Positions 1-64,000 of a stretch of DNA of 64,000 nt are shown piece by piece (within the stretch, counting starts at the first letter, position 1; every line of letters starts with the position of its first letter). The notes under the pieces are model-generated. The model was not told the DNA's origin. It made no database searches and saw only the letters and a program-made list of their open reading frames with translations. The translations under genes were made by a program, and so were the position numbers. Origin of the DNA: Zygnema cylindricum (Eukaryota; Streptophyta; Zygnematophyceae; Zygnematales; Zygnemataceae); assembly GCA_037447655.1 (NCBI GenBank), contig JBBHKE010000940.1, forward strand, positions 64,001 through 128,000, read 5' to 3'.

Positions 1-2
1 AT

Positions 3-1443
3 TCTGTGATTGGTCTACGATCCCTCATTTTTGAAGGAGCAGTTGTTGAGGATGCTCTTCTTATGGGCGCTGACTACTATGAGGTAAGTAAGACGAGGAA
101 TATTCCAGTGAGCCGTAATAGTTGAACTCTAAACTTTTAGCAGGGGGGGAACGGTGTTTCATGAGGGAAAAAAAGGTTAGGTTTGTGGGTAGGTGGGTTT
201 TATGTGCAAAGGTTTGACTTGTCCAGCCATTAGCTTGTTATCATCTGCTTGCTGACTGTAATTATTTGACTAGTTATTTGACTAATATCAGCCCAGTTCT
301 ATTTTAATTTTCTGATTATAATCTGTTACAGCAAAATTTTGCTAATTGTCGAATGTTCCTTTTTAACTCAGCGCAGATATTAGAAACGGTATCAAAGCTG
401 TGCTCCAATCATGGTTAACTGATTTTTGCATGTTTATTGGAAGACAGAATCTGCTTTAATGCACAGTAGTGATTATATTGTAACTTGGTGGAACTGATTC
501 AAATCTTTACTTTAATGATTTAGTTTAGCTTCAGCTTTTCGGTTAACGATTCTGATTTTCTCAAACATTCATTCTTGACTTCACATTTTGCAACTAAAAC
601 CTTGAAATCGACAAGTGTTTGTCTTCCTGTTGTTTCATGAGTCATAAGCTTATGTTGACAAGGGTTGTGTGTTGATACATCTTGTACAGTTCCTTCAAAA
701 TAACTAAATTACATTATTATTTACTGTTTACTGTTGTTATTTTTATTTTTTTCTCGCAGACCGATGAGCAGAAAGCCGAAATCGAAGCTGCAGGAGGCAT
801 TTTGATGGGCATTGGACGAAATTCAGTCATTCGAAGAGCGATTATTGATAAGAACGCCCGTATCGGTGCTAATGTGCAGGTTAGTAGAAAGGTTCACATA
901 TCATTTTTGACAACGTCTGTTACTGGGTTATTACTGATGGTTGGCTATTGCTGCCTGTTGCGGTATTATTACGGTTAACAAAATTCGGATATACGGTTAA
1001 CAGATTTGGTACCAGTTTTTTTCTAGCCCTTGACCGCCAAATGATGTTAGTAGTACTAACTAAGCGGTAAGAAGCTGGCACGTAATAGATACGTACTTAA
1101 TGAAGTACGTATTAATACTTTATAAATACTATTTTTGCATGGACAATATTTACTTTATTATGAGAGTGATTCGTGGTGGAGTAATGTTTGTTGTTTGTTC
1201 ACATAAGAATATGCATTGAGAAATGTTGAAGAATGGAAAAAAGAAAGAAAGGAAGGAAGGAAAAAAGAAAGAAAGAAATAAATATGAGGAATGTGAAATA
1301 ATTACGGATTTGTTTTACGGTTGCAGATCATTAACAAGGATTCTGTACAAGAGGCGGCCAGAGAAACAGACGGATACTTTATTAAGGGAGGAATCGTGAC
1401 GGTTATCAAAGATGCCGTGATCCCCGCGGGAACCATCATATAA
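3..1443 (+). CDS. APS: ADP-glucose pyrophosphorylase small subunit, last three exons (5' end outside window)
   Basis: Glucose-1-phosphate adenylyltransferase makes ADP-glucose from ATP and glucose-1-phosphate, the committed step of plastid starch synthesis; the small subunit is the catalytic partner of the heterotetramer. Three exons read in one frame: 3-83, 760-879 and 1327-1443, ending in TAA. Introns 84-759 and 880-1326 start with GTAAGT and GTTAGT and end in CGCAG and TTGCAG. The 105 residues cover the C-terminal left-handed beta-helix domain. Landmarks are LLMGADYYE, AIIDKNARIGANVQ and the terminal GIVTVIKDAVIPAGTII. The Lys in IIDKNAR and the Lys in VIKDA match the two activator-binding lysines known from plant small subunits. 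EAARETDGYF is typical of small rather than large subunits. The N-terminal catalytic domain lies before base 1. Identity is very secure; start, plastid transit peptide and promoter are not visible. Confidence 0.95.
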
Positions 1444-2540
1444 AACCATTTTTTTTCAATAAGAAAAGAAGAAAAATTGTTGTTGAGAGATAAATATATT
1501 TGCTCTTAATATTTTTTACTTTTTTTGTCGTAAGACACGAAAAAGAAAAGCGACTTTCAAATGGAGGGAAGAGAAGGGAAGGGAAGTGAAGGCTCTAAGA
1601 GAATTTCACATCTTATAGCTGGAAGTGAGGATCACAGGGAGGGCCACAGAAGAGAGAGACAGAAAGAGAGAGAGAGAGGGAGAGAGAGGGAGAGAAGGTG
1701 ACTGTGAGAGAGAGGTAGAACATTACTGTTCTATGTATCCTAACAGATTTTGTTCAGTTATTGAGGGTATGAAACGCCTGTCTCCTCAAATGGGAGCTTG
1801 TGGCGGTGAGGGAGAGAGGGAGGAAGGGAGGGAGGGAGGGCTAGGCCTGTATTTTGTTTTTTTTGCCCATAGTAATGCCCTTTTTTGTCTGTAGTAATAC
1901 AGACAAAAATGGGCGTCGAAAATCTGTATTTGCTTACTAGTTGTGGAATCTAAAGGTAAAACAAAGCTTGTTCAATAAGGTGACAGTTTATTAACATTTT
2001 TTTTGTTGTTGCTGTTGTTATTGTTTTTTGTTGTTAGTGTTTTTTTATATATCCATTTCAAGTAAAAACCGGTTTTGTGGACATCCATGCGATTTCATCC
2101 ATGCAAAATTTGGATTTTTTCCGTCTAATCATTTGGTCCCTCGTTTATTACTTTGCTTATTTTGATAATTGAGATACTGTTGACATGCTCACTTGATTAT
2201 TCTTTCTTCTTTCATTCTTTTTTCTCTCTTTTTTTTTTTCTCTTTCTTGAGATTATTCTTTGCAGTCGGGGCATATTGTCCATTTATTGTGATCAGCTGA
2301 TAAAAAAAAAAAAGAGGAAAAATGGCAAGAATAATAAATGGTACAAAAGGACTGTCGATGGTACAAAAGTACTGTTGATGGTACAAAAGTACTGCTGAAA
2401 TCTGGATGAGGGTAGTAACAACTCCAAACTTTTTATTTAGTGAATTGATTAACATTGATTAGTATGAAAAAAGGACACCGAAGACGATTGTAACCAAAGA
2501 CATTGATGACAAACATATGTAGGAGGTGAACTCGAAACTA
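1444..2540. other. 3' flank of the starch gene, low complexity
   Basis: No coding sequence recognised. A purine-rich AGAGAG/GGGA tract runs about 1600-1850, followed by T-rich stretches and an AT-rich spacer. Near 2340-2395 a short unit (ATGGTACAAAAG-type) repeats three times. Confidence 0.6.
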
Positions 2541-2815
2541 ACTACGCGACAGCAGCTACTCCTCGCTACCATGAACCTACAAATCTACATTCTGTCTTTT
2601 CCTACTACCTAACAACGCGACAGCAGCTACTCCTCGCTACGCGACAGCACCTGCTTCCGGTAAACGTGTACCTCCGGATCTTTACTTTTTCTCCTTTACT
2701 ACGCGACAGCATCTCCATCTCGACATTTTCTCATTCACTAAGCGACAGCACCTGCTTCCGGTAAACGTGTACCTCCGGATCTCGACATTTTCTCCTACGC
2801 GACAGCACGCACATT
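2541..2815. repeat. Interspersed short direct repeats (GCGACAGCA core)
   Basis: The core CGCGACAGCA or a one-base variant occurs about six times between 2545 and 2810. It is embedded in two longer repeated strings, AGCTACTCCTCGCTAC and CACCTGCTTCCGGTAAACG. The longer strings recur as blocks, giving a higher-order scrambled array rather than a clean tandem. No gene overlaps it. Confidence 0.7.
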
Positions 2816-3058
2816 GTCGAAACCACAGGTGTTGAAATTCTGTGGTCTCCATTGACCCACAGAATGAGCAGCCTATGTAAAGCCTCTAGGATAATATTTG
2901 CCCCTTCTACTTTCCCGCTGAGTAAGCGCCGTCCAGGCACACAAATATTCTGACCACTCTCACCCTTGTGAGGACAAGACTCCCCTGAGTCAAACGCAAA
3001 AAGAATCACTGAATTTGCTCACCCGAGCAGTAAGTTATGGCTGGTCAAAGATGACCTT

Positions 3059-3487
3059 TACACGCACACGCACACGCACACGCACACGCACACGCACACG
3101 CACACGCACACGCACACGCACACGCACACGCACACGCACACGCACACGCACACGCACACGCACACGCACACGCACACGCACACGCACACGCACACGCACA
3201 CGCACACGCACACGCACACGCACACGCACACGCACACGCACACGCACACGCACACGCACACGCACACGCACACGCACACGCACACGCACACGCACACGCA
3301 CACGCACACGCACACGCACACGCACACGCACACGCACACGCACACGCACACGCACACGCACACGCACACGCACACGCACACGCACACGCACACGCACACG
3401 CACACGCACACGCACACGCACACGCACACGCACACGCACACGCACACGCACACGCACACGCACACGCACACACACACACACACACAC
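3059..3487. repeat. CACGCA hexamer microsatellite array ending in (CA)n
   Basis: About 68 perfect copies of CACGCA run from 3061 to about 3467 and then decay to a (CA)n run to about 3487. All six frames are open through it (Thr-Arg, Val-Arg, Ala-Cys dipeptides), so the long open frames here are an artefact of the repeat. Alternating purine-pyrimidine sequence can adopt Z-DNA; whether it does here is inference. Confidence 0.97.
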
Positions 3488-3506
3488 AATAAAAAAAAAA
3501 ACAAAA

Positions 3507-3537
<31 letters not shown>

Positions 3538-3715
3538 AAAAACAAAAAAAAAAAAATCAAACAAACATTTCTTTATCCTCTCCCCCACTCCCCCCCCCCC
3601 CCCCCCCCCCCCCCCCCCACTATACCCCTTACACACCCAAAACCGATACTTGAACCCCTCCCCCCCCTCCCCCACCTCCCCCACCTCCCCCTCCCCCCTC
3701 TTTTACGGCATCACA
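3488..3715. repeat. Poly-A-rich and poly-C-rich tracts
   Basis: A-rich sequence with isolated C residues (3488-3560) is followed by a homopolymer C run near 3591-3618 and CCCCTCC repeats to about 3700. Non-coding. It borders the LINE on its 5' side; such tracts are also frequent assembly trouble spots. Confidence 0.9.
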
Positions 3716-3888
3716 CTTTATAATATATTCTGTCCCGCTACCAATTTCCCTATACATCCCACATGGTTCCTATTCCACTCCCATGTTTCCTCGTCCTATC
3801 ACCCTCCCAATTCCCATGGTTTCTTTGACTTGTCAACCATGTCCGGAAGCCCTTCTTTTTCCCTTCTCCCTCCCCCACCTCCACCTAA

Positions 3889-6800
3889 CCTCGTAAACAA
3901 GCCTCTAGGCGTTTGGAATGTCCTGGGTGTCACAACCTTTTTGCTGCTGGGGCCGGTATTTCCCTTCATACACGGAGTTGTCGCCATTGTAGAGCCCTGG
4001 GTGGTCCTTTGTCTATCACCTCTCCTCAACCGTCGTCGACCACACTCCCGTCCGGCCCCACAGATGAAGACTGGACTTTTGTCCGTGAGTTAGATGTTTT
4101 GGGGGCTTATGATTTGGGAGCCCCCCGCCCGCGATTGTACACCCGTATTCCTATGGTCGTGAGGACAATAGTACAAGATGCTCTCCACCCCCCTTTGTCC
4201 CACATTTCTTCAAACCCGACGGACACTTCTCCTTGGCACCTTCTTTTTATGTTCTCTCTTTGGGTCCTAGTCCTTCCCGGTCGTGGAGGGGGCAGTGGGG
4301 CTAGGGAAACTATGGCGTGTTGTCGCCGATTCATTCGTGGTGATTGGAAGGCCCTACACGCCGAACATGAGGATCGGGTATCGAGCACCTCTTTCATACC
4401 ATGTCGCCCACCTAAGCCATCAGATGTTCCGGCCTCTTATCGTCGAGCAATTCACTTAGGCCGTGTTGGTGAGTTTTCTCGAGCGGTTCGGGCCCTACGA
4501 CCATTCACCCCTGTCCCCCGATCTTCTTCCACTATTGAGGTCCTTCGAGCTCTCCACCCCCCTGCACCTTCTCCTTTACCCCCTTCCATCCACGCCTTTG
4601 AGCCTTCTGAGAGTTTTACTTTAGATCGGGAGGTTTTCATTAAGGCACTTAGCTCTTCTCCTCATCTTTCAGCCGAGGGCCCTTCGGGCACAGTGTATGA
4701 GTTGTTTCGCGATGTTTTTCCCCCTGAATCGGGTGCTAGGGGGTTTGATGTGTTTTTTCGAGTATGTTCTCTTATAGCTAGTGGGGATGTGCCCCCTCGG
4801 ATTTGTGATCTTCTCACGGCATCTCGCCTTGTGGCAGTCGCCAAACCTAATGGAGGGATCCGCCCTATTGCCGTGGGAGAGATTTTATACCGATTGGTGG
4901 CTCGTGCGATATGTCTCCAGCTCCAACCAGCTTTCCATGACTATTTCTCTCCCCATCAGTTTGGAGTGGCCACGAGAGGAGGTTGTGAGGCCGTGGTCCA
5001 CGGGATTCGGGCTTTGTTGGATGTACATCCAAATTGGTTGGTACTTCAGGTCGACGTTTCCCATGCATTCAATACGGTGGATCGGAACGTGATTTTTTCA
5101 GAGCTTATGGCGGCTCCATCTCCAATTGTCCAATTATTCCCTTTTGTGAGGGCTTTTTATTCTTCGACAAGCAGCCTTTCCTTTTTGACCGACAGTGATC
5201 TTATTCCACTATCCTCTGCGACTGTCACTCGCCAAGGCGACCCTCTAGGCGGACCTTTGTTCGCCCTTGCCCATTATCGGGCCCTTCGTGCTTCCGCAAC
5301 CGCTTTCCCTTCTTGCCTTTTCCCTTCGGTTGCAGATGATACGCATATTATTGGGCCTAGAGAACAAATCGTGTTGGCATACGATTTTTTCAAGGAACGT
5401 TTAACCGAACTCAACCTTTCAATCCAACCTTCAAAGTGTGTTATTTGGTCTCCTCAGGATATTCCACCTTCCTTTACCCCCCCTATTGGTTTTCAAACCC
5501 CTTCTCCTTCCGATGGCATTCGTGTGCTAGGTTGCCCCCTTGGTTCAGATACTTTCGTGACCCAATTCCTTGATGATGCTTTACAGACAGATTTGGCCCA
5601 GGTGGACGGCCTTCCTCACCTTCACGATCCCCAAGTGGCTTTTGCTATGTTAACCAGGTGTTTTCCCGATCGCCCTTCTTACCTCACTCGTACTTCCCCT
5701 CCCACCTCGAGGTTCGTCTCCTCTCTGTCGACATTTGACGATCGCCTCATGGACGTCCTCCACACTCTGTTAGGTCGTGGGGCATTCAATCGCGAGTCCG
5801 GGCCCTCAGCCCGCATTCAGGCCTCCCTCCCTGTATCTGTCGGGGGGTTGGGTCTATTATCGACTGCTCGTGTTGCTCCCGCTGCCTATTTGGGAAGTTG
5901 GTGTCTTATTGCCTCTACCCTTGTTTCCCTTTTTTTGGCTGGGGACACCCCTGTTCTAGCTACTGTGGTCCCCCGCGTTTCAGACGGTGTGTTAGCGTTC
6001 CAGCGGACTCTATTGGACGCGTCACGTTCTCTTCCTCCCCATGCCCTAGTGGATGTGCCGATTTTCTCCACCTTGGTTACCATATTTGTTGAGCGTGTCC
6101 AGGAATCAATTTCTGATCGGGTTGTCGCCGCCATTAAATCTGACCTTCTTAAGGCGCTTCCCTCTGATTCTTCGCGTGCCCGTCTTCTCTCTTGTGGTGG
6201 ACCAGGTTCTAGATCTTGGCTTTTGGCTACACCTATTTTGTCCACTCTCCGATTCTCACCTGCTCAATTCACCACCGCCATTCGATTTCGCCTTGGCCTC
6301 CCCCATCCTCCTTTACTTGGCTCTCTTGTTTGTGCATGTGGTCGTGTTTTGGCGCCCGATGGTGTCCATCTGCTTCGTTGCTCCCATGGGGGGGATTTGA
6401 TCCAGGCGCACGACACTATTCGCGACGTTGTTGCGACTATCGCTTCGGAGGGGGGCTTTTCTGTGCGTCGGGAGGTTTCTCACATTATTCCATCACGTCG
6501 GATCGATGTTGTTTTGCTTGATGGTGCCCGTCGCATTTTCGGTGATATTGTTTTGGCAAACCCTTCTTCGGCTACGGTTGTTGGACGGGCGGCTCGAAAT
6601 GTTGGGGTGGCGGCTCGTGATGCCGCTAAGGCGAAGGAGCGTGATTATGCTCACAGGGACCCTATGGACGACTTTATTCCGATGGCGGTCGAGATCTTTG
6701 GTTGTGTGGGTGTTGCAATGGACGAGTTTCTCCGTACTTGCGCTCGACGTGCTTTCGAGCGCCGAGGACCTGGGAGCCCTCCTCCTTCGGTCCTTACATC

Positions 6801-6951
6801 TTTTTATCGTCAACGCTTATCTGTGGCTTTACAGCGAGTGCAGGCTTCTATTCTCCTCCGATCGGCTATCTCGGTTATGGATCGTCGCCGTGTTCCGGAC
6901 CTCCCTCAACGTGCTCCCCCGGGTTGGGGGGACTTACGGGGTTGCTTTTAG
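3889..6951 (+). CDS. LINE-type retrotransposon protein: zinc finger, reverse transcriptase, restriction-like endonuclease
   Basis: Self-copying enzyme of a non-LTR retrotransposon. The frame is open from 3889 (after TAA at 3886) to TAG at 6949. The first codon used for numbering is TTG at 3913; no ATG occurs in frame before IPM, about 80 residues in. Residues 3-23 form a CxxC-x12-H-x3-C finger. Reverse transcriptase motifs are intact: RPIAVGEILYRL, motif A LQVDVSHAFN (Asp381), motif B RQGDPLGG, motif C VADD (Asp475-476), motif E RVLGCPLG. Near the C-terminus is a C-x-C-x9-H-x3-C knuckle (807-823) followed by RRIDVVLLDG...FGDIV (Asp865, Asp878). That arrangement fits the PD-(D/E)xK endonuclease of R2/NeSL-like LINEs rather than an APE nuclease. 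The true N-terminus probably begins at ATG 3839 in another frame, one shift away. Possibly still competent apart from that. A LINE is certain; the clade is inference. Confidence 0.9.
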   Translation, partial: PRKQASRRLECPGCHNLFAAGAGISLHTRSCRHCRALGGPLSITSPQPSSTTLPSGPTDEDWTFVRELDVLGAYDLGAPRPRLYTRIPMVVRTIVQDALHPPLSHISSNPTDTSPWHLLFMFSLWVLVLPGRGGGSGARETMACCRRFIRGDWKALHAEHEDRVSSTSFIPCRPPKPSDVPASYRRAIHLGRVGEFSRAVRALRPFTPVPRSSSTIEVLRALHPPAPSPLPPSIHAFEPSESFTLDREVFIKALSSSPHLSAEGPSGTVYELFRDVFPPESGARGFDVFFRVCSLIASGDVPPRICDLLTASRLVAVAKPNGGIRPIAVGEILYRLVARAICLQLQPAFHDYFSPHQFGVATRGGCEAVVHGIRALLDVHPNWLVLQVDVSHAFNTVDRNVIFSELMAAPSPIVQLFPFVRAFYSSTSSLSFLTDSDLIPLSSATVTRQGDPLGGPLFALAHYRALRASATAFPSCLFPSVADDTHIIGPREQIVLAYDFFKERLTELNLSIQPSKCVIWSPQDIPPSFTPPIGFQTPSPSDGIRVLGCPLGSDTFVTQFLDDALQTDLAQVDGLPHLHDPQVAFAMLTRCFPDRPSYLTRTSPPTSRFVSSLSTFDDRLMDVLHTLLGRGAFNRESGPSARIQASLPVSVGGLGLLSTARVAPAAYLGSWCLIASTLVSLFLAGDTPVLATVVPRVSDGVLAFQRTLLDASRSLPPHALVDVPIFSTLVTIFVERVQESISDRVVAAIKSDLLKALPSDSSRARLLSCGGPGSRSWLLATPILSTLRFSPAQFTTAIRFRLGLPHPPLLGSLVCACGRVLAPDGVHLLRCSHGGDLIQAHDTIRDVVATIASEGGFSVRREVSHIIPSRRIDVVLLDGARRIFGDIVLANPSSATVVGRAARNVGVAARDAAKAKERDYAHRDPMDDFIPMAVEIFGCVGVAMDEFLRTCARRAFERRGPGSPPPSVLTSFYRQRLSVALQRVQASILLRSAISVMDRRRVPDLPQRAPPGWGDLRGCF

Positions 6952-7262
6952 ATAGATAATTGAGTTGGTGTTAGAGTTGTGGTTTTGGATTTGTGTGTTG
7001 CTGGGCTTTTCATTTTGGGTTTGGGTGCTTTTATTTGCCTTGTTGTTGTTCCCGTTGCTCTCTTTAGTTTTATTGCCCTGGTAGTTTTTATGTGTTGGCC
7101 ATACCACCCTTTTTGTACCCCCGGACTTAGATGGTTTACCATCGTGCTTTTTAATTTATCCTGCCTCTCCTTTATAATATCTATACCATTTGCTACAAAT
7201 AAAATACAAAATAATAAAATAATAGATAATACTAAACCGAGGAAAGAGGATAAGTCTTCAAA
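6952..7262 (+). mobile_element. 3' untranslated tail of the LINE
   Basis: T/G-rich sequence directly after the LINE stop, ending in A-rich AATAAAATACAAAATAATAA near 7198-7225, which resembles the simple A-rich tail of a non-LTR element. No target-site duplication was identified, so the exact 3' end is uncertain. Confidence 0.5.
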
Positions 7263-8384
7263 TGCTATATTTGACAACTGAAGTTTTTTATGATGAAAGT
7301 TTTCCTAAGAAAGAGGGGCTTCGTAAACTTCTGACATTTTGTAAACTTTTGACATTTTGTAAACTTTTGATGTACCTGGAGTTTAAAATGCACCAGATTT
7401 ATGAAATATAAATATGTTAAAACTGAAAGTTAGTATAATTTTTAAAGAGAAAAGGAATCAGGAAATCTGCAAAACACCAAAGAACTTGCTTAGCGTGTTT
7501 TGAACTTACTGCTTACTTGAAGTAGAACAACTGCAACAATCTGAATGTCTAAAAATCCGAACAACATTATTTCAAGAAAATAATATTGTGATTCCATATT
7601 CTCTCATAAACATATTCTATATATATAATTTTTTAATATATATATACATATAATACTATATAATATACATATAATTATATGCCTCTCATTATTCTCAGCG
7701 ATATGAAATAGTAGATGTCTAGCCAACATAATATAAATATACCTTTATCTTGACCGATAATCAACTTTAAATTAGGTGGCACTGGAATGAAAAATAGAAA
7801 TGAATTTGAAACCAACAATGTTATATTATTTGACACAAATTTAATTCATGAAGAGGAAAAATAAACGGTGAAGATCAAACAAGTGGCCAAACAGCAAATA
7901 ATGTATATGTATAATTATTTATCTCAATAGAAGAGTAGTGCCGAATAATAAACCACTTGAACGCGAAAAGCTCTCACTTGGACTGAGTTTTCGTGCTTTG
8001 GTTTGTGTGGAAATCGCTAGTTAATTTTGTCCTCTTTTTGACCTTTTTCTCCTCTTATCTTTTTATCCTTCTATGCCCTTTTTTTGTCCTTTGATGCCTT
8101 TTTTTGTTCTTTCATGCCTTTTTTGTCCATTTGTCTTTTTTCGTCCTTTAATGAGTCACTTTGTGTTTGAAAAAGTCTTGGGAAGCAGACCGAGACCAGT
8201 GAGTATTCTTTAAAAGTCTCCAATTTATTATTGCAAACTTAAAAATTCATTAAAGCTTATATCGACGGATATGGGCGTTTTGGGGACTTCCATTGCGACC
8301 TGGTCAATTTCAGAATTAAAACTATGGACATTTTTGGAACTCCACAAAGTTCTCTCGAAATCTCATGTTTTTATTTATCGGTCC
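7263..8384. other. AT-rich intergenic DNA, no gene seen
   Basis: Very AT-rich with an ATATATA-type stretch around 7615-7680 and repeated TTTTTTGTCCTTT motifs around 8030-8150. No open frame with recognisable content. Confidence 0.5.
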
Positions 8385-8484
8385 CATCCCTCCCCTCCCC
8401 TCCTTTCCCTGCCTTGCCCTCCCCTGCCCTCCCCTCCCCTCCCCTCTCCTTTCCTTCCCTTCCCTTCCCTTCCCTTCCCTTCCC
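8385..8484. repeat. CCCCT / CCCTT pyrimidine microsatellite
   Basis: Repeats of TCCCC and TTCCC on the plus strand with no purines over most of the stretch. Open frames across it are low-complexity artefacts. Confidence 0.9.
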
Positions 8485-8995
8485 GCTACGAAGAACCCGC
8501 GATTCCCTAGAAAATCTTTGGCCGTTCTTTGATCTTCTTCGGTTGTGATTTCCATAACGGGCATCTGACGGTTAAGAATATTTTAAATGTAGATCGTATC
8601 CATACAAAATATTCATTTGTAGTGCGATACTCAAGCATAAAATCACACAAAATCTTTCGTCGTGTCGCATTGAAAAGCGGTTTTGCACTACAAGTAATGC
8701 ATTTAGTACGAACGAATCCCGAGAAAAATTTTAAAATTTTGAAGTATCCTATGTGCTCTCTCCTGGGCATAGTTCCAAAGTAGGTGACGGTACGCCCATA
8801 CAATATGCCTATTGTATGCAAAACATACAATATGGCCTTAAGTCTCATATTGTATTGGCTGCAAAATGAAATAAAATAGTAACAGGGTTAAGTTGCACAT
8901 GGATCGATAGAGAATTAAACGTCATGTCTAAATTTGAAAAAACAATCGGACAAAAAAATCTTTTTCTGTGAGTTTTGAGCGACTTTTTATTTAAA

Positions 8996-9181
8996 CCGTC
9001 AGATTTGGACGATCTGACGGTCGTTGATGAAAGTAACGATCTAAGAAGATCACATGAAAAGCCCATAACACAACTTACGATAGGACTATCGTCTGATTCG
9101 GACGATCGGACGGTCGCTGATGAAAGTAGCGATCTAAGAAGATCACATGGAAAGCCAAGAACACAACTTACGCGAAAGGCG
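8996..9181. repeat. 93-bp imperfect tandem duplication
   Basis: Two direct copies with a 93-bp period. The shared core ATCTAAGAAGATCACATG appears in both copies, preceded by GACGGTCG(T/C)TGATGAAAGTA. The unit contains GACGATC and CGATC motifs in palindromic arrangement. A small frame reads through both copies, but nothing recognisable is encoded. Confidence 0.85.
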
Positions 9182-9574
9182 GCCTACAAAAGGCCTACCA
9201 AAAAACACCTACTTTTGAACTATGCTCATGGGTCTCTTGTGGCTGGACCTCCAAAGTCCTAGTCTTGGTCATTTGATGGGATAGACATCTGATGACGTCA
9301 TAAGTTGACTTAAAGGACAGTACACCATGTATCGTTATTAGTGTTTATAATTTTTTCGCCACGTCAAAAATGTTTTCTGTACACACGTCCCATTTTCAAT
9401 TTGAGACCGCCAATCGGACGTTGAGAATCTTACATCAATCGCCACCGTCGGATCTACAATCCGAAATGTGTGTACGGAGAAAAGATGATTTAGGTGACAG
9501 TATATAAATTATGGACCTTCAGTTTCCTTTCTGGAAAGTGGAAACCCTCCTGTCATGGTTTTTTTCTGTCCGTC

Positions 9575-9750
9575 CGCAGTACGGACCACCGTACCGGTGG
9601 CACAATGTAGCGTTGCCGTCCATCATCGCAGTTCAGACCGCCGTACCGTTGGCACAATGTTACGCTGACAGACCGCCGTACAGCTGGCACAATGTTACAC
9701 TGCCGTCCGTCCGCAATACGGACTGCCGTACCACTGGCACAATGTAACGT
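9575..9750. repeat. Degenerate tandem repeats around CCGTAC-x-TGGCACAATGT
   Basis: The unit ACCGCCGTACCG-TGGCACAATGTTACG recurs about four times at 40-70 bp intervals. Each unit holds a small palindrome around GTACGG/CCGTAC. Immediately downstream (about 9826-9905) a second array of GGGCATGAAAAA units repeats about six times. Confidence 0.75.
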
Positions 9751-10224
9751 TTTGACTCTACAAACGACTACATGAAAAGGTATGGGACCATCCAGGGAAA
9801 AAGTACGGGTGTTCTTTTTTTGTAACGGGCATGAAAAATGGGCATGAATAAAGGGCATGAAAAACGGGCATGAAAAAAGGGCATGATAAACTGGACAGGG
9901 CACATGCCCGTGTAACGGGCGTTGATTTACTTGTAAAAATAAGCATTAACAATTACAACGATTCGCAATGTATTCGCACGCACCTTGTCAAACGTACATA
10001 TGGACGTATCTAATACGAAATTGCGCCATTAGCGAAATCTAATTTTATACTGCAATACTCAACATAGAATCGCACAAATTCGTTTTTAATGTCGCACTCA
10101 AGGTATTGCACAAGGGGAGTTTAGTACGAATGAATCCTGAGACGGACTACAGGTTTCTGGAACCACGTGTTCAAACTATGTAATTGTTTGACCTCTCGCC
10201 AGCCGGTCCCGTACACGTGTTCTG

Positions 10225-10733
10225 TACACCGTGAAACACTATTAGCGTTAAAAAATAATCAGAGTAGAAAAAGAATTAGTGTTGGTTCAATGCCTTTCAC
10301 CAAGAAAACATTCTCTAATCTATGCATAACTCGAATTCTGGAACATTTTCCCCATAGTGTAGTCTGTATGGCCAATGTTCACATCGAACATGTGAGAACA
10401 AATTCGTGACATTTCCCCTAGTCTTTATTGCCCGGAATCAAATTTGAATGCACTTTTTTGTGTCAACGAACTCACTTTCGCGTGTTGACGCCGTCATCTA
10501 TTGCTCTTTTTGTGCGATTGTGCCAAGTAACGAGCAATTTTAGTACGGACTAACACATTTCATACAATACACTATTTAAAAAATGTCTAAATTAGAGTTA
10601 TTAACACTAATTAGACAGTAATTTTATTAATGCATAAAGCCAATTAGAGTTACTCATTCAATTTTAGGTTTGAGGGTCAAAATTTGGGGGCGTCCAATTA
10701 GCGTTATTAACGATAATAGCGATTCTCGGTGTA
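10225..10733. mobile_element. MITE, about 509 bp, TA-flanked
   Basis: The left end TACACCGTGAAACACTATTA is an inverted copy (about 22 of 26 bases) of the right end, which reads TACACCGAGAATCGCTATTA on the minus strand. Ends and size match the better-preserved element at 25981-26518. TA at both outer borders suggests a Tc1/mariner (Stowaway-like) target duplication. No transposase frame is inside. Confidence 0.65.
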
Positions 10734-10899
10734 ACCTCCGCAGTTACTGTACACCGGTAACGTAACTAACGGCTTCACTATTGCAGCAAAACTAACAAAG
10801 CAAACTTACCTCGTTACATACGATCGACGATGTTGAAGCAATGTACGGACCGCAAATTTGAATGTGTTGTCGGCAGACAATAGGGTATGTAACCGAAAC

Positions 10900-11860
10900 T
10901 TTCGTCTTGTAACTTTGTTTTTAGCGATAATTCTCCATACTACTTTCAGAGCATTCGTATGTAAAGAAATCAAATCGTTACTTTAGATTGTGACGGATGT
11001 AGACGTGGGTGTATTTTGTGACGGTTGTAGACGACTAAAAAACTCGCGAGAATTAGTGACGTTTACAAAGCAGCGATGGTTGTAGACGTCTAGCTACTTG
11101 TGATATAGTAGATGTTTAGGGTTTGTGACATTTTGACGTCACGCTCAAATTATGACAGCGTTGACGTCACAAATTCTAAAACTTTCCGCCATGGTTTCCC
11201 GATTTTGATTTTTAGTATTTTCTCACTCTACTTGCCATCATAATACGCCCAAAGATAGTAAAAAGAAAATGTTTTTAGAGATCTTTCATTTGATACCATT
11301 ATTGGCATTTTTCATTGTAAGACTTGTGAGATAGACACGGTAGTGGGAGAGGGAGAGAGAAAGAGGCGCTTTCATGGACTTCGCTTTTGCGAAATGGAAT
11401 CTGTTGGTCGAGACCTTCCATGGCCCTTGTACCAAAATCAACGCACGGTAAACATCACGGACGGTCTGGAAACGTGCAGTGGGTTCTTTTTTTCTGGTAT
11501 TCCGCGCACAAAAATAGTAAAAAACTTTCGACACGTGCGACAACATCGGCCTATTCACTCACCTCATATAACCTTTTTTTAAATCACCTCATGAGGTGAT
11601 TTTATGTAAAATTTGAACATGAGATGGTAGGTCGCGAAAGTGGGTCGAAATGCGCTAGACGAAAAAATGCAGTACATATAAAATTCAAGGTAACGTAACT
11701 TGTACTGTGGTAATTTCAATTTTTTGGTACGGATGCGGATTTTCTCATTTTTTTTTAAGTTATGGAGGAAAACGACAGGAAATAAATGTAACTTTAGCAC
11801 ATGCAAAAGTACCCTTACTCTACAAAGTCGGAAGGAAACTTTAAAATCCTTCAAATTCAT
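10900..11860. mobile_element. Partial fold-back repeat element
   Basis: The 10.9-11.58 kb segment is homologous to the arms of the inverted-repeat element at 24.1-26.0 kb. Shared marks are TGACGTCAC motifs, AAACTTTCCGCCATGG, the CATTTGATACCATTA string and a GGGAGAGGGAGAGA tract. It ends in the palindrome AAATCACCTCATGAGGTGAT near 11581-11600. The following 250 bp match the centre of the same element in inverse orientation. Only one arm and part of the centre are present. Confidence 0.55.
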
Positions 11861-12845
11861 TAAAATAATATATCATCAAACCCTTGCCTCTTGAAATGTA
11901 TGTCGACAACAAAACTACACCGTTCATCGTTATTCGGGTTAAAGGATTTCTCGCCATTTAACACACCTTTTCTTGTGCGCACTTGTCGGATTGTCAATCA
12001 GAGATTGCCAACAGGAAGACGAGACTTTTGCCTTTCAATAACAACCATCTGCTTATCAATTCGACATTTGTGCGCGGTGAAAATATGTTTTACATGGCGA
12101 AAAAAACTTCAACACTAATATTTATTAACGGCGTACATATAGATGGTCACTAGCACCTAGAATTCAATTACAATATACTTTGAAAATAAATGTACACTAC
12201 TCAATTTTTACGTGATATTGTGGCGCCTAGTTGTAGTACTCTAAAAGATTACGATGCAAGACGACGAAGCCTTTGTTGATTTTACCGTCATTCAAAACCT
12301 CCTAACCATCCACAAGTTGAGGTTATATTTTTACTGGAACCGCAAATACGAAAAGGTCCATGTAGTCTTTCTTCCCAATCAGTGTAAGACACCTCACCGC
12401 CATACACAATTACTGTATGCATTATGTACGATAATTTTATGCTCTAGATTCAACATCTACTTCATCACGTATCCCAAAATATTTATCTACACATTTATGT
12501 TCTTTAGATATTTTGTTCACATCAAGTCGGTTCATGTATGGAGATTAACTTTTTGTCGCTATCTATGGGTCATAAATCTCTCATAAACAATATGGCACCA
12601 GAAGATGACATAATACAACAAATGATGACCTTTCTTTTTGGAAGCTCTATAGTTTATGCACAACACGTCACGTCTCTGATAACGAGTCGTTATGCGTTCT
12701 GTGTTACGAGCAAGAAAGTCAACCTGATTCATCGTGGCTAGTCAAATCTTAGAGTGTTGGAGCTCTATTTTTCGCGGGTCGTAGGGTTTTTCAAAATGAG
12801 AGATTTTCACCCAAAAACCACAGTCAACCTTGTAATTCTAAATAC
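11861..12845. other. AT-rich intergenic DNA, no gene seen
   Basis: Several open frames of 60-110 codons occur but none has recognisable content, and codon composition follows the AT-rich background. Confidence 0.45.
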
Positions 12846-13078
12846 TGTTGAGTCTAAGCGCCCTTTGGTGTTTTGTAAAAATAATGATCATATATTCTAA
12901 AGGATTGACTTCAAGGCGAGATTCTAATAAATATAGTATAGATTCCAAAGGATTGATTATAGGGCGTCAATGTACATTTTAGGTAACACCTAAAGTAATG
13001 ACGTAGATTTGGACGCCAAGAAAAATATGACGACACGACTAAGAATATAAAAGTGTATTAATCAAGAGATAATAAGAG
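12846..13078. mobile_element. Left part of a copia-type LTR interrupted by the gypsy insertion
   Basis: Sequence from TGTTGAGTCTAAG onward parallels the copia LTR at 46188-46702: AAAGGATTGAC, GGGCGTCAATGTACA, ACCTAAAGTAATGACGTAGA. The homology stops at about 13078, where the gypsy-associated repeats begin. It resumes at about 23851. Confidence 0.55.
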
Positions 13079-14556
13079 TTGTCGTGCATGACAGTACAAC
13101 CGTAAATGGCATGCATCACAACCCGCGTGGGTCGCCGAAAAACACCAGAAAATGAATGACCATTACATATGTACAGTATTGTGACCACAATCGGAGGACA
13201 AAGAATATATACTTCAATAAATAATAAATGAATATGCTCAAAGAAACAAAGCAAATTATTCCGAACACCTGGACTTAGCAAGGAAATGAAAGACAAAACA
13301 AGATTGGGTAAGTAAATATTTGCGACAGTAGGCACTAGCCTCTGAAGTCTTTTAATATTCCCTACAGGAGTCCAACCAGCGGACCTCAACCCTTCCCTAA
13401 CCGGTTGAAGGGGCCGAGATAGCCGGTATTCCCACAAAGCCGGACAACCCTTCCCTAACCGGTTGAAGGGGCCGAGATAGCCGGTATTCCCACAAAGCCG
13501 GACAGGACTGAAACCAAACCGCCAAATCAGCGCTTTGACAGCAAGAAAACACCAAAACCGCACAACACAATTCGTTCACCACGACAAGTAGAGCACAGTC
13601 TGGAGGGAAACCTTGCAGGCTGGCTTGCGCCGGTATATTAGGTAAGGTCTTAATATAAAGAAAAGGAGAAGCTCAGAGACAATTACTAGCATGAAACTAT
13701 GGGGCTGAAAAAGGAAAAACCCTAACTCAAAAACTAGCCTGTCACTAAATATTTTAGGTGAAACCCTAACAGTAGAGTTCGACAAATCCCGAGAATAATG
13801 CTTGTCAGAAAAAGACAACCTTCCAATGTTAGATTCCCGTACTTAATTTGCAAAAGTTACTTTCTCGCCAAATGGCATTTATCCTATGCTCTCACTAATC
13901 TGTACGGCTACACTTATTCCTACATGTCTTTGAGCAGGCAGGTTCTAGGTTAAAACGTTGCCAGTTTCAAGAGACTACCGCTGCGTGGCCGCCTCAGACT
14001 GCCTTACATCTACACCTCGAGGATAAAAACCATCCCTAAGCTAAGCAAAAATGATGCATGAACCTCCAAGGGTTCATGACTTCTAACACCTGTCAGGTTA
14101 GTAGCCGTTTAAATTCCTGACGTCTGATGCCGTACCGTGGTCCAGTTCCACGCTGATTTCACATCGTGTTCCTGTGGTGACGTACGAGAGTATATTTCGA
14201 CCTTTGTCCCGTACAAATCTCTAGTTGTACTCTCGGATATGTACCTGTCACGTCACCAAAACTTCAATTAGTCTAGGATTTAATCACAATACACGCTGAC
14301 GTCTTACGGTATGACAGCTCTCGTGCATGAGAGTACAATCGTGAATGGCACGCATCACATTCCGCGTGGGTCGCCGAAAAACACCAGAAAATGAATGACC
14401 ATTACATATGTATTGTATTTGTGACCACAATCAGAGGACAAAGCATATATACTCCAAGAAATAATAAATGAATCTGCCCGAAAACAAGCAAATTATTCCG
14501 AACACCTGGACTTAGCAACGAAATGAAAGACAAAACAAGATCGGGTAAGTAAGGAT
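13075..14556 (-). mobile_element. LTR-like repeats on the pol side of the gypsy element
   Basis: Two repeats are stacked here. One unit of about 240 bp (13075-13312) recurs at 14318-14556, sharing GTGGGTCGCCGAAAAACACC. A unit of about 1 kb (13313-14317) recurs at 22905-23850 at very high similarity, in the same orientation. This copy has an extra 58-bp tandem duplication (about 13388-13503) absent from the other. A G-rich, PPT-like run (CCCCCCCCCC on the plus strand, about 14562) lies at the inner edge. The direct repeats bracket the gypsy coding region, so they are probably its LTRs, but exact LTR borders could not be fixed. Confidence 0.6.
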
Positions 14557-14580
14557 GGAATCCCCCCCCCCTCCAGCTCC

Positions 14581-14916
14581 TTAGCTTGCAGGGGAGCTGG
14601 TTAGGACAGCCGGTAGGTCGCGACACCTGTGGCAAAACCACTGTCCAGCCGGGATAGTGTGCAGAAGTGGAACCAAACACTCCATATGGAATCCCAAATT
14701 GCAATAGTCACAAAGGAGCATTGTTGTTTCTCCATCAGATCGTCGGTATAATTGGCACTCAATGGCCTTAGTAATTGGCATCCGCCACAGATCCATGCTG
14801 TGGGAAAGATCGGGTAGATAGCAGGGGGCACAATGTTTCGAATGCTCCCCCAAAGTTCGCGTGTCGGCCCCTTGTAGGCTTAATAATCTATTGGGGTCGA
14901 TTTTTGTTATCCTCAA
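14581..14916 (-). pseudogene. PHD finger at the end of the gypsy polyprotein (frameshifted)
   Basis: PHD fingers bind histone H3 tails. The frame starts with an integrase-tail segment (RITKIDPNRLLSLQGADTRT) and ends with MLLCDYCNLGFHMECL, then IPAGQWFCHRC. These are the last C-x2-C, H-x2-C and W-x-C-x2-C ligand sets of a canonical PHD finger. The first C-x2-C pair (WICGGC) is readable only in the overlapping frame 14601-14831, so a single-base indel splits the domain. A targeting module of this kind at the C-terminus of integrase is analogous to the chromodomain of chromoviruses; that role is inference. Confidence 0.8.
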
Positions 14917-15905
14917 ATGTGAGCTGACACATCCGTGTCAAGTGTATTAAAAGTTTGCCGTCGCAAATAAACGTAATTCCCCACCCGAAAGGGTTTTTGT
15001 CGTGGTCGGTAGCTGCCACTGCGAGTCTTCGCAAACCGTAAAGAGTCTCGATGTTGGGCAATCTGCAAGTTTTCAAAAGCCATGGGCATTTCTCTAGCGA
15101 AAAGCAACGCTCGGTTAGTTAGTTCTTCCAAAAACAGAGAATCAGACATAAGATGTAGAGGTAAGCTCGCGGCTTTCTGTACATTTCTACCTAGTAGTGG
15201 TTTTCGACCAAATAACACATAATAGGGGCTGAAATTTGCCATAATGGCCTGTAGAGACATGCGATAACCCATGACAATACATCCCAATGATTCATCCCAC
15301 ACTGTAATCTGTTTTTCTAAGCAATGTTTACGCAAAGCACGCTTAAAGGTTTGTACTGCTCTCTCTGCCAAACCGTCTGCTTGAGGATGATCTCGGCTCG
15401 TCCGCCGGTGATCGATTAACGCCTCGTCCAGCATCTCCTGAAATTCACCGCGAAACTCGGTTCCTTGGTCGGTAAAAACTTCTGCGGGGGCTCCGTATCA
15501 AAGTAGCACATGCTCTTTCAAAGCTGCCGTAGTGAGTTTGGCAGTTTTCTGTGAAAGGGCCACAACTTCCACCCTTTTGCTGAAATTTTTGATCATAATC
15601 ATAATGTACTGCTTGCCCCTTCGAGAAATGGGAAAGGGTCCTGCAAGATCACACGACCACCTGTAAAAGAGACCCCGAATAGGCAAGGGCTGAAGGGAGG
15701 TTTGTCGGTTAGAAAATAAAGTTCTTAGCCGGTCACAGATGCTGCATTCGTGCAACACAGCCGCCACATCAGCCTGCATGCCGGACCACCAATAACATGC
15801 CTGTACCAAACTCAAAGTCCGTTTGGTGCCATAGTGTCCAAGGTCAGTACGAATTTGGTTGATAAGTGATAATCGTTCCGTCGGTCGTGGGACATGCCGG
15901 TGACT
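14913..15905 (-). pseudogene. Gypsy integrase (interrupted)
   Basis: The upper segment (15498-15815) contains the end of the zinc-binding domain, ECSICDRLR, and the first catalytic region, WSCDLAGPFP. After TGA at 15498-15500 the same frame continues with VFTDQGTEFRGEF (second catalytic Asp) and the segment 14913-15434, HPQADGLAERAVQTFKRAL (catalytic Glu). FRVGNYVYLRRQTFN is the GPY-like tail. The interrupting TGA lies where gypsy integrases normally carry Arg before YGAP, consistent with CGA to TGA decay. DNA-joining enzyme of the element, not functional as written. Confidence 0.88.
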
Positions 15906-15911
15906 TCCATC

Positions 15912-17475
15912 TTAGAGAAGACGAATAAGTGAGCCCCCCATCCATAAGTAACTTTGGGCTCTCTTACGAACACGCTCCTCTTCCATTCGTAAGGTGCTCG
16001 CCCGAAAAGACTGAGTAGATTGGAAAAGAATTAAAGCACTGTCGCGCCACGGATCGTGTTCGGTTTTGTGATATGTAGGTGCAGAAAAACTGTAGATTTG
16101 ATGCGCTCCAGCCGATAGGGAGGCAACCGTTTCGCCATCCAAATCCTGTCCTACCCCATTATCAATGGAGTTGGGCAAAGGATTTCTGGAGAGTCCGTCG
16201 GCATTCAAGTTGAGGAGCCCGGGTCGGTGAATTATTTCCATATCATATTTCTGTAAAATAAGAGCCCAACGGGCTAATTTGCCGGATAGCTTGTCATTGG
16301 TCATGAGCCAATGCAACGGTTGATGGTCAGTAAGAAGGGTAAAAGGCTTGCCATAGAGGTAATGTCAGAAATGCACAATACCCCAAACTGCTGCAAGGCA
16401 TTCTCCCTCGTAACTACTGTAATTTGATTCCGCTTGGTTGTTGCTTTTGATTGGCATAAGCCACCACATATTCTTCACCTGTGAGTTCACGCTGAGTTAG
16501 AATGGCCGCAATACCTGGCTTACTGAAGTCTGTGTGTAGGCAAAATGGTAACTTATGATTCGGTGGACAAAAAATGGGGGCGGTGGACAGTGCGTCCTTT
16601 AATCCCTGATATGCCTTAATTTGAGAGGGTGCCCACGTGAACGGAACTGATTTCTTCAAGAGTTCATTTAGTGGTGATGCAAGTGTGTTGAAACTCGGAA
16701 CAAACCGCCGGTAGTAATTGGCTAACCCTAGAAATCCATGCAGACTAGTCAAATCAGTGGGGGCCAGTAGTTTACTAATCGCTTCCACTTTGACTTCTAA
16801 TGGGGTAATTCCCTCCAACGAGATAAAGTGCCCAAGATATGGCACACCTTCGGCCCCAAAAGTATATTTGGCAGGATGACATTTGAGTCATGCCTTTTTC
16901 AATTCCTTCAGGACCCATTCTATATGCACTGCATGTTCCTCTATAGAGGCTGAAGCGATGATTAGATCGTCGATATAGCAACGAGCAAACTTACATCCCC
17001 CCAAGACTGAGTCCATGACTTACTGGAATACTGCCGGTGCATTTTTTTAGTCCAAAGGGCATAACTGCCCATTCCCAACGTCCGTCACTACCCCAAAATG
17101 CAGTTTTGTGCCGATCTTTTTCTTCTATTTCGATCTGATTAAATCCCAGTCGCAGATCTAGGATGCTAAAATATTTAGCTCCTCCAACGTGATCAAAAAT
17201 GTCCTCGGCCAACGGCATTGGATGTCGCCCTGGATTGTACGTGAATTCAGTTCTCGATAGTCCCCGCACATGCGACCTTCTGTAAAATTCCCCTCCGCGT
17301 CTTTTTTACGAGGCATGACGGTAGGAGCGGCAAAGGTGGAATCGGACCTATAAATCAGACCTGCCTCTTCTAACTCTGCGCATCGTTTGTCCACGGATTC
17401 CCATTCAGTTTCTGATAGACAATGCTTGGGCTTAAATATAGGTCTGTCATCTTCCAGGCCAATAGACATTTTCTA
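15912..17475 (-). pseudogene. Gypsy reverse transcriptase and RNase H (frameshifted)
   Basis: Segments in order: 17158-17469 with CAELEEAGLIYRS and RMCGDYRELNS; 16991-17269 (another frame) with YFSILDLRLGFNQI and AVMPFGLKK; back in the first frame YIDD (bases 16966-16977); a premature TGA at 16888-16890; then 16414-16845 with PYLGHFIS, LHGFLGLANYYRRFV and the RNase H start LHTDFSKPGIAAIL; and 15912-16316 with RWALILQKYDMEIIHRPG and NADGLSR. Two compensating frameshifts enclose the palm-domain segment. It copies element RNA into DNA; inactive in this copy. Confidence 0.92.
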
Positions 17476-17544
17476 AGTCGTGTGTTGACCTAAGTCTTTC
17501 ATGGAGAAAGCAAATGCTTTTTTTGTTCCGGTTTATGACTTTAT

Positions 17545-18045
17545 CTAACATTCGTGTTTAGTTGTTGTTAGTCCAGTTCCGAATTTCCATGTCGGTTTTT
17601 CAGGCGTGTTAATGGTCATGGCTTCCATGGCTTGTGCAAATGCTAGCTGTTCATCTGTTATCAAGGAGTGACCTAACTCATACTCGAGAGGATGCTGATG
17701 CAAACAATTTACTGCGTGATGCCAACTTCTGGACGGAAATGCAGCTGTCCAGTGTGGTGATGCTCGTACCGGAACATGAGATCTAGCGGCCGTGTATGCT
17801 GGGAGAGACCAACTCATATGACTAGGTTCCAAAAAATCATAAATAGTGTGATCTGTGTCAGACTTAGTGGGGAAAGGAAAAAGAGCGAGCTGAAATTTTG
17901 TACCCCGAAGAGAAGGTGAAGATTTGGAAGCCGTGTGTTTAAATGGTGTATGCCCCCCCCCAGCTGATTGAGACGGATGGTTCTGTGGGTATCGACCAGC
18001 TGCAAACCCCATGCCTAAGACAAATGACAGTGATAGGGGATCCAT
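17545..18045 (-). CDS. Linker region of the gypsy polyprotein between methyltransferase and RT
   Basis: A 166-codon frame in phase with the methyltransferase upstream and the RT downstream. No domain recognised. It is His/Ser/Pro-rich at first, and its second half reads PLEYELGHSLITDEQLAFAQ. Because it keeps the polyprotein phase, it is best read as spacer sequence of the same protein rather than a separate gene. Confidence 0.55.
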   Translation of the reverse strand: MDPLSLSFVLGMGFAAGRYPQNHPSQSAGGGHTPFKHTASKSSPSLRGTKFQLALFPFPTKSDTDHTIYDFLEPSHMSWSLPAYTAARSHVPVRASPHWTAAFPSRSWHHAVNCLHQHPLEYELGHSLITDEQLAFAQAMEAMTINTPEKPTWKFGTGLTTTKHEC

Positions 18046-18075
18046 GACACGACCAAGTAAGGTGCAGCGCTGCCT

Positions 18076-19392
18076 CTAGGTGAGTCCCGGAGCAGCAGTG
18101 GTGCTTGAGATGAAATGTAAAAGATGTTCTCGTTCTGCGGCAGTAGGTTCCTCTAAGCTGCCTGTATGAGTATTCTGAAGCATGCCCGATACATTAAACG
18201 AGTATGCGTGAGAGTGTGGATATGCAACTAGTGTAGGCAGTGCAGGTAGTGGTTGGCCCGGGATGTTAAGACCAAATGCAGGAGGATAGTCAGTCTGTAT
18301 ACAGGTTTGGACCTTATGAAATTGAAGAAGTGCATCCTGAATGGAAAGGTTAGGTGGACGGACATCGATGTTAGCTTGTCGGAGCCGACTCATGTCCACC
18401 AGGTTAGTCCGCTTAGAACGAACCCGGTGGGCTAGCGAACTGTGGCGTGCGGCATCAATGATCAGTGGTGGTCCAATTAATGATTCAATGCGTTTATAAT
18501 CTGCGAGGACCGCCGATCGGGGGTCATTATAAGCTGCAATATTTTCTAGGATGTATCCGAAAGGGCGATCAAGTCTTTGGAAGAAGTGGATCAGACGAAC
18601 CACCTCGAAGAACAGCTTAGTACGCAAATCAGCGAGACCTAAACCTTTCCCGGCCCTAGACATACCCTGACATTCCCATCCGGCAAAGAGGAGATCAATT
18701 GGTTCCAATTCCATTAAATGATGATTTCCTATTAGCCGGATATCCTGTGGCAAAGTCGAATGCATATCGCGGAACGTAGACTGAGGTAAGAGATGAGGAT
18801 ACTGTTCGTGCAAGACTTGACAGTGGTGCAACTGAGCACGTCTGGCTAAAGGATCAATATCTACGGAATAGTGATGTTTTATCAGAAGACTGTTCCGAAG
18901 GCAAGAGAGAAGTGAAGTCCCTATTCCTGCAAAAAGGTCTAAGATGACGAGACCGTTTTGGTGAGGTTGTAAATTGACCGGTGTCCATTTAATGGGCAAG
19001 AACCCGGAAGGATCTATCGTAATGGAGGGTGGATCTGGAATACTATATAAAGGAATTGGTATAGAAAATTTATAAAGCTGGTCAAACTCCAAAGAGTTTA
19101 TGATAAATTTTGGTGTACTAAATAATTCTGGTAAACCCGGGGGATCTGGTGAGATTTCATCCGCGGTTAGAGATTCAAGGATGTTTGCACTTATGCCATT
19201 TGCGCCATAGGCTGGCAAGATCAGCGCTGAATGAGTTGTAGTAGGCATGGGTTGCCGGGCCGAGATAATGGGTAAGCAAATCTTACGTTCCGGAAAGTTG
19301 TTGGGTCTGTACGAAAATGTCTGATCATGCATATCAACCCCCCCCCCCAACTCGAAAAATAACGTCTTGACCGACCAAACTTTCATAGTCAC
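18076..19392 (-). CDS. C5 cytosine DNA methyltransferase domain embedded in the gypsy element
   Basis: An uninterrupted 438-codon frame that transfers methyl groups from S-adenosylmethionine to cytosine. Residue positions count from the first Met. Motif I LDLFAGIGTS is at 151-160, the motif II acidic pair YSVDID at 175-180, and motif IV LLFAGWECQGMSRAGKGLG at 234-252 with catalytic Cys241. Motif VI is LENIAAY (282-288) and motif VIII AHRVRSKRTN (321-330). The Pro before the catalytic Cys (usual PCQ) is Glu here. The N-terminal 140 residues have no recognised domain, and a target-recognition region would follow 345. It is in frame with the protease segment upstream (separated by stops at 19546 and 19423) and with the linker and RT downstream, so it was part of the polyprotein. 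Methyltransferase capture by gypsy elements has been described for charophyte algae. Activity of this copy is untested. Confidence 0.9.
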   Translation of the reverse strand: MTMKVWSVKTLFFELGGGVDMHDQTFSYRPNNFPERKICLPIISARQPMPTTTHSALILPAYGANGISANILESLTADEISPDPPGLPELFSTPKFIINSLEFDQLYKFSIPIPLYSIPDPPSITIDPSGFLPIKWTPVNLQPHQNGLVILDLFAGIGTSLLSCLRNSLLIKHHYSVDIDPLARRAQLHHCQVLHEQYPHLLPQSTFRDMHSTLPQDIRLIGNHHLMELEPIDLLFAGWECQGMSRAGKGLGLADLRTKLFFEVVRLIHFFQRLDRPFGYILENIAAYNDPRSAVLADYKRIESLIGPPLIIDAARHSSLAHRVRSKRTNLVDMSRLRQANIDVRPPNLSIQDALLQFHKVQTCIQTDYPPAFGLNIPGQPLPALPTLVAYPHSHAYSFNVSGMLQNTHTGSLEEPTAAEREHLLHFISSTTAAPGLT

Positions 19393-19422
19393 TACACTTG
19401 GTGACCAAGGCGTGAGTATAAT

Positions 19423-20694
19423 TTATGCAAAATCCGTTGCTGACTGACTTTGAAAATGAAAACAGATTGGTTCTATCGTAATACCGAGGACTAGCTCTGT
19501 GGTACCTGCGGAAGTCAATAGACGTGTGGTAGTGGGTTGCAGCTTTTATGATGTAAGACCTATTTTGATGGCAAAATCAGAACCAAGAATAATTGGCTTC
19601 GCGCCCGTATCCATGAGAGGAAGTGTCGGAGCAACCCCATTAACTGGGAAAACGCCCAATCTGTTATCTAAAAAATTGATGTGAGGAGTGAGGCTAGACC
19701 GCTCTTCAAGAGTAATAGCTTGAAGAGAGAGAGCATTACGATGGTTTTGTAATGCCTGTAACACAACTGATGAAGGAGTTAGATCTACCATTCTGTCATT
19801 GCTATCTAACTCTGGGAGCATGGTGGACAAGATTGACAAACGTTCTTTCACCTTATATGTGTCTTGTATGCTCTTCTCCAAGATTGTTAATGCTTCGGCG
19901 GTGATGCTTGAAGCCGTTTCTGGAATAGGGGAGCGGGGTTCTTTGGCAAATGATAGTGGGATAAGCGTGTTAATGGATTTTGACTCGCGATTATGATCGG
20001 GAGTCCCTTTAAACTGAGTTGCCCGCTGTTGAACAGTGGACTCCCGAAGAGATCGCCCAGCAAAAGACGGCATATGGACCACCGTTCGGGCCATTCCGGT
20101 GAATTGCGGTTTACCCTGCGCCATAAGCGCGGCAAACTGCTCCTTCATCATAGCCGCTACGATAGCGTGCATCTCGGCTTTCTCTCGGTCCCTCCTGCTG
20201 ATTTTTGGAGGGTTGTCTTTCTCTACCCCTTTGGGTGGAGTGACCAATTTTGCCGAGCGAGCAGGTATACCGCCGTTTTTGATTTGATTTTGATAACTGA
20301 AATCGGGATTTTTAATGTGACATCGATGTACATAATGACCCGTTTGATTACAATGAGTACATGTGGCGGTCTTATCCGGACAGCTGCGTGCGTCGTGACC
20401 AGTGTGACCACATCGAAAACATATACGAACACCAGGGTTTGTTGGTAATGTTCCCATGGCCGGAGCTCTTGGAGGTCTCGGATTAGGCCATGGGTTGCGT
20501 GGATTAGGATTAGGATTGGGGTTTGCATTAGAAGAAGACTTAGGTCGCTCATGAGCGTCCCACCAGCTGGTCTGCATTTCATACCGTACGGCGTATTCTG
20601 CAGCCTGCTCGAAAGTAAATTTGAGGCCATATGCCTCAGTCAGGTGGCTTTGAATGAAACGTCGAGATTGGGTGTGAAATTGCCCCACAAATTT
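19423..20694 (-). pseudogene. Gypsy nucleocapsid (two CCHC knuckles) and aspartic protease
   Basis: The segment 19546-20688 opens with gag C-terminal sequence (FTFEQAAEYAVRYE). An Asn-Pro repeat stretch follows, then the knuckles CFRCGHTGHDARSC and CTHCNQTGHYVHRC. The protease signature PLMDTGAKPIILGSDF has the DTGA active site. The frame is cut by TAA at 19546-19548. Protease-like sequence continues in phase to a second TAA at 19423-19425 and then enters the methyltransferase frame. Confidence 0.9.
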
Positions 20695-21716
20695 CTAAAC
20701 TGCCTCTACGTCTGACATGAGATCTGGCAGTGCTTCACGTAATGTTTCCATACGTGCTCGCAATACCGGAGCGGTTTTGCCTGGGCGATGTTCAAAATTC
20801 ATTAGTTCTTTAACCTGGTCGGGATTCTGCATTCGGTATTCTTCCTGTAATAAACTGAAGACAAACGATATCGGATCCCTTAGAGGAACCAGCATTGCAG
20901 GGCGGGCTGGAATTGCTGCCCGAGCTGCAACGGCAAACTGATGAGGGACCTTAGGTATTTCCGGTGAAATTTCGTTACCTGCAGAGTCATAAACTGCGGG
21001 TACCGCAGCTTGGAAAAGAATTTTTGGACTGCCTGTTATGGCTAAAGATCCAGAATATGCGGGTGCCATGTCATAACACAAATTGCCACATATTTCCGTG
21101 TATATAGAGATAGGGCCAATCCCCTAAGGTATCGCCCAAGTAATGAAAAAGCAACACGTAAATCATAACGGTCTTGATAGTGGAATGCGAGATCCCGCAT
21201 CTCGGTATCAAAAAACATTCGAAAATGTGAGAAGGACATAGTGTCTTTGAGACCCGAGTAAGAAAACTGATTTCTACCTCCTCCGGTGTCTATGGACGAT
21301 GCCATGTCCACGCTGAAAGGACGGTAATTAGTGTGAATGAAACCGCCCACCGAGAAAACTGATGGCGGTAAACCTAGACCCTGTATGTCAAGCGAGTCGG
21401 TGTCCGAATCTTCCCCCAAACCGTGGGTGAAAGACGAGGAAACAGAAGACGTAGACCTATGGAGAGAACAAAGACTTGATCTCGACTGACTGGGTGATTT
21501 TAAAAATGGAGACTGAACTACTGAGTTTGGCAAAGATATCGCAGGGAAGCCGACCGTGATCAACCCTCTGGGCGACCTTCGGTAAGCACCTGAGCTTCTG
21601 GTGGTACCAGCCGGGAACTGTAAATTATTCCAGTCCGTTGGCATGTAACCAGAAGATTGTCCTATCCGAATGCAGCTAAATGCCGAACACACGCAAAAGT
21701 ATGCTAATAACGGCAA
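20695..21716 (-). pseudogene. Gypsy gag (capsid) with one frameshift and one stop
   Basis: The upstream frame 21042-21716 is Ser-rich at first and ends in capsid-like sequence (FFDTEMRDLAFHYQDRYD, LRGLALSLYTRKYV). The second frame, 20695-21081, continues capsid sequence (FSLLQEEYRMQNPDQV, RARMETLREALPDLM) and stops at TAG 20695-20697, after which gag continues in phase. The overlap at 21042-21081 marks a frameshift. Structural protein of the virus-like particle. Confidence 0.75.
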
Positions 21717-22220
21717 ACTAGAAGCACCACAAAGTTCAGTCTATCCTGGATCACCAGAGTTAGTCTACTCGAAAACTGTCTTTCACAATCCCACTCACGT
21801 CACTCCATGCCAAGCAAACTCATGTCACCTATGCAAGGCCACTTGCGGCCAGATAAACAAGCAGGAAACTATTCAGGGCCAACACGGCCAGATGTAATAA
21901 AGCACGAAACTGTTCAGGGCCAACACGGCCAGATGTAATAAAGCAGGAAACCGTTAATCAAGACCGGTCAAGGCAGATATAGGACCATGCAATGATGATG
22001 CCCTATACGAAGAAAAAGAGCGTAGCCTTCAGTAAAATCTCTAACCCTCTAAACGAGTACGCTTGATAACCTATATCGCGCCTGCGCCCACAAGGATCAG
22101 TTACTCACCTAAAGCGATAGCATCCAGTAGGATACTGTAAATATCTCCCTATGATGCTCCAGTTCCAAGTTATCGTAATCACACCACAGCTCAATGCCAA
22201 AGTAGTTAGTAGCCTGTTAG
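21717..22220 (-). repeat. Gypsy 5' leader with 41-bp tandem repeats
   Basis: From 21861 a unit GCAGGAAACTATTCAGGGCC...GATGTAATAAA repeats with a 41-bp period (copies at 21861, 21902 and a partial at 21943). The rest of the leader shows no recognisable gene, and a tRNA primer-binding site could not be assigned. Confidence 0.7.
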
Positions 22221-22614
22221 GGTACCCGTATCAGCTTTAAGCAACGCTCTACCCAACTATTAAAGCAGTTATAATTTTATGTGACAATTCGGGCAAGCTA
22301 ATTTATATATTTAAATGTATATATATATTTGTTTTTTTTTTCTTGGTTTTGAAAATGGATATTATTTTTATAAGTTTTTAGGTTTGCTAGGTATTCTGAG
22401 TGAGTTAATCCGGTAGGGTACGCGTATCAGCTTTAAGCAACGCTCTACCCAACTATTAAAGCAGTTATAATTTTATGTGACAATTCGGGCAAGCTAATTT
22501 ATATAATTAAATGTATATATATATTTGTTTTTTTTTTCTTGGTTTTGAAAATGGATATTTTTTTTATAAGTTTTTAGGTTTGCTAGGTATTCTGAGTGAG
22601 TTAATCCGGTAGGT
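22221..22614. repeat. 195-bp tandem duplication
   Basis: Two near-identical copies begin GGGTACCCGTATCAGC (22221) and GGGTACGCGTATCAGC (22416), each ending in GAGTGAGTTAATCCGGTAGG. They contain an AT-rich core with ATATATATATTTG and a T-run. Non-coding; 22615-22904 downstream is A-rich with nothing recognised. Confidence 0.9.
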
Positions 22615-22904
22615 AGACAGAAAGAGGAAACTATATCGGATGTCCAGATAAAATCGGAAATATCCAACTCCACGCACACTAGCAACGAAATCCTAAAGAT
22701 CGAAAACAAAAACAGATCAAAGCAATCCAACGAAAACCACTAGACTGGGAAAAAAAACAAACTACAATAACTAGATGGAAAGAAAGCAATTGACACCAAT
22801 AATGACAAAAAATAGAAATGAAGCAAATTAAAATAAACTGGAAATTAAGAAACTAATTAACACCAGGAATACATAAAATTAGAAATAAAAAAAAACACAT
22901 TAAG

Positions 22905-23850
22905 TACGGGAATATTTGCGACAGTAGCCACTAGGCTTTGAAGTCTTTTAATATTCCCTACAGGAGTCCAACCAGCGGACCTCAACCCTTCCCTAACCGG
23001 TTGAAGGGGCCGAGATAGCCGGTATTCCCACAAAGCCGGACAGGACTGAAACCAGACCGCCAAATCAGCGCTCTGACAGCAAGAAAACACCAAATCCGCA
23101 CAACACAATTCGTTCACCACGACAAGTAGAACATTGTCTGGAGGGAAACCTTGCAGGCTGGCTTGCGCCGGTAGATTACGTAAGGTCTTAATATAAAGAA
23201 AAGGAGAAGCTCAGAGACAATTACTAGCATGAAACTATGGGGCTGAAAAAGGAAAAACCCTAACTCAAAAACTAGCCTGTCACTAAATATTTTAGGTGAA
23301 ACCCTAACAGTAGAGTTCGACAAATCCCGAGAATAATGCTTGTCAGAAAAAGACAACCTTCCAATGTTAGATTCCCGTACTTAATTTGCAAAAGTTACTT
23401 TCTCGCCAAATGGCATTTATCCTATGCTCTCACTAATCCGTACGGCTACACTAATTCCTACATGTCTCTGAGCAGGCAGGTTCTAGGTTAAAACGTTGCC
23501 AGTTTCAAGAGACGACCGCTGCGTGGCCGCCTCAGACTGCCTTACATCTACACCTCGAGGATAAAAACCCTCCCTAAGCTAAGCAAAAATGATGCATGAA
23601 CCTCCAAGGGTTCATGACTTCAGACACCTGTCAGGTTAGTAGCCGTTTGAATTCCTGACGTCTGATGCTGTACCGTGGTCCAGTTCCACGCTGATTTCAC
23701 ATCGTGTTCCTGTGGTGACGTACGAGAGTATATTTCGACCTTTGTCCCGCACGAATCTCTAGTTGTACTCTGGGATATGTACCTTTCACGTCAGCGAAAC
23801 TTCAATTAGTACAGGATTTAATCACAATACACGCTGACGTCTTACGGCAT
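22905..23850 (-). mobile_element. LTR-like repeat on the gag side of the gypsy element
   Basis: Direct repeat of 13313-14317 at very high similarity, starting AATATTTGCGACAGTAG and ending at about ATGACAG. It lies on the 5' side of gag on the minus strand, the position of a 5' LTR. It lacks the 58-bp internal duplication of its partner. Confidence 0.6.
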
Positions 23851-23991
23851 GACAGAGTACGTAGCGAATAAAGAGACCGACGCCTAAAGGACTTATACGA
23901 AAGACGTGAATAGGGGATTGACTCATAAATGACCAATACGTAAGATAGTAAGAAAAGAGAAGAAGACACCAATGCTAAATTAATTTTAACA
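23851..23991. mobile_element. Right part of the interrupted copia-type LTR
   Basis: Matches the 46.5-46.7 kb copia LTR: GAGACCGACGCCTAAAGGACTT, then CACCAATGC, ending TTTTAACA. No polypurine tract follows, so the original was probably a solo or truncated LTR. Together with 12846-13078 it frames the roughly 10.8-kb insertion. Confidence 0.5.
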
Positions 23992-24144
23992 TGTTTTTCG
24001 CCGCTAGTCGAATAGTTGAGCTTTTGCATTTTTTTTTTTTCGCTTGACCGTTCTATGGTTAAAAATTGGCCCACTAGGCCCCATCCGTGACAACGTGAAA
24101 AAAAGGTTTAGCGCTCGGGTTTAGGGATTAGAGTTTTGGGTTCA

Positions 24145-25980
24145 GAGTTAAAAGTTTTGTATTTTCGTCTCATATGACGCCTTTTTTTTGCGATGAAACG
24201 ATATTTCATTGCATGAACAAGATCATAATTTTAGCTAGTAATTATTTGGCGCGTTGCTGATGCAATCAAAACAGAAAAACGAACGAGAAGAACAAATAAA
24301 TGTGAAAAAACTTTGACTTATGGATGTGTTTAAGAGGGTGTCCCAATGTAATCGGTACTTTGATAAATTATTTTGGAATGTAGTGAAGATTCTCCGTACT
24401 ACTTTGAAGAGCGTTCGAATGTGCGAAAATGAAATCGAAACTTTGACATGTGACGCTTGTAGACATAGGTACATCTTTATGACGGTTAAAGACGACTACG
24501 AAATTAGTGACGCTAACAAAACAACGACAGTTGTAGACGGCTAGATTTTTGTAATTTTGTGACATGGCAGATGTTTAGGGTTTTGTGATATAATGATGCC
24601 ATGCTCACTTGTGACAACATTAACGTCACATATTCAAGAACTTTTGGCCATGGCTACTCGATTTCGTTTTTTTGACTTTTCTCACTCGACTTACCATAAA
24701 AATATACACAAAGGTAGTCAAAAGAATTATTTTTCAAATATCTTTCATTTCATAACAGTATTGTCGTACCTCAAGCTAATAAGTGTGAGATAAAAGTGAT
24801 AGTGTGAGAGGGAGAGGGGAGAGGAGACGAAGGCCCAAAATTCCGCAAAGGACCCATGAATGATTTTTTTTTTCCGTACACGCTCGTCTTTTCTGTTCAC
24901 GAGCGTGATGGGCAGGGAGAAAAATAGCGAGTACACTCCCTCGTCCTAAAATTTTCCGACTCGTGTGGCGCGTGGGTGGGTCATTTTTCAGTTGTTGTTT
25001 GGGTGGTACTTGAACTAAAAACACCCTCTTGAGGTGATTTTTAACGAAGTTTTTTGATGGGTTGGATTCTCTTGCCCGGGGGTTGAAAAGAGAAAAAGGC
25101 TAAAATGCGTTCACATGACGACAAACATGCAGTACATTCGAAGCATCGAATTGACGTTGTGTACTTTGGTAAAAATGATTTTCTCTTACAGCTGAAGTTT
25201 TTATCAAAGTACCCTGAATTTTGGGGCAAAACAACAAAGAAAAGTCGATACTTTAATACATGGGGACACCCCCTTAGGGCACTTTCCCATGTGCTAAAGT
25301 TACAGTTATTTTTTGTCGTTTTCCTTTATAACTTGGAAAAAAAGAAAAAAATTTGCAGCCGTACCAAAAAAATCAAATTACCACCGTACAAGTTGCGTTC
25401 CATTAAAACTTTAGTTGTACAACAGTTTGTCGTCTATCGTGATGCAGTTTATCGTTTAGCGAGTTTCGACCCACTTTCGCGTCCTTCCAGATCATCTTCA
25501 AACTTTATATAAAATCACCTAGCGAGGTGATTTTAAATAAAATTCCACGACGTGGGCGAATATGCATATGATTTCGCACGCGTCGGAGGTTTTTGACAAA
25601 ATTTTCCTCAAAAAAAAAACCCACTGCCTGTACGTTTTTTTTCTGTGCACCTTTTTCCGTACAGAGGAAGTGGAGGGGTCTCGACCAACGGACGCCATTT
25701 CGCAAAAGCAAAGTTTGTGAAAGCGCCTCTCTCTCTCCCTCTCCCACTACCGCGTCTATCGCACAATTTTTGCAACAAAAAATGTCTGTAATGGTATCAA
25801 ATGAATGATCTATGAAAACTATTTCTTTTGACTATCTTTGAGCGTATTCTGATGGCAAGTAGAGTAGGAAGAGACAAAAAACAACAATCGGGAAATCATG
25901 GCGGAAAGTTTTAGAAGTTGTGACGTGTGCGCTGTCATAGTTGAGCGTGACGCGCGTGACGTCACAACACGTCGACAATG
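24145..25980. mobile_element. Large inverted-repeat (fold-back) element
   Basis: The left arm (about 24145-25020) and right arm (about 25525-25980) are inverted relatives of each other and of 10.9-11.6 kb. Shared marks are ACGTCAC clusters, CTTTTGGCCATGG/CCATGGCGGAAAG-type strings, the TCATTTGATACCATTA string and GGGAGAGGGAGAG. Each arm abuts the centre (25028-25522) at a small palindrome built from AGGTGATTTT and its complement. No transposase frame seen. Arms without the centre recur at 34.1-34.6 and 49.1-49.6 kb. Confidence 0.5.
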
Positions 25981-26518
25981 TACACCGCGCATCGTTATTA
26001 GTGTCAACGACACTAATTTGGGTTCTTAAAATTTTGATTTTTTTCCTCAAATAGGATACATGATTTTAATTTTTCCTTGACGTTAATTAAGGTACCGGAC
26101 AAAATAGCGTAAAGGACGAATTACAATAATATCTAAATAGTGTGGTGTCTGGTCGATGTCAGACCGTACATAAATGTACCTTTCAAGTGAAAATTTTACA
26201 AAAAATGAGTTAAATCAGACGCGCACGCATAGGATCTTGCGCTAAAAAAACGGGATTTTTTGACACGTAAATTAGTCTTACATGTACGGATTTTTTAATT
26301 TCACGACGGCGTACGATTTTTAATATTTTGTACGGATACATATATTAATGTATATAATCGTACAACGAATATTCCATTTTTTGCTGTTCCCAAATTATCA
26401 TAAACGCCGAAATTAGAATGCACCTTTAAAAAAAAAAAAAAATCTTAATTAGCGTCAATGACGGTATATTTACTTTTACACTATTTAAACTTTGACACTA
26501 ATAACGATGCGCGGTGTA
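25981..26518. mobile_element. MITE, 538 bp, perfect 26-bp terminal inverted repeats
   Basis: The left end begins TACACCGCGCATCGTTATTA and its 26 bases are the exact reverse complement of the last 26 bases (26493-26518). TA is at both borders. Just inside the left end is a perfect hairpin, ATTAGTGTC-AAC-GACACTAAT. The interior is AT-rich and non-coding, so it would depend on a transposase elsewhere. Confidence 0.88.
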
Positions 26519-27440
26519 GCGTGCAGATATTGCGAAGTGACAGAAACTGTTCAACGTGCGAGTGGACGTCTGAAATCGAAATTGAGTGAAATTGAGTGGA
26601 AGTTTCGCAACTTTTTGTGTACCGTTTATGTGTCACATGATTCGTACACGTCTACGCATGTCACTTTTTGAAGTAACAAGTTATTTGCGATTACATCGGA
26701 ATGCTCATAAAGATGTACGGAGAATCTTCGCTAAAAACAAAGGTACAAGATTAAAGTTTCGGTTACATGGGAGCGTGCCCTTAGACTTTGACCCAAAAAG
26801 TACGCTAATGGAGCTCATCAAAAAGTGACAAAAGGCGGTCAACTGAGTCAATATAAAGATTCGGGCGATCGTGACCGACGTATTATTACCGACGATGACT
26901 CGCTAATGACTTTTTCATAGATGCAAATCAGACGGCCAAATATAGGGTTTCTAGCAATGTAGAAATATATAAGTCAAATGAAGCCGAGTCCACAGGCGTC
27001 TTTGACCGTACAGAGTGACGCTTCACAAGACGTGTCTGACACGCATCCGGTCAGCAGTCAAAGTGGTCAAAACAAAGATCAAAACTAAGATCCTGCGTCC
27101 ATGCCCACAAGGAAAGAATCTTCCGAGATCAGCAAAATATATAATTTCGACAAAGTACATAATTTCGACAAAGTACAGTACTGTAGATAGCCAGCGATTG
27201 GATTCAAGAGGATTTATCTTCTTTGGTTAGATAAAACCAACGCGTGTCGATCCCCGAATAAATAAATCGGCGTACAACGAAATCAATCCGACGGCTGAAA
27301 TCGCTCGGCTACACGGTCGGATTCAAATTCACAAGACGACAAACATTACGGGGAAGGACATTCTGCTCCACAGTGCAGCCAGCTCATACCTTCGTTCAAT
27401 TTTGGCGGAAAGCAAGGACGCTATCCACCTATTAGGCAGA
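26519..27440. other. Upstream region of expansin gene 1
   Basis: No gene recognised. The stretch around 26780-26860 (AAAGTACGCTAATGGAGCTC, GGTCAACTGAGTCAAT) is the homologue of the sequence that abuts the expansin 3' remnants at 35.1 and 50.2 kb. It is therefore old expansin 5' flank. Confidence 0.6.
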
Positions 27441-27481
27441 CACGTGTAAGCAGCGAAGAAGGAAGCCAGCATAATATATAA
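27441..27481 (+). promoter_or_regulatory. Promoter elements of expansin gene 1 (CACGTG box and TATA box)
   Basis: CACGTG at 27441-27446 and TATATAA at 27475-27481 are about 34 bp apart, with the ATG 125 bp further on. The stretch between them (AAGCAGCGAAGAAGGAAGCCAGC) aligns with the same interval in genes 2 and 3 (GAGCAGCAAACTGGAGCCAGC). A pyrimidine-rich leader follows. Confidence 0.65.
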
Positions 27482-27605
27482 CACCAAAATTCCTTCAAAA
27501 TCACAATTCCCATTTATATTATTTCGACGTCAGTTCCTCTGCTTCCCTTCAAAGTTTCATCTCTTTATCTCCTATTTCTGTTTCTATTTTTTTCATTTAA
27601 CCAGA

Positions 27606-28409
27606 ATGGCGTCCGCCAATACACGTCTCGTCTTTCTGACAACATTTTGCATGGCTCTCCTTCAAGTACGCCAATCTGAAGCTGCCGCGTGGATTCGTGG
27701 TGGCGGTTCATTCTACGGCGGAATGAACGGCTCCGCAGCCGACGCCGGCGCCTGCGGATACAAAAATCTGACGAAGACGCCCGGCTACGGTGTGAACACG
27801 GCGTCAGTTTCGTGGTTTCTATGGGACAACGCCGGGATTTGCGGCGCCTGTTACGAAGTCAAGTGCGACGCGAACAAAACATCATATTGCAAAACGAACA
27901 GCAGTAGCGTGACCGTCACCATGACAAACTTTTGTCCTAACTCGGCGCCCGGGAATTTCTGTACCTTTGCGAACGCCTCGGTGTCCCTTACGAAGAAAAT
28001 GTACACCGATATCGTCAGTTTTATTCCGGTGACCGATCAAGCCACTATCATTCCGATCCTTATCCGCCGCGTCAACTGTACGAAGCCGGGATTCGTAAAG
28101 TTCCGTATCGCAGAAGGGACATCACCGTACTTTCTAATGATTACGATTTCTAACGTCGCCGGCGCGGGATCTCTCCAAGCCGTCCAAATCAGTTTCGACG
28201 GCGGCAAAATCTGGACGTCGATGTACCGTAACTGGGGCTCCAACTGGTCTCTGTCCGACGGGAAACAGTACGACGGCAAACCGTTCAGTTTCCGGTTGAC
28301 TGCGAAAACGACAAACGAAATCGTTACCGCACTAAATGTGGTTCCGGCGACATGGGCGGCGAAGACGGAATACACTTCGAAAGTCAACTTTAAAAAAGCG
28401 CCGCCTTGA
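27606..28409 (+). CDS. Alpha-expansin-like secreted protein (gene 1)
   Basis: Cell-wall loosening protein, 267 residues, one exon. The signal peptide is residues 1 to about 26 (LVFLTTFCMALLQ core, then SEA/AAW). Domain 1 (DPBB, GH45-like) contains GACGYKN, GYGVNTASVSWFLWDNAGICGACYEVKC and VTVTMTNFCPN. Domain 2 (CBM63) contains ISNVAGAGSLQAVQISFDGG, MYRNWGSNWSL, FSFRLTAKTTNE and VVPATW. Length and domain order match plant alpha-expansins. The HFD motif expected before the second strand set is replaced by ASVSLTKKM, so the Asp thought important in family members is missing. Several N-glycosylation sequons are present. It differs clearly in sequence from genes 2 and 3. The start is the first ATG after the TATA box and gives a clean signal peptide. 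Confidence 0.95.
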   Translation: MASANTRLVFLTTFCMALLQVRQSEAAAWIRGGGSFYGGMNGSAADAGACGYKNLTKTPGYGVNTASVSWFLWDNAGICGACYEVKCDANKTSYCKTNSSSVTVTMTNFCPNSAPGNFCTFANASVSLTKKMYTDIVSFIPVTDQATIIPILIRRVNCTKPGFVKFRIAEGTSPYFLMITISNVAGAGSLQAVQISFDGGKIWTSMYRNWGSNWSLSDGKQYDGKPFSFRLTAKTTNEIVTALNVVPATWAAKTEYTSKVNFKKAPP

Positions 28410-28844
28410 AAAGGAAGAGTGGTAGAGGGAGGAGAAAAAACCCTTTTGTGATTCTTTGACTTTGTTTTGGAATGGAGTACAAAGGGGGGAAAGCTTACGG
28501 CGATTTTTCCATTTTTCTTTTGAAGTGCGAAGAGTTTTCGAGGATTGGAAGGGTTGTGGGGTTTGATGGGTTAGAGTTTTTTGGGTTTTTTGGGCTCTTT
28601 TTTAGCAAGATTTTATAAATATAGGGAGTTTTGACGGTTTTTTTAATTGTTATTGAGCATTGATAGTTTTTTTGCAAAGGATTGTGAGATTTATATGTTT
28701 TGGTTTTCTTTCTCTCACCTTTTTATAAAATATATCGGAAATTATAAAGTTTTCTTTTCTATTTTTTGGTGTACTTTATGATCTTCTGGTCTCGTCTCTC
28801 TTCGTTTTCAATTTTATGCTTGTAGTAGTCTGAGTGGTGGGACA
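28410..28844 (+). other. 3' flank of expansin gene 1
   Basis: Begins GGAAGAGTGGTAGAGGGAGG and is shared with the flanks of the remnants at 35245 and 50310. T-rich with TATAAATATAGGG near 28612. A polyadenylation site is likely somewhere here but was not pinpointed. Confidence 0.6.
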
Positions 28845-29335
28845 GCGATGATGAGGGGGAGAGGGAGAGAGAAAGAAAGAGTGGGGGAACGGGAAGGAGA
28901 GAGGGAGGGAGTCGGAGAGGCGGAGGGGGTAAATGGGAGAACGAGGAAAAGAGAGAGAGAGAGTAAGAGATCTAAAAGGGGAGAAAGGGAGAGAGAGGTA
29001 GCAAGGAAGTGTAGAGGCTGAAAGGGAGGGAGGGAGAGGGAGAAGAAGATAGGGAGAATGGGGATGAGTGAAAGGAGAGGGAAACAGGGAAAAAGAGAAA
29101 GAGGGATAAGAAAGTGGGAAAGGGAGCGGAGAGAAGGAAACTGAGAAAGGAAACAGAGAAAGGGGAAAAGGGAGAGGGAGGGACAGGGAGAGAGAAAGAG
29201 GGAGATGGGGAATGGAAGAAAAAAAGGTATATGAAAATAAGGGGAGTGGAAGATTAGTAGGTAAATGGAAGCGGAAGAGAGAGGAAGAGAGGAGAGGAGA
29301 AATGAAGGTGGGCCGAGATGGGAAACGAGGGAATT
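28845..29335. repeat. Purine-only (GA-rich) tract
   Basis: About 490 bp almost free of C and T on the plus strand (GGGAGAGGGAGAGAGAAAG-type). The same kind of tract follows each expansin unit at 35640-36055, 40424-41515, 50710-51175 and 55527-56618. Pro/Ser/Leu-rich frames on the opposite strand are artefacts. Confidence 0.9.
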
Positions 29336-30130
29336 TTTGGCTATAACGGGCAAACGGACAAAGCAGTTGAGTGGCAGAAAATGTAGCTATCCTACAGGTA
29401 TCACAACGAGAACCCAAAACGAGAAAAAAAGACAACAATAAAATTCTGCGGATGTCACTAAAAAAAATGAATATTTACGGGAAATAACAATGTTTTAAAC
29501 AAAGAGTGTGCTCCACACAAAAAGAATGAAATGCTTAGAGTTGATTCACATAGGATTATTGGGAGAATCGGCGGATCAGCCGAAATCATGTTTTGGTTTG
29601 ATGTGAAGAATCGGCCGTCTGCGGATTTATTGACGTTTTGGTTCGCGTGGCGCGATTCGATTTTGAGCATGGTTTTGCGATTTGCATCGGAGTACCTTTG
29701 GTTCGTTCCCGGTTCAGTACCAGCCGGTACATAGATTATTTATGTATGACGGTTCAGTTTGGTTTCATCTTGAACGGTGACTGTGTTATTTAGTGCGCTG
29801 TATGTTTCCAGTTCGTTTTAGTGCGTGTCACTTTGTTTCGGCGCTTGAATGTCTTTTTAGGCGCACGTCCGCATGTGGACTTTGGCGCCCTCGTCTTTTT
29901 TCAGTTAGTGGAGTAAGTTACTGGAGTAAGTGGTCGTGAGTAGTCAGTGTTAAGAAGGTATATTAGTGAGTGTTTTCCATCAGTTTATCATGCAGTCTGG
30001 TGAGATGCATCATGTGTCTGTGAGAGATACATTAAAGTGTATAGAGTAAAGAACTAAGAAAGGAGGAAGAGTAAGACTTAAGATATATATCAGAGTGAGC
30101 AAGGAGTAGGGATGGAGAGAGGTTGTTATT
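29336..30130. other. Intergenic DNA, no gene seen
   Basis: Up to about 29545 the sequence parallels the expansin 3' flank at 36190-36270. Homology then breaks and resumes near 31955, so about 2.4 kb was inserted here relative to the block A/B units. Nothing coding recognised. Confidence 0.5.
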
Positions 30131-31400
30131 AAGCAAGCTTCGGCTTAATATATTGATATTTGGCAGACATGATATCTTGTGATGTCGTGCATGTGTCTAA
30201 TAGAACCAAAAAACATGCAATCCAACCAGCTGTACAGAAAAGGTGGAACAAACGAGCAATGAAAATCCTCAAGCAAAAGAATTATAATACAAAGCAAAAA
30301 TGAATATACAATTTGAAAAGGAAATAACGGGTGGAAAGGATAAAAGGTGGAAGGTGAGTGGGAAGCCGAAGAGAGATCCATTTATTACTAAGCCGATGGG
30401 TAGCCACTAAGATCCACGCTCTGGGCGTATTCCTTACAGGAGTTAGGTCTAGGATTTCGAATAAACAAAACAAAACCAGAAAAATGCAAGAAAACAACAA
30501 TAAAAATCTGCGGAGAATCTGAGATAACCAGATCTTGGCACGCCGATTGCAGAAAAATTACAACAAGAAAACAAGCAATGAAAATATGTAGAGAATCCGA
30601 AATAACACAATTCTAACAAACAAGTAAAAATAGCAACAAGAAAATACAAGAAAGCAACGTTAAAAATCTGCACGAAATTCGAGAAAACTGGATTTTGACA
30701 CACTAATAACCAATTGTAGAAAATGATAATAGAAAACAAACAATTGGAAGCTATAGAGAATCCGAGAAAACCGGATTCTAACAAACCACAAGCAAACTCC
30801 AACCAAGGCAACGAAAATTAGACAAGAAAAGGTCAAACACTAATTCACAAAAGACATCCACAAAGGTTTAGAAACAACATGAGAAAGTAGGCAGAATCCA
30901 CACTAAAAGAGGTTGTTGAAGGGAAACCGTGCGGACTCCGGCCGAAACCGAGTGAATTAACTTGTAGGTCTTACAATGAAAGTTTAATGAGTAAAGAGAA
31001 AAGCTAAGCTCTCAAAAAACTAAAGCGAAAAAAGCCTTGCAGGAAAAAAACTGATAATTTGACTAAGGAAAAAGATAAGGGAAAAAGACAGAAAAATCTA
31101 AATCCTCTTCGACCAATTCCTGTACTCTCAAATTATTAGAGTACAAAACCTAAAGCAATAGCCTAAGTACCAACGAAACGGCCAAAGTACTAATTTCTGA
31201 CATTTGCTAACTAACCAATCACGTGAGAGTATTTCACTGTACAATTTGTGACTAGTTTGGGTCCTGGCTAATAAGTGACCAGAACCATATGCCTACGTTA
31301 CAAAATTCACAATCCGCGGATTAAAACCCTTCCTAACTACATGTGAATGCGTGATCCTACATGGGTTCACGACTTAAAATACACCAATCAGCGTGCGTCG
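30131..31400 (-). mobile_element. Diverged solo LTR related to the gypsy-associated repeat
   Basis: The start (TGTCGTGCATG) resembles 13083. Later segments parallel 13.6-14.1 kb: GGGAAACC, GTAGGTCTTA, GGATTAAAACCCTTCCTAA and ATGGGTTCACGACTT. Inside, about four degenerate 81-83 bp tandem units lie at 30484-30800 (CAAGAAAACAA then GAGAATCCGA then CCGGATTCTAAC). No coding region adjoins it. Confidence 0.4.
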
Positions 31401-31545
31401 CCAACATTTCGAAATCGCACGCCGCGTCACCAATGTTTCGTAATAGTACGTCGCGTCACTGATGATTGAAATTGTACGTCGCGCCACCGACATTCTGAAA
31501 TCATACTTCACGAAATAAATGTATAGAATCGTCTGTCACGTCACG
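31385..31545. repeat. Degenerate tandem repeats of about 30 bp with CGTCGCGTCACC
   Basis: Five or six units of the form GTACGTCGCGTCACC-AATGTTTCGAAAT with steadily decaying similarity. CpG-rich against an AT-rich background. Non-coding. Confidence 0.65.
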
Positions 31546-32069
31546 CCAAAATCTGCGACAGAAAACTTAAGTACGGACGTGAATTCGAAAATGAATCGTC
31601 GGCGGGAATTTCGGGAAATGAAAGTTTGTATGGTCAACCTTGTTGCCGAAAATTACGAGAAATGTAAGTCGTATGGTCAAACTTGTTGTCGAGAAAATTA
31701 CGGTCAACGTAGGTATGTACCGACGATCAACTTGCAACATAAGTATGTATGGACCTGCGAAAGCATAATAACACCCAAATGCAAATTATTGTGGCGGCCG
31801 CCCATCCTAAAACCTAAATATTAACAAGGAAAGTGGCCGACGAGATGCGGCATGACATGAGTTGTGAGTGTTTTATGTGGGATATGTTTATTTCAGCTTC
31901 CGCTGTGATATTGATTTTTGTATGTGAACATCTCTGTGAGCACTTGATGGATTCTTAATGTATTCAACAAATTGCACTGTGTGAGATCACTCTAAAGTCG
32001 TTGTAGGGGATATGCAAAAACCTCCAATATTCAATGAATTAGAGTGCAATAAAGTAACGGTGATTCCTT
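31546..32069. other. Intergenic DNA; expansin-flank homology from about 31955
   Basis: A 101-codon frame at 31519-31824 has no recognisable content. From about 31955 (ATTCAACAAATTGCACTGTG) the sequence matches 36275 onward, i.e. expansin-unit 3' flank. Confidence 0.45.
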
Positions 32070-32275
32070 TACTAAAATGGGCATGGTTGTTGCAGTCAAT
32101 ACTAAAAATTTGGTGGCAACTTTTTTTGGCCGAAAATCATAAGATATTTTTGACAACACTATCTTTAGGAGTGGACACCAATATTCCACATCTCCTTGCA
32201 CCAAACCAGTGGTATATATATTATCTTTTCGCTGCCACACTTATAAATTAGCAATGCCCATAACGATGGGCTATC
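32070..32275. mobile_element. MITE relic, 200-bp family
   Basis: The interior parallels 36394-36581 (TGGCAACTTTTTTTGGCCGAAAATCAT, GTGGACACCAATATTCCACATCTCCTTG) and ends CCCATAACGATGGGC. The termini are decayed; the outer borders are approximate. Confidence 0.5.
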
Positions 32276-33959
32276 AACCCACGTCGGCATGTGCCACATT
32301 CTCCTATGCCGTGCGTGAATGCTCGGTGCCCCTAGCCTTAAGACACCTTCCCTTTGGAATCCCCCCACCTTGATCCTATGCTTCTCCATTTCCACCGGAC
32401 ACCTGTCCCATATTTCTTCTTTCCGAATCTTGTCTAACCCTAGACTCCCCTATGGTGCCCAGATTTTGGAAATCTTGTGGGTCCTTTGTTTTGATGTCCT
32501 CGGCCCTCCCTTATCGGTTAGTTCCCAAATTTGTGCATGCGCATTAAAAGACACACAATTATCTTCCAAAGGAGAAGTCGACGATGATAAGAGTTTGCTT
32601 CAGGTGTCACAAACCTACATCCGACGCCTTCAATTCCCTAAAGGATTTGTCGCTTACAGATAGATCTTCGAAGACCATGGCTTCTAAGAGTGAACCCCTC
32701 TGCCTCCAATGTGTTACGAACCCTCCTACCCTGAGCATCATGGCGTCCTTTAAAGGGCGAGCTTTTCGTTTCGCGTCACTTGTTTGTTTCGTACGCAGGT
32801 GTTTCAATTTGCGTGCAGGTGTGTTCGTGAAGCGACACGTGTTTAAGTCAACGTTTGGAGTTTGTTGTTTCGAAGGAAGAAGCGTGTGCGCCTTCCTTCG
32901 TGGAACTTTCATTGAAGAGTGAAATAAGCATTTAAAGACAAATTTTTTGTGTTACAAACTTTTTAGCTATCTCTCAATATAAATTCAAGGGAGAACCCTT
33001 AATCTAATCACAATCGTCTGCTCAATGAAACCTATAAGGATTTTGAAAGAAAAAGACACAAATACGCAATAGATACACCAAAAAAATATTCCTTCGAAGC
33101 TGATATATATTGATAGAACGTCCTAGTACAAAGCTCTCCTTACTTCACTCCTATCTATGCCTCCAAAAAAAATACCCCTCCAAAAGATATTTAATCCGCG
33201 CCAAAAAAATATATAAACGTTTTAGACTAAACATAGTAAAGGTCTTCGTGGAACTACCTCAAGCTTCTATAGGAGTAACGATACCTACGTAGTCGTGTTT
33301 ACTTGAGAACGTAAGACAAAATGATATCTAATTGAACCGACAAAATCTACAAGAACAAATTTGACCTATCGACCAAACGACAAGTTACAAACTGACGGAT
33401 GTAAAAAAAAAATGTCGTTGTTGTCAATTGAACTTGAATTCCTACCGGCATCGAACCACGCCGGGCCCCATCCGACACTCTCTCGGTGCTTCGAGGTTCT
33501 CAATATCATACCTTAACATTCCCCCACTTACCGAGTCACCTCAAAAGTACCAAAGCCCTCTCGTACTCCATGCCCACTAATTATTGTCTCATGGCACATA
33601 ATTTCGTCAATGCTGATTTCATTAATATATGAGTAGCTTACTCCTTTACAAGTACGAATATAAGTTCTATCTGTGCTTCTGAAATTAAGTCTTGCACAAA
33701 ATGCCACTAGATTTTAATGTGTTTTGTGCGCTTACGAAAGGGAAATTTATTGCAAAGTGGAACGGAGGACATATTACTGCTCAATATCTGCGTAAACCCT
33801 TTCCTCACTCCCATTTCGGATAAAATTTTCGTAATCTACACATTGTTCTATTAAACATGACGTGCATCTATACACTGTACCTTTGTAGAAAAGAGCGGAA
33901 TGGTGGGCTGTAGAGGTGAATTCCATGAGATGGCTTCGCTTGCAAGAAAAAAATATATA
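32276..33959. other. Unrecognised intergenic segment
   Basis: Open frames at 32319-32663 and 32584-32922 are moderately GC-rich but show no known domain; the second has two C-x2-C pairs. At 33505-33520 the string CCTTAACA followed by TTCCCCCAC looks like the end of a minus-strand copia LTR plus polypurine tract. No LTR partner or coding region was found. Confidence 0.35.
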
Positions 33960-34099
33960 TAATCTACGAGGAGTACTAGACTATTTTTTTTTCGTGCTTG
34001 TCACGCGCATGTGTGTAAAAAATTGACAAGCATGTAAAAAAAAATAATGTATGGGTCTCAGACCTCCACTTGCTCTCATGGGTCCTTTGTAAGACTTTG

Positions 34100-34580
34100 C
34101 GTCGTCCTCGTCTCTCCCCGTCCTTCTCACTACACCGGTCCTCTTTCCCTCTTATTTCATTGAAATCTAACAATAATGGTATGAAATGAAAGAGTTTTAT
34201 TTTTGAGTACCCTTCGTCGTAGTTTGATGGCATATCGAGTGATAAAAGATAAAAATAGAAATTGAGAAGACATGGCGGAAAGTTTTTGATTTAATGACGT
34301 CACAAGGTAGCATGAATTCGTAATGTCACAAAACTCAAAACATCTACAATGTCTCGTAAAACTCGACGTCACAACTGTCGCTTTTTTGTAGACGTCACAA
34401 ATATTCGTAAGCTTCGTATTCTTCTTCAATCGTCACAAGTTGTACCCGCTTCAACAATCGTTATATTTCTACGTTACTATGTTGTTCTTAGACAAAGGAA
34501 CACTTCGACAAGTACGAGTATAATCCTAGTTAAAGTCCAAATTTTCACTCCAAAGTTTTGGTTACATAAGTACACCGCCT
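34100..34580. mobile_element. Single arm of the fold-back element
   Basis: Contains GGTATGAAATGAAAGAG, GACATGGCGGAAAGTTTTTG and ACGTCACAA clusters as in 25.79-25.98 kb. Only one arm is present. The counterpart in block B is at about 49.15-49.64 kb, with an extra short duplication (TTTCACTCCAAAG). Confidence 0.5.
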
Positions 34581-35138
34581 AAGTTGAATGGATGGCAAAA
34601 GGAGTGTCAGTAGATATCCTCCGACAAAGATTTTTTATTTGATTTCGGTGGATTTGAAGTCACACTCTCCGAAGGCACATGGCCTCTGCCAATGGTATGT
34701 TTGTTGTTAGTTGTTAGCACGGGTCATATCTTTTTTTGACATGTGTACCAATTGTACATGTGCTATTTGTGACTAGAATCTGAGGACAATTCAGGTTACT
34801 AGCCACAAACAGGATAGAATGAGCGATTACGTAGAAAAATAGGAAAAGAAAAAATTAGGACGGTCAAAGATGTCGCCTTGGAATATGTCCGATAAACAAG
34901 TTTATGAAAAAAAAATAGTACGGATTGGTACTAGAACGTAAGGCTTTCGGTAAACTACATAACTTTTCGGGTGATGGCGGTTCACACAGACGGAAAGGTC
35001 CTATGGAGCCCAGCCCGTAAATCGTAAGGCCATAAACGTCCCAATTTGGAAATTGCCTGAGTTTGGTCCAAAAAAGTACCGCGATGGAGCTAAGCTAACA
35101 CTCACAAAAAGCGTTCAACTGAGTCAATTAAAGTTTCT

Positions 35139-35244
35139 AAAACGACAAACGAAACAAGATACCGCACTAAATGTGGTTCCGGCGACATGGGCGGGGAAGA
35201 CGAAATACACTTTGAAAGTCAACGTTAAAAAGGCGCCGCCATGA
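35139..35244 (+). pseudogene. Expansin 3' remnant (last 30 or so codons), block A
   Basis: Encodes TALNVVPATWAGKTKY and a VNVKKAPP-type end followed by TGA, matching the C-terminus of gene 1. Upstream sequence jumps directly to expansin 5' flank homologous to 26780-26860. An internal deletion therefore removed the promoter and about 235 codons. A further indel disturbs the first residues (NETKQD). Confidence 0.9.
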
Positions 35245-35639
35245 AAAGGAAGAGTGGTAGAGGGAGGAGAAAAAACCCCTTTGTGATTCTTTGACTTTGT
35301 TTTGGAATGAGGTACAAAGGAGGGAACGCCCACCATGATATCTTGGGTTATAAAATGGGTTTTCTTTTGAAGTGTGAAGAGTCTTCGAGGTCTGGAAGAG
35401 TTGTAGGGTTTGAAGGGTTTTTTGGGTTTGTCGAATAGTGAGTGCTCTTTTTTGATAAGTTTTCATACATTTATGGGGTTTTTTTATTAATTTTTGTTGA
35501 TAGGTATTTTGTAAAGGATTGTGAGATTTATATGTTTTCGTTGTCATCCTTGCCTTTTTTGTAAGATTCGTCGTAAAATATAAGGTTTTGTTTTTTTTCG
35601 GTGTACTTTTTTATTTTCTGGTGTCGTCTCTTTTCTTTT

Positions 35640-36055
35640 TCAAATGGTGGGACAGCGACAGAGAGGTGGACAAGGAAAGAGAAGGCAAGAGAGAGGGACA
35701 GGGGATAGGGAGGGAGATGGAAAGGCGAAGGTGGTAAATGGGAAGGCGAAAGAGGGAGAGAAAGGGAGCTAAAAGGGGAGAAAGAGAGATAGAGGGAAAA
35801 CGGGGGGGGATAGGGGCTGAAAGGGAGAGAGCGAGAGGGAGAAGAAGAGGGGGGGAATGGGATTCAGGAAAGGAGAGGGAAAAGATGAAAGAGAGAAAGG
35901 GAAGAAAAGAGAGTGGACGAGGGAGAGGGAGGGACAAAGAGAGGGAGAAGGGGAGATGGGGATGGGGGAGGAAAAGAGAAATTACTAAAGAAGGGGAATG
36001 GAAGAGGAAGAGATAGGGAGAGAGGAGAGGAGAAAGAAGGTGGACGGAGATAGGA
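35640..36055. repeat. Purine-rich tract after the block A remnant
   Basis: GGGAGAG/GAAAGGGAG sequence homologous to 28845-29335. Non-coding. Confidence 0.88.
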
Positions 36056-36393
36056 AATGAGGAGCTTTTGGGGGTTACGGGTAAACGAACGAAACAGTTG
36101 AGTAGAAAAATTGTAGAGGTCCTAAAAGGTATCACAAACAGACTACAAATGAATAAACAAAGAAAACAACAACAAGGAAATAAGTAAAAACCATGAACCC
36201 TACAGGAAAAAACAATATTTTTGAGAGAGGTTGCGCGCCACACAAAAATTAAGAAATGCTCAGTGTGGATTCAGCAAATTGTACTATGTGAGGTCTCTAT
36301 AAAGCCATAGTAGGGGGTATGCAAGAAAAGGCCCTAGGGCCCAGATTGAATGAACTTCAGTGCAGCGATGAACTGGTGGTTCAATCAATACAA

Positions 36394-36581
36394 TACCCAT
36401 TGCTATTAGAGTCAATAACAATAATTATGTGGCGACATTTTTTTGGACGAAAATCATGTCAACACTATCTTTTGGGATAGAGGACAATCTTCCACACCTC
36501 CTTGTACAAAATTAGTACTACATATTTTTCATTTGCAGCGACACTTATACATCGTTAATGCTCACAACGATGGGCGGTGTA
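36394..36581. mobile_element. MITE, 188 bp, decayed left end (block A)
   Basis: The right end CAACGATGGGCGGTGTA is the canonical family terminus. The left end TACCCATTGCTATTAGAG is the same terminus with a small deletion. The interior matches the relic at 32070-32275. Confidence 0.65.
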
Positions 36582-36789
36582 CTTATTGAACCTTTATATT
36601 TCGCAAAGCATTGGTTGAATAGATTTCTATTTCGGATTGCAGGTTAAACTCTGCTCGTACGACTTCCGGAACCTGTTTAACCGAGTTCCTTTCGCATCCA
36701 AACATTTTATTTTTTTTCTATTTGTCATTAATGATTTTATTTCTTCTGTAACCGTGCGTTTAAGCTTTATTTTATCTGGATTGGACAAG

Positions 36790-36987
36790 TACACCGCCCA
36801 TCGTTTTTAGTGTTAACAACACAATTTCTGTCGCGACTTTTTTTGGCCAAAAATCACAAAATAGAGTTAACTACATTATTTAAGGAAGTGGACCAAAATC
36901 AGCCACGTTACCTTGCACTAAATTAGTATTATTAAATTTCGCATTTACACTAATTTTTCTTTAATACTAATAACGAAGGGCAGTGTA
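36790..36987. mobile_element. MITE, 198 bp, with related empty site in the window (block A)
   Basis: The left end TACACCGCCCATCGTTTTTA and right end GAAGGGCAGTGTA are imperfect inverted repeats flanked by TA. The homologous flank at 45590-46010 lacks the element and has a single TA at 45801-45802, which gives the pre-insertion site directly. Confidence 0.9.
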
Positions 36988-37149
36988 GTGACTGAGTTCA
37001 AATTTTTTGAAATTATCCAAGCTGGTTAATTTTCATCAACGCTGCAATTTCCCTAAATTGAAATTCAATGATTTATTTTGCATCCATTCATTTCCATTCC
37101 ATTCATTGGTGAATTGAGAATGAGATCGTGTATGCTACTGTAGGCGGTA

Positions 37150-37580
37150 GAGACCCTCAACCCCCTCTCCCTCCCCTCACTTCTCTTAGTGCTAGTTCCT
37201 CTCCGTGTCCCTCATCTTGTCCCTCTCCCTATACATCTCTCGCGTCCTCACCTTTCTCAACCCCTGTTTATTCCTCTCCTTGTCCCCCCGCTTCTTCCAC
37301 TCCCTCTCTCTATACCTCTGCGTTTCCCTCTCCTTTCTACTCACCCTGCTCGTTCCCTCTTCCTGTCTCTCTATTTTTCCCTTACCGTATTCTTATACAT
37401 TTCCCTCCCATTGTTTTCTCCTCTTACTATCCCTCTCCATCTCCCTCTCCCTCTCCCTCTCTCTCTCTCCTTCTCCCTCTCCCTCTCTCTGCCTCTCCTT
37501 CGCTCCATCCTCTTCTTCTCGTCAAACTCATCCCCTCACTCCCTCTCCATCTCCCCACTCCCTTCCCTCCACCTTCACCC
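37150..37580. repeat. Pyrimidine-rich tract upstream of expansin gene 2
   Basis: CCCTCTCC-type sequence almost lacking purines on the plus strand. Ser/Pro/Leu-rich frames across it are artefacts. An identical copy is at 52265-52695. Confidence 0.9.
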
Positions 37581-37866
37581 TCAGTGCGATGTGAAGGTGG
37601 CCACAGATGAAGAAGAAGAGAACACAAATGTCGACTTTGGACTTTTCCACAAAAAAGGGATTCATTTCGAATGTTGTCGAATCTGGACGGTCGAACTGAA
37701 AAAATCGAACGCTTCAAAAGTCCGTCTGCGTGTGTGAGATTCTGTTTTCGGAGCATGCGGAGCGATCGGACGGTCAGGATTTTCGTCGATCGGCTCGGCT
37801 GCTTGAACGGAGCGCCGGTCAACGAGAGTCAAAGTCTGGGCGGTTCGATTTGTCACTTTCCATCCT

Positions 37867-38145
37867 TTGGCAGGACGAGAGTCCTACTGTGGTCCACGCC
37901 TCTGTACGGATGCAGCGCATCGAATCCGAATGAAGGGCCGCACAGTCAAACCCGAAGACCCGTACGGAATGGACGTAGCTGACGACAAAGTGGAAGGCTG
38001 TACGGAATGGGCCCACTGGGCCACTTGCTTGTCAATAAGGGCAAATGTCCAGCGTAACGGAAGACTCTTCGTCAGCTTTGTCGTATGTGAAAATCGTAAC
38101 GGAGAACAGAAATTTTTCCTCCATCGAGTCATTTGTAACACATAA
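37867..38145 (+). other. Hypothetical frame upstream of expansin gene 2
   Basis: A 92-codon frame, preceded in the same phase by 37590-37737 (HFECCRIWTVELKKSNAS). It includes KPEDPYGMDVADDKVEGC and LFVSFVVCENRNGEQKFF. Composition looks protein-like and GC is above background, but no family is recognised and stop codons separate the pieces unless an intron intervenes. The copy at 52982-53260 is identical, so it gives no information about selection. Confidence 0.25.
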
Positions 38146-38607
38146 AATGATGCCACGTGCATATTTCTCGGTGGACAATCGGGCATCGCTGAAAGTTTTG
38201 TAAAAGTGAACCCGGGAAAAAAAATAGACGAGGACTAATAAAACGTCTACACTGTCACAAAAAATGTTTAACCACGAATGGTTCCGTACCATCGTTATTG
38301 TTGTTTGCGCTTTCGCGTTATTCTATAGACATACGTGGATTGTACTTTTGTACTATGTCATCATTCGGACAAGTTTCTTAGACACTTTCAATATTTCATT
38401 TCTTTTTTTATCTCCTGTAAACATTTTCTCTCCCCTGCCCGAGGACGGTGCGATTTGGTGACGTCGATTTTCGGGAGCCACGTGTACTCGTCGGTCCCTT
38501 GCCTCAAAGAGAAGCGACGTTTCATTTTCCGTTTGCGAGGCCGCAGTACTTCGCGCGCGTCCTTTGTCTTTTTGCGGTCAACGGACATTTGCCCTAAAGT
38601 TTGTCGA

Positions 38608-38872
38608 TGACGTCAAAACAATACCTTTCGTATTGTCCAGCTCGCTAGATGACGTCATTATATGCACCGTACGGCTGACTCCTCTGGATACGCTTCGAGT
38701 CCCAATGCGCAACAGTACAAATTGTAAAGCTGGCGACGGCGCTACGCTGACCTGCCAGCTCATTCCCTCATTTGTACGGCGATTCCGTACAGATCACGCG
38801 GAAAACCGGTAAGACAATCCACTTAGGTGAGTAGCCACGTGCGAGCAGCAAACTGGAGCCAGCACTATAAAT
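38608..38872 (+). promoter_or_regulatory. Promoter elements of expansin gene 2
   Basis: Two perfect TGACGTCA palindromes (38608-38615, 38650-38657; bZIP-type sites), CACGTG at 38836-38841 and TATAAAT at 38866-38872, 94 bp before the ATG. The CACGTG-to-TATA interval aligns with that of gene 1. A pyrimidine-rich leader (CTCCTCCGCTTCCCTCATC) follows. Confidence 0.65.
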
Positions 38873-38965
38873 TGCGCCAAAAAAAATCAAAAACACAATT
38901 TCCCTCTCTACGTTTCTCCTCCGCTTCCCTCATCTCCTCCAATTTCTACATTTTCCTGTCAACCG

Positions 38966-39769
38966 ATGGCGCTCGCCGCGACACGTGTCCTGGCCGTAGC
39001 GGCTCTGTCCCTGGCTCTCCTTTCAGCCAGCCACTGCGAGGCCGCCGCGTGGATCTCGGGCGGCACGTGGTTCTACGGCGAGCTGGACGGCGCGGCGGCC
39101 AACGGCGGCGCCTGCGGCTACAAAAACGTGACGGCTCTGTCCGGCTACGGCCTCAACACGGCGTCAGTTTCGTGGTTTCTGTGGGACAACGCCGGGATTT
39201 GCGGCGCCTGTTACGAAGTCAAGTGCGACGCGAACAAAACGACAAAGTGCAAATCGAACAGCAGCGTCGTCGTCACCGTGACGAACTTTTGTCCTGACTC
39301 GGCGCCCGGCGGATTCTGTTCCTGGGCGAACGCCTCGGTGTCGCTTACGAAGAAAATGTACACCGACATCTTTCCGGAACCGGGCAATTCGCCGTCTCCG
39401 TGGGTCCCGTCGCCAATCAGAATCCGCCGCGTCAACTGTACGAAGCCGGGATTCGCGAAAGTACGGATCGAAGAAGGGACGCAGGACAACTTTCTCTTGC
39501 TTACGATTTACAACCTCGCCGGCGCCGGCAATCTCCAAACCGTCCAAATCAGTTTTGACGGCGGGAAAAACTGGAGATCGATGTACCGTAATTGGGGTTC
39601 CGTGTGGTCGCTGAACGACGGAGATACGTACCGCGGGAAACCGTTCAGTTTCAGGTTGACGGCGAAAACGACAAACGAGACGGTTACGGCAGTTAACGTC
39701 GTCCCGGCGAAGTGGTTCACGAGGGCGATCTATACTTCGAAAGTCAACTTTAAATTGGCGCCGCCTTAG
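38966..39769 (+). CDS. Alpha-expansin-like secreted protein (gene 2)
   Basis: A 267-residue, single-exon wall-loosening protein. The signal peptide is residues 1 to about 26 (VLAVAALSLALLSAS, then CEA/AAW). The DPBB domain carries GGACGYKN, GICGACYEVKC, VVVTVTNFCPD. The CBM63 domain carries YNLAGAGNLQTVQISFDGG, MYRNWGSVWSL, FSFRLTAKTTNE and VVPAKW. As in gene 1, the HFD motif is replaced (WANASVSLTKKMY). At least six N-glycosylation sequons (NVT, NKT, NSS, NAS, NCT, NET) suggest a glycosylated secreted protein. GC-rich against its flanks. Compared with gene 3 the first 288 bases are identical and the rest carries about 14 substitutions, giving five residue changes. Confidence 0.96.
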   Translation: MALAATRVLAVAALSLALLSASHCEAAAWISGGTWFYGELDGAAANGGACGYKNVTALSGYGLNTASVSWFLWDNAGICGACYEVKCDANKTTKCKSNSSVVVTVTNFCPDSAPGGFCSWANASVSLTKKMYTDIFPEPGNSPSPWVPSPIRIRRVNCTKPGFAKVRIEEGTQDNFLLLTIYNLAGAGNLQTVQISFDGGKNWRSMYRNWGSVWSLNDGDTYRGKPFSFRLTAKTTNETVTAVNVVPAKWFTRAIYTSKVNFKLAPP

Positions 39770-40134
39770 AGGGAGGAGGAGAGAGGGGAAAAAGAAGTTA
39801 GCGGTCTGTTTTTGAGTTTCAGTTTGAAGATAATTAGGGGGAGGGAAAGCGTGGAGTGATTTTTTCGTTTGGTTTTGTTTTGAAGATGAATAGATTTCTT
39901 TTGGTTTGATAGGTTCCCGGTGTTTGAACGGTTTATAATGTTTAAACCATTTTTTCGTTTTGAAGGAAAGGGATAGGATTGATTTTGGAGTCATTTAGAG
40001 AGCTGGCTTGTTTTTTTTTTTCTTTTTCAGTTTTTTCAGTTTTTTAAGGGTTCGAAGGTATTTTGGGTTTTTAAATAAAGTGTCGGAGGACTTTTTTTGA
40101 GAGTCAATAAATTCCAAAATTTCCATGTTTAAAT

Positions 40135-40136
<2 letters not shown>

Positions 40137-40214
<78 letters not shown>

Positions 40215-40230
40215 CCTCTCCCTCTCCCTC
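40137..40230. repeat. (CT)n microsatellite
   Basis: Almost perfect CT dinucleotides followed by CCCTCT units. It is 12 bp longer than the block B copy (55248-55330), which accounts for the change in duplication offset. A third, shorter version is at 63543-63600. Confidence 0.95.
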
Positions 40231-40423
40231 TATCTCTCTCTCGCTATTTTTGTGAAAATTATTGGAACATGTAAAGCTACTTACTTTTTTGCCGTGTTTA
40301 TTCTGTAATCTTTTTCAGGTGTCCTTTGCTTAATGCTGCCTTGCTCTTCTATTGCCTGTATTAAATGTTTTTCCTATGCTACCAGTTTTTTATTTATTAC
40401 CATTTTCATAACTTTGTGGTGAA

Positions 40424-41515
40424 TGGGAGAGAGGGAGAGGGAGAGAGAGAGAGAGAGAGACGGGGATATTGGAAATGGGAAAGGGAGAGGGTGAAAGAGA
40501 GGAATGAAGAAAGAGAGGGAGAATTATCAGAAAATTGGAAGGGGGAAAGAGAGGGGTAGAGGAAGTGAGCGGGAGGGGAGGGGGATAGAGAGGGATAGAG
40601 AATTGCAGAGAGGAAAGGTGAGTGAGAGAGAGGGAAAGGGGGAGATATGGAGGAAGACGGGGAAATTGTGAGGGGTAAAGGTAGACGGGAAAAGAAGAGG
40701 GAGAGGGAGGGAGAGGGAAAGAGCAGGAGTCGGGGGGATGGAGGTGGACGAGAAAATGGGGAGAGGCAAAGGGGGAAGAGTTAAAGGGAGAGAGAGCGAA
40801 AGGAGGAAAGGAAGATGAGGAGAGAGTGGCAGGAGTAAAGTGAGGGAGGGGGAGTGGAAGAAAGGAAGGGAGACTGAGAGTGAGGGAGAGTGCTTAAGGG
40901 AGGGAGGCGTGGTGAGTGGGAGCGCAAGGGATAAAAGGAAAGTGGGCACACAGCAAATGGGGGAAAGTAAACGCTAAAGAGAGGGAATTGGAGGGAGATG
41001 GAGACAGAGGATTGACACAGAGAATGAGGGAGAGGGTAAGGGAGGACAGAGGGTGACCGGGAATGGAAGAGGTAGAGAGACGGGGAGAGGGAAAAGGAGA
41101 GATGTAGAACGGAAGAGAGGGTGGGAGACGATGAAAGAGGAGCGGGGAAAGGGAGTGGGGGAAATGGAGCAGATAGGGAGAGAGAAAATGAAAGTGGGAC
41201 GTAATGACAGAAAGGGATGAGAGAGGGAGGGAGAGGGAGAGGGACAGTGAGTAAGGAGGGCAATGGGACGACGGGAAATTTGGCGGGTGAAAGGAAGAGG
41301 GAGAGGGAGGAAGGAAGAAGTGGGGGAAAATGGTAAAGTTTGGGAGTGGGAGAGAGGGATGAAAACCAGGAAAAAGGGGGACGATAAGAGGTAAAAAGGA
41401 AAGATAGAGGGCAATGAGGAAGGAAGAGGGAGGGAGTGGGAGACGGGGAGAGGAAGAGTGGGATGTGTTTTCAGAGGGGGGGGAGAGACAGAAAGAGGGA
41501 GTCGTAAGGGAGAGC
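40424..41515. repeat. 1.1-kb purine-rich tract after expansin gene 2
   Basis: GGGAGAGAGAGAGA-type sequence with very few pyrimidines for about 1.1 kb. Long Ser/Pro/Leu frames on the minus strand are low-complexity artefacts. It could form intramolecular triplexes; that is inference. Confidence 0.92.
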
Positions 41516-41964
41516 CCTTCAATTTATTCTCTTCTTCAGTTGTTCATTTAAGTAATTTATGTGATATACTGTGTGGTGCGCGTGTGTGTTTGAAAGGGTC
41601 GTATATCAAACATAGAGTGCGCAGCACACAAGGGGAAGCAATAACCACTCATAATAAACAAACATTCACATCGCCATAACAAGAAGGCTTAGCACATACA
41701 CATTATTAGATGTAAATTTTTATTCACACACACACTCACATAAAACTCTACTCACTAATTCGGTCTCAAAAACCACCTAACACTAATAGTACTGTACCAC
41801 ACAAAAAAAATTAAAGACTGATTGCATAGTACCATGCACGTCATATGGAAAAGTGATACCTCGGACGAAACAAATCACCACCAATATTCAAAATTGACAT
41901 CAATAAAATTGAATCGACAAAAATATTCCGACTCGATCGATCTGTAGATGCGCCCAGTCAAGCA
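41516..41964. other. Intergenic spacer, no gene seen
   Basis: Contains a CACACACACTCACAC stretch near 41725. Nothing coding recognised. Identical in block B. Confidence 0.5.
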
Positions 41965-42180
41965 ATGTCTTATCATCCCCCTTCTCATTGTGGGTATCAT
42001 GACACACAGAACTACATCAAGCCTAACTTAGGCCTACCCCTAATAAAAACACCTTTCATTATTGACTTTGTAAGCACACTAGCGGCCTCCTCAACTTTAG
42101 GCACAAATAAAAACTCCAACTCCATATCCCTCATAAGATTTTTCAAAAAATACCATTGAATCCTCATGTGTTTAACCCTC
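41965..42180 (-). pseudogene. Copia RNase H C-terminal relic (block A)
   Basis: The minus strand reads IQWYFLKNLMRDMELEFLFV then a VLTKSIMKG-type end, matching the copia consensus for the last RNase H helix region (KHIDI...ELEYVPT...ADILTKAL). Stops and indels occur. 42181-43017 upstream on the minus strand is more decayed sequence, probably of the same element. Confidence 0.6.
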
Positions 42181-43078
42181 TTGTGAAACACGGATATTAA
42201 TCAAAGAAAAAGAACTTATGCTATCTGAAAAGAAATTCGTACACTAAACATTAACGCCCAATTCTTCTAACATTTCCTTAACCCAACTGTGCATTTGTAG
42301 CATAACATGCCCCAATGAATCCAGCCTGTATAGAAATCAATGCCATTGTCGGCAAAACACCAAACCAAGGCTCAAAGTATCAGCAAGTATTAGGAAGCAT
42401 CAAGAATAACCTCAATTCCCGAAATACAATTCACCTCTCTAATATCTGTAACCTTAAAAATGTTCACCCAAATAACTCTTCAATTCATTAATTTGATCCA
42501 ACTATTATCTGTATAAAGTGTAAATATGATTTGAACTTCACTTACACCTTTCAAATAGACGGAAATTATCCTTACAAGAGCAAAATGTGTCCAACATTTA
42601 TATAGTTTCAAATTTCTGGTCCTCAATGCCTTCATCACACCATAAAGCGGTAGCCGCCAAGTTTTGCATTCACCCCTTTCTAAAAATATCATATAAACTG
42701 TTCGACGGAGCTTAGGCATTGGCTAGGATTGTCTTGGGCGGCGTGGGAATATATAACAAGTCGAAAATGAAGTTTAATACATTTTTCCTTCGAAAAAAGA
42801 TCGTGGAAATTAATGTTTTCTTCTAACTTAAATTTAGACTTGATAAAATAATCTAAAATAGAGAAATGAGGATTTTGCATTGGAAACCTCTACAACTATT
42901 CATTTGTTATAATAGTTAAGAGAGGAGATCCCTATAGGGAGAGAGATAAGTGACTTTTGAATATGAATGTCTGATTGTGGGTTTTCCAATTGATGGACTA
43001 AGTAGATGTGGATGAATGTCGTTGTTAAAATTCCTAGAATTGGGGGATAGAATGGAAGATCCCAATAAAGGGATTGAT

Positions 43079-43149
43079 GAGCCGGCCAAGATTTGAACCT
43101 GGGACCTTTCACTTTAGATGCGAACGCACTACCACTGTGCCACAAGCTC
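43079..43149 (-). ncRNA. tRNA-like cloverleaf inside the TRIM LTR (block A, intact copy)
   Basis: On the minus strand 71 bases fold as a complete cloverleaf. The 7-bp acceptor stem is GAGCTTG with CCGGCTC (one mismatch, repaired in the partner LTR), the D stem GCAC/GTGC and the anticodon stem TTCGC/GTGAA around ATCTAAA. A 5-nt variable loop and T stem CCAGG/CTTGG around TTCAAAT follow. Internal pol III boxes are TGGCACAGTGG (A) and GGTTCAAATCTTGG (B). TATATAAAA lies about 24 bp upstream (43173-43181). The nominal anticodon is CTA, which would read UAG, so it is probably not a working tRNA. Confidence 0.8.
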
Positions 43150-43366
43150 ACATGTTACGCTGGTGGGTCCAATTTTATATAGGTATTTAGAGTGGATTTT
43201 ACCACAATTCCTCCTATCGATCGCACGTTTTACGTACGTCAACACCCCCTCTCGAGAGGTTGCCGGTCATAATTGTCTATGTAAACCTGGTCCCCCTGGC
43301 TTTGATACCATGTTAAGGTTCCTAGAATCGGGGGATAGAATGGAGGATCCCAACAAAGGGATTGAT

Positions 43367-43464
43367 GAGCCGGCCAAGATTTGAACCTGGGACCTTTCAC
43401 TTTAGCTGCAAACGCGGGACCTTTCACTTTAGCTGTGAACGCACTACCACTGTGCCACCAGCTC
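43367..43464 (-). ncRNA. tRNA-like sequence in the second TRIM LTR, with 27-nt insertion
   Basis: Same module as 43079-43149, with a fully paired acceptor stem GAGCTGG/CCGGCTC. The anticodon-arm segment (GGGACCTTTCACTTTAGCTG on the plus strand) is tandemly duplicated, which breaks the cloverleaf. A and B boxes persist. Confidence 0.75.
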
Positions 43465-43564
43465 ACATGTTACGCTGGTGGGTCCAATTTTATATAGGTT
43501 TTTAGAGTGGATTTTACCACAATTCCGGGTATCGATCGCACGTTTTACGTATGTCAACGGTCGT

Positions 43565-44559
43565 AATGTGACTTTACGAGAGTACGAAAAGCGTGTTGCA
43601 TGATATCAAAGATTTGGTTAGAAGTCAAGGAGATATGTGCTCACCCAAAAATCGAGTGCCTTGACTTATAAGGGTGCCCTAACCCGAAAGAAAGAACGAA
43701 ACCAAAATATGAAGTGGGAGGAGGTTGGTGGGAAATTAAGTGGTCACATCACTAGGGGCTGGTGATAAGATGTGGGCCTTAGGTCAAATGGACTAAGGCA
43801 GTGTGGGCCGTGTAACCAAAATTGAATCCCACTCCAATGACCTAGAAGCTAAGCAAACATAACTTCACCTGGTAATGATTCATGTGTGGAGGTAAGGCTT
43901 AGAGCCAAAAATGATCAGCATGTGATTCTGGAGTGGTGGGAGAACAGGAAACTTGATAATGAAGGAAAAAAAAAGTGGAATTTAAGTTTTCGGAGAAAGT
44001 GAGTCTTAAAATCACTTAAAACTGTGGAAAACCATAACTTTGTGACTTTTGGAAGCTACATCATTTTACCTCAACAAAGTTTGATGGAAAATTATGTTTT
44101 TCTGTTTTAATGTTATAAAAATGTAGAATTGATACCTAATTTTAGCTTTTATTTACTTATTTATTTGTTACTTGTATTATTTTATTGATTCTATAAATTT
44201 GATCTTTGAAGAAGAAAATTGCTAGGAGGAGGAGATTGGAGAAAATTTGGGAAATTCAAATCCTAAGCAAGCATTTATGGATAATTACATGCTATCCTGT
44301 TTTTTTTTTGTTCTTTGTTCGAATGGTAATGGCTTATTCTACATGGAAACTTGAAAAAGGAAATAGTTTGAAAGTGTTCAAGAAAATCTTTGCAAATTAA
44401 ATTAGAAGAGTTAAAGATCATTTGAATGACGTTGATAAGACAATGTCAACATTTATAAATGTATTGAAAAATGTTAAAGAAAATGGAATGTTTCAAACCA
44501 AAAACTGGATAAGTCAATCAATTAAACGACCTTGTTTTCTCCGAATAATAATTTTCCCA
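43565..44559. other. Intergenic DNA, no gene seen
   Basis: A short frame (44206-44400) and the following 44.4-44.5 kb read like a decayed coding relic but match nothing recognised. Confidence 0.4.
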
Positions 44560-44760
44560 GATGGAACTTAAGGCCAGCCTCTTGAAGTGTGTAAAACACC
44601 TGTATACTCCGAGAAAGTTAGTGAGAAAATAATCACATCATCAATGTAAGACGTTGCACAATCTACCTCTTCCAGAGCTTCATCCATAGCCCTTTTAAAT
44701 TTTGCGGGGGCTTTTTTTAAGACTAAATGGCATGTAAAATTTTCATACAAACTGGTTCCC
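44560..44760 (-). pseudogene. Gypsy reverse transcriptase relic (block A)
   Basis: Minus-strand residues KKAPAKFKRAMDEALEEVDC and YIDDVIIFSLTFSEY are the Ty3/gypsy fingers-palm region around the catalytic YIDD. Flanks are too decayed to extend. It is a different element from that at 14.6-21.7 kb. Confidence 0.85.
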
Positions 44761-45589
44761 CCCGAAAATTGGTCCTTTTCCTGTGAGTGGGCTCCAAAGG
44801 CGGATTTTCATAATATCTAACATTGTTGAGAAAATCTTTTGCCATTTTTTTACTCATTTCTAGTTGTTGTGTTTTTCGTGTCATGTAACCTTGTATAAGT
44901 TTTTAGTGTGAATGCTATAAGAGGGTATTGGCAACTAACTTTCCTTATAAACACTTTGGAAATCGTGGTCGATGCGAATTCACACTTTATCTCAAGATAG
45001 TGGATGGTGTTGAAAAGTAAGATGATATGGAAACATTGAAAACGGAACAAATGGTTTTTCTAATGCAAAAACTAAGAATTTATAATAATATGAAAACTCA
45101 TATATTTAAAGTTTGTGGAATTTGAGGATTTAACGAGGCATCTTCATAAGCAGTTCAACCTCTAAACCACGAAGACAAGAATTATCACCCTTTTATCCAG
45201 AGCATTAAAACACAAAAAAAAAATTATAAGAGTCTTTATACGCCCAAGATCCGAAAAAAATAATAATGCCCGATACTAACTCCATGATATCCACCTAATG
45301 ATCTCTATGTAGGATGTGCATTGGAAAAGTCCTAACATTAAAGTATATGGAGGCAGGCAAAGTCTTGGAGGTAATTCACTTATAAGGTTGAAACCGGATT
45401 TTTTTTTCAATCTTATCAATTTTAATATATCGCGTGATTTATAATGTTTGGTTTTCCATGGTCCCGTGTATCATGTTGTTTTATATCACAGGTGGACAAT
45501 ACTCAAATAATTTTGCTCATACCATCTTTTGATGTTTTGGGCAAATATGGCCTACGGTTCTCCTTTTTGGTTTTTTTCAAATTACGGAC

Positions 45590-46010
45590 GTCACCTTTGC
45601 TTATAGCTTTGGTTGAATCAGTACTTAGTTTTTTTGGGTGTTTTAATTCCGCTCATACGATTTTCAGAACTTGTTAAACCGAGTTTTTTTCAAAAAGGTG
45701 TTTCGCATCCTAACGTTCTACTCTCTTTCAAATTTTCATTGATAATTTTATCGCGTCTTTTCTCATGGGTTTAAGCTTTACATTTTCTAGATTGACCAAG
45801 TAGTGACTGAGCTCAAAGTTTTTGAAGTTATCCAAGCTGGTTAATTTTCATCTGCACTGCAATTCCCCTAAATTGACATTCAATGATCTATTTTGCATCC
45901 ATTTATTCGCAGTTTCATTTTTGGATTAAGAATGAGATCGTGGATGCTACTGCTGATGGTAGAGACACTCTCACCCAACCCTCTCCCTCCCCTACCTCCT
46001 CTTTATTGTT
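45590..46010. repeat. Dispersed copy of the expansin 5' flank, without the MITE
   Basis: Homologous to about 36600-37170: ATCCAAGCTGGTTAATTTTC, TTCAATGAT-TATTTTGCATCC and GAATGAGATCGTG-ATGCTAC. It lacks the 198-bp MITE and has a single TA at 45801-45802. 44.76-45.59 kb before it shows nothing recognisable. Confidence 0.85.
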
Positions 46011-46187
46011 TCATAAACTTTGGTTTCACAGTAAAGCGTATGTGAGAGAGAGGTCAAGGACTAAGAAAATATGAAATTCTACACAAGAGAAATATCAATG
46101 CATTGGAGAGCGAAATTGATTTGTACTTGGGATGATTTCATTAAGTGAGAAAAGTCACATAAACATCATACACAGTGCTAATTACGC

Positions 46188-46702
46188 TGGAGTCTAAGGG
46201 GGCTCTCGATGCGCTGTAACAAAAAGGATCCTAGTCTAGCTTCTAATTAATGTGTTCGAGACTTTACATAACAGATGTTACGACTAGATTCTACTTTATG
46301 TAGTATACATTCTAACGTATGTAGTCTAGAGTCAAAAGGATTGACTTTGGGGCGGCAATGTACAGAGGTCTTTTAGACCTAAAGTAACGACGTAGAGTCA
46401 AGCGACAAAAAGTACGATGACGGAATTAAAATACAAAAGAAAATCATAAGAAAGAGAAATAAACATACGTAGTACAAACATAGAGACCGTCGCCCAAAGG
46501 ACTTGTATGTAGGGCATGCGACTGGACCGACGCATACGGCACGACTCGACCAACGGATGTACGAACAAGACCAAAATATAGTCGCCCAAAGGACTTGTAC
46601 GTAGGGGGACAAGATTGGACCGACGCATGTAATGACAAGTACAGATAGGACCAAAAGTGACAAAAAGTCAAAAGGTGAACCAATGCGAAATAACCCTTAA
46701 CA
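46188..46702 (-). mobile_element. Copia LTR, minus-strand element (block A)
   Basis: Read on the minus strand, the polypurine tract CTTGAGGGGGG is followed by TGTTAAGGGTTATTTC, the LTR start. Coding sequence lies on the higher-coordinate side, so this is the 3' LTR. The outer end is approximate. Internal near-repeats (CGTCGCCCAAAGGACTTGTA and GTCGCCCAAAGGACTTGTAC) lie about 95 bp apart. Confidence 0.75.
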
Positions 46703-46916
46703 CCCCCCCTCAAGCAAAAACTAGGAAGTAGATTGAGATGAAAACAAAGGAAATTTAGCTAGAAGGAGAAGGAAGAGGAAGGCCAGGAGGAGAGTCGATG
46801 ATGCTCAAATTGAGGGCGATGAAGAGCCTTGGTGAGATAATAGGCCACTTTGTCGGAGGATTTCACATAAAGATCCGGAGAGTGCCATCTTCGACCCGCT
46901 CTTGAGAGTAATGATA

Positions 46917-47702
46917 CTAAATGTCGATGTGCTTCGTCCTTTTGTGGTGAACTAGATTGCGGATCAAAGCAGGGGCTCCTTGGGAATCGGAAAATATAAG
47001 AGTAGGAGCCGAAGAGGGAAATCCAAGATTAGAAAGTAAAGTGCGAAGCCAAACAGCTTCCTTGGCGGCATGACAAGCGACCATGTATTCCGCCTCAGTG
47101 CTACAGCATGCGGTGGTTGGTTGCTTTTTACATGACCAAGAGATAAGACCACTGCCCAAAGAGAAGCACGCGGTGGTTGGTTGCTTTTTACATGACCAAG
47201 AGATAAGACCACTGCCCAAAGAGAAGCACGATCCAGTGGTGGAACGGCGAGAAAGCTCATTCTGCGCCCAATCTGAATCAACAAAACCCGTAAGAGCAGT
47301 AGAGCCACAAAAGGAGTATATGAGACAAAGAGTTTTAATGCCCTATAGATAACAAAAGACACGTTTGGCTACCGTAAGATGATCAAGGGAAGGACGTTGG
47401 AGAAATTAACTAGTGACAGTTGTGGCAATGTCAAGGCCGGTGGCTTGCATGGCGTACATAAGCGCCACGACCATCGAGTCGTTAGAAGCATAGAGGGAGG
47501 GGGAGAGAACGTAGTCAATGTAAGGGAGGTAAGGGGCATTGGCATTCAAAGGAGTGGAAAAAGGGGAGCACTCTGCCATGCCAAAGCGTTCCAAAAGATC
47601 AGAGATAAAGGACTCTTGAGAGAGAGGGTGCGAGTTGAGCGGTTACAATAAACGTGAATGCCCATATAATAAGTGAACTCAACTAGATCGGCCATGTCAA
47701 AA
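46917..47702 (-). pseudogene. Copia RNase H and RT end, truncated at the duplication edge (block A)
   Basis: Minus-strand RNase H carries CCSTEAEYMVACHAAKEAVW, LRTLLSNLGF, FSDSQGAPALIRNLVHH and RTKHIDI. The upstream RT end carries AECSPFSTPLNANAPYLP. A perfect 60-bp tandem duplication (47110-47169, 47170-47229) repeats SLGSGLISWSCKKQPTTACF in frame. Homology to block B stops at about 47702, cutting the RT. Confidence 0.92.
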
Positions 47703-48971
47703 TGAGTCTGTGAGAGAGATAGGACTTAGAAAAATTAGAAGATAGGACCCCCTCTCCCAAAGAGCTTCTGTACAAAAGGTCAACTTTGACCCTCCATAAC
47801 TTACTGCTCAGGGGAGCAAATTCAGAGATTTTTTTTGCTACCGACTTAGGGGAGTCTTGCCTTTACAGGAGTGGAGGTGGTCAGGATTTTTGTCTGCTAG
47901 GGTGGCAGTTATTTTTGCTGGAACACAAAGGGGTCAGGATTATCCTAGAGGCTTCTTAGAAGTTGTCTACTCTGAGGACTTATGGAGGTCTCAGAGTTTC
48001 AGGTACAATATCAACTCACAATAATTAATTGAACAGTAATATCTGGCCTAGTCCCAACACTCAAACCCATAAAACTCTCAACTGCTTCCCTATAAGGAAC
48101 ATCAACCTTGGGGCTCTTAACGAAATTAGAAAGCTTGTCACGAGGATCGTGAGGAGTTCCAAGTTGTTTGCAATATAAGAACTCCAAATCTCTCCAATAA
48201 ATCGTTTGCATACTTTTATCACCTTAACTTGATGTCTTCATTCTTCTTTCTCTAAATTTGAATTTCCATAATATATTGTGCGTCCCCTAAGTTTGTGATG
48301 ATGTCTCAATTCTTAATGGAGTGAGGGCTCTTTGCGGTGCAAGTATTTTGGCAGGTGCAAGTGATACCTTTAGTTTGAGTTCATCTCAGCCCATCCATAA
48401 TGCCTCTGATCTCGCACACAACAACAAATGTACGAATTTGTGTTTTGTAGGTGCTTGCTATTACCTCTCATGTATTGTTTGTGTTGTCCCTATTCTAGCT
48501 AAGGTTGTCCTTAAGGTGGACGATGGTCTCTTACTTTATCAAGAAGACCTCTCACCTCGTGTAGTATTGTCGCGCGACCATTAAAATAAAGTTTCAGCTC
48601 TTGAATCTCTCATTGCTAACACTAAATTTCGACTACAACAACGCATCTTTGTGTAAGTAGTTACCGTTTAGATTCGAAACCCCTTTTGCTGAATTACGTG
48701 CTCGTTTACGTTGTGTGTTTAGCTTGAGGCTGGTGCATGGCTAAAACCACACTAATTTTTTTGACACTCCGATTATAGCATGTCTAATTTGCATTTTCTT
48801 TAAGATGATGGTCTGTCTTACCTTACCCTACGCTTTTCGAGGGATAAGTGTTTTCAACCAACATATTGATGTTGAACAAGTATCTTTATATCCCCTCTCA
48901 CTTGTCGAGAAACTAATCACCATACAAGATTTGGTGTGAGGTGCAATTGTTGCCATAGCCATTGAGAGAGG

Positions 48972-49017
<46 letters not shown>
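47703..49017. other. Spacer between duplication blocks with a copia fragment and (TA)n
   Basis: 48011-48211 on the minus strand encodes VPYREAVESFMGLSVGTRPDI, a copia RT/RNase H junction relic from another element. 48212-48974 has no recognisable gene. 48975-49017 is a (TA)n microsatellite at the left edge of block B. Confidence 0.75.
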
Positions 49018-49021
<4 letters not shown>

Positions 49022-50200
49022 CTACGAGGGGTACTAGACTATTTTTTTTCGTGCTTGTCACGCGCATGTGTGTAAAAAAATGACAAGCATGTACTAAAAA
49101 AATTGTACCGTTCTCGGACCTCCACTTGCTTTCATGGGTCCTTTGTAAAACTTTACGCCATCTTGTCTCTCTCCCTCCTTCTCACTCCACCGGTCCTCTC
49201 TCCCTTTTATTTGATTGAAATCTAACAATAATGGTATGAAATGATTTTTTTTTACTTTTTAGTACCTTTCGTCGTAGTTTGATGGCATATCGATTGATAA
49301 AAGATAAAAATAGAAATTGAGAAGACATGGCGGAAAGTTTTTGATTTAATGACGTCACAAGGTAGCATGAATTCGTAATGTCACAAAACGCGAAACATCT
49401 ACAATGTCACGAAAAACTTGACGTCACAACTGTCGCTTTTTTTGTAGACGTCACAAATATTCGTAAGTTTAGTAGTCTTCTTCAATCGTCACAAGTTGTA
49501 CCCGCTTCAACAATCGTTATATTTCTGCGTTAGTATGTCGTTCTTAGACACAGGAACACTTCGACAAGTACGAGTATAATCCTAGTTAAAGTCCAAATTT
49601 TCACTCCAAAGTTTCACTCCAAAGTTTTGGTTACATAAGTACACCGCCTAAGTTGAATGGATGGCAAAAAGAGCGTCAGTAGATATCCTCCGACAAAGAT
49701 TTTTATTTGATTTCGGTGGATTTGAATTCACACTGTCCGAAGGCACATGGCCTCTGCCAATGGTATGTTTATTGTTAGTTGTTAGCACCGGTCATATCTT
49801 TTTTTGACATGTGTACCAATTGTACATGTGCTATTTGTGACTAGAATTTGAGGACAATTCAGGTTACTTACCACACACAGGATAGAATAAGCGATCACCT
49901 AGAAAAATAGGAAAAGAAAATATTAGGAAGGTCAAAGATGTCGCCTTGGAATATCTCCAGTAAACAAGTTTATGAAAAAAAAATAGTACGGATTGGTACT
50001 AAAACGTAAGGCTTTCGGTAAACTACAACTTTTCGGGTGATGGCGGTTCACACAGACGGAAAGGTCCTATGGAGCCTAGCCCGTAAATCGTACGGCCATA
50101 AACGTCCCAATTTGGAAATTGCTTGAGTTTGGTCCAAAAAAGTACCGCGATGGAGCTAAGCAAACACTCACAAAAAGCGTTCAACTGAGTCAATTAAAGA

Positions 50201-50309
50201 TTCTAAAACGACAAACGAAACTGTTACCGCACTAAATGTGGTTCCGGCGACATGGGCGGCGAAGACGAAATACACTTCGAAAGTCAACATTAAAAAGGCG
50301 CCGCCTTGA
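50201..50309 (+). pseudogene. Expansin 3' remnant, block B
   Basis: Encodes TNETVTALNVVPATWAAKTK and a VNIKKAPP-type end, then TGA, closer to gene 1 than the block A remnant. It has the same upstream deletion junction (CTGAGTCAATTAAAG joined to codons for the last strand). Confidence 0.9.
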
Positions 50310-50709
50310 AAAGGAAGAGTGGTAGAGGGAGGAGAAAAAATCCCTTTGTGATTCTTTGACTTTCTTTTGGAATGAGGTACAAAGGAAGGAACGCCCACCA
50401 TGATAACTTGGGTTATAAAATGGGTTTTCTTTTGAAGTGTGAAGAGTCTTCGAGGTTTGGAAGGATTGTAGGGTTTAAAGGAATTTTTGGGTTTGTCGAA
50501 TAGTGAGTGCTCTTTTTTGATAAGTTTTCATACATTTATGGGGTTTTTTTATTAATGTTTATTGATAGGTTTTTTGTAAAGGATTGTGAGATTTATATGT
50601 TTTGGTTTTCATCCTTGCCTTTTTTGTAAGATTTGTTGTAAAATATAAGGTTTTGTTTTTTTTTCGGTGTACTTTTTTATTTTCTGGTGTCGTCTTTTTT
50701 CTTTTTCAA

Positions 50710-51175
50710 ATGGTGGGACAGCGACAGAAGGTGGACAGGGAAAGAGAAGGCAAGAGAGAGGGACAGGGGATAGGGAGGGAGATGGAAAGGCGGCGGTGGT
50801 AAATGGGAAGGCGAAAGAGGGAGAGAAAGGGAGCTAAAAGGGGAGAAAGAGAGATAGAGGGAAAACGGGGGGGGATAGGGGCTGAAAGGGAGAGAGCGAG
50901 AGGGAGAAGAAGAGGGAGGGAATAGGATTCAGGAAAGGAGAGGGACAAGATGAAAGAGAGAAAGGGAGACGAGAGAGTGGGAAAGGGAGAGGAAAAGAGG
51001 GAAAGAGAGAAAGGGAAGCAGAGAGAGTGGACGAGGGAGAGGGAGGGACAAAGAGAGGGAGAGGGGGAGATGGGGGGTGGGGGAGGAAAAGAGAAATTAC
51101 AAAAGAAGGGGAATGGAAGAGGAAGAGATAGGGAGAGAGGAGAGGAGAAAGAAGGTGGACGGAGATAGGAAATGA
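50710..51175. repeat. Purine-rich tract after the block B remnant
   Basis: Counterpart of 35640-36055, slightly longer through an extra GGAAAAGAGGGAAAGAGAGA segment. Confidence 0.88.
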
Positions 51176-51508
51176 GGAGCTTTGGAGGGTTACGGGTAAA
51201 CGAACAAAATAGTTGAGTGGCAAAATTGTAGAGTTCCTAAAAGGTATCACAAACAGACTACAAATGAATAAATAAAGAAAAAAACAACAAGGAAAAAAGT
51301 AAAAACCATGAACCCTACAGGAAATAACAATATTTTTGAGAGAGAGTGCGCGCCACACAAAAATAAAGAAATGCTCAGTGTGGATTCAGCAAATTGTACT
51401 CTGTGAGGTCTCTATAAAGTCATAGTAGGGGGTATGCAAGAAAAGGCCCTAGGGCCCAGATTGACTGAACTACAGTGCAGCGAAGAACTGGTGGTTCATT
51501 CAATACAA

Positions 51509-51696
51509 TACCCATTGCTATTACAGTCAATAACAATAGTTATGTGGCGACATTTTTTTGGACGAAAATCATGTCAACACTATCTTTTGGGATAGAGGAC
51601 AATCTTCCACACCTCCTTGTACAAAATTAGTACTACATATTTTTCATTTGCAGCGACACTTATACATCGTTAATGCTCACAACGATGGGCGGTGTA
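51509..51696. mobile_element. MITE, 188 bp (block B)
   Basis: Counterpart of 36394-36581 with the same decayed left end. Confidence 0.65.
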
Positions 51697-51904
51697 CTTA
51701 TTGAACCTTTATATTTCGCAAAGCATTGGTTGAATAGATTTCTATTTCGGATTGCAGGTTAAACTCTGCTCGTACGACTTCCGGAACCTGTTTAACCGAG
51801 TTCCTTTCGCATCCAAACATTTTATTTTTTTTCTATTTGTCATTAATGATTTTATTTCTTCTGTAACCGTGCGTTTAAGCTTTATTTTATCTGGATTGGA
51901 CAAG

Positions 51905-52102
51905 TACACCGCCCATCGTTTTTAGTGTTAACAACACAATTTCTGTCGCGACTTTTTTTGGCCAAAAATCACAAAATAGAGTTAACTACATTATTTAAGG
52001 AAGTGGACCAAAATCAGCCAAGTTACCTTGCACTAAATTAGTATTATTAAATTTCGCATTTACACTAATTTTTCTTTAATACTAATAACGAAGGGCAGTG
52101 TA
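51905..52102. mobile_element. MITE, 198 bp (block B)
   Basis: Counterpart of 36790-36987, nearly identical; its empty-site relative in block B is at 60904-60905. Confidence 0.9.
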
Positions 52103-52264
52103 GTGACTGAGTTCAAATTTTTTGAAATTATCCAAGCTGGTTAATTTTCATCAACGCTGCAATTTCCCTAAATTGAAATTCAATGATTTATTTTGCATCC
52201 ATTCATTTCCATTCCATTCATTGGTGAATTGAGAATGAGATCGTGTATGCTACTGTAGGCGGTA

Positions 52265-53260
52265 GAGACCCTCAACCCCCTCTCCCTCCCCTCACTTCTC
52301 TTAGTGCTAGTTCCTCTCCGTGTCCCTCATCTTGTCCCTCTCCCTATACATCTCTCGCGTCCTCACCTTTCTCAACCCCTGTTTATTCCTCTCCTTGTCC
52401 CCCCGCTTCTTCCACTCCCTCTCTCTATACCTCTGCGTTTCCCTCTCCTTTCTACTCACCCTGCTCGTTCCCTCTTCCTGTCTCTCTATTTTTCCCTTAC
52501 CGTATTCTTATACATTTCCCTCCCATTGTTTTCTCCTCTTACTATCCCTCTCCATCTCCCTCTCCCTCTCCCTCTCTCTCTCTCCTTCTCCCTCTCCCTC
52601 TCTCTGCCTCTCCTTCGCTCCATCCTCTTCTTCTCGTCAAACTCATCCCCTCACTCCCTCTCCATCTCCCCACTCCCTTCCCTCCACCTTCACCCTCAGT
52701 GCGATGTGAAGGTGGCCACAGATGAAGAAGAAGAGAACACAAATGTCGACTTTGGACTTTTCCACAAAAAAGGGATTCATTTCGAATGTTGTCGAATCTG
52801 GACGGTCGAACTGAAAAAATCGAACGCTTCAAAAGTCCGTCTGCGTGTGTGAGATTCTGTTTTCGGAGCATGCGGAGCGATCGGACGGTCAGGATTTTCG
52901 TCGATCGGCTCGGCTGCTTGAACGGAGCGCCGGTCAACGAGAGTCAAAGTCTGGGCGGTTCGATTTGTCACTTTCCATCCTTTGGCAGGACGAGAGTCCT
53001 ACTGTGGTCCACGCCTCTGTACGGATGCAGCGCATCGAATCCGAATGAAGGGCCGCACAGTCAAACCCGAAGACCCGTACGGAATGGACGTAGCTGACGA
53101 CAAAGTGGAAGGCTGTACGGAATGGGCCCACTGGGCCACTTGCTTGTCAATAAGGGCAAATGTCCAGCGTAACGGAAGACTCTTCGTCAGCTTTGTCGTA
53201 TGTGAAAATCGTAACGGAGAACAGAAATTTTTCCTCCATCGAGTCATTTGTAACACATAA
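52265..53260 (+). other. Pyrimidine tract and hypothetical frame (block B)
   Basis: Identical counterpart of 37150-38145, including the unrecognised 92-codon frame at 52982-53260. Confidence 0.5.
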
Positions 53261-53722
53261 AATGATGCCACGTGCATATTTCTCGGTGGACAATCGGGCA
53301 TCGCTGAAAGTTTTGTAAAAGTGAACCCGGGAAAAAAAATAGACGAGGACTAATAAAACGTCTACACTGTCACAAAAAATGTTTAACCACGAATGGTTCC
53401 GTACCATCGTTATTGTTGTTTGCGCTTTCGCGTTATTCTATAGACATACGTGGATTGTACTTTTGTACTATGTCATCATTCGGACAAGTTTCTTAGACAC
53501 TTTCAATATTTCATTTCTTTTTTTATCTCCTGTAAACATTTTCTCTCCCCTGCCCGAGGACGGTGCGATTTGGTGACGTCGATTTTCGGGAGCCACGTGT
53601 ACTCGTCGGTCCCTTGCCTCAAAGAGAAGCGACGTTTCATTTTCCGTTTGCGAGGCCGCAGTACTTCGCGCGCGTCCTTTGTCTTTTTGCGGTCAACGGA
53701 CATTTGCCCTAAAGTTTGTCGA

Positions 53723-53987
53723 TGACGTCAAAACAATACCTTTCGTATTGTCCAGCTCGCTAGATGACGTCATTATATGCACCGTACGGCTGACTCCTCT
53801 GGATACGCTTCGAGTCCCAATGCGCAACAGTACAAATTGTAAAGCTGGCGACGGCGCTACGCTGACCTGCCAGCTCATTCCCTCATTTGTACGGCGATTC
53901 CGTACAGATCACGCGGAAAACCGGTAAGACAATCCACTTAGGTGAGTAGCCACGTGCGAGCAGCAAACTGGAGCCAGCACTATAAAT
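53723..53987 (+). promoter_or_regulatory. Promoter elements of expansin gene 3
   Basis: Two TGACGTCA sites (53723, 53765), CACGTG at 53951-53956 and TATAAAT at 53981-53987, identical to gene 2 in sequence and spacing. Confidence 0.65.
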
Positions 53988-54080
53988 TGCGCCAAAAAAA
54001 ATCAAAAACACAATTTCCCTCTCTACGTTTCTCCTCCGCTTCCCTCATCTCCTCCAATTTCTACATTTTCCTGTCAACCG

Positions 54081-54884
54081 ATGGCGCTCGCCGCGACACG
54101 TGTCCTGGCCGTAGCGGCTCTGTCCCTGGCTCTCCTTTCAGCCAGCCACTGCGAGGCCGCCGCGTGGATCTCGGGCGGCACGTGGTTCTACGGCGAGCTG
54201 GACGGCGCGGCGGCCAACGGCGGCGCCTGCGGCTACAAAAACGTGACGGCTCTGTCCGGCTACGGCCTCAACACGGCGTCAGTTTCGTGGTTTCTGTGGG
54301 ACAACGCCGGGATTTGCGGCGCCTGTTACGAAGTCAAGTGCGACGCGAACAAAACGACAAAGTGCAAAACGAACAGCAGCGTCGTCGTCACTGTGACGAA
54401 CTTTTGTCCTGACTCGGCGCCCGGCGGATTCTGTTCCTGGGCGAACGCCTCGGTGTCGCTTACGAAGAAAATGTACACCGACATCTTTCCGGAACCGGGC
54501 AATTCGCTGTCTCCGTGGGTCCCGTCGCCAATCAGAATCCGCCGCGTCAACTGTACAAAGCCGGGATTCGCGAAAGTACGGATCGAAGAAGGGACGCAGG
54601 ACAACTTTCTCTTGCTTACGATTTACAACCTCGCCGGCGCCGGCAATCTCCAAACCGTCCAAATCAGTTTTGACGGCGGGAAAACTTGGCGATCGATGTA
54701 CCGGAATTGGGGTTCCGTGTGGTCGCTGAACGACGGCAATACGTACCGCGGGAAACCGTTCAGTTTCAGGCTGACGGCGAAAACGACAAACGAAACGGTT
54801 ACGGCAATTAATGTCGTCCCGGCGAAGTGGTTCACGAGGGCGATCTATACTTCGAAAGTCAACTTTAAATTGGCGCCGCCTTAG
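54081..54884 (+). CDS. Alpha-expansin-like secreted protein (gene 3)
   Basis: A 267-residue, single-exon near-duplicate of gene 2 with the same signal peptide, DPBB and CBM63 landmarks and the same HFD replacement. Residue differences from gene 2 are Ser to Thr in KCK(S/T)NSS, Pro to Leu in GNS(P/L)SPW, Asn to Thr in GGK(N/T)WRS, Asp to Asn in NDG(D/N)TY and Val to Ile in TA(V/I)NVV. The Thr in KCKTNSS is the state also seen in gene 1. The frame is intact, so both copies could be expressed; the promoters are identical. Confidence 0.96.
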   Translation: MALAATRVLAVAALSLALLSASHCEAAAWISGGTWFYGELDGAAANGGACGYKNVTALSGYGLNTASVSWFLWDNAGICGACYEVKCDANKTTKCKTNSSVVVTVTNFCPDSAPGGFCSWANASVSLTKKMYTDIFPEPGNSLSPWVPSPIRIRRVNCTKPGFAKVRIEEGTQDNFLLLTIYNLAGAGNLQTVQISFDGGKTWRSMYRNWGSVWSLNDGNTYRGKPFSFRLTAKTTNETVTAINVVPAKWFTRAIYTSKVNFKLAPP

Positions 54885-55245
54885 AGGGAGGAGGGGAGAG
54901 GGGAAAAAGAAGTTAGCGGTCGGTTTTTGGGTTTCAGTTTGAATAGAATCAGGGAAGGGAAAGCGTGGAGTGATTTTTTGGTTTGGTTTTGTTTTGAAGA
55001 TAAAGAGATTTCTTTTGGTTTGATAGGTTCCCGGTGTTCGAACAGTTTTTGATGTTTAAACGTTTTTATCGTTTTGAAGGAAAGGGATTGGATTGATTTT
55101 GGAGTCGTTTAGAGAGCTGGCTTGTTTTTTTTTTTCTTTTTCAGTTTTTTCAGTTTTTTAAGGGTTCGAAGGTATTTTGTTTTAAATAAAGTGTCGGAGG
55201 ACTTTTTTTGAGAGTCAATAAATTCCAAAATTTCCATATATATAT

Positions 55246-55247
<2 letters not shown>

Positions 55248-55317
<70 letters not shown>

Positions 55318-56618
55318 CCTCTCCCTCTCCCTCTATCTCTCTCTCGCTATTTTTGTGAAAATTATTGGAACATGTAAAGCTACTTACTTTTTTGCCGTGT
55401 TTATTCTGTAATCTTTTTCAGGTGTCCTTTGCTTAATGCTGCCTTGCTCTTCTATTGCCTGTATTAAATGTTTTTCCTATGCTACCAGTTTTTTATTTAT
55501 TACCATTTTCATAACTTTGTGGTGAATGGGAGAGAGGGAGAGGGAGAGAGAGAGAGAGAGAGACGGGGATATTGGAAATGGGAAAGGGAGAGGGTGAAAG
55601 AGAGGAATGAAGAAAGAGAGGGAGAATTATCAGAAAATTGGAAGGGGGAAAGAGAGGGGTAGAGGAAGTGAGCGGGAGGGGAGGGGGATAGAGAGGGATA
55701 GAGAATTGCAGAGAGGAAAGGTGAGTGAGAGAGAGGGAAAGGGGGAGATATGGAGGAAGACGGGGAAATTGTGAGGGGTAAAGGTAGACGGGAAAAGAAG
55801 AGGGAGAGGGAGGGAGAGGGAAAGAGCAGGAGTCGGGGGGATGGAGGTGGACGAGAAAATGGGGAGAGGCAAAGGGGGAAGAGTTAAAGGGAGAGAGAGC
55901 GAAAGGAGGAAAGGAAGATGAGGAGAGAGTGGCAGGAGTAAAGTGAGGGAGGGGGAGTGGAAGAAAGGAAGGGAGACTGAGAGTGAGGGAGAGTGCTTAA
56001 GGGAGGGAGGCGTGGTGAGTGGGAGCGCAAGGGATAAAAGGAAAGTGGGCACACAGCAAATGGGGGAAAGTAAACGCTAAAGAGAGGGAATTGGAGGGAG
56101 ATGGAGACAGAGGATTGACACAGAGAATGAGGGAGAGGGTAAGGGAGGACAGAGGGTGACCGGGAATGGAAGAGGTAGAGAGACGGGGAGAGGGAAAAGG
56201 AGAGATGTAGAACGGAAGAGAGGGTGGGAGACGATGAAAGAGGAGCGGGGAAAGGGAGTGGGGGAAATGGAGCAGATAGGGAGAGAGAAAATGAAAGTGG
56301 GACGTAATGACAGAAAGGGATGAGAGAGGGAGGGAGAGGGAGAGGGACAGTGAGTAAGGAGGGCAATGGGACGACGGGAAATTTGGCGGGTGAAAGGAAG
56401 AGGGAGAGGGAGGAAGGAAGAAGTGGGGGAAAATGGTAAAGTTTGGGAGTGGGAGAGAGGGATGAAAACCAGGAAAAAGGGGGACGATAAGAGGTAAAAA
56501 GGAAAGATAGAGGGCAATGAGGAAGGAAGAGGGAGGGAGTGGGAGACGGGGAGAGGAAGAGTGGGATGTGTTTTCAGAGGGGGGGGAGAGACAGAAAGAG
56601 GGAGTCGTAAGGGAGAGC
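55248..56618. repeat. CT microsatellite and 1.1-kb purine tract (block B)
   Basis: Counterpart of 40137-41515. The CT run starts within an ATATATATAT stretch here instead of ATGTTTAAATAT. Confidence 0.92.
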
Positions 56619-57067
56619 CCTTCAATTTATTCTCTTCTTCAGTTGTTCATTTAAGTAATTTATGTGATATACTGTGTGGTGCGCGTGTGTGTTTGAAAGG
56701 GTCGTATATCAAACATAGAGTGCGCAGCACACAAGGGGAAGCAATAACCACTCATAATAAACAAACATTCACATCGCCATAACAAGAAGGCTTAGCACAT
56801 ACACATTATTAGATGTAAATTTTTATTCACACACACACTCACATAAAACTCTACTCACTAATTCGGTCTCAAAAACCACCTAACACTAATAGTACTGTAC
56901 CACACAAAAAAAATTAAAGACTGATTGCATAGTACCATGCACGTCATATGGAAAAGTGATACCTCGGACGAAACAAATCACCACCAATATTCAAAATTGA
57001 CATCAATAAAATTGAATCGACAAAAATATTCCGACTCGATCGATCTGTAGATGCGCCCAGTCAAGCA

Positions 57068-57283
57068 ATGTCTTATCATCCCCCTTCTCATTGTGGGTAT
57101 CATGACACACAGAACTACATCAAGCCTAACTTAGGCCTACCCCTAATAAAAACACCTTTCATTATTGACTTTGTAAGCACACTAGCGGCCTCCTCAACTT
57201 TAGGCACAAATAAAAACTCCAACTCCATATCCCTCATAAGATTTTTCAAAAAATACCATTGAATCCTCATGTGTTTAACCCTC
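57068..57283 (-). pseudogene. Copia RNase H relic (block B)
   Basis: Identical counterpart of 41965-42180. Confidence 0.6.
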
Positions 57284-58120
57284 TTGTGAAACACGGATAT
57301 TAATCAAAGAAAAAGAACTTATGCTATCTGAAAAGAAATTCGTACACTAAACATTAACGCCCAATTCTTCTAACATTTCCTTAACCCAACTGTGCATTTG
57401 TAGCATAACATGCCCCAATGAATCCAGCCTGTATAGAAATCAATGCCATTGTCGGCAAAACACCAAACCAAGGCTCAAAGTATCAGCAAGTATTAGGAAG
57501 CATCAAGAATAACCTCAATTCCCGAAATACAATTCACCTCTCTAATATCTGTAACCTTAAAAATGTTCACCCAAATAACTCTTCAATTCATTAATTTGAT
57601 CCAACTATTATCTGTATAAAGTGTAAATATGATTTGAACTTCACTTACACCTTTCAAATAGACGGAAATTATCCTTACAAGAGCAAAATGTGTCCAACAT
57701 TTATATAGTTTCAAATTTCTGGTCCTCAATGCCTTCATCACACCATAAAGCGGTAGCCGCCAAGTTTTGCATTCACCCCTTTCTAAAAATATCATATAAA
57801 CTGTTCGACGGAGCTTAGGCATTGGCTAGGATTGTCTTGGGCGGCGTGGGAATATATAACAAGTCGAAAATGAAGTTTAATACATTTTTCCTTCGAAAAA
57901 AGATCGTGGAAATTAATGTTTTCTTCTAACTTAAATTTAGACTTGATAAAATAATCTAAAATAGAGAAATGAGGATTTTGCATTGGAAACCTCTACAACT
58001 ATTCATTTGTTATAATAGTTAAGAGAGGAGATCCCTATAGGGAGAGAGATAAGTGACTTTTGAATATGAATGTCTGATTGTGGGTTTTCCAATTGATGGA
58101 CTAAGTAGATGTGGATGAAT

Positions 58121-58667
58121 GTCGTTGTTAAAATTCCTAGAATTGGGGGATAGAATGGAAGATCCCAATAAAGGGATTGATGAGCCGGCCAAGATTTGAA
58201 CCTGGGACCTTTCACTTTAGATGCGAACGCACTACCACTGTGCCACAAGCTCACATGTTACGCTGGTGGGTCCAATTTTATATAGGTATTTAGAGTGGAT
58301 TTTACCACAATTCCTCCTATCGATCGCACGTTTTACGTACGTCAACACCCCCTCTCGAGAGGTTGCCGGTCATAATTGTCTATGTAAACCTGGTCCCCCT
58401 GGCTTTGATACCATGTTAAGGTTCCTAGAATCGGGGGATAGAATGGAGGATCCCAACAAAGGGATTGATGAGCCGGCCAAGATTTGAACCTGGGACCTTT
58501 CACTTTAGCTGCAAACGCGGGACCTTTCACTTTAGCTGTGAACGCACTACCACTGTGCCACCAGCTCACATGTTACGCTGGTGGGTCCAATTTTATATAG
58601 GTTTTTAGAGTGGATTTTACCACAATTCCGGGTATCGATCGCACGTTTTACGTATGTCAACGGTCGT
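58121..58667 (-). mobile_element. TRIM with tRNA-like LTR modules (block B)
   Basis: Counterpart of 43018-43564. The GTCGT target duplication is at 58121-58125 and 58663-58667, and the LTRs are 58126-58347 and 58414-58662. The tRNA-like modules are at 58182-58252 and 58470-58567 on the minus strand. Confidence 0.93.
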
Positions 58668-59662
58668 AATGTGACTTTACGAGAGTACGAAAAGCGTGTT
58701 GCATGATATCAAAGATTTGGTTAGAAGTCAAGGAGATATGTGCTCACCCAAAAATCGAGTGCCTTGACTTATAAGGGTGCCCTAACCCGAAAGAAAGAAC
58801 GAAACCAAAATATGAAGTGGGAGGAGGTTGGTGGGAAATTAAGTGGTCACATCACTAGGGGCTGGTGATAAGATGTGGGCCTTAGGTCAAATGGACTAAG
58901 GCAGTGTGGGCCGTGTAACCAAAATTGAATCCCACTCCAATGACCTAGAAGCTAAGCAAACATAACTTCACCTGGTAATGATTCATGTGTGGAGGTAAGG
59001 CTTAGAGCCAAAAATGATCAGCATGTGATTCTGGAGTGGTGGGAGAACAGGAAACTTGATAATGAAGGAAAAAAAAAGTGGAATTTAAGTTTTCGGAGAA
59101 AGTGAGTCTTAAAATCACTTAAAACTGTGGAAAACCATAACTTTGTGACTTTTGGAAGCTACATCATTTTACCTCAACAAAGTTTGATGGAAAATTATGT
59201 TTTTCTGTTTTAATGTTATAAAAATGTAGAATTGATACCTAATTTTAGCTTTTATTTACTTATTTATTTGTTACTTGTATTATTTTATTGATTCTATAAA
59301 TTTGATCTTTGAAGAAGAAAATTGCTAGGAGGAGGAGATTGGAGAAAATTTGGGAAATTCAAATCCTAAGCAAGCATTTATGGATAATTACATGCTATCC
59401 TGTTTTTTTTTTGTTCTTTGTTCGAATGGTAATGGCTTATTCTACATGGAAACTTGAAAAAGGAAATAGTTTGAAAGTGTTCAAGAAAATCTTTGCAAAT
59501 TAAATTAGAAGAGTTAAAGATCATTTGAATGACGTTGATAAGACAATGTCAACATTTATAAATGTATTGAAAAATGTTAAAGAAAATGGAATGTTTCAAA
59601 CCAAAAACTGGATAAGTCAATCAATTAAACGACCTTGTTTTCTCCGAATAATAATTTTCCCA

Positions 59663-59863
59663 GATGGAACTTAAGGCCAGCCTCTTGAAGTGTGTAAAAC
59701 ACCTGTATACTCCGAGAAAGTTAGTGAGAAAATAATCACATCATCAATGTAAGACGTTGCACAATCTACCTCTTCCAGAGCTTCATCCATAGCCCTTTTA
59801 AATTTTGCGGGGGCTTTTTTTAAGACTAAATGGCATGTAAAATTTTCATACAAACTGGTTCCC
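59663..59863 (-). pseudogene. Gypsy reverse transcriptase relic (block B)
   Basis: Identical counterpart of 44560-44760 with YIDDVIIFS. Confidence 0.85.
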
Positions 59864-61290
59864 CCCGAAAATTGGTCCTTTTCCTGTGAGTGGGCTCCAA
59901 AGGCGGATTTTCATAATATCTAACATTGTTGAGAAAATCTTTTGCCATTTTTTTACTCATTTCTAGTTGTTGTGTTTTTCGTGTCATGTAACCTTGTATA
60001 AGTTTTTAGTGTGAATGCTATAAGAGGGTATTGGCAACTAACTTTCCTTATAAACACTTTGGAAATCGTGGTCGATGCGAATTCACACTTTATCTCAAGA
60101 TAGTGGATGGTGTTGAAAAGTAAGATGATATGGAAACATTGAAAACGGAACAAATGGTTTTTCTAATGCAAAAACTAAGAATTTATAATAATATGAAAAC
60201 TCATATATTTAAAGTTTGTGGAATTTGAGGATTTAACGAGGCATCTTCATAAGCAGTTCAACCTCTAAACCACGAAGACAAGAATTATCACCCTTTTATC
60301 CAGAGCATTAAAACACAAAAAAAAAATTATAAGAGTCTTTATACGCCCAAGATCCGAAAAAAATAATAATGCCCGATACTAACTCCATGATATCCACCTA
60401 ATGATCTCTATGTAGGATGTGCATTGGAAAAGTCCTAACATTAAAGTATATGGAGGCAGGCAAAGTCTTGGAGGTAATTCACTTATAAGGTTGAAACCGG
60501 ATTTTTTTTTCAATCTTATCAATTTTAATATATCGCGTGATTTATAATGTTTGGTTTTCCATGGTCCCGTGTATCATGTTGTTTTATATCACAGGTGGAC
60601 AATACTCAAATAATTTTGCTCATACCATCTTTTGATGTTTTGGGCAAATATGGCCTACGGTTCTCCTTTTTGGTTTTTTTCAAATTACGGACGTCACCTT
60701 TGCTTATAGCTTTGGTTGAATCAGTACTTAGTTTTTTTGGGTGTTTTAATTCCGCTCATACGATTTTCAGAACTTGTTAAACCGAGTTTTTTTCAAAAAG
60801 GTGTTTCGCATCCTAACGTTCTACTCTCTTTCAAATTTTCATTGATAATTTTATCGCGTCTTTTCTCATGGGTTTAAGCTTTACATTTTCTAGATTGACC
60901 AAGTAGTGACTGAGCTCAAAGTTTTTGAAGTTATCCAAGCTGGTTAATTTTCATCTGCACTGCAATTCCCCTAAATTGACATTCAATGATCTATTTTGCA
61001 TCCATTTATTCGCAGTTTCATTTTTGGATTAAGAATGAGATCGTGGATGCTACTGCTGATGGTAGAGACACTCTCACCCAACCCTCTCCCTCCCCTACCT
61101 CCTCTTTATTGTTTCATAAACTTTGGTTTCACAGTAAAGCGTATGTGAGAGAGAGGTCAAGGACTAAGAAAATATGAAATTCTACACAAGAGAAATATCA
61201 ATGCATTGGAGAGCGAAATTGATTTGTACTTGGGATGATTTCATTAAGTGAGAAAAGTCACATAAACATCATACACAGTGCTAATTACGC

Positions 61291-61805
61291 TGGAGTCTAA
61301 GGGGGCTCTCGATGCGCTGTAACAAAAAGGATCCTAGTCTAGCTTCTAATTAATGTGTTCGAGACTTTACATAACAGATGTTACGACTAGATTCTACTTT
61401 ATGTAGTATACATTCTAACGTATGTAGTCTAGAGTCAAAAGGATTGACTTTGGGGCGGCAATGTACAGAGGTCTTTTAGACCTAAAGTAACGACGTAGAG
61501 TCAAGCGACAAAAAGTACGATGACGGAATTAAAATACAAAAGAAAATCATAAGAAAGAGAAATAAACATACGTAGTACAAACATAGAGACCGTCGCCCAA
61601 AGGACTTGTATGTAGGGCATGCGACTGGACCGACGCATACGGCACGACTCGACCAACGGATGTACGAACAAGACCAAAATATAGTCGCCCAAAGGACTTG
61701 TACGTAGGGGGACAAGATTGGACCGACGCATGTAATGACAAGTACAGATAGGACCAAAAGTGACAAAAAGTCAAAAGGTGAACCAATGCGAAATAACCCT
61801 TAACA
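61291..61805 (-). mobile_element. Copia LTR, minus-strand element (block B)
   Basis: Counterpart of 46188-46702 with the same adjoining polypurine tract. Confidence 0.75.
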
Positions 61806-62019
61806 CCCCCCCTCAAGCAAAAACTAGGAAGTAGATTGAGATGAAAACAAAGGAAATTTAGCTAGAAGGAGAAGGAAGAGGAAGGCCAGGAGGAGAGTCG
61901 ATGATGCTCAAATTGAGGGCGATGAAGAGCCTTGGTGAGATAATAGGCCACTTTGTCGGAGGATTTCACATAAAGATCCGGAGAGTGCCATCTTCGACCC
62001 GCTCTTGAGAGTAATGATA

Positions 62020-63390
62020 CTAAATGTCGATGTGCTTCGTCCTTTTGTGGTGAACTAGATTGCGGATCAAAGCAGGGGCTCCTTGGGAATCGGAAAATAT
62101 AAGAGTAGGAGCCGAAGAGGGAAATCCAAGATTAGAAAGTAAAGTGCGAAGCCAAACAGCTTCCTTGGCGGCATGACAAGCGACCATGTATTCCGCCTCA
62201 GTGCTACAGCATGCGGTGGTTGGTTGCTTTTTACATGACCAAGAGATAAGACCACTGCCCAAAGAGAAGCACGCGGTGGTTGGTTGCTTTTTACATGACC
62301 AAGAGATAAGACCACTGCCCAAAGAGAAGCACGATCCAGTGGTGGAACGGCGAGAAAGCTCATTCTGCGCCCAATCTGAATCAACAAAACCCGTAAGAGC
62401 AGTAGAGCCACAAAAGGAGTATATGAGACAAAGAGTTTTAATGCCCTATAGATAACAAAAGACACGTTTGGCTACCGTAAGATGATCAAGGGAAGGACGT
62501 TGGAGAAATTAACTAGTGACAGTTGTGGCAATGTCAAGGCCGGTGGCTTGCATGGCGTACATAAGCGCCACGACCATCGAGTCGTTAGAAGCATAGAGGG
62601 AGGGGGAGAGAACGTAGTCAATGTAAGGGAGGTAAGGGGCATTGGCATTCAAAGGAGTGGAAAAAGGGGAGCACTCTGCCATGCCAAAGCGTTCCAAAAG
62701 ATCAGAGATAAAGGACTCTTGAGAGAGAGGGTGCGAGTTGAGCGGTTACAATAAACGTGAATGCCCATATAATAAGTGAACTCAACTAGATCGGCCATGT
62801 CAAAATGGGTTTGAAAGAGAGATTTGACAGTAGAGATTTTTGAGAGGGAAAGACCAACAAGAAGTAGATCATCGACAACAATGGCAACAAGGATCAAGGA
62901 TGTGCCAGAGCCACGACAGTAAATGCTAAAATCGATATCAATTCAGGCAAATCCTTCTCTCCTTATAATGGCATCTATGGTATGGTTCCATACACGGGGG
63001 GATTGCTTTAATCCATAAATTATTTTAATGAGATGGCAAACCATATGTTCAGTTCCAAAGGAAATATAGCCCTCAGGCTAATGCATGTAAATGTCTTCAA
63101 ACAAAATCCTATTTAAGAATGCAATCTTAACATCCATCTGATGAACATGGAAATCATGTTCAACAACTAAAGCAAGTAAGGTGCGTATAGATGTCAATTG
63201 TGCAACTAGAGTAAAGGTTTCAGTGAAAACTATACTTTCGATTTGGGAAAAGCTCTTCGCCACCAAGCGAGCTATGTATTTGTCCACGGATCCATCCGCT
63301 TTTTGTTTTACACGTAAGACCCATTTTGAGCAGATTGCCTTTCTTCCAGTGGAAAGAGGAACAAGATTCCTTGTTATGTTAAATTAGGGC
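62020..63390 (-). pseudogene. Copia RT and RNase H (block B, longer copy)
   Basis: RNase H (62020-62322) is as in block A with the 60-bp duplication. RT continues to higher coordinates: 62649-62897 with VAIVVDDLLLVG (catalytic VDD) and FDMADLVEFTYYMGI, and 63078-63287 with KYIARLVAKSFSQIE, TLVAQLTSIRTLLAL and HQMDVKIAFLNR. The reading is interrupted between these pieces. The element ends abruptly near 63390, where expansin 3' flank begins, so integrase and gag are missing. Confidence 0.92.
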
Positions 63391-63403
63391 ATTGAATTCC
63401 ATA

Positions 63404-63900
63404 AGAGCTGGCTTGTTTTTTTTTTTCTTTTTCAGTTTTTTCAGGTTTTTAAAGGTTCGAAGGTATTTTGGGTTTTTAAATAAAGTGTCGGAGGACTTTT
63501 TTTGAGAGTGAATAAATTCCAAGATTTCCATGTTTAAATATATTCTCTCTCTCTCTCTCTCTCACTTTCTCTCTCTCTCTCCTCTCCCTCTCCTTATCTC
63601 TCTCTCAAATTTTGTGAAATTATTGGTGCTGTTTGTTTTCGCTTTCAGTGTCTGTGTTTACTTTGTATTTTTTTTCTGAAGCCCTTCGCTCTATGATGAC
63701 TTTCTTCTCTATTGCCTGTATTAAATAATTCTGCTAGCCTAATAGTTTTTTGTTTATCACCATTTTCATTTCTTTGTGTGAAAGGTAGAGAAAGCGAGAG
63801 GGAAAGAGAGAGAGAGAGAGGGGGACATTGGAAATGGGAAATGGAGACGGTGAAAAATAGAAGAATTTAGAAAGAGAGGGAGGATTATCAGTAAACTGGA
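63404..63900. repeat. Third copy of the expansin 3' flank, without a gene
   Basis: AGAGCTGGCTTG, the T-run, AAATAAAGTGTCGGAGGACT, a short CT microsatellite and the GA-rich start follow the order of 40000-40560 and 55110-55660. It resembles block A more than B at several indels (TTTTGGGTTTTTAAATAAAG, ATGTTTAAATATATTC). Confidence 0.88.
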
Positions 63901-63904
63901 ACGG

Positions 63905-64000
63905 CACGTCGATTCACCTTTTGACTTTTGACTTTTTTCCAGTTTTGGTCCTGTCCGTACTTGTCATAACATGCGTCGGTCCAGTCGTTTCCCCTTACAT
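63905..64000 (+). mobile_element. Start of a plus-strand copia LTR, cut by the window end
   Basis: TTCACCTTTTGACTTTTGAC and CATGCGTCGGTCCAGTCG are the reverse-complement counterpart of the LTR at 46.6-46.7 kb, so this copy is inverted relative to those in blocks A and B. Confidence 0.75.

Follow-up and report, generated by a model that had tools for sequence, protein, structure and literature searches.

A probable Helenus-type TRIM family with tRNA-like units in its LTRs, and mosaic arrays that join it to sister families in a plant-type genome

The window, i.e., the whole stretch of 64,000 nucleotides that was analysed, carries between two copies of the pentanucleotide GTCGT an element of 537 bp by sequence reading, which runs in minus sense from 43559 to 43023 (Table 1). 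Self-comparison shows that its two LTRs are 93–94% identical within aligned blocks, and its 5' LTR starts with CGTTGA where the family has TGTTGA. Sequence and self-comparison together bear out the TRIM anatomy that a first-pass annotation had proposed, i.e., a GTCGT target duplication, two LTRs, an initiator-Met primer site flush with one of them, a polypurine tract, and an interior of only 66 bp. We take the primer site TGGTATCAAAGCCAGG to match the complement of the plant initiator-Met tRNA 3' end at all positions but one; some other copies carry the variant TGGTATCAGAGCC. The annotation had also seen a cloverleaf-capable unit in each LTR and had suggested a covariance-model check. In this check, each LTR yields a minus-strand tRNA match above the Rfam cut-off of 29 bits. 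The 3' LTR unit is moreover called tRNA-Pyl by ARAGORN. The claim stands less well for the 5' LTR, whose unit is split by a 27-bp duplication and receives no ARAGORN call. The motif TATATAAAA, expected about 24 bp before the cloverleaf, is present, at a measured spacing of 23 bp.

Table 1. Coordinates, in the window, of the features of the element and of its second copy.
Feature	Position	Strand	Basis and remarks
Target site duplication GTCGT, left copy	43018..43022		Sequence; 5-bp duplications across the family
3' LTR, 222 bp	43023..43244	-	Direct repeat; ends match family TG..CA
tRNA-like unit of 3' LTR, boxes A and B, anticodon loop ATCTAAA	43078..43149	-	Rfam RF00005, 54.9 bits
TATATAAAA in 3' LTR	43173..43181	-	Sequence; ends 23 bp upstream of cloverleaf
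Polypurine tract GAGAGGGGG	43245..43253	-	Sequence; abuts 3' LTR; other copies have a G-rich tract here
Interior, 66 bp	43245..43310	-	No room for a protein of the pathway
Initiator-Met primer binding site TGGTATCAAAGCCAGG	43295..43310	-	Sequence; flush with LTR at 43311
5' LTR, 249 bp	43311..43559	-	Direct repeat; 27-bp tandem duplication inside tRNA-like unit
tRNA-like unit of 5' LTR, split by 27-bp duplication	43366..43464	-	Rfam RF00005, 47.9 bits
TATATAAAA in 5' LTR	43488..43496	-	Sequence
Target site duplication GTCGT, right copy	43560..43564		Sequence
Second identical copy	58121..58667	-	Self-comparison; 100% over 547 bp, flanks identical too

The second copy is carried by a tandem segmental duplication of ~11.9 kb (35867–47720 vs 50980–62823, 99.3% identity). 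Since it lies inside this duplication and shares its flanks with the first, the window holds one insertion and not two. The same duplication also carries an expansin-like ORF (38831–39769 / 53946–54884). At the locus L053, positions 671–919 form a 5' LTR that equals the window's 5' LTR in length (249 bp), perhaps by the same duplication or by a source relation. Elsewhere in the window, a region on the minus strand resembles an LTR retrotransposon (13039–23855, direct repeats 13445–14317 / 22983–23855, 97%), and its ORFs match a C5 DNA methylase (PF00145), RNase H, and, weakly, a zinc knuckle and an integrase. This order is Gypsy-like, with what would be a captured DNA methyltransferase; the charophyte Klebsormidium nitens is reported, in the text accessible to us, to have a Gypsy element that includes a DNA methyltransferase (PMC5890265). 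A reverse transcriptase ORF, probably LINE-like (3889–6951), is preceded by a tandem repeat of 6-bp period (3060–3488, ~430 bp).

We searched the assembly from which the window comes (352.8 Mb, 2689 contigs) and found at least 46 matches to the whole element, at least 75 to the LTR, and at least 40 to the interior. As the best 40 candidates were scored in each search (of 836, 809, and 108, respectively), these counts are lower bounds, biased to copies near the query. Removing repeats left 67 stretches from 63 loci, or 62 stretches after merging those with like flanks. This family, hereafter family A, comprises complete copies, solo LTRs, and tandem arrays; most complete copies measure ~510 bp among the matches listed, against 537 bp in the window. 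The first-pass annotation had predicted further copies with target duplications and had named their absence as a ground for dropping its reading. Many copies were in fact found in this assembly and, among the matches listed, exact 5-bp duplications directly abut the LTR ends in 26 of the 31 complete (LTR-interior-LTR) copies, in 7 of 11 solo LTRs, and in 3 of the 5 arrays that have at least three LTRs. Stretches missing an outer end show none (0/20), and shifted control positions give 22/3433. Merging stretches with shared flanks changes these values little (complete 26/31, solo 6/10, arrays 3/5, missing end 0/17). The LTR pairs of the 31 complete copies, among the matches listed, have a median identity of 95.5% (range 86.9–100%), so that transposition persisted until recently. 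Viral contigs scanned with a pattern of primer site and interior gave no match. A search of the assembly for the RuBisCO large subunit gave no match either, though a plant-type primer site and expansins are present; removal of organelle sequence may account for this.

The tRNA-like unit belongs to the family as a whole. The LTR alignment has 101 rows, i.e., 100 distinct full LTRs and the window LTR again, LTR matches that do not cover query positions 8–215 being excluded, and the unit occupies LTR positions 96–167 in sense. Box A is found in 92/101 rows and box B in 79/101. Both boxes, in order, occur in 71/101 rows in sense, in 0/101 in antisense, and in 3 of 5050 mononucleotide-shuffled LTRs, so that their arrangement is not due to chance; the placement of the boxes on the sense strand, already proposed, is thereby confirmed. 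One or both boxes, as defined, are missing from 30/101 rows. A nearly interior-only query, which exerts no selection for the unit, led to 30 loci (from 40 matches listed, some at the same place), and the LTR alignment spans the unit in all 30. Thus, we are not dealing with a SINE insertion that is private to this element and was copied from one LTR to the other, and relatives without the unit, which the annotation had envisaged as a refutation, did not appear. Some family A units are decayed. Rfam RF00005 gives 49 matches at 40–58 bits (47 in family A LTRs, and one each in the families B and C described below) in 35 of the 40 loci scanned, and recognizes no unit in the other five (L019, L031, L040, L049, and L056). 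ARAGORN reports at least one tRNA, as Lys, Pyl, Asn, Val, and others, in 55/59 loci, a list in which three places are entered twice, and none in four (L031, L056, L065, and L079). We also observed an inverted repeat CCACCAG..CTGGTGG at LTR sense positions ~78–104 (window 43141–43167), which leads into the unit; it is exact in 63/101 rows, has one change in the window 3' LTR, and would compete with the acceptor stem.

Is this unit a tRNA in the decoding sense? Position 33 is U in decoding tRNAs. Of 100 LTR rows here, 91 have G, 7 have A, and 2 have T, both T rows being the window's own 3' LTR, counted twice. The absence of U33 from 98/100 rows indicates that the unit is not maintained as a decoding tRNA, and, judging from sequence, a role in decoding is unlikely. 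A functional or suppressor tRNA was rejected on the same ground. The idea that LTRs spread working tRNA genes (ARAGORN names Lys-CTT and a suppressor-like CTA) can draw on the Rfam scores and the retained cloverleaf, and we nevertheless regard it as extremely improbable. Besides the loss of U33, the anticodon drifts among CTT, CTA, ATT, TAC, and others, and a mismatch of isotype is also described for many Helenus families in the accessible text of Kojima 2024 (PMC10886601).

What has been kept is the fold. Across 18 units drawn from A, B, and C, the paired cells amount to 97.1%, and 10/21 pairs have changed on both sides, in a set which leans to intact units because its members were picked among those recognized by Rfam, ARAGORN, or eye. 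Within family A alone, a C-G pair of the D-stem has become U-A in L039 and L052. Single-strand folding of the window's two units is not stronger than that of shuffled sequence (z of -0.69 and -0.55), so that fold energy alone is uninformative, whereas the pair counts across families are informative. Conservation within family A is middling (mean majority of 0.942 in the unit, against 0.926 at LTR positions 1–65, 0.950 at 66–80, 0.900 at 81–95, and 0.968 at 168–222) and gives no support for a special short-term constraint on the unit.

The annotation had supposed that a TRIM with a tRNA-like unit in its LTRs would be an unprecedented class. Such elements have already been described under the name Helenus, in fungi, animals, and one plant, Selaginella moellendorffii, and the name TRIMp3 was proposed for TRIMs with a pol III promoter (Kojima 2024, PMC10886601, in the text accessible to us). 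In open-licence literature, we found TRIMp3 in no other transposon paper, and nothing on Helenus TRIM retrotransposons from 2024 onward besides Kojima 2024. Set beside that description, the window's element is very probably a Helenus-type TRIM, i.e., a non-autonomous LTR retrotransposon. It is non-coding, has two LTRs, and is shorter than 1000 bp (537 bp, in a Helenus range of 311–1263 bp). A tRNA-like unit with boxes A and B, recognized as RF00005, lies in both LTRs here too, with primer site and polypurine tract beside the LTRs. The 26/31 complete copies with 5-bp duplications, among the matches listed, agree with the 5-bp duplications of plant and fungal Helenus. Boxes A (92/101) and B (79/101) persist where U33 (2/100) does not, decoding features being lost as in Helenus, and solo LTRs and tandem arrays (the latter in a zebrafish family) occur in both. 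All these likenesses refer to the text of Kojima 2024 as accessible to us (PMC10886601). There, the LTRs of the Selaginella element measure 120 bp and its interior 85 bp, against 222 and 66 bp in the window family. Family A is thus, by comparison with the published description, a new Helenus-type family in a plant-type genome. Cassandra is also close, in that it, too, is a TRIM whose LTR contains the pol III promoter of a small RNA, and has a Met primer site and tandem arrays (PMC10853983, PMC7215508, accessible text). Its LTR, however, carries 5S rRNA, whereas an Rfam scan of the whole window finds tRNA only.

The unit probably is a pol III promoter, a use which we infer from its boxes. In the explanation that we favor, it would serve, through boxes A and B, as an internal pol III promoter assisted by the upstream TATA. 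Transcription would begin close to the 5' edge of the 5' LTR unit and continue into the 3' LTR, by which the unit would become the repeated R region. Reverse transcriptase and integrase would come from an autonomous LTR element sharing the cell, probably a Copia, given the 5-bp duplications and the primer site. A unit that has a cloverleaf and lacks U33 would then be a promoter and an RNA fold rather than a decoding tRNA. Kojima 2024 expects pol III transcription of Helenus, likewise as an expectation rather than a demonstration, and has fungal Helenus mobilized by autonomous Copia (PMC10886601, accessible text).

The TATA itself can be read in another way. TATA[AT]A is retained in 99/101 LTR rows, and family A could be an ordinary pol II TRIM in which TATATAAAA sets the RNA start ~25–32 bp downstream, the unit being passive captured sequence. 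A TATA-to-start spacing of ~25–32 bp is suitable for pol II initiation. An upstream TATA is used by plant tRNA genes as well, so that this motif does not decide between the two polymerases. The pol II reading gains from the fact that the unit is not the best-conserved part of the LTR in family A, and from Asteraceae TRIMs related to Cassandra which, in the text accessible to us, have a TATA box and no 5S promoter (PMC10853983). It is weakened by the covariation of the cloverleaf pairs and by the comparison of families A and B (two B copies), which are alignable just at LTR positions 75–167, i.e., the unit and ~20 bp before it, at 78–79%, the LTR outside giving no alignment. We hold it to be doubtful. 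The observations that count against our preferred pol III explanation include the middling conservation of the unit in family A, the rows that lack one or both boxes, and the loci in which Rfam or ARAGORN recognizes no unit. TATATAAAA could, moreover, serve pol II, and TTTT stands immediately behind the unit in family B (L103:4116–4119, L081:1240–1243) and ~12 bases behind it in family C (L092:1455–1458), where it would be a pol III terminator site that shortens the RNA. Family A has TTTT at a comparable place in just 5/101 LTR rows. The depletion of T4 runs was also tried as a proof of pol III and set down as weak. Such runs occur in the presumed transcript of 5/40 copies (0.125 per copy vs 1.07 in shuffled sequence), but one ancestral sequence would lack T4 by chance with a probability of ~0.34 (Poisson estimate).

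The origin of the unit is a separate matter. Kojima 2024 proposes, in the text accessible to us, the insertion of a SINE2 as the origin of Helenus (PMC10886601). The unit could still be such a passenger, inserted in one ancestral TRIM LTR and carried along with its function not required. The tRNA-like unit of family C, which differs, has been counted in favor of this view, and indicates that there was probably more than one capture. As a description of the present state, it is weakened by the fact that the unit persists both among family A copies and in all three families A, B, and C; moreover, inspection by eye around the unit noticed no SINE body or SINE target duplication. We find it rather improbable in that form, while a SINE insertion as the origin is compatible with our preferred explanation. 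Family A shares with SINE2 the tRNA-like head with boxes A and B. It differs in having LTRs, a primer site, a polypurine tract, and fixed 5-bp duplications, which show integrase-dependent movement of the LTR type. SINEs have no LTRs, and their movement by the target-primed reverse transcription of LINEs leaves duplications of variable length.

Family A is accompanied by sister families. Two further TRIM families, B and C, were found joined to family A copies, and a family D, seen once, is probably also a TRIM family; B, C, and D are known solely from pieces joined to A. The LTR of family B starts with TGTTGGATTGG and has a tRNA-like unit related to that of A. In family C, the LTR starts with TGTTGGAGGAATG and the unit is a different one. 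The single occurrence of family D has the LTR start TGTTGAGGCC, an LTR end that was not found in it, and a unit that looks decayed by eye. The mosaic arrays are L101, L102, L103, and L062; L063 is a near copy of L062 and was not counted again. Reading the tables by eye in sense, we counted nine family switches in these four arrays. Six of the nine lie exactly at the junction of LTR end and primer site, none at the junction of purine tract and LTR start, and three leave inside an LTR. In L103, the order is a B LTR piece, an A interior from its ninth base, an A LTR, a B interior, a B LTR, a C interior, and a C LTR. A single ATATT target duplication stands on both sides of this whole B-A-B-C array, which was, therefore, probably joined before integration. 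L062 starts with a chimeric LTR that is C until the box B region of its unit and then A; the GGGAG that flanks this array counts little as a duplication since it lies in a GGGAG-rich stretch. L063 shares the 5' flank of L062, has a different 3' flank, and shows no match between its outer ends. No usable outer duplication was found at L101 and L102, so a clear one exists in just one mosaic array (L103) of those examined. The array L102 ends (L102:4103–4156) with 32 bp of A interior, behind which stands a 24-bp piece of A LTR in inverted orientation, and this end looks like an aberrant reverse-transcription end.

These arrays may be explained if reverse transcription of sister families with a common primer site takes place within shared particles. 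A plus strand ending in a copy of the primer site would anneal to the complement of this site in a different family, which would give the junction of an LTR end with a foreign primer site, and repeated rounds would build arrays before integration. Switching of the reverse transcriptase within the tRNA-like unit would produce the chimeric LTR. The model is thinly based, as it depends on one array with a clear duplication. We put at roughly 35% the full reading, i.e., that tRNA-bearing TRIM families with at least two independent tRNA heads are co-packaged, exchange sequence at the primer site and the unit, and form arrays before integration. Alternatively, separate elements were inserted first, and ectopic recombination between them then produced the mosaic arrays. 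L063, with the 5' flank of L062 and another 3' flank, speaks for this, and illegitimate recombination is one of the two possible mechanisms for tandem LTRs in the accessible text of PMC11899658. However, recombination between two loci would not leave the matching outer 5-bp duplication of L103, and the exact position of 6/9 switches at the LTR end and primer site also speaks against it. We, thus, consider ectopic recombination unlikely.

Arrays of at least three LTRs with one 5-bp target duplication have been described before, also for TRIMs (Gao et al. 2016, PMC4717578; PMC11899658), and template switching has been named as a possible origin of arrays (Kalendar 2020, PMC7215508). The 2025 study (PMC11899658) reports single-family tandems with the look of single insertions and continues to regard either mechanism as possible. 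In the text of these papers accessible to us, tandem arrays are treated by subfamily or as highly similar repeats, whereas those described here unite families with unrelated LTRs. PMC11899658 chose highly similar repeats and filtered out more complex arrays, and the word tRNA is absent from the main text of Gao 2016 (PMC4717578) as accessible. Multi-family mosaic arrays likewise do not figure in the accessible text of Kojima 2024 (PMC10886601), and our searches of open-licence papers, which had a wider aim, found no report of arrays uniting different tRNA-bearing TRIM families.

The class itself being known, the remaining interest of these elements is in the co-resident families and their mosaic arrays. 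They widen the range of Helenus to a genome with several coexisting tRNA-bearing TRIM families, perhaps that of a streptophyte alga near land plants, and automatic tRNA gene counts in such genomes may be inflated by them. The mosaic arrays and the outer duplication are relevant to the question whether the formation of tandem LTR elements precedes or follows integration, and multi-family arrays pinpoint the exchange sites, which single-family arrays cannot do. If the co-packaging reading is true, switching at box B would swap promoter halves between families, as in the chimeric LTR of L062 and L063, and the tRNA-like unit would be at once a pol III promoter and a recombination hot spot.
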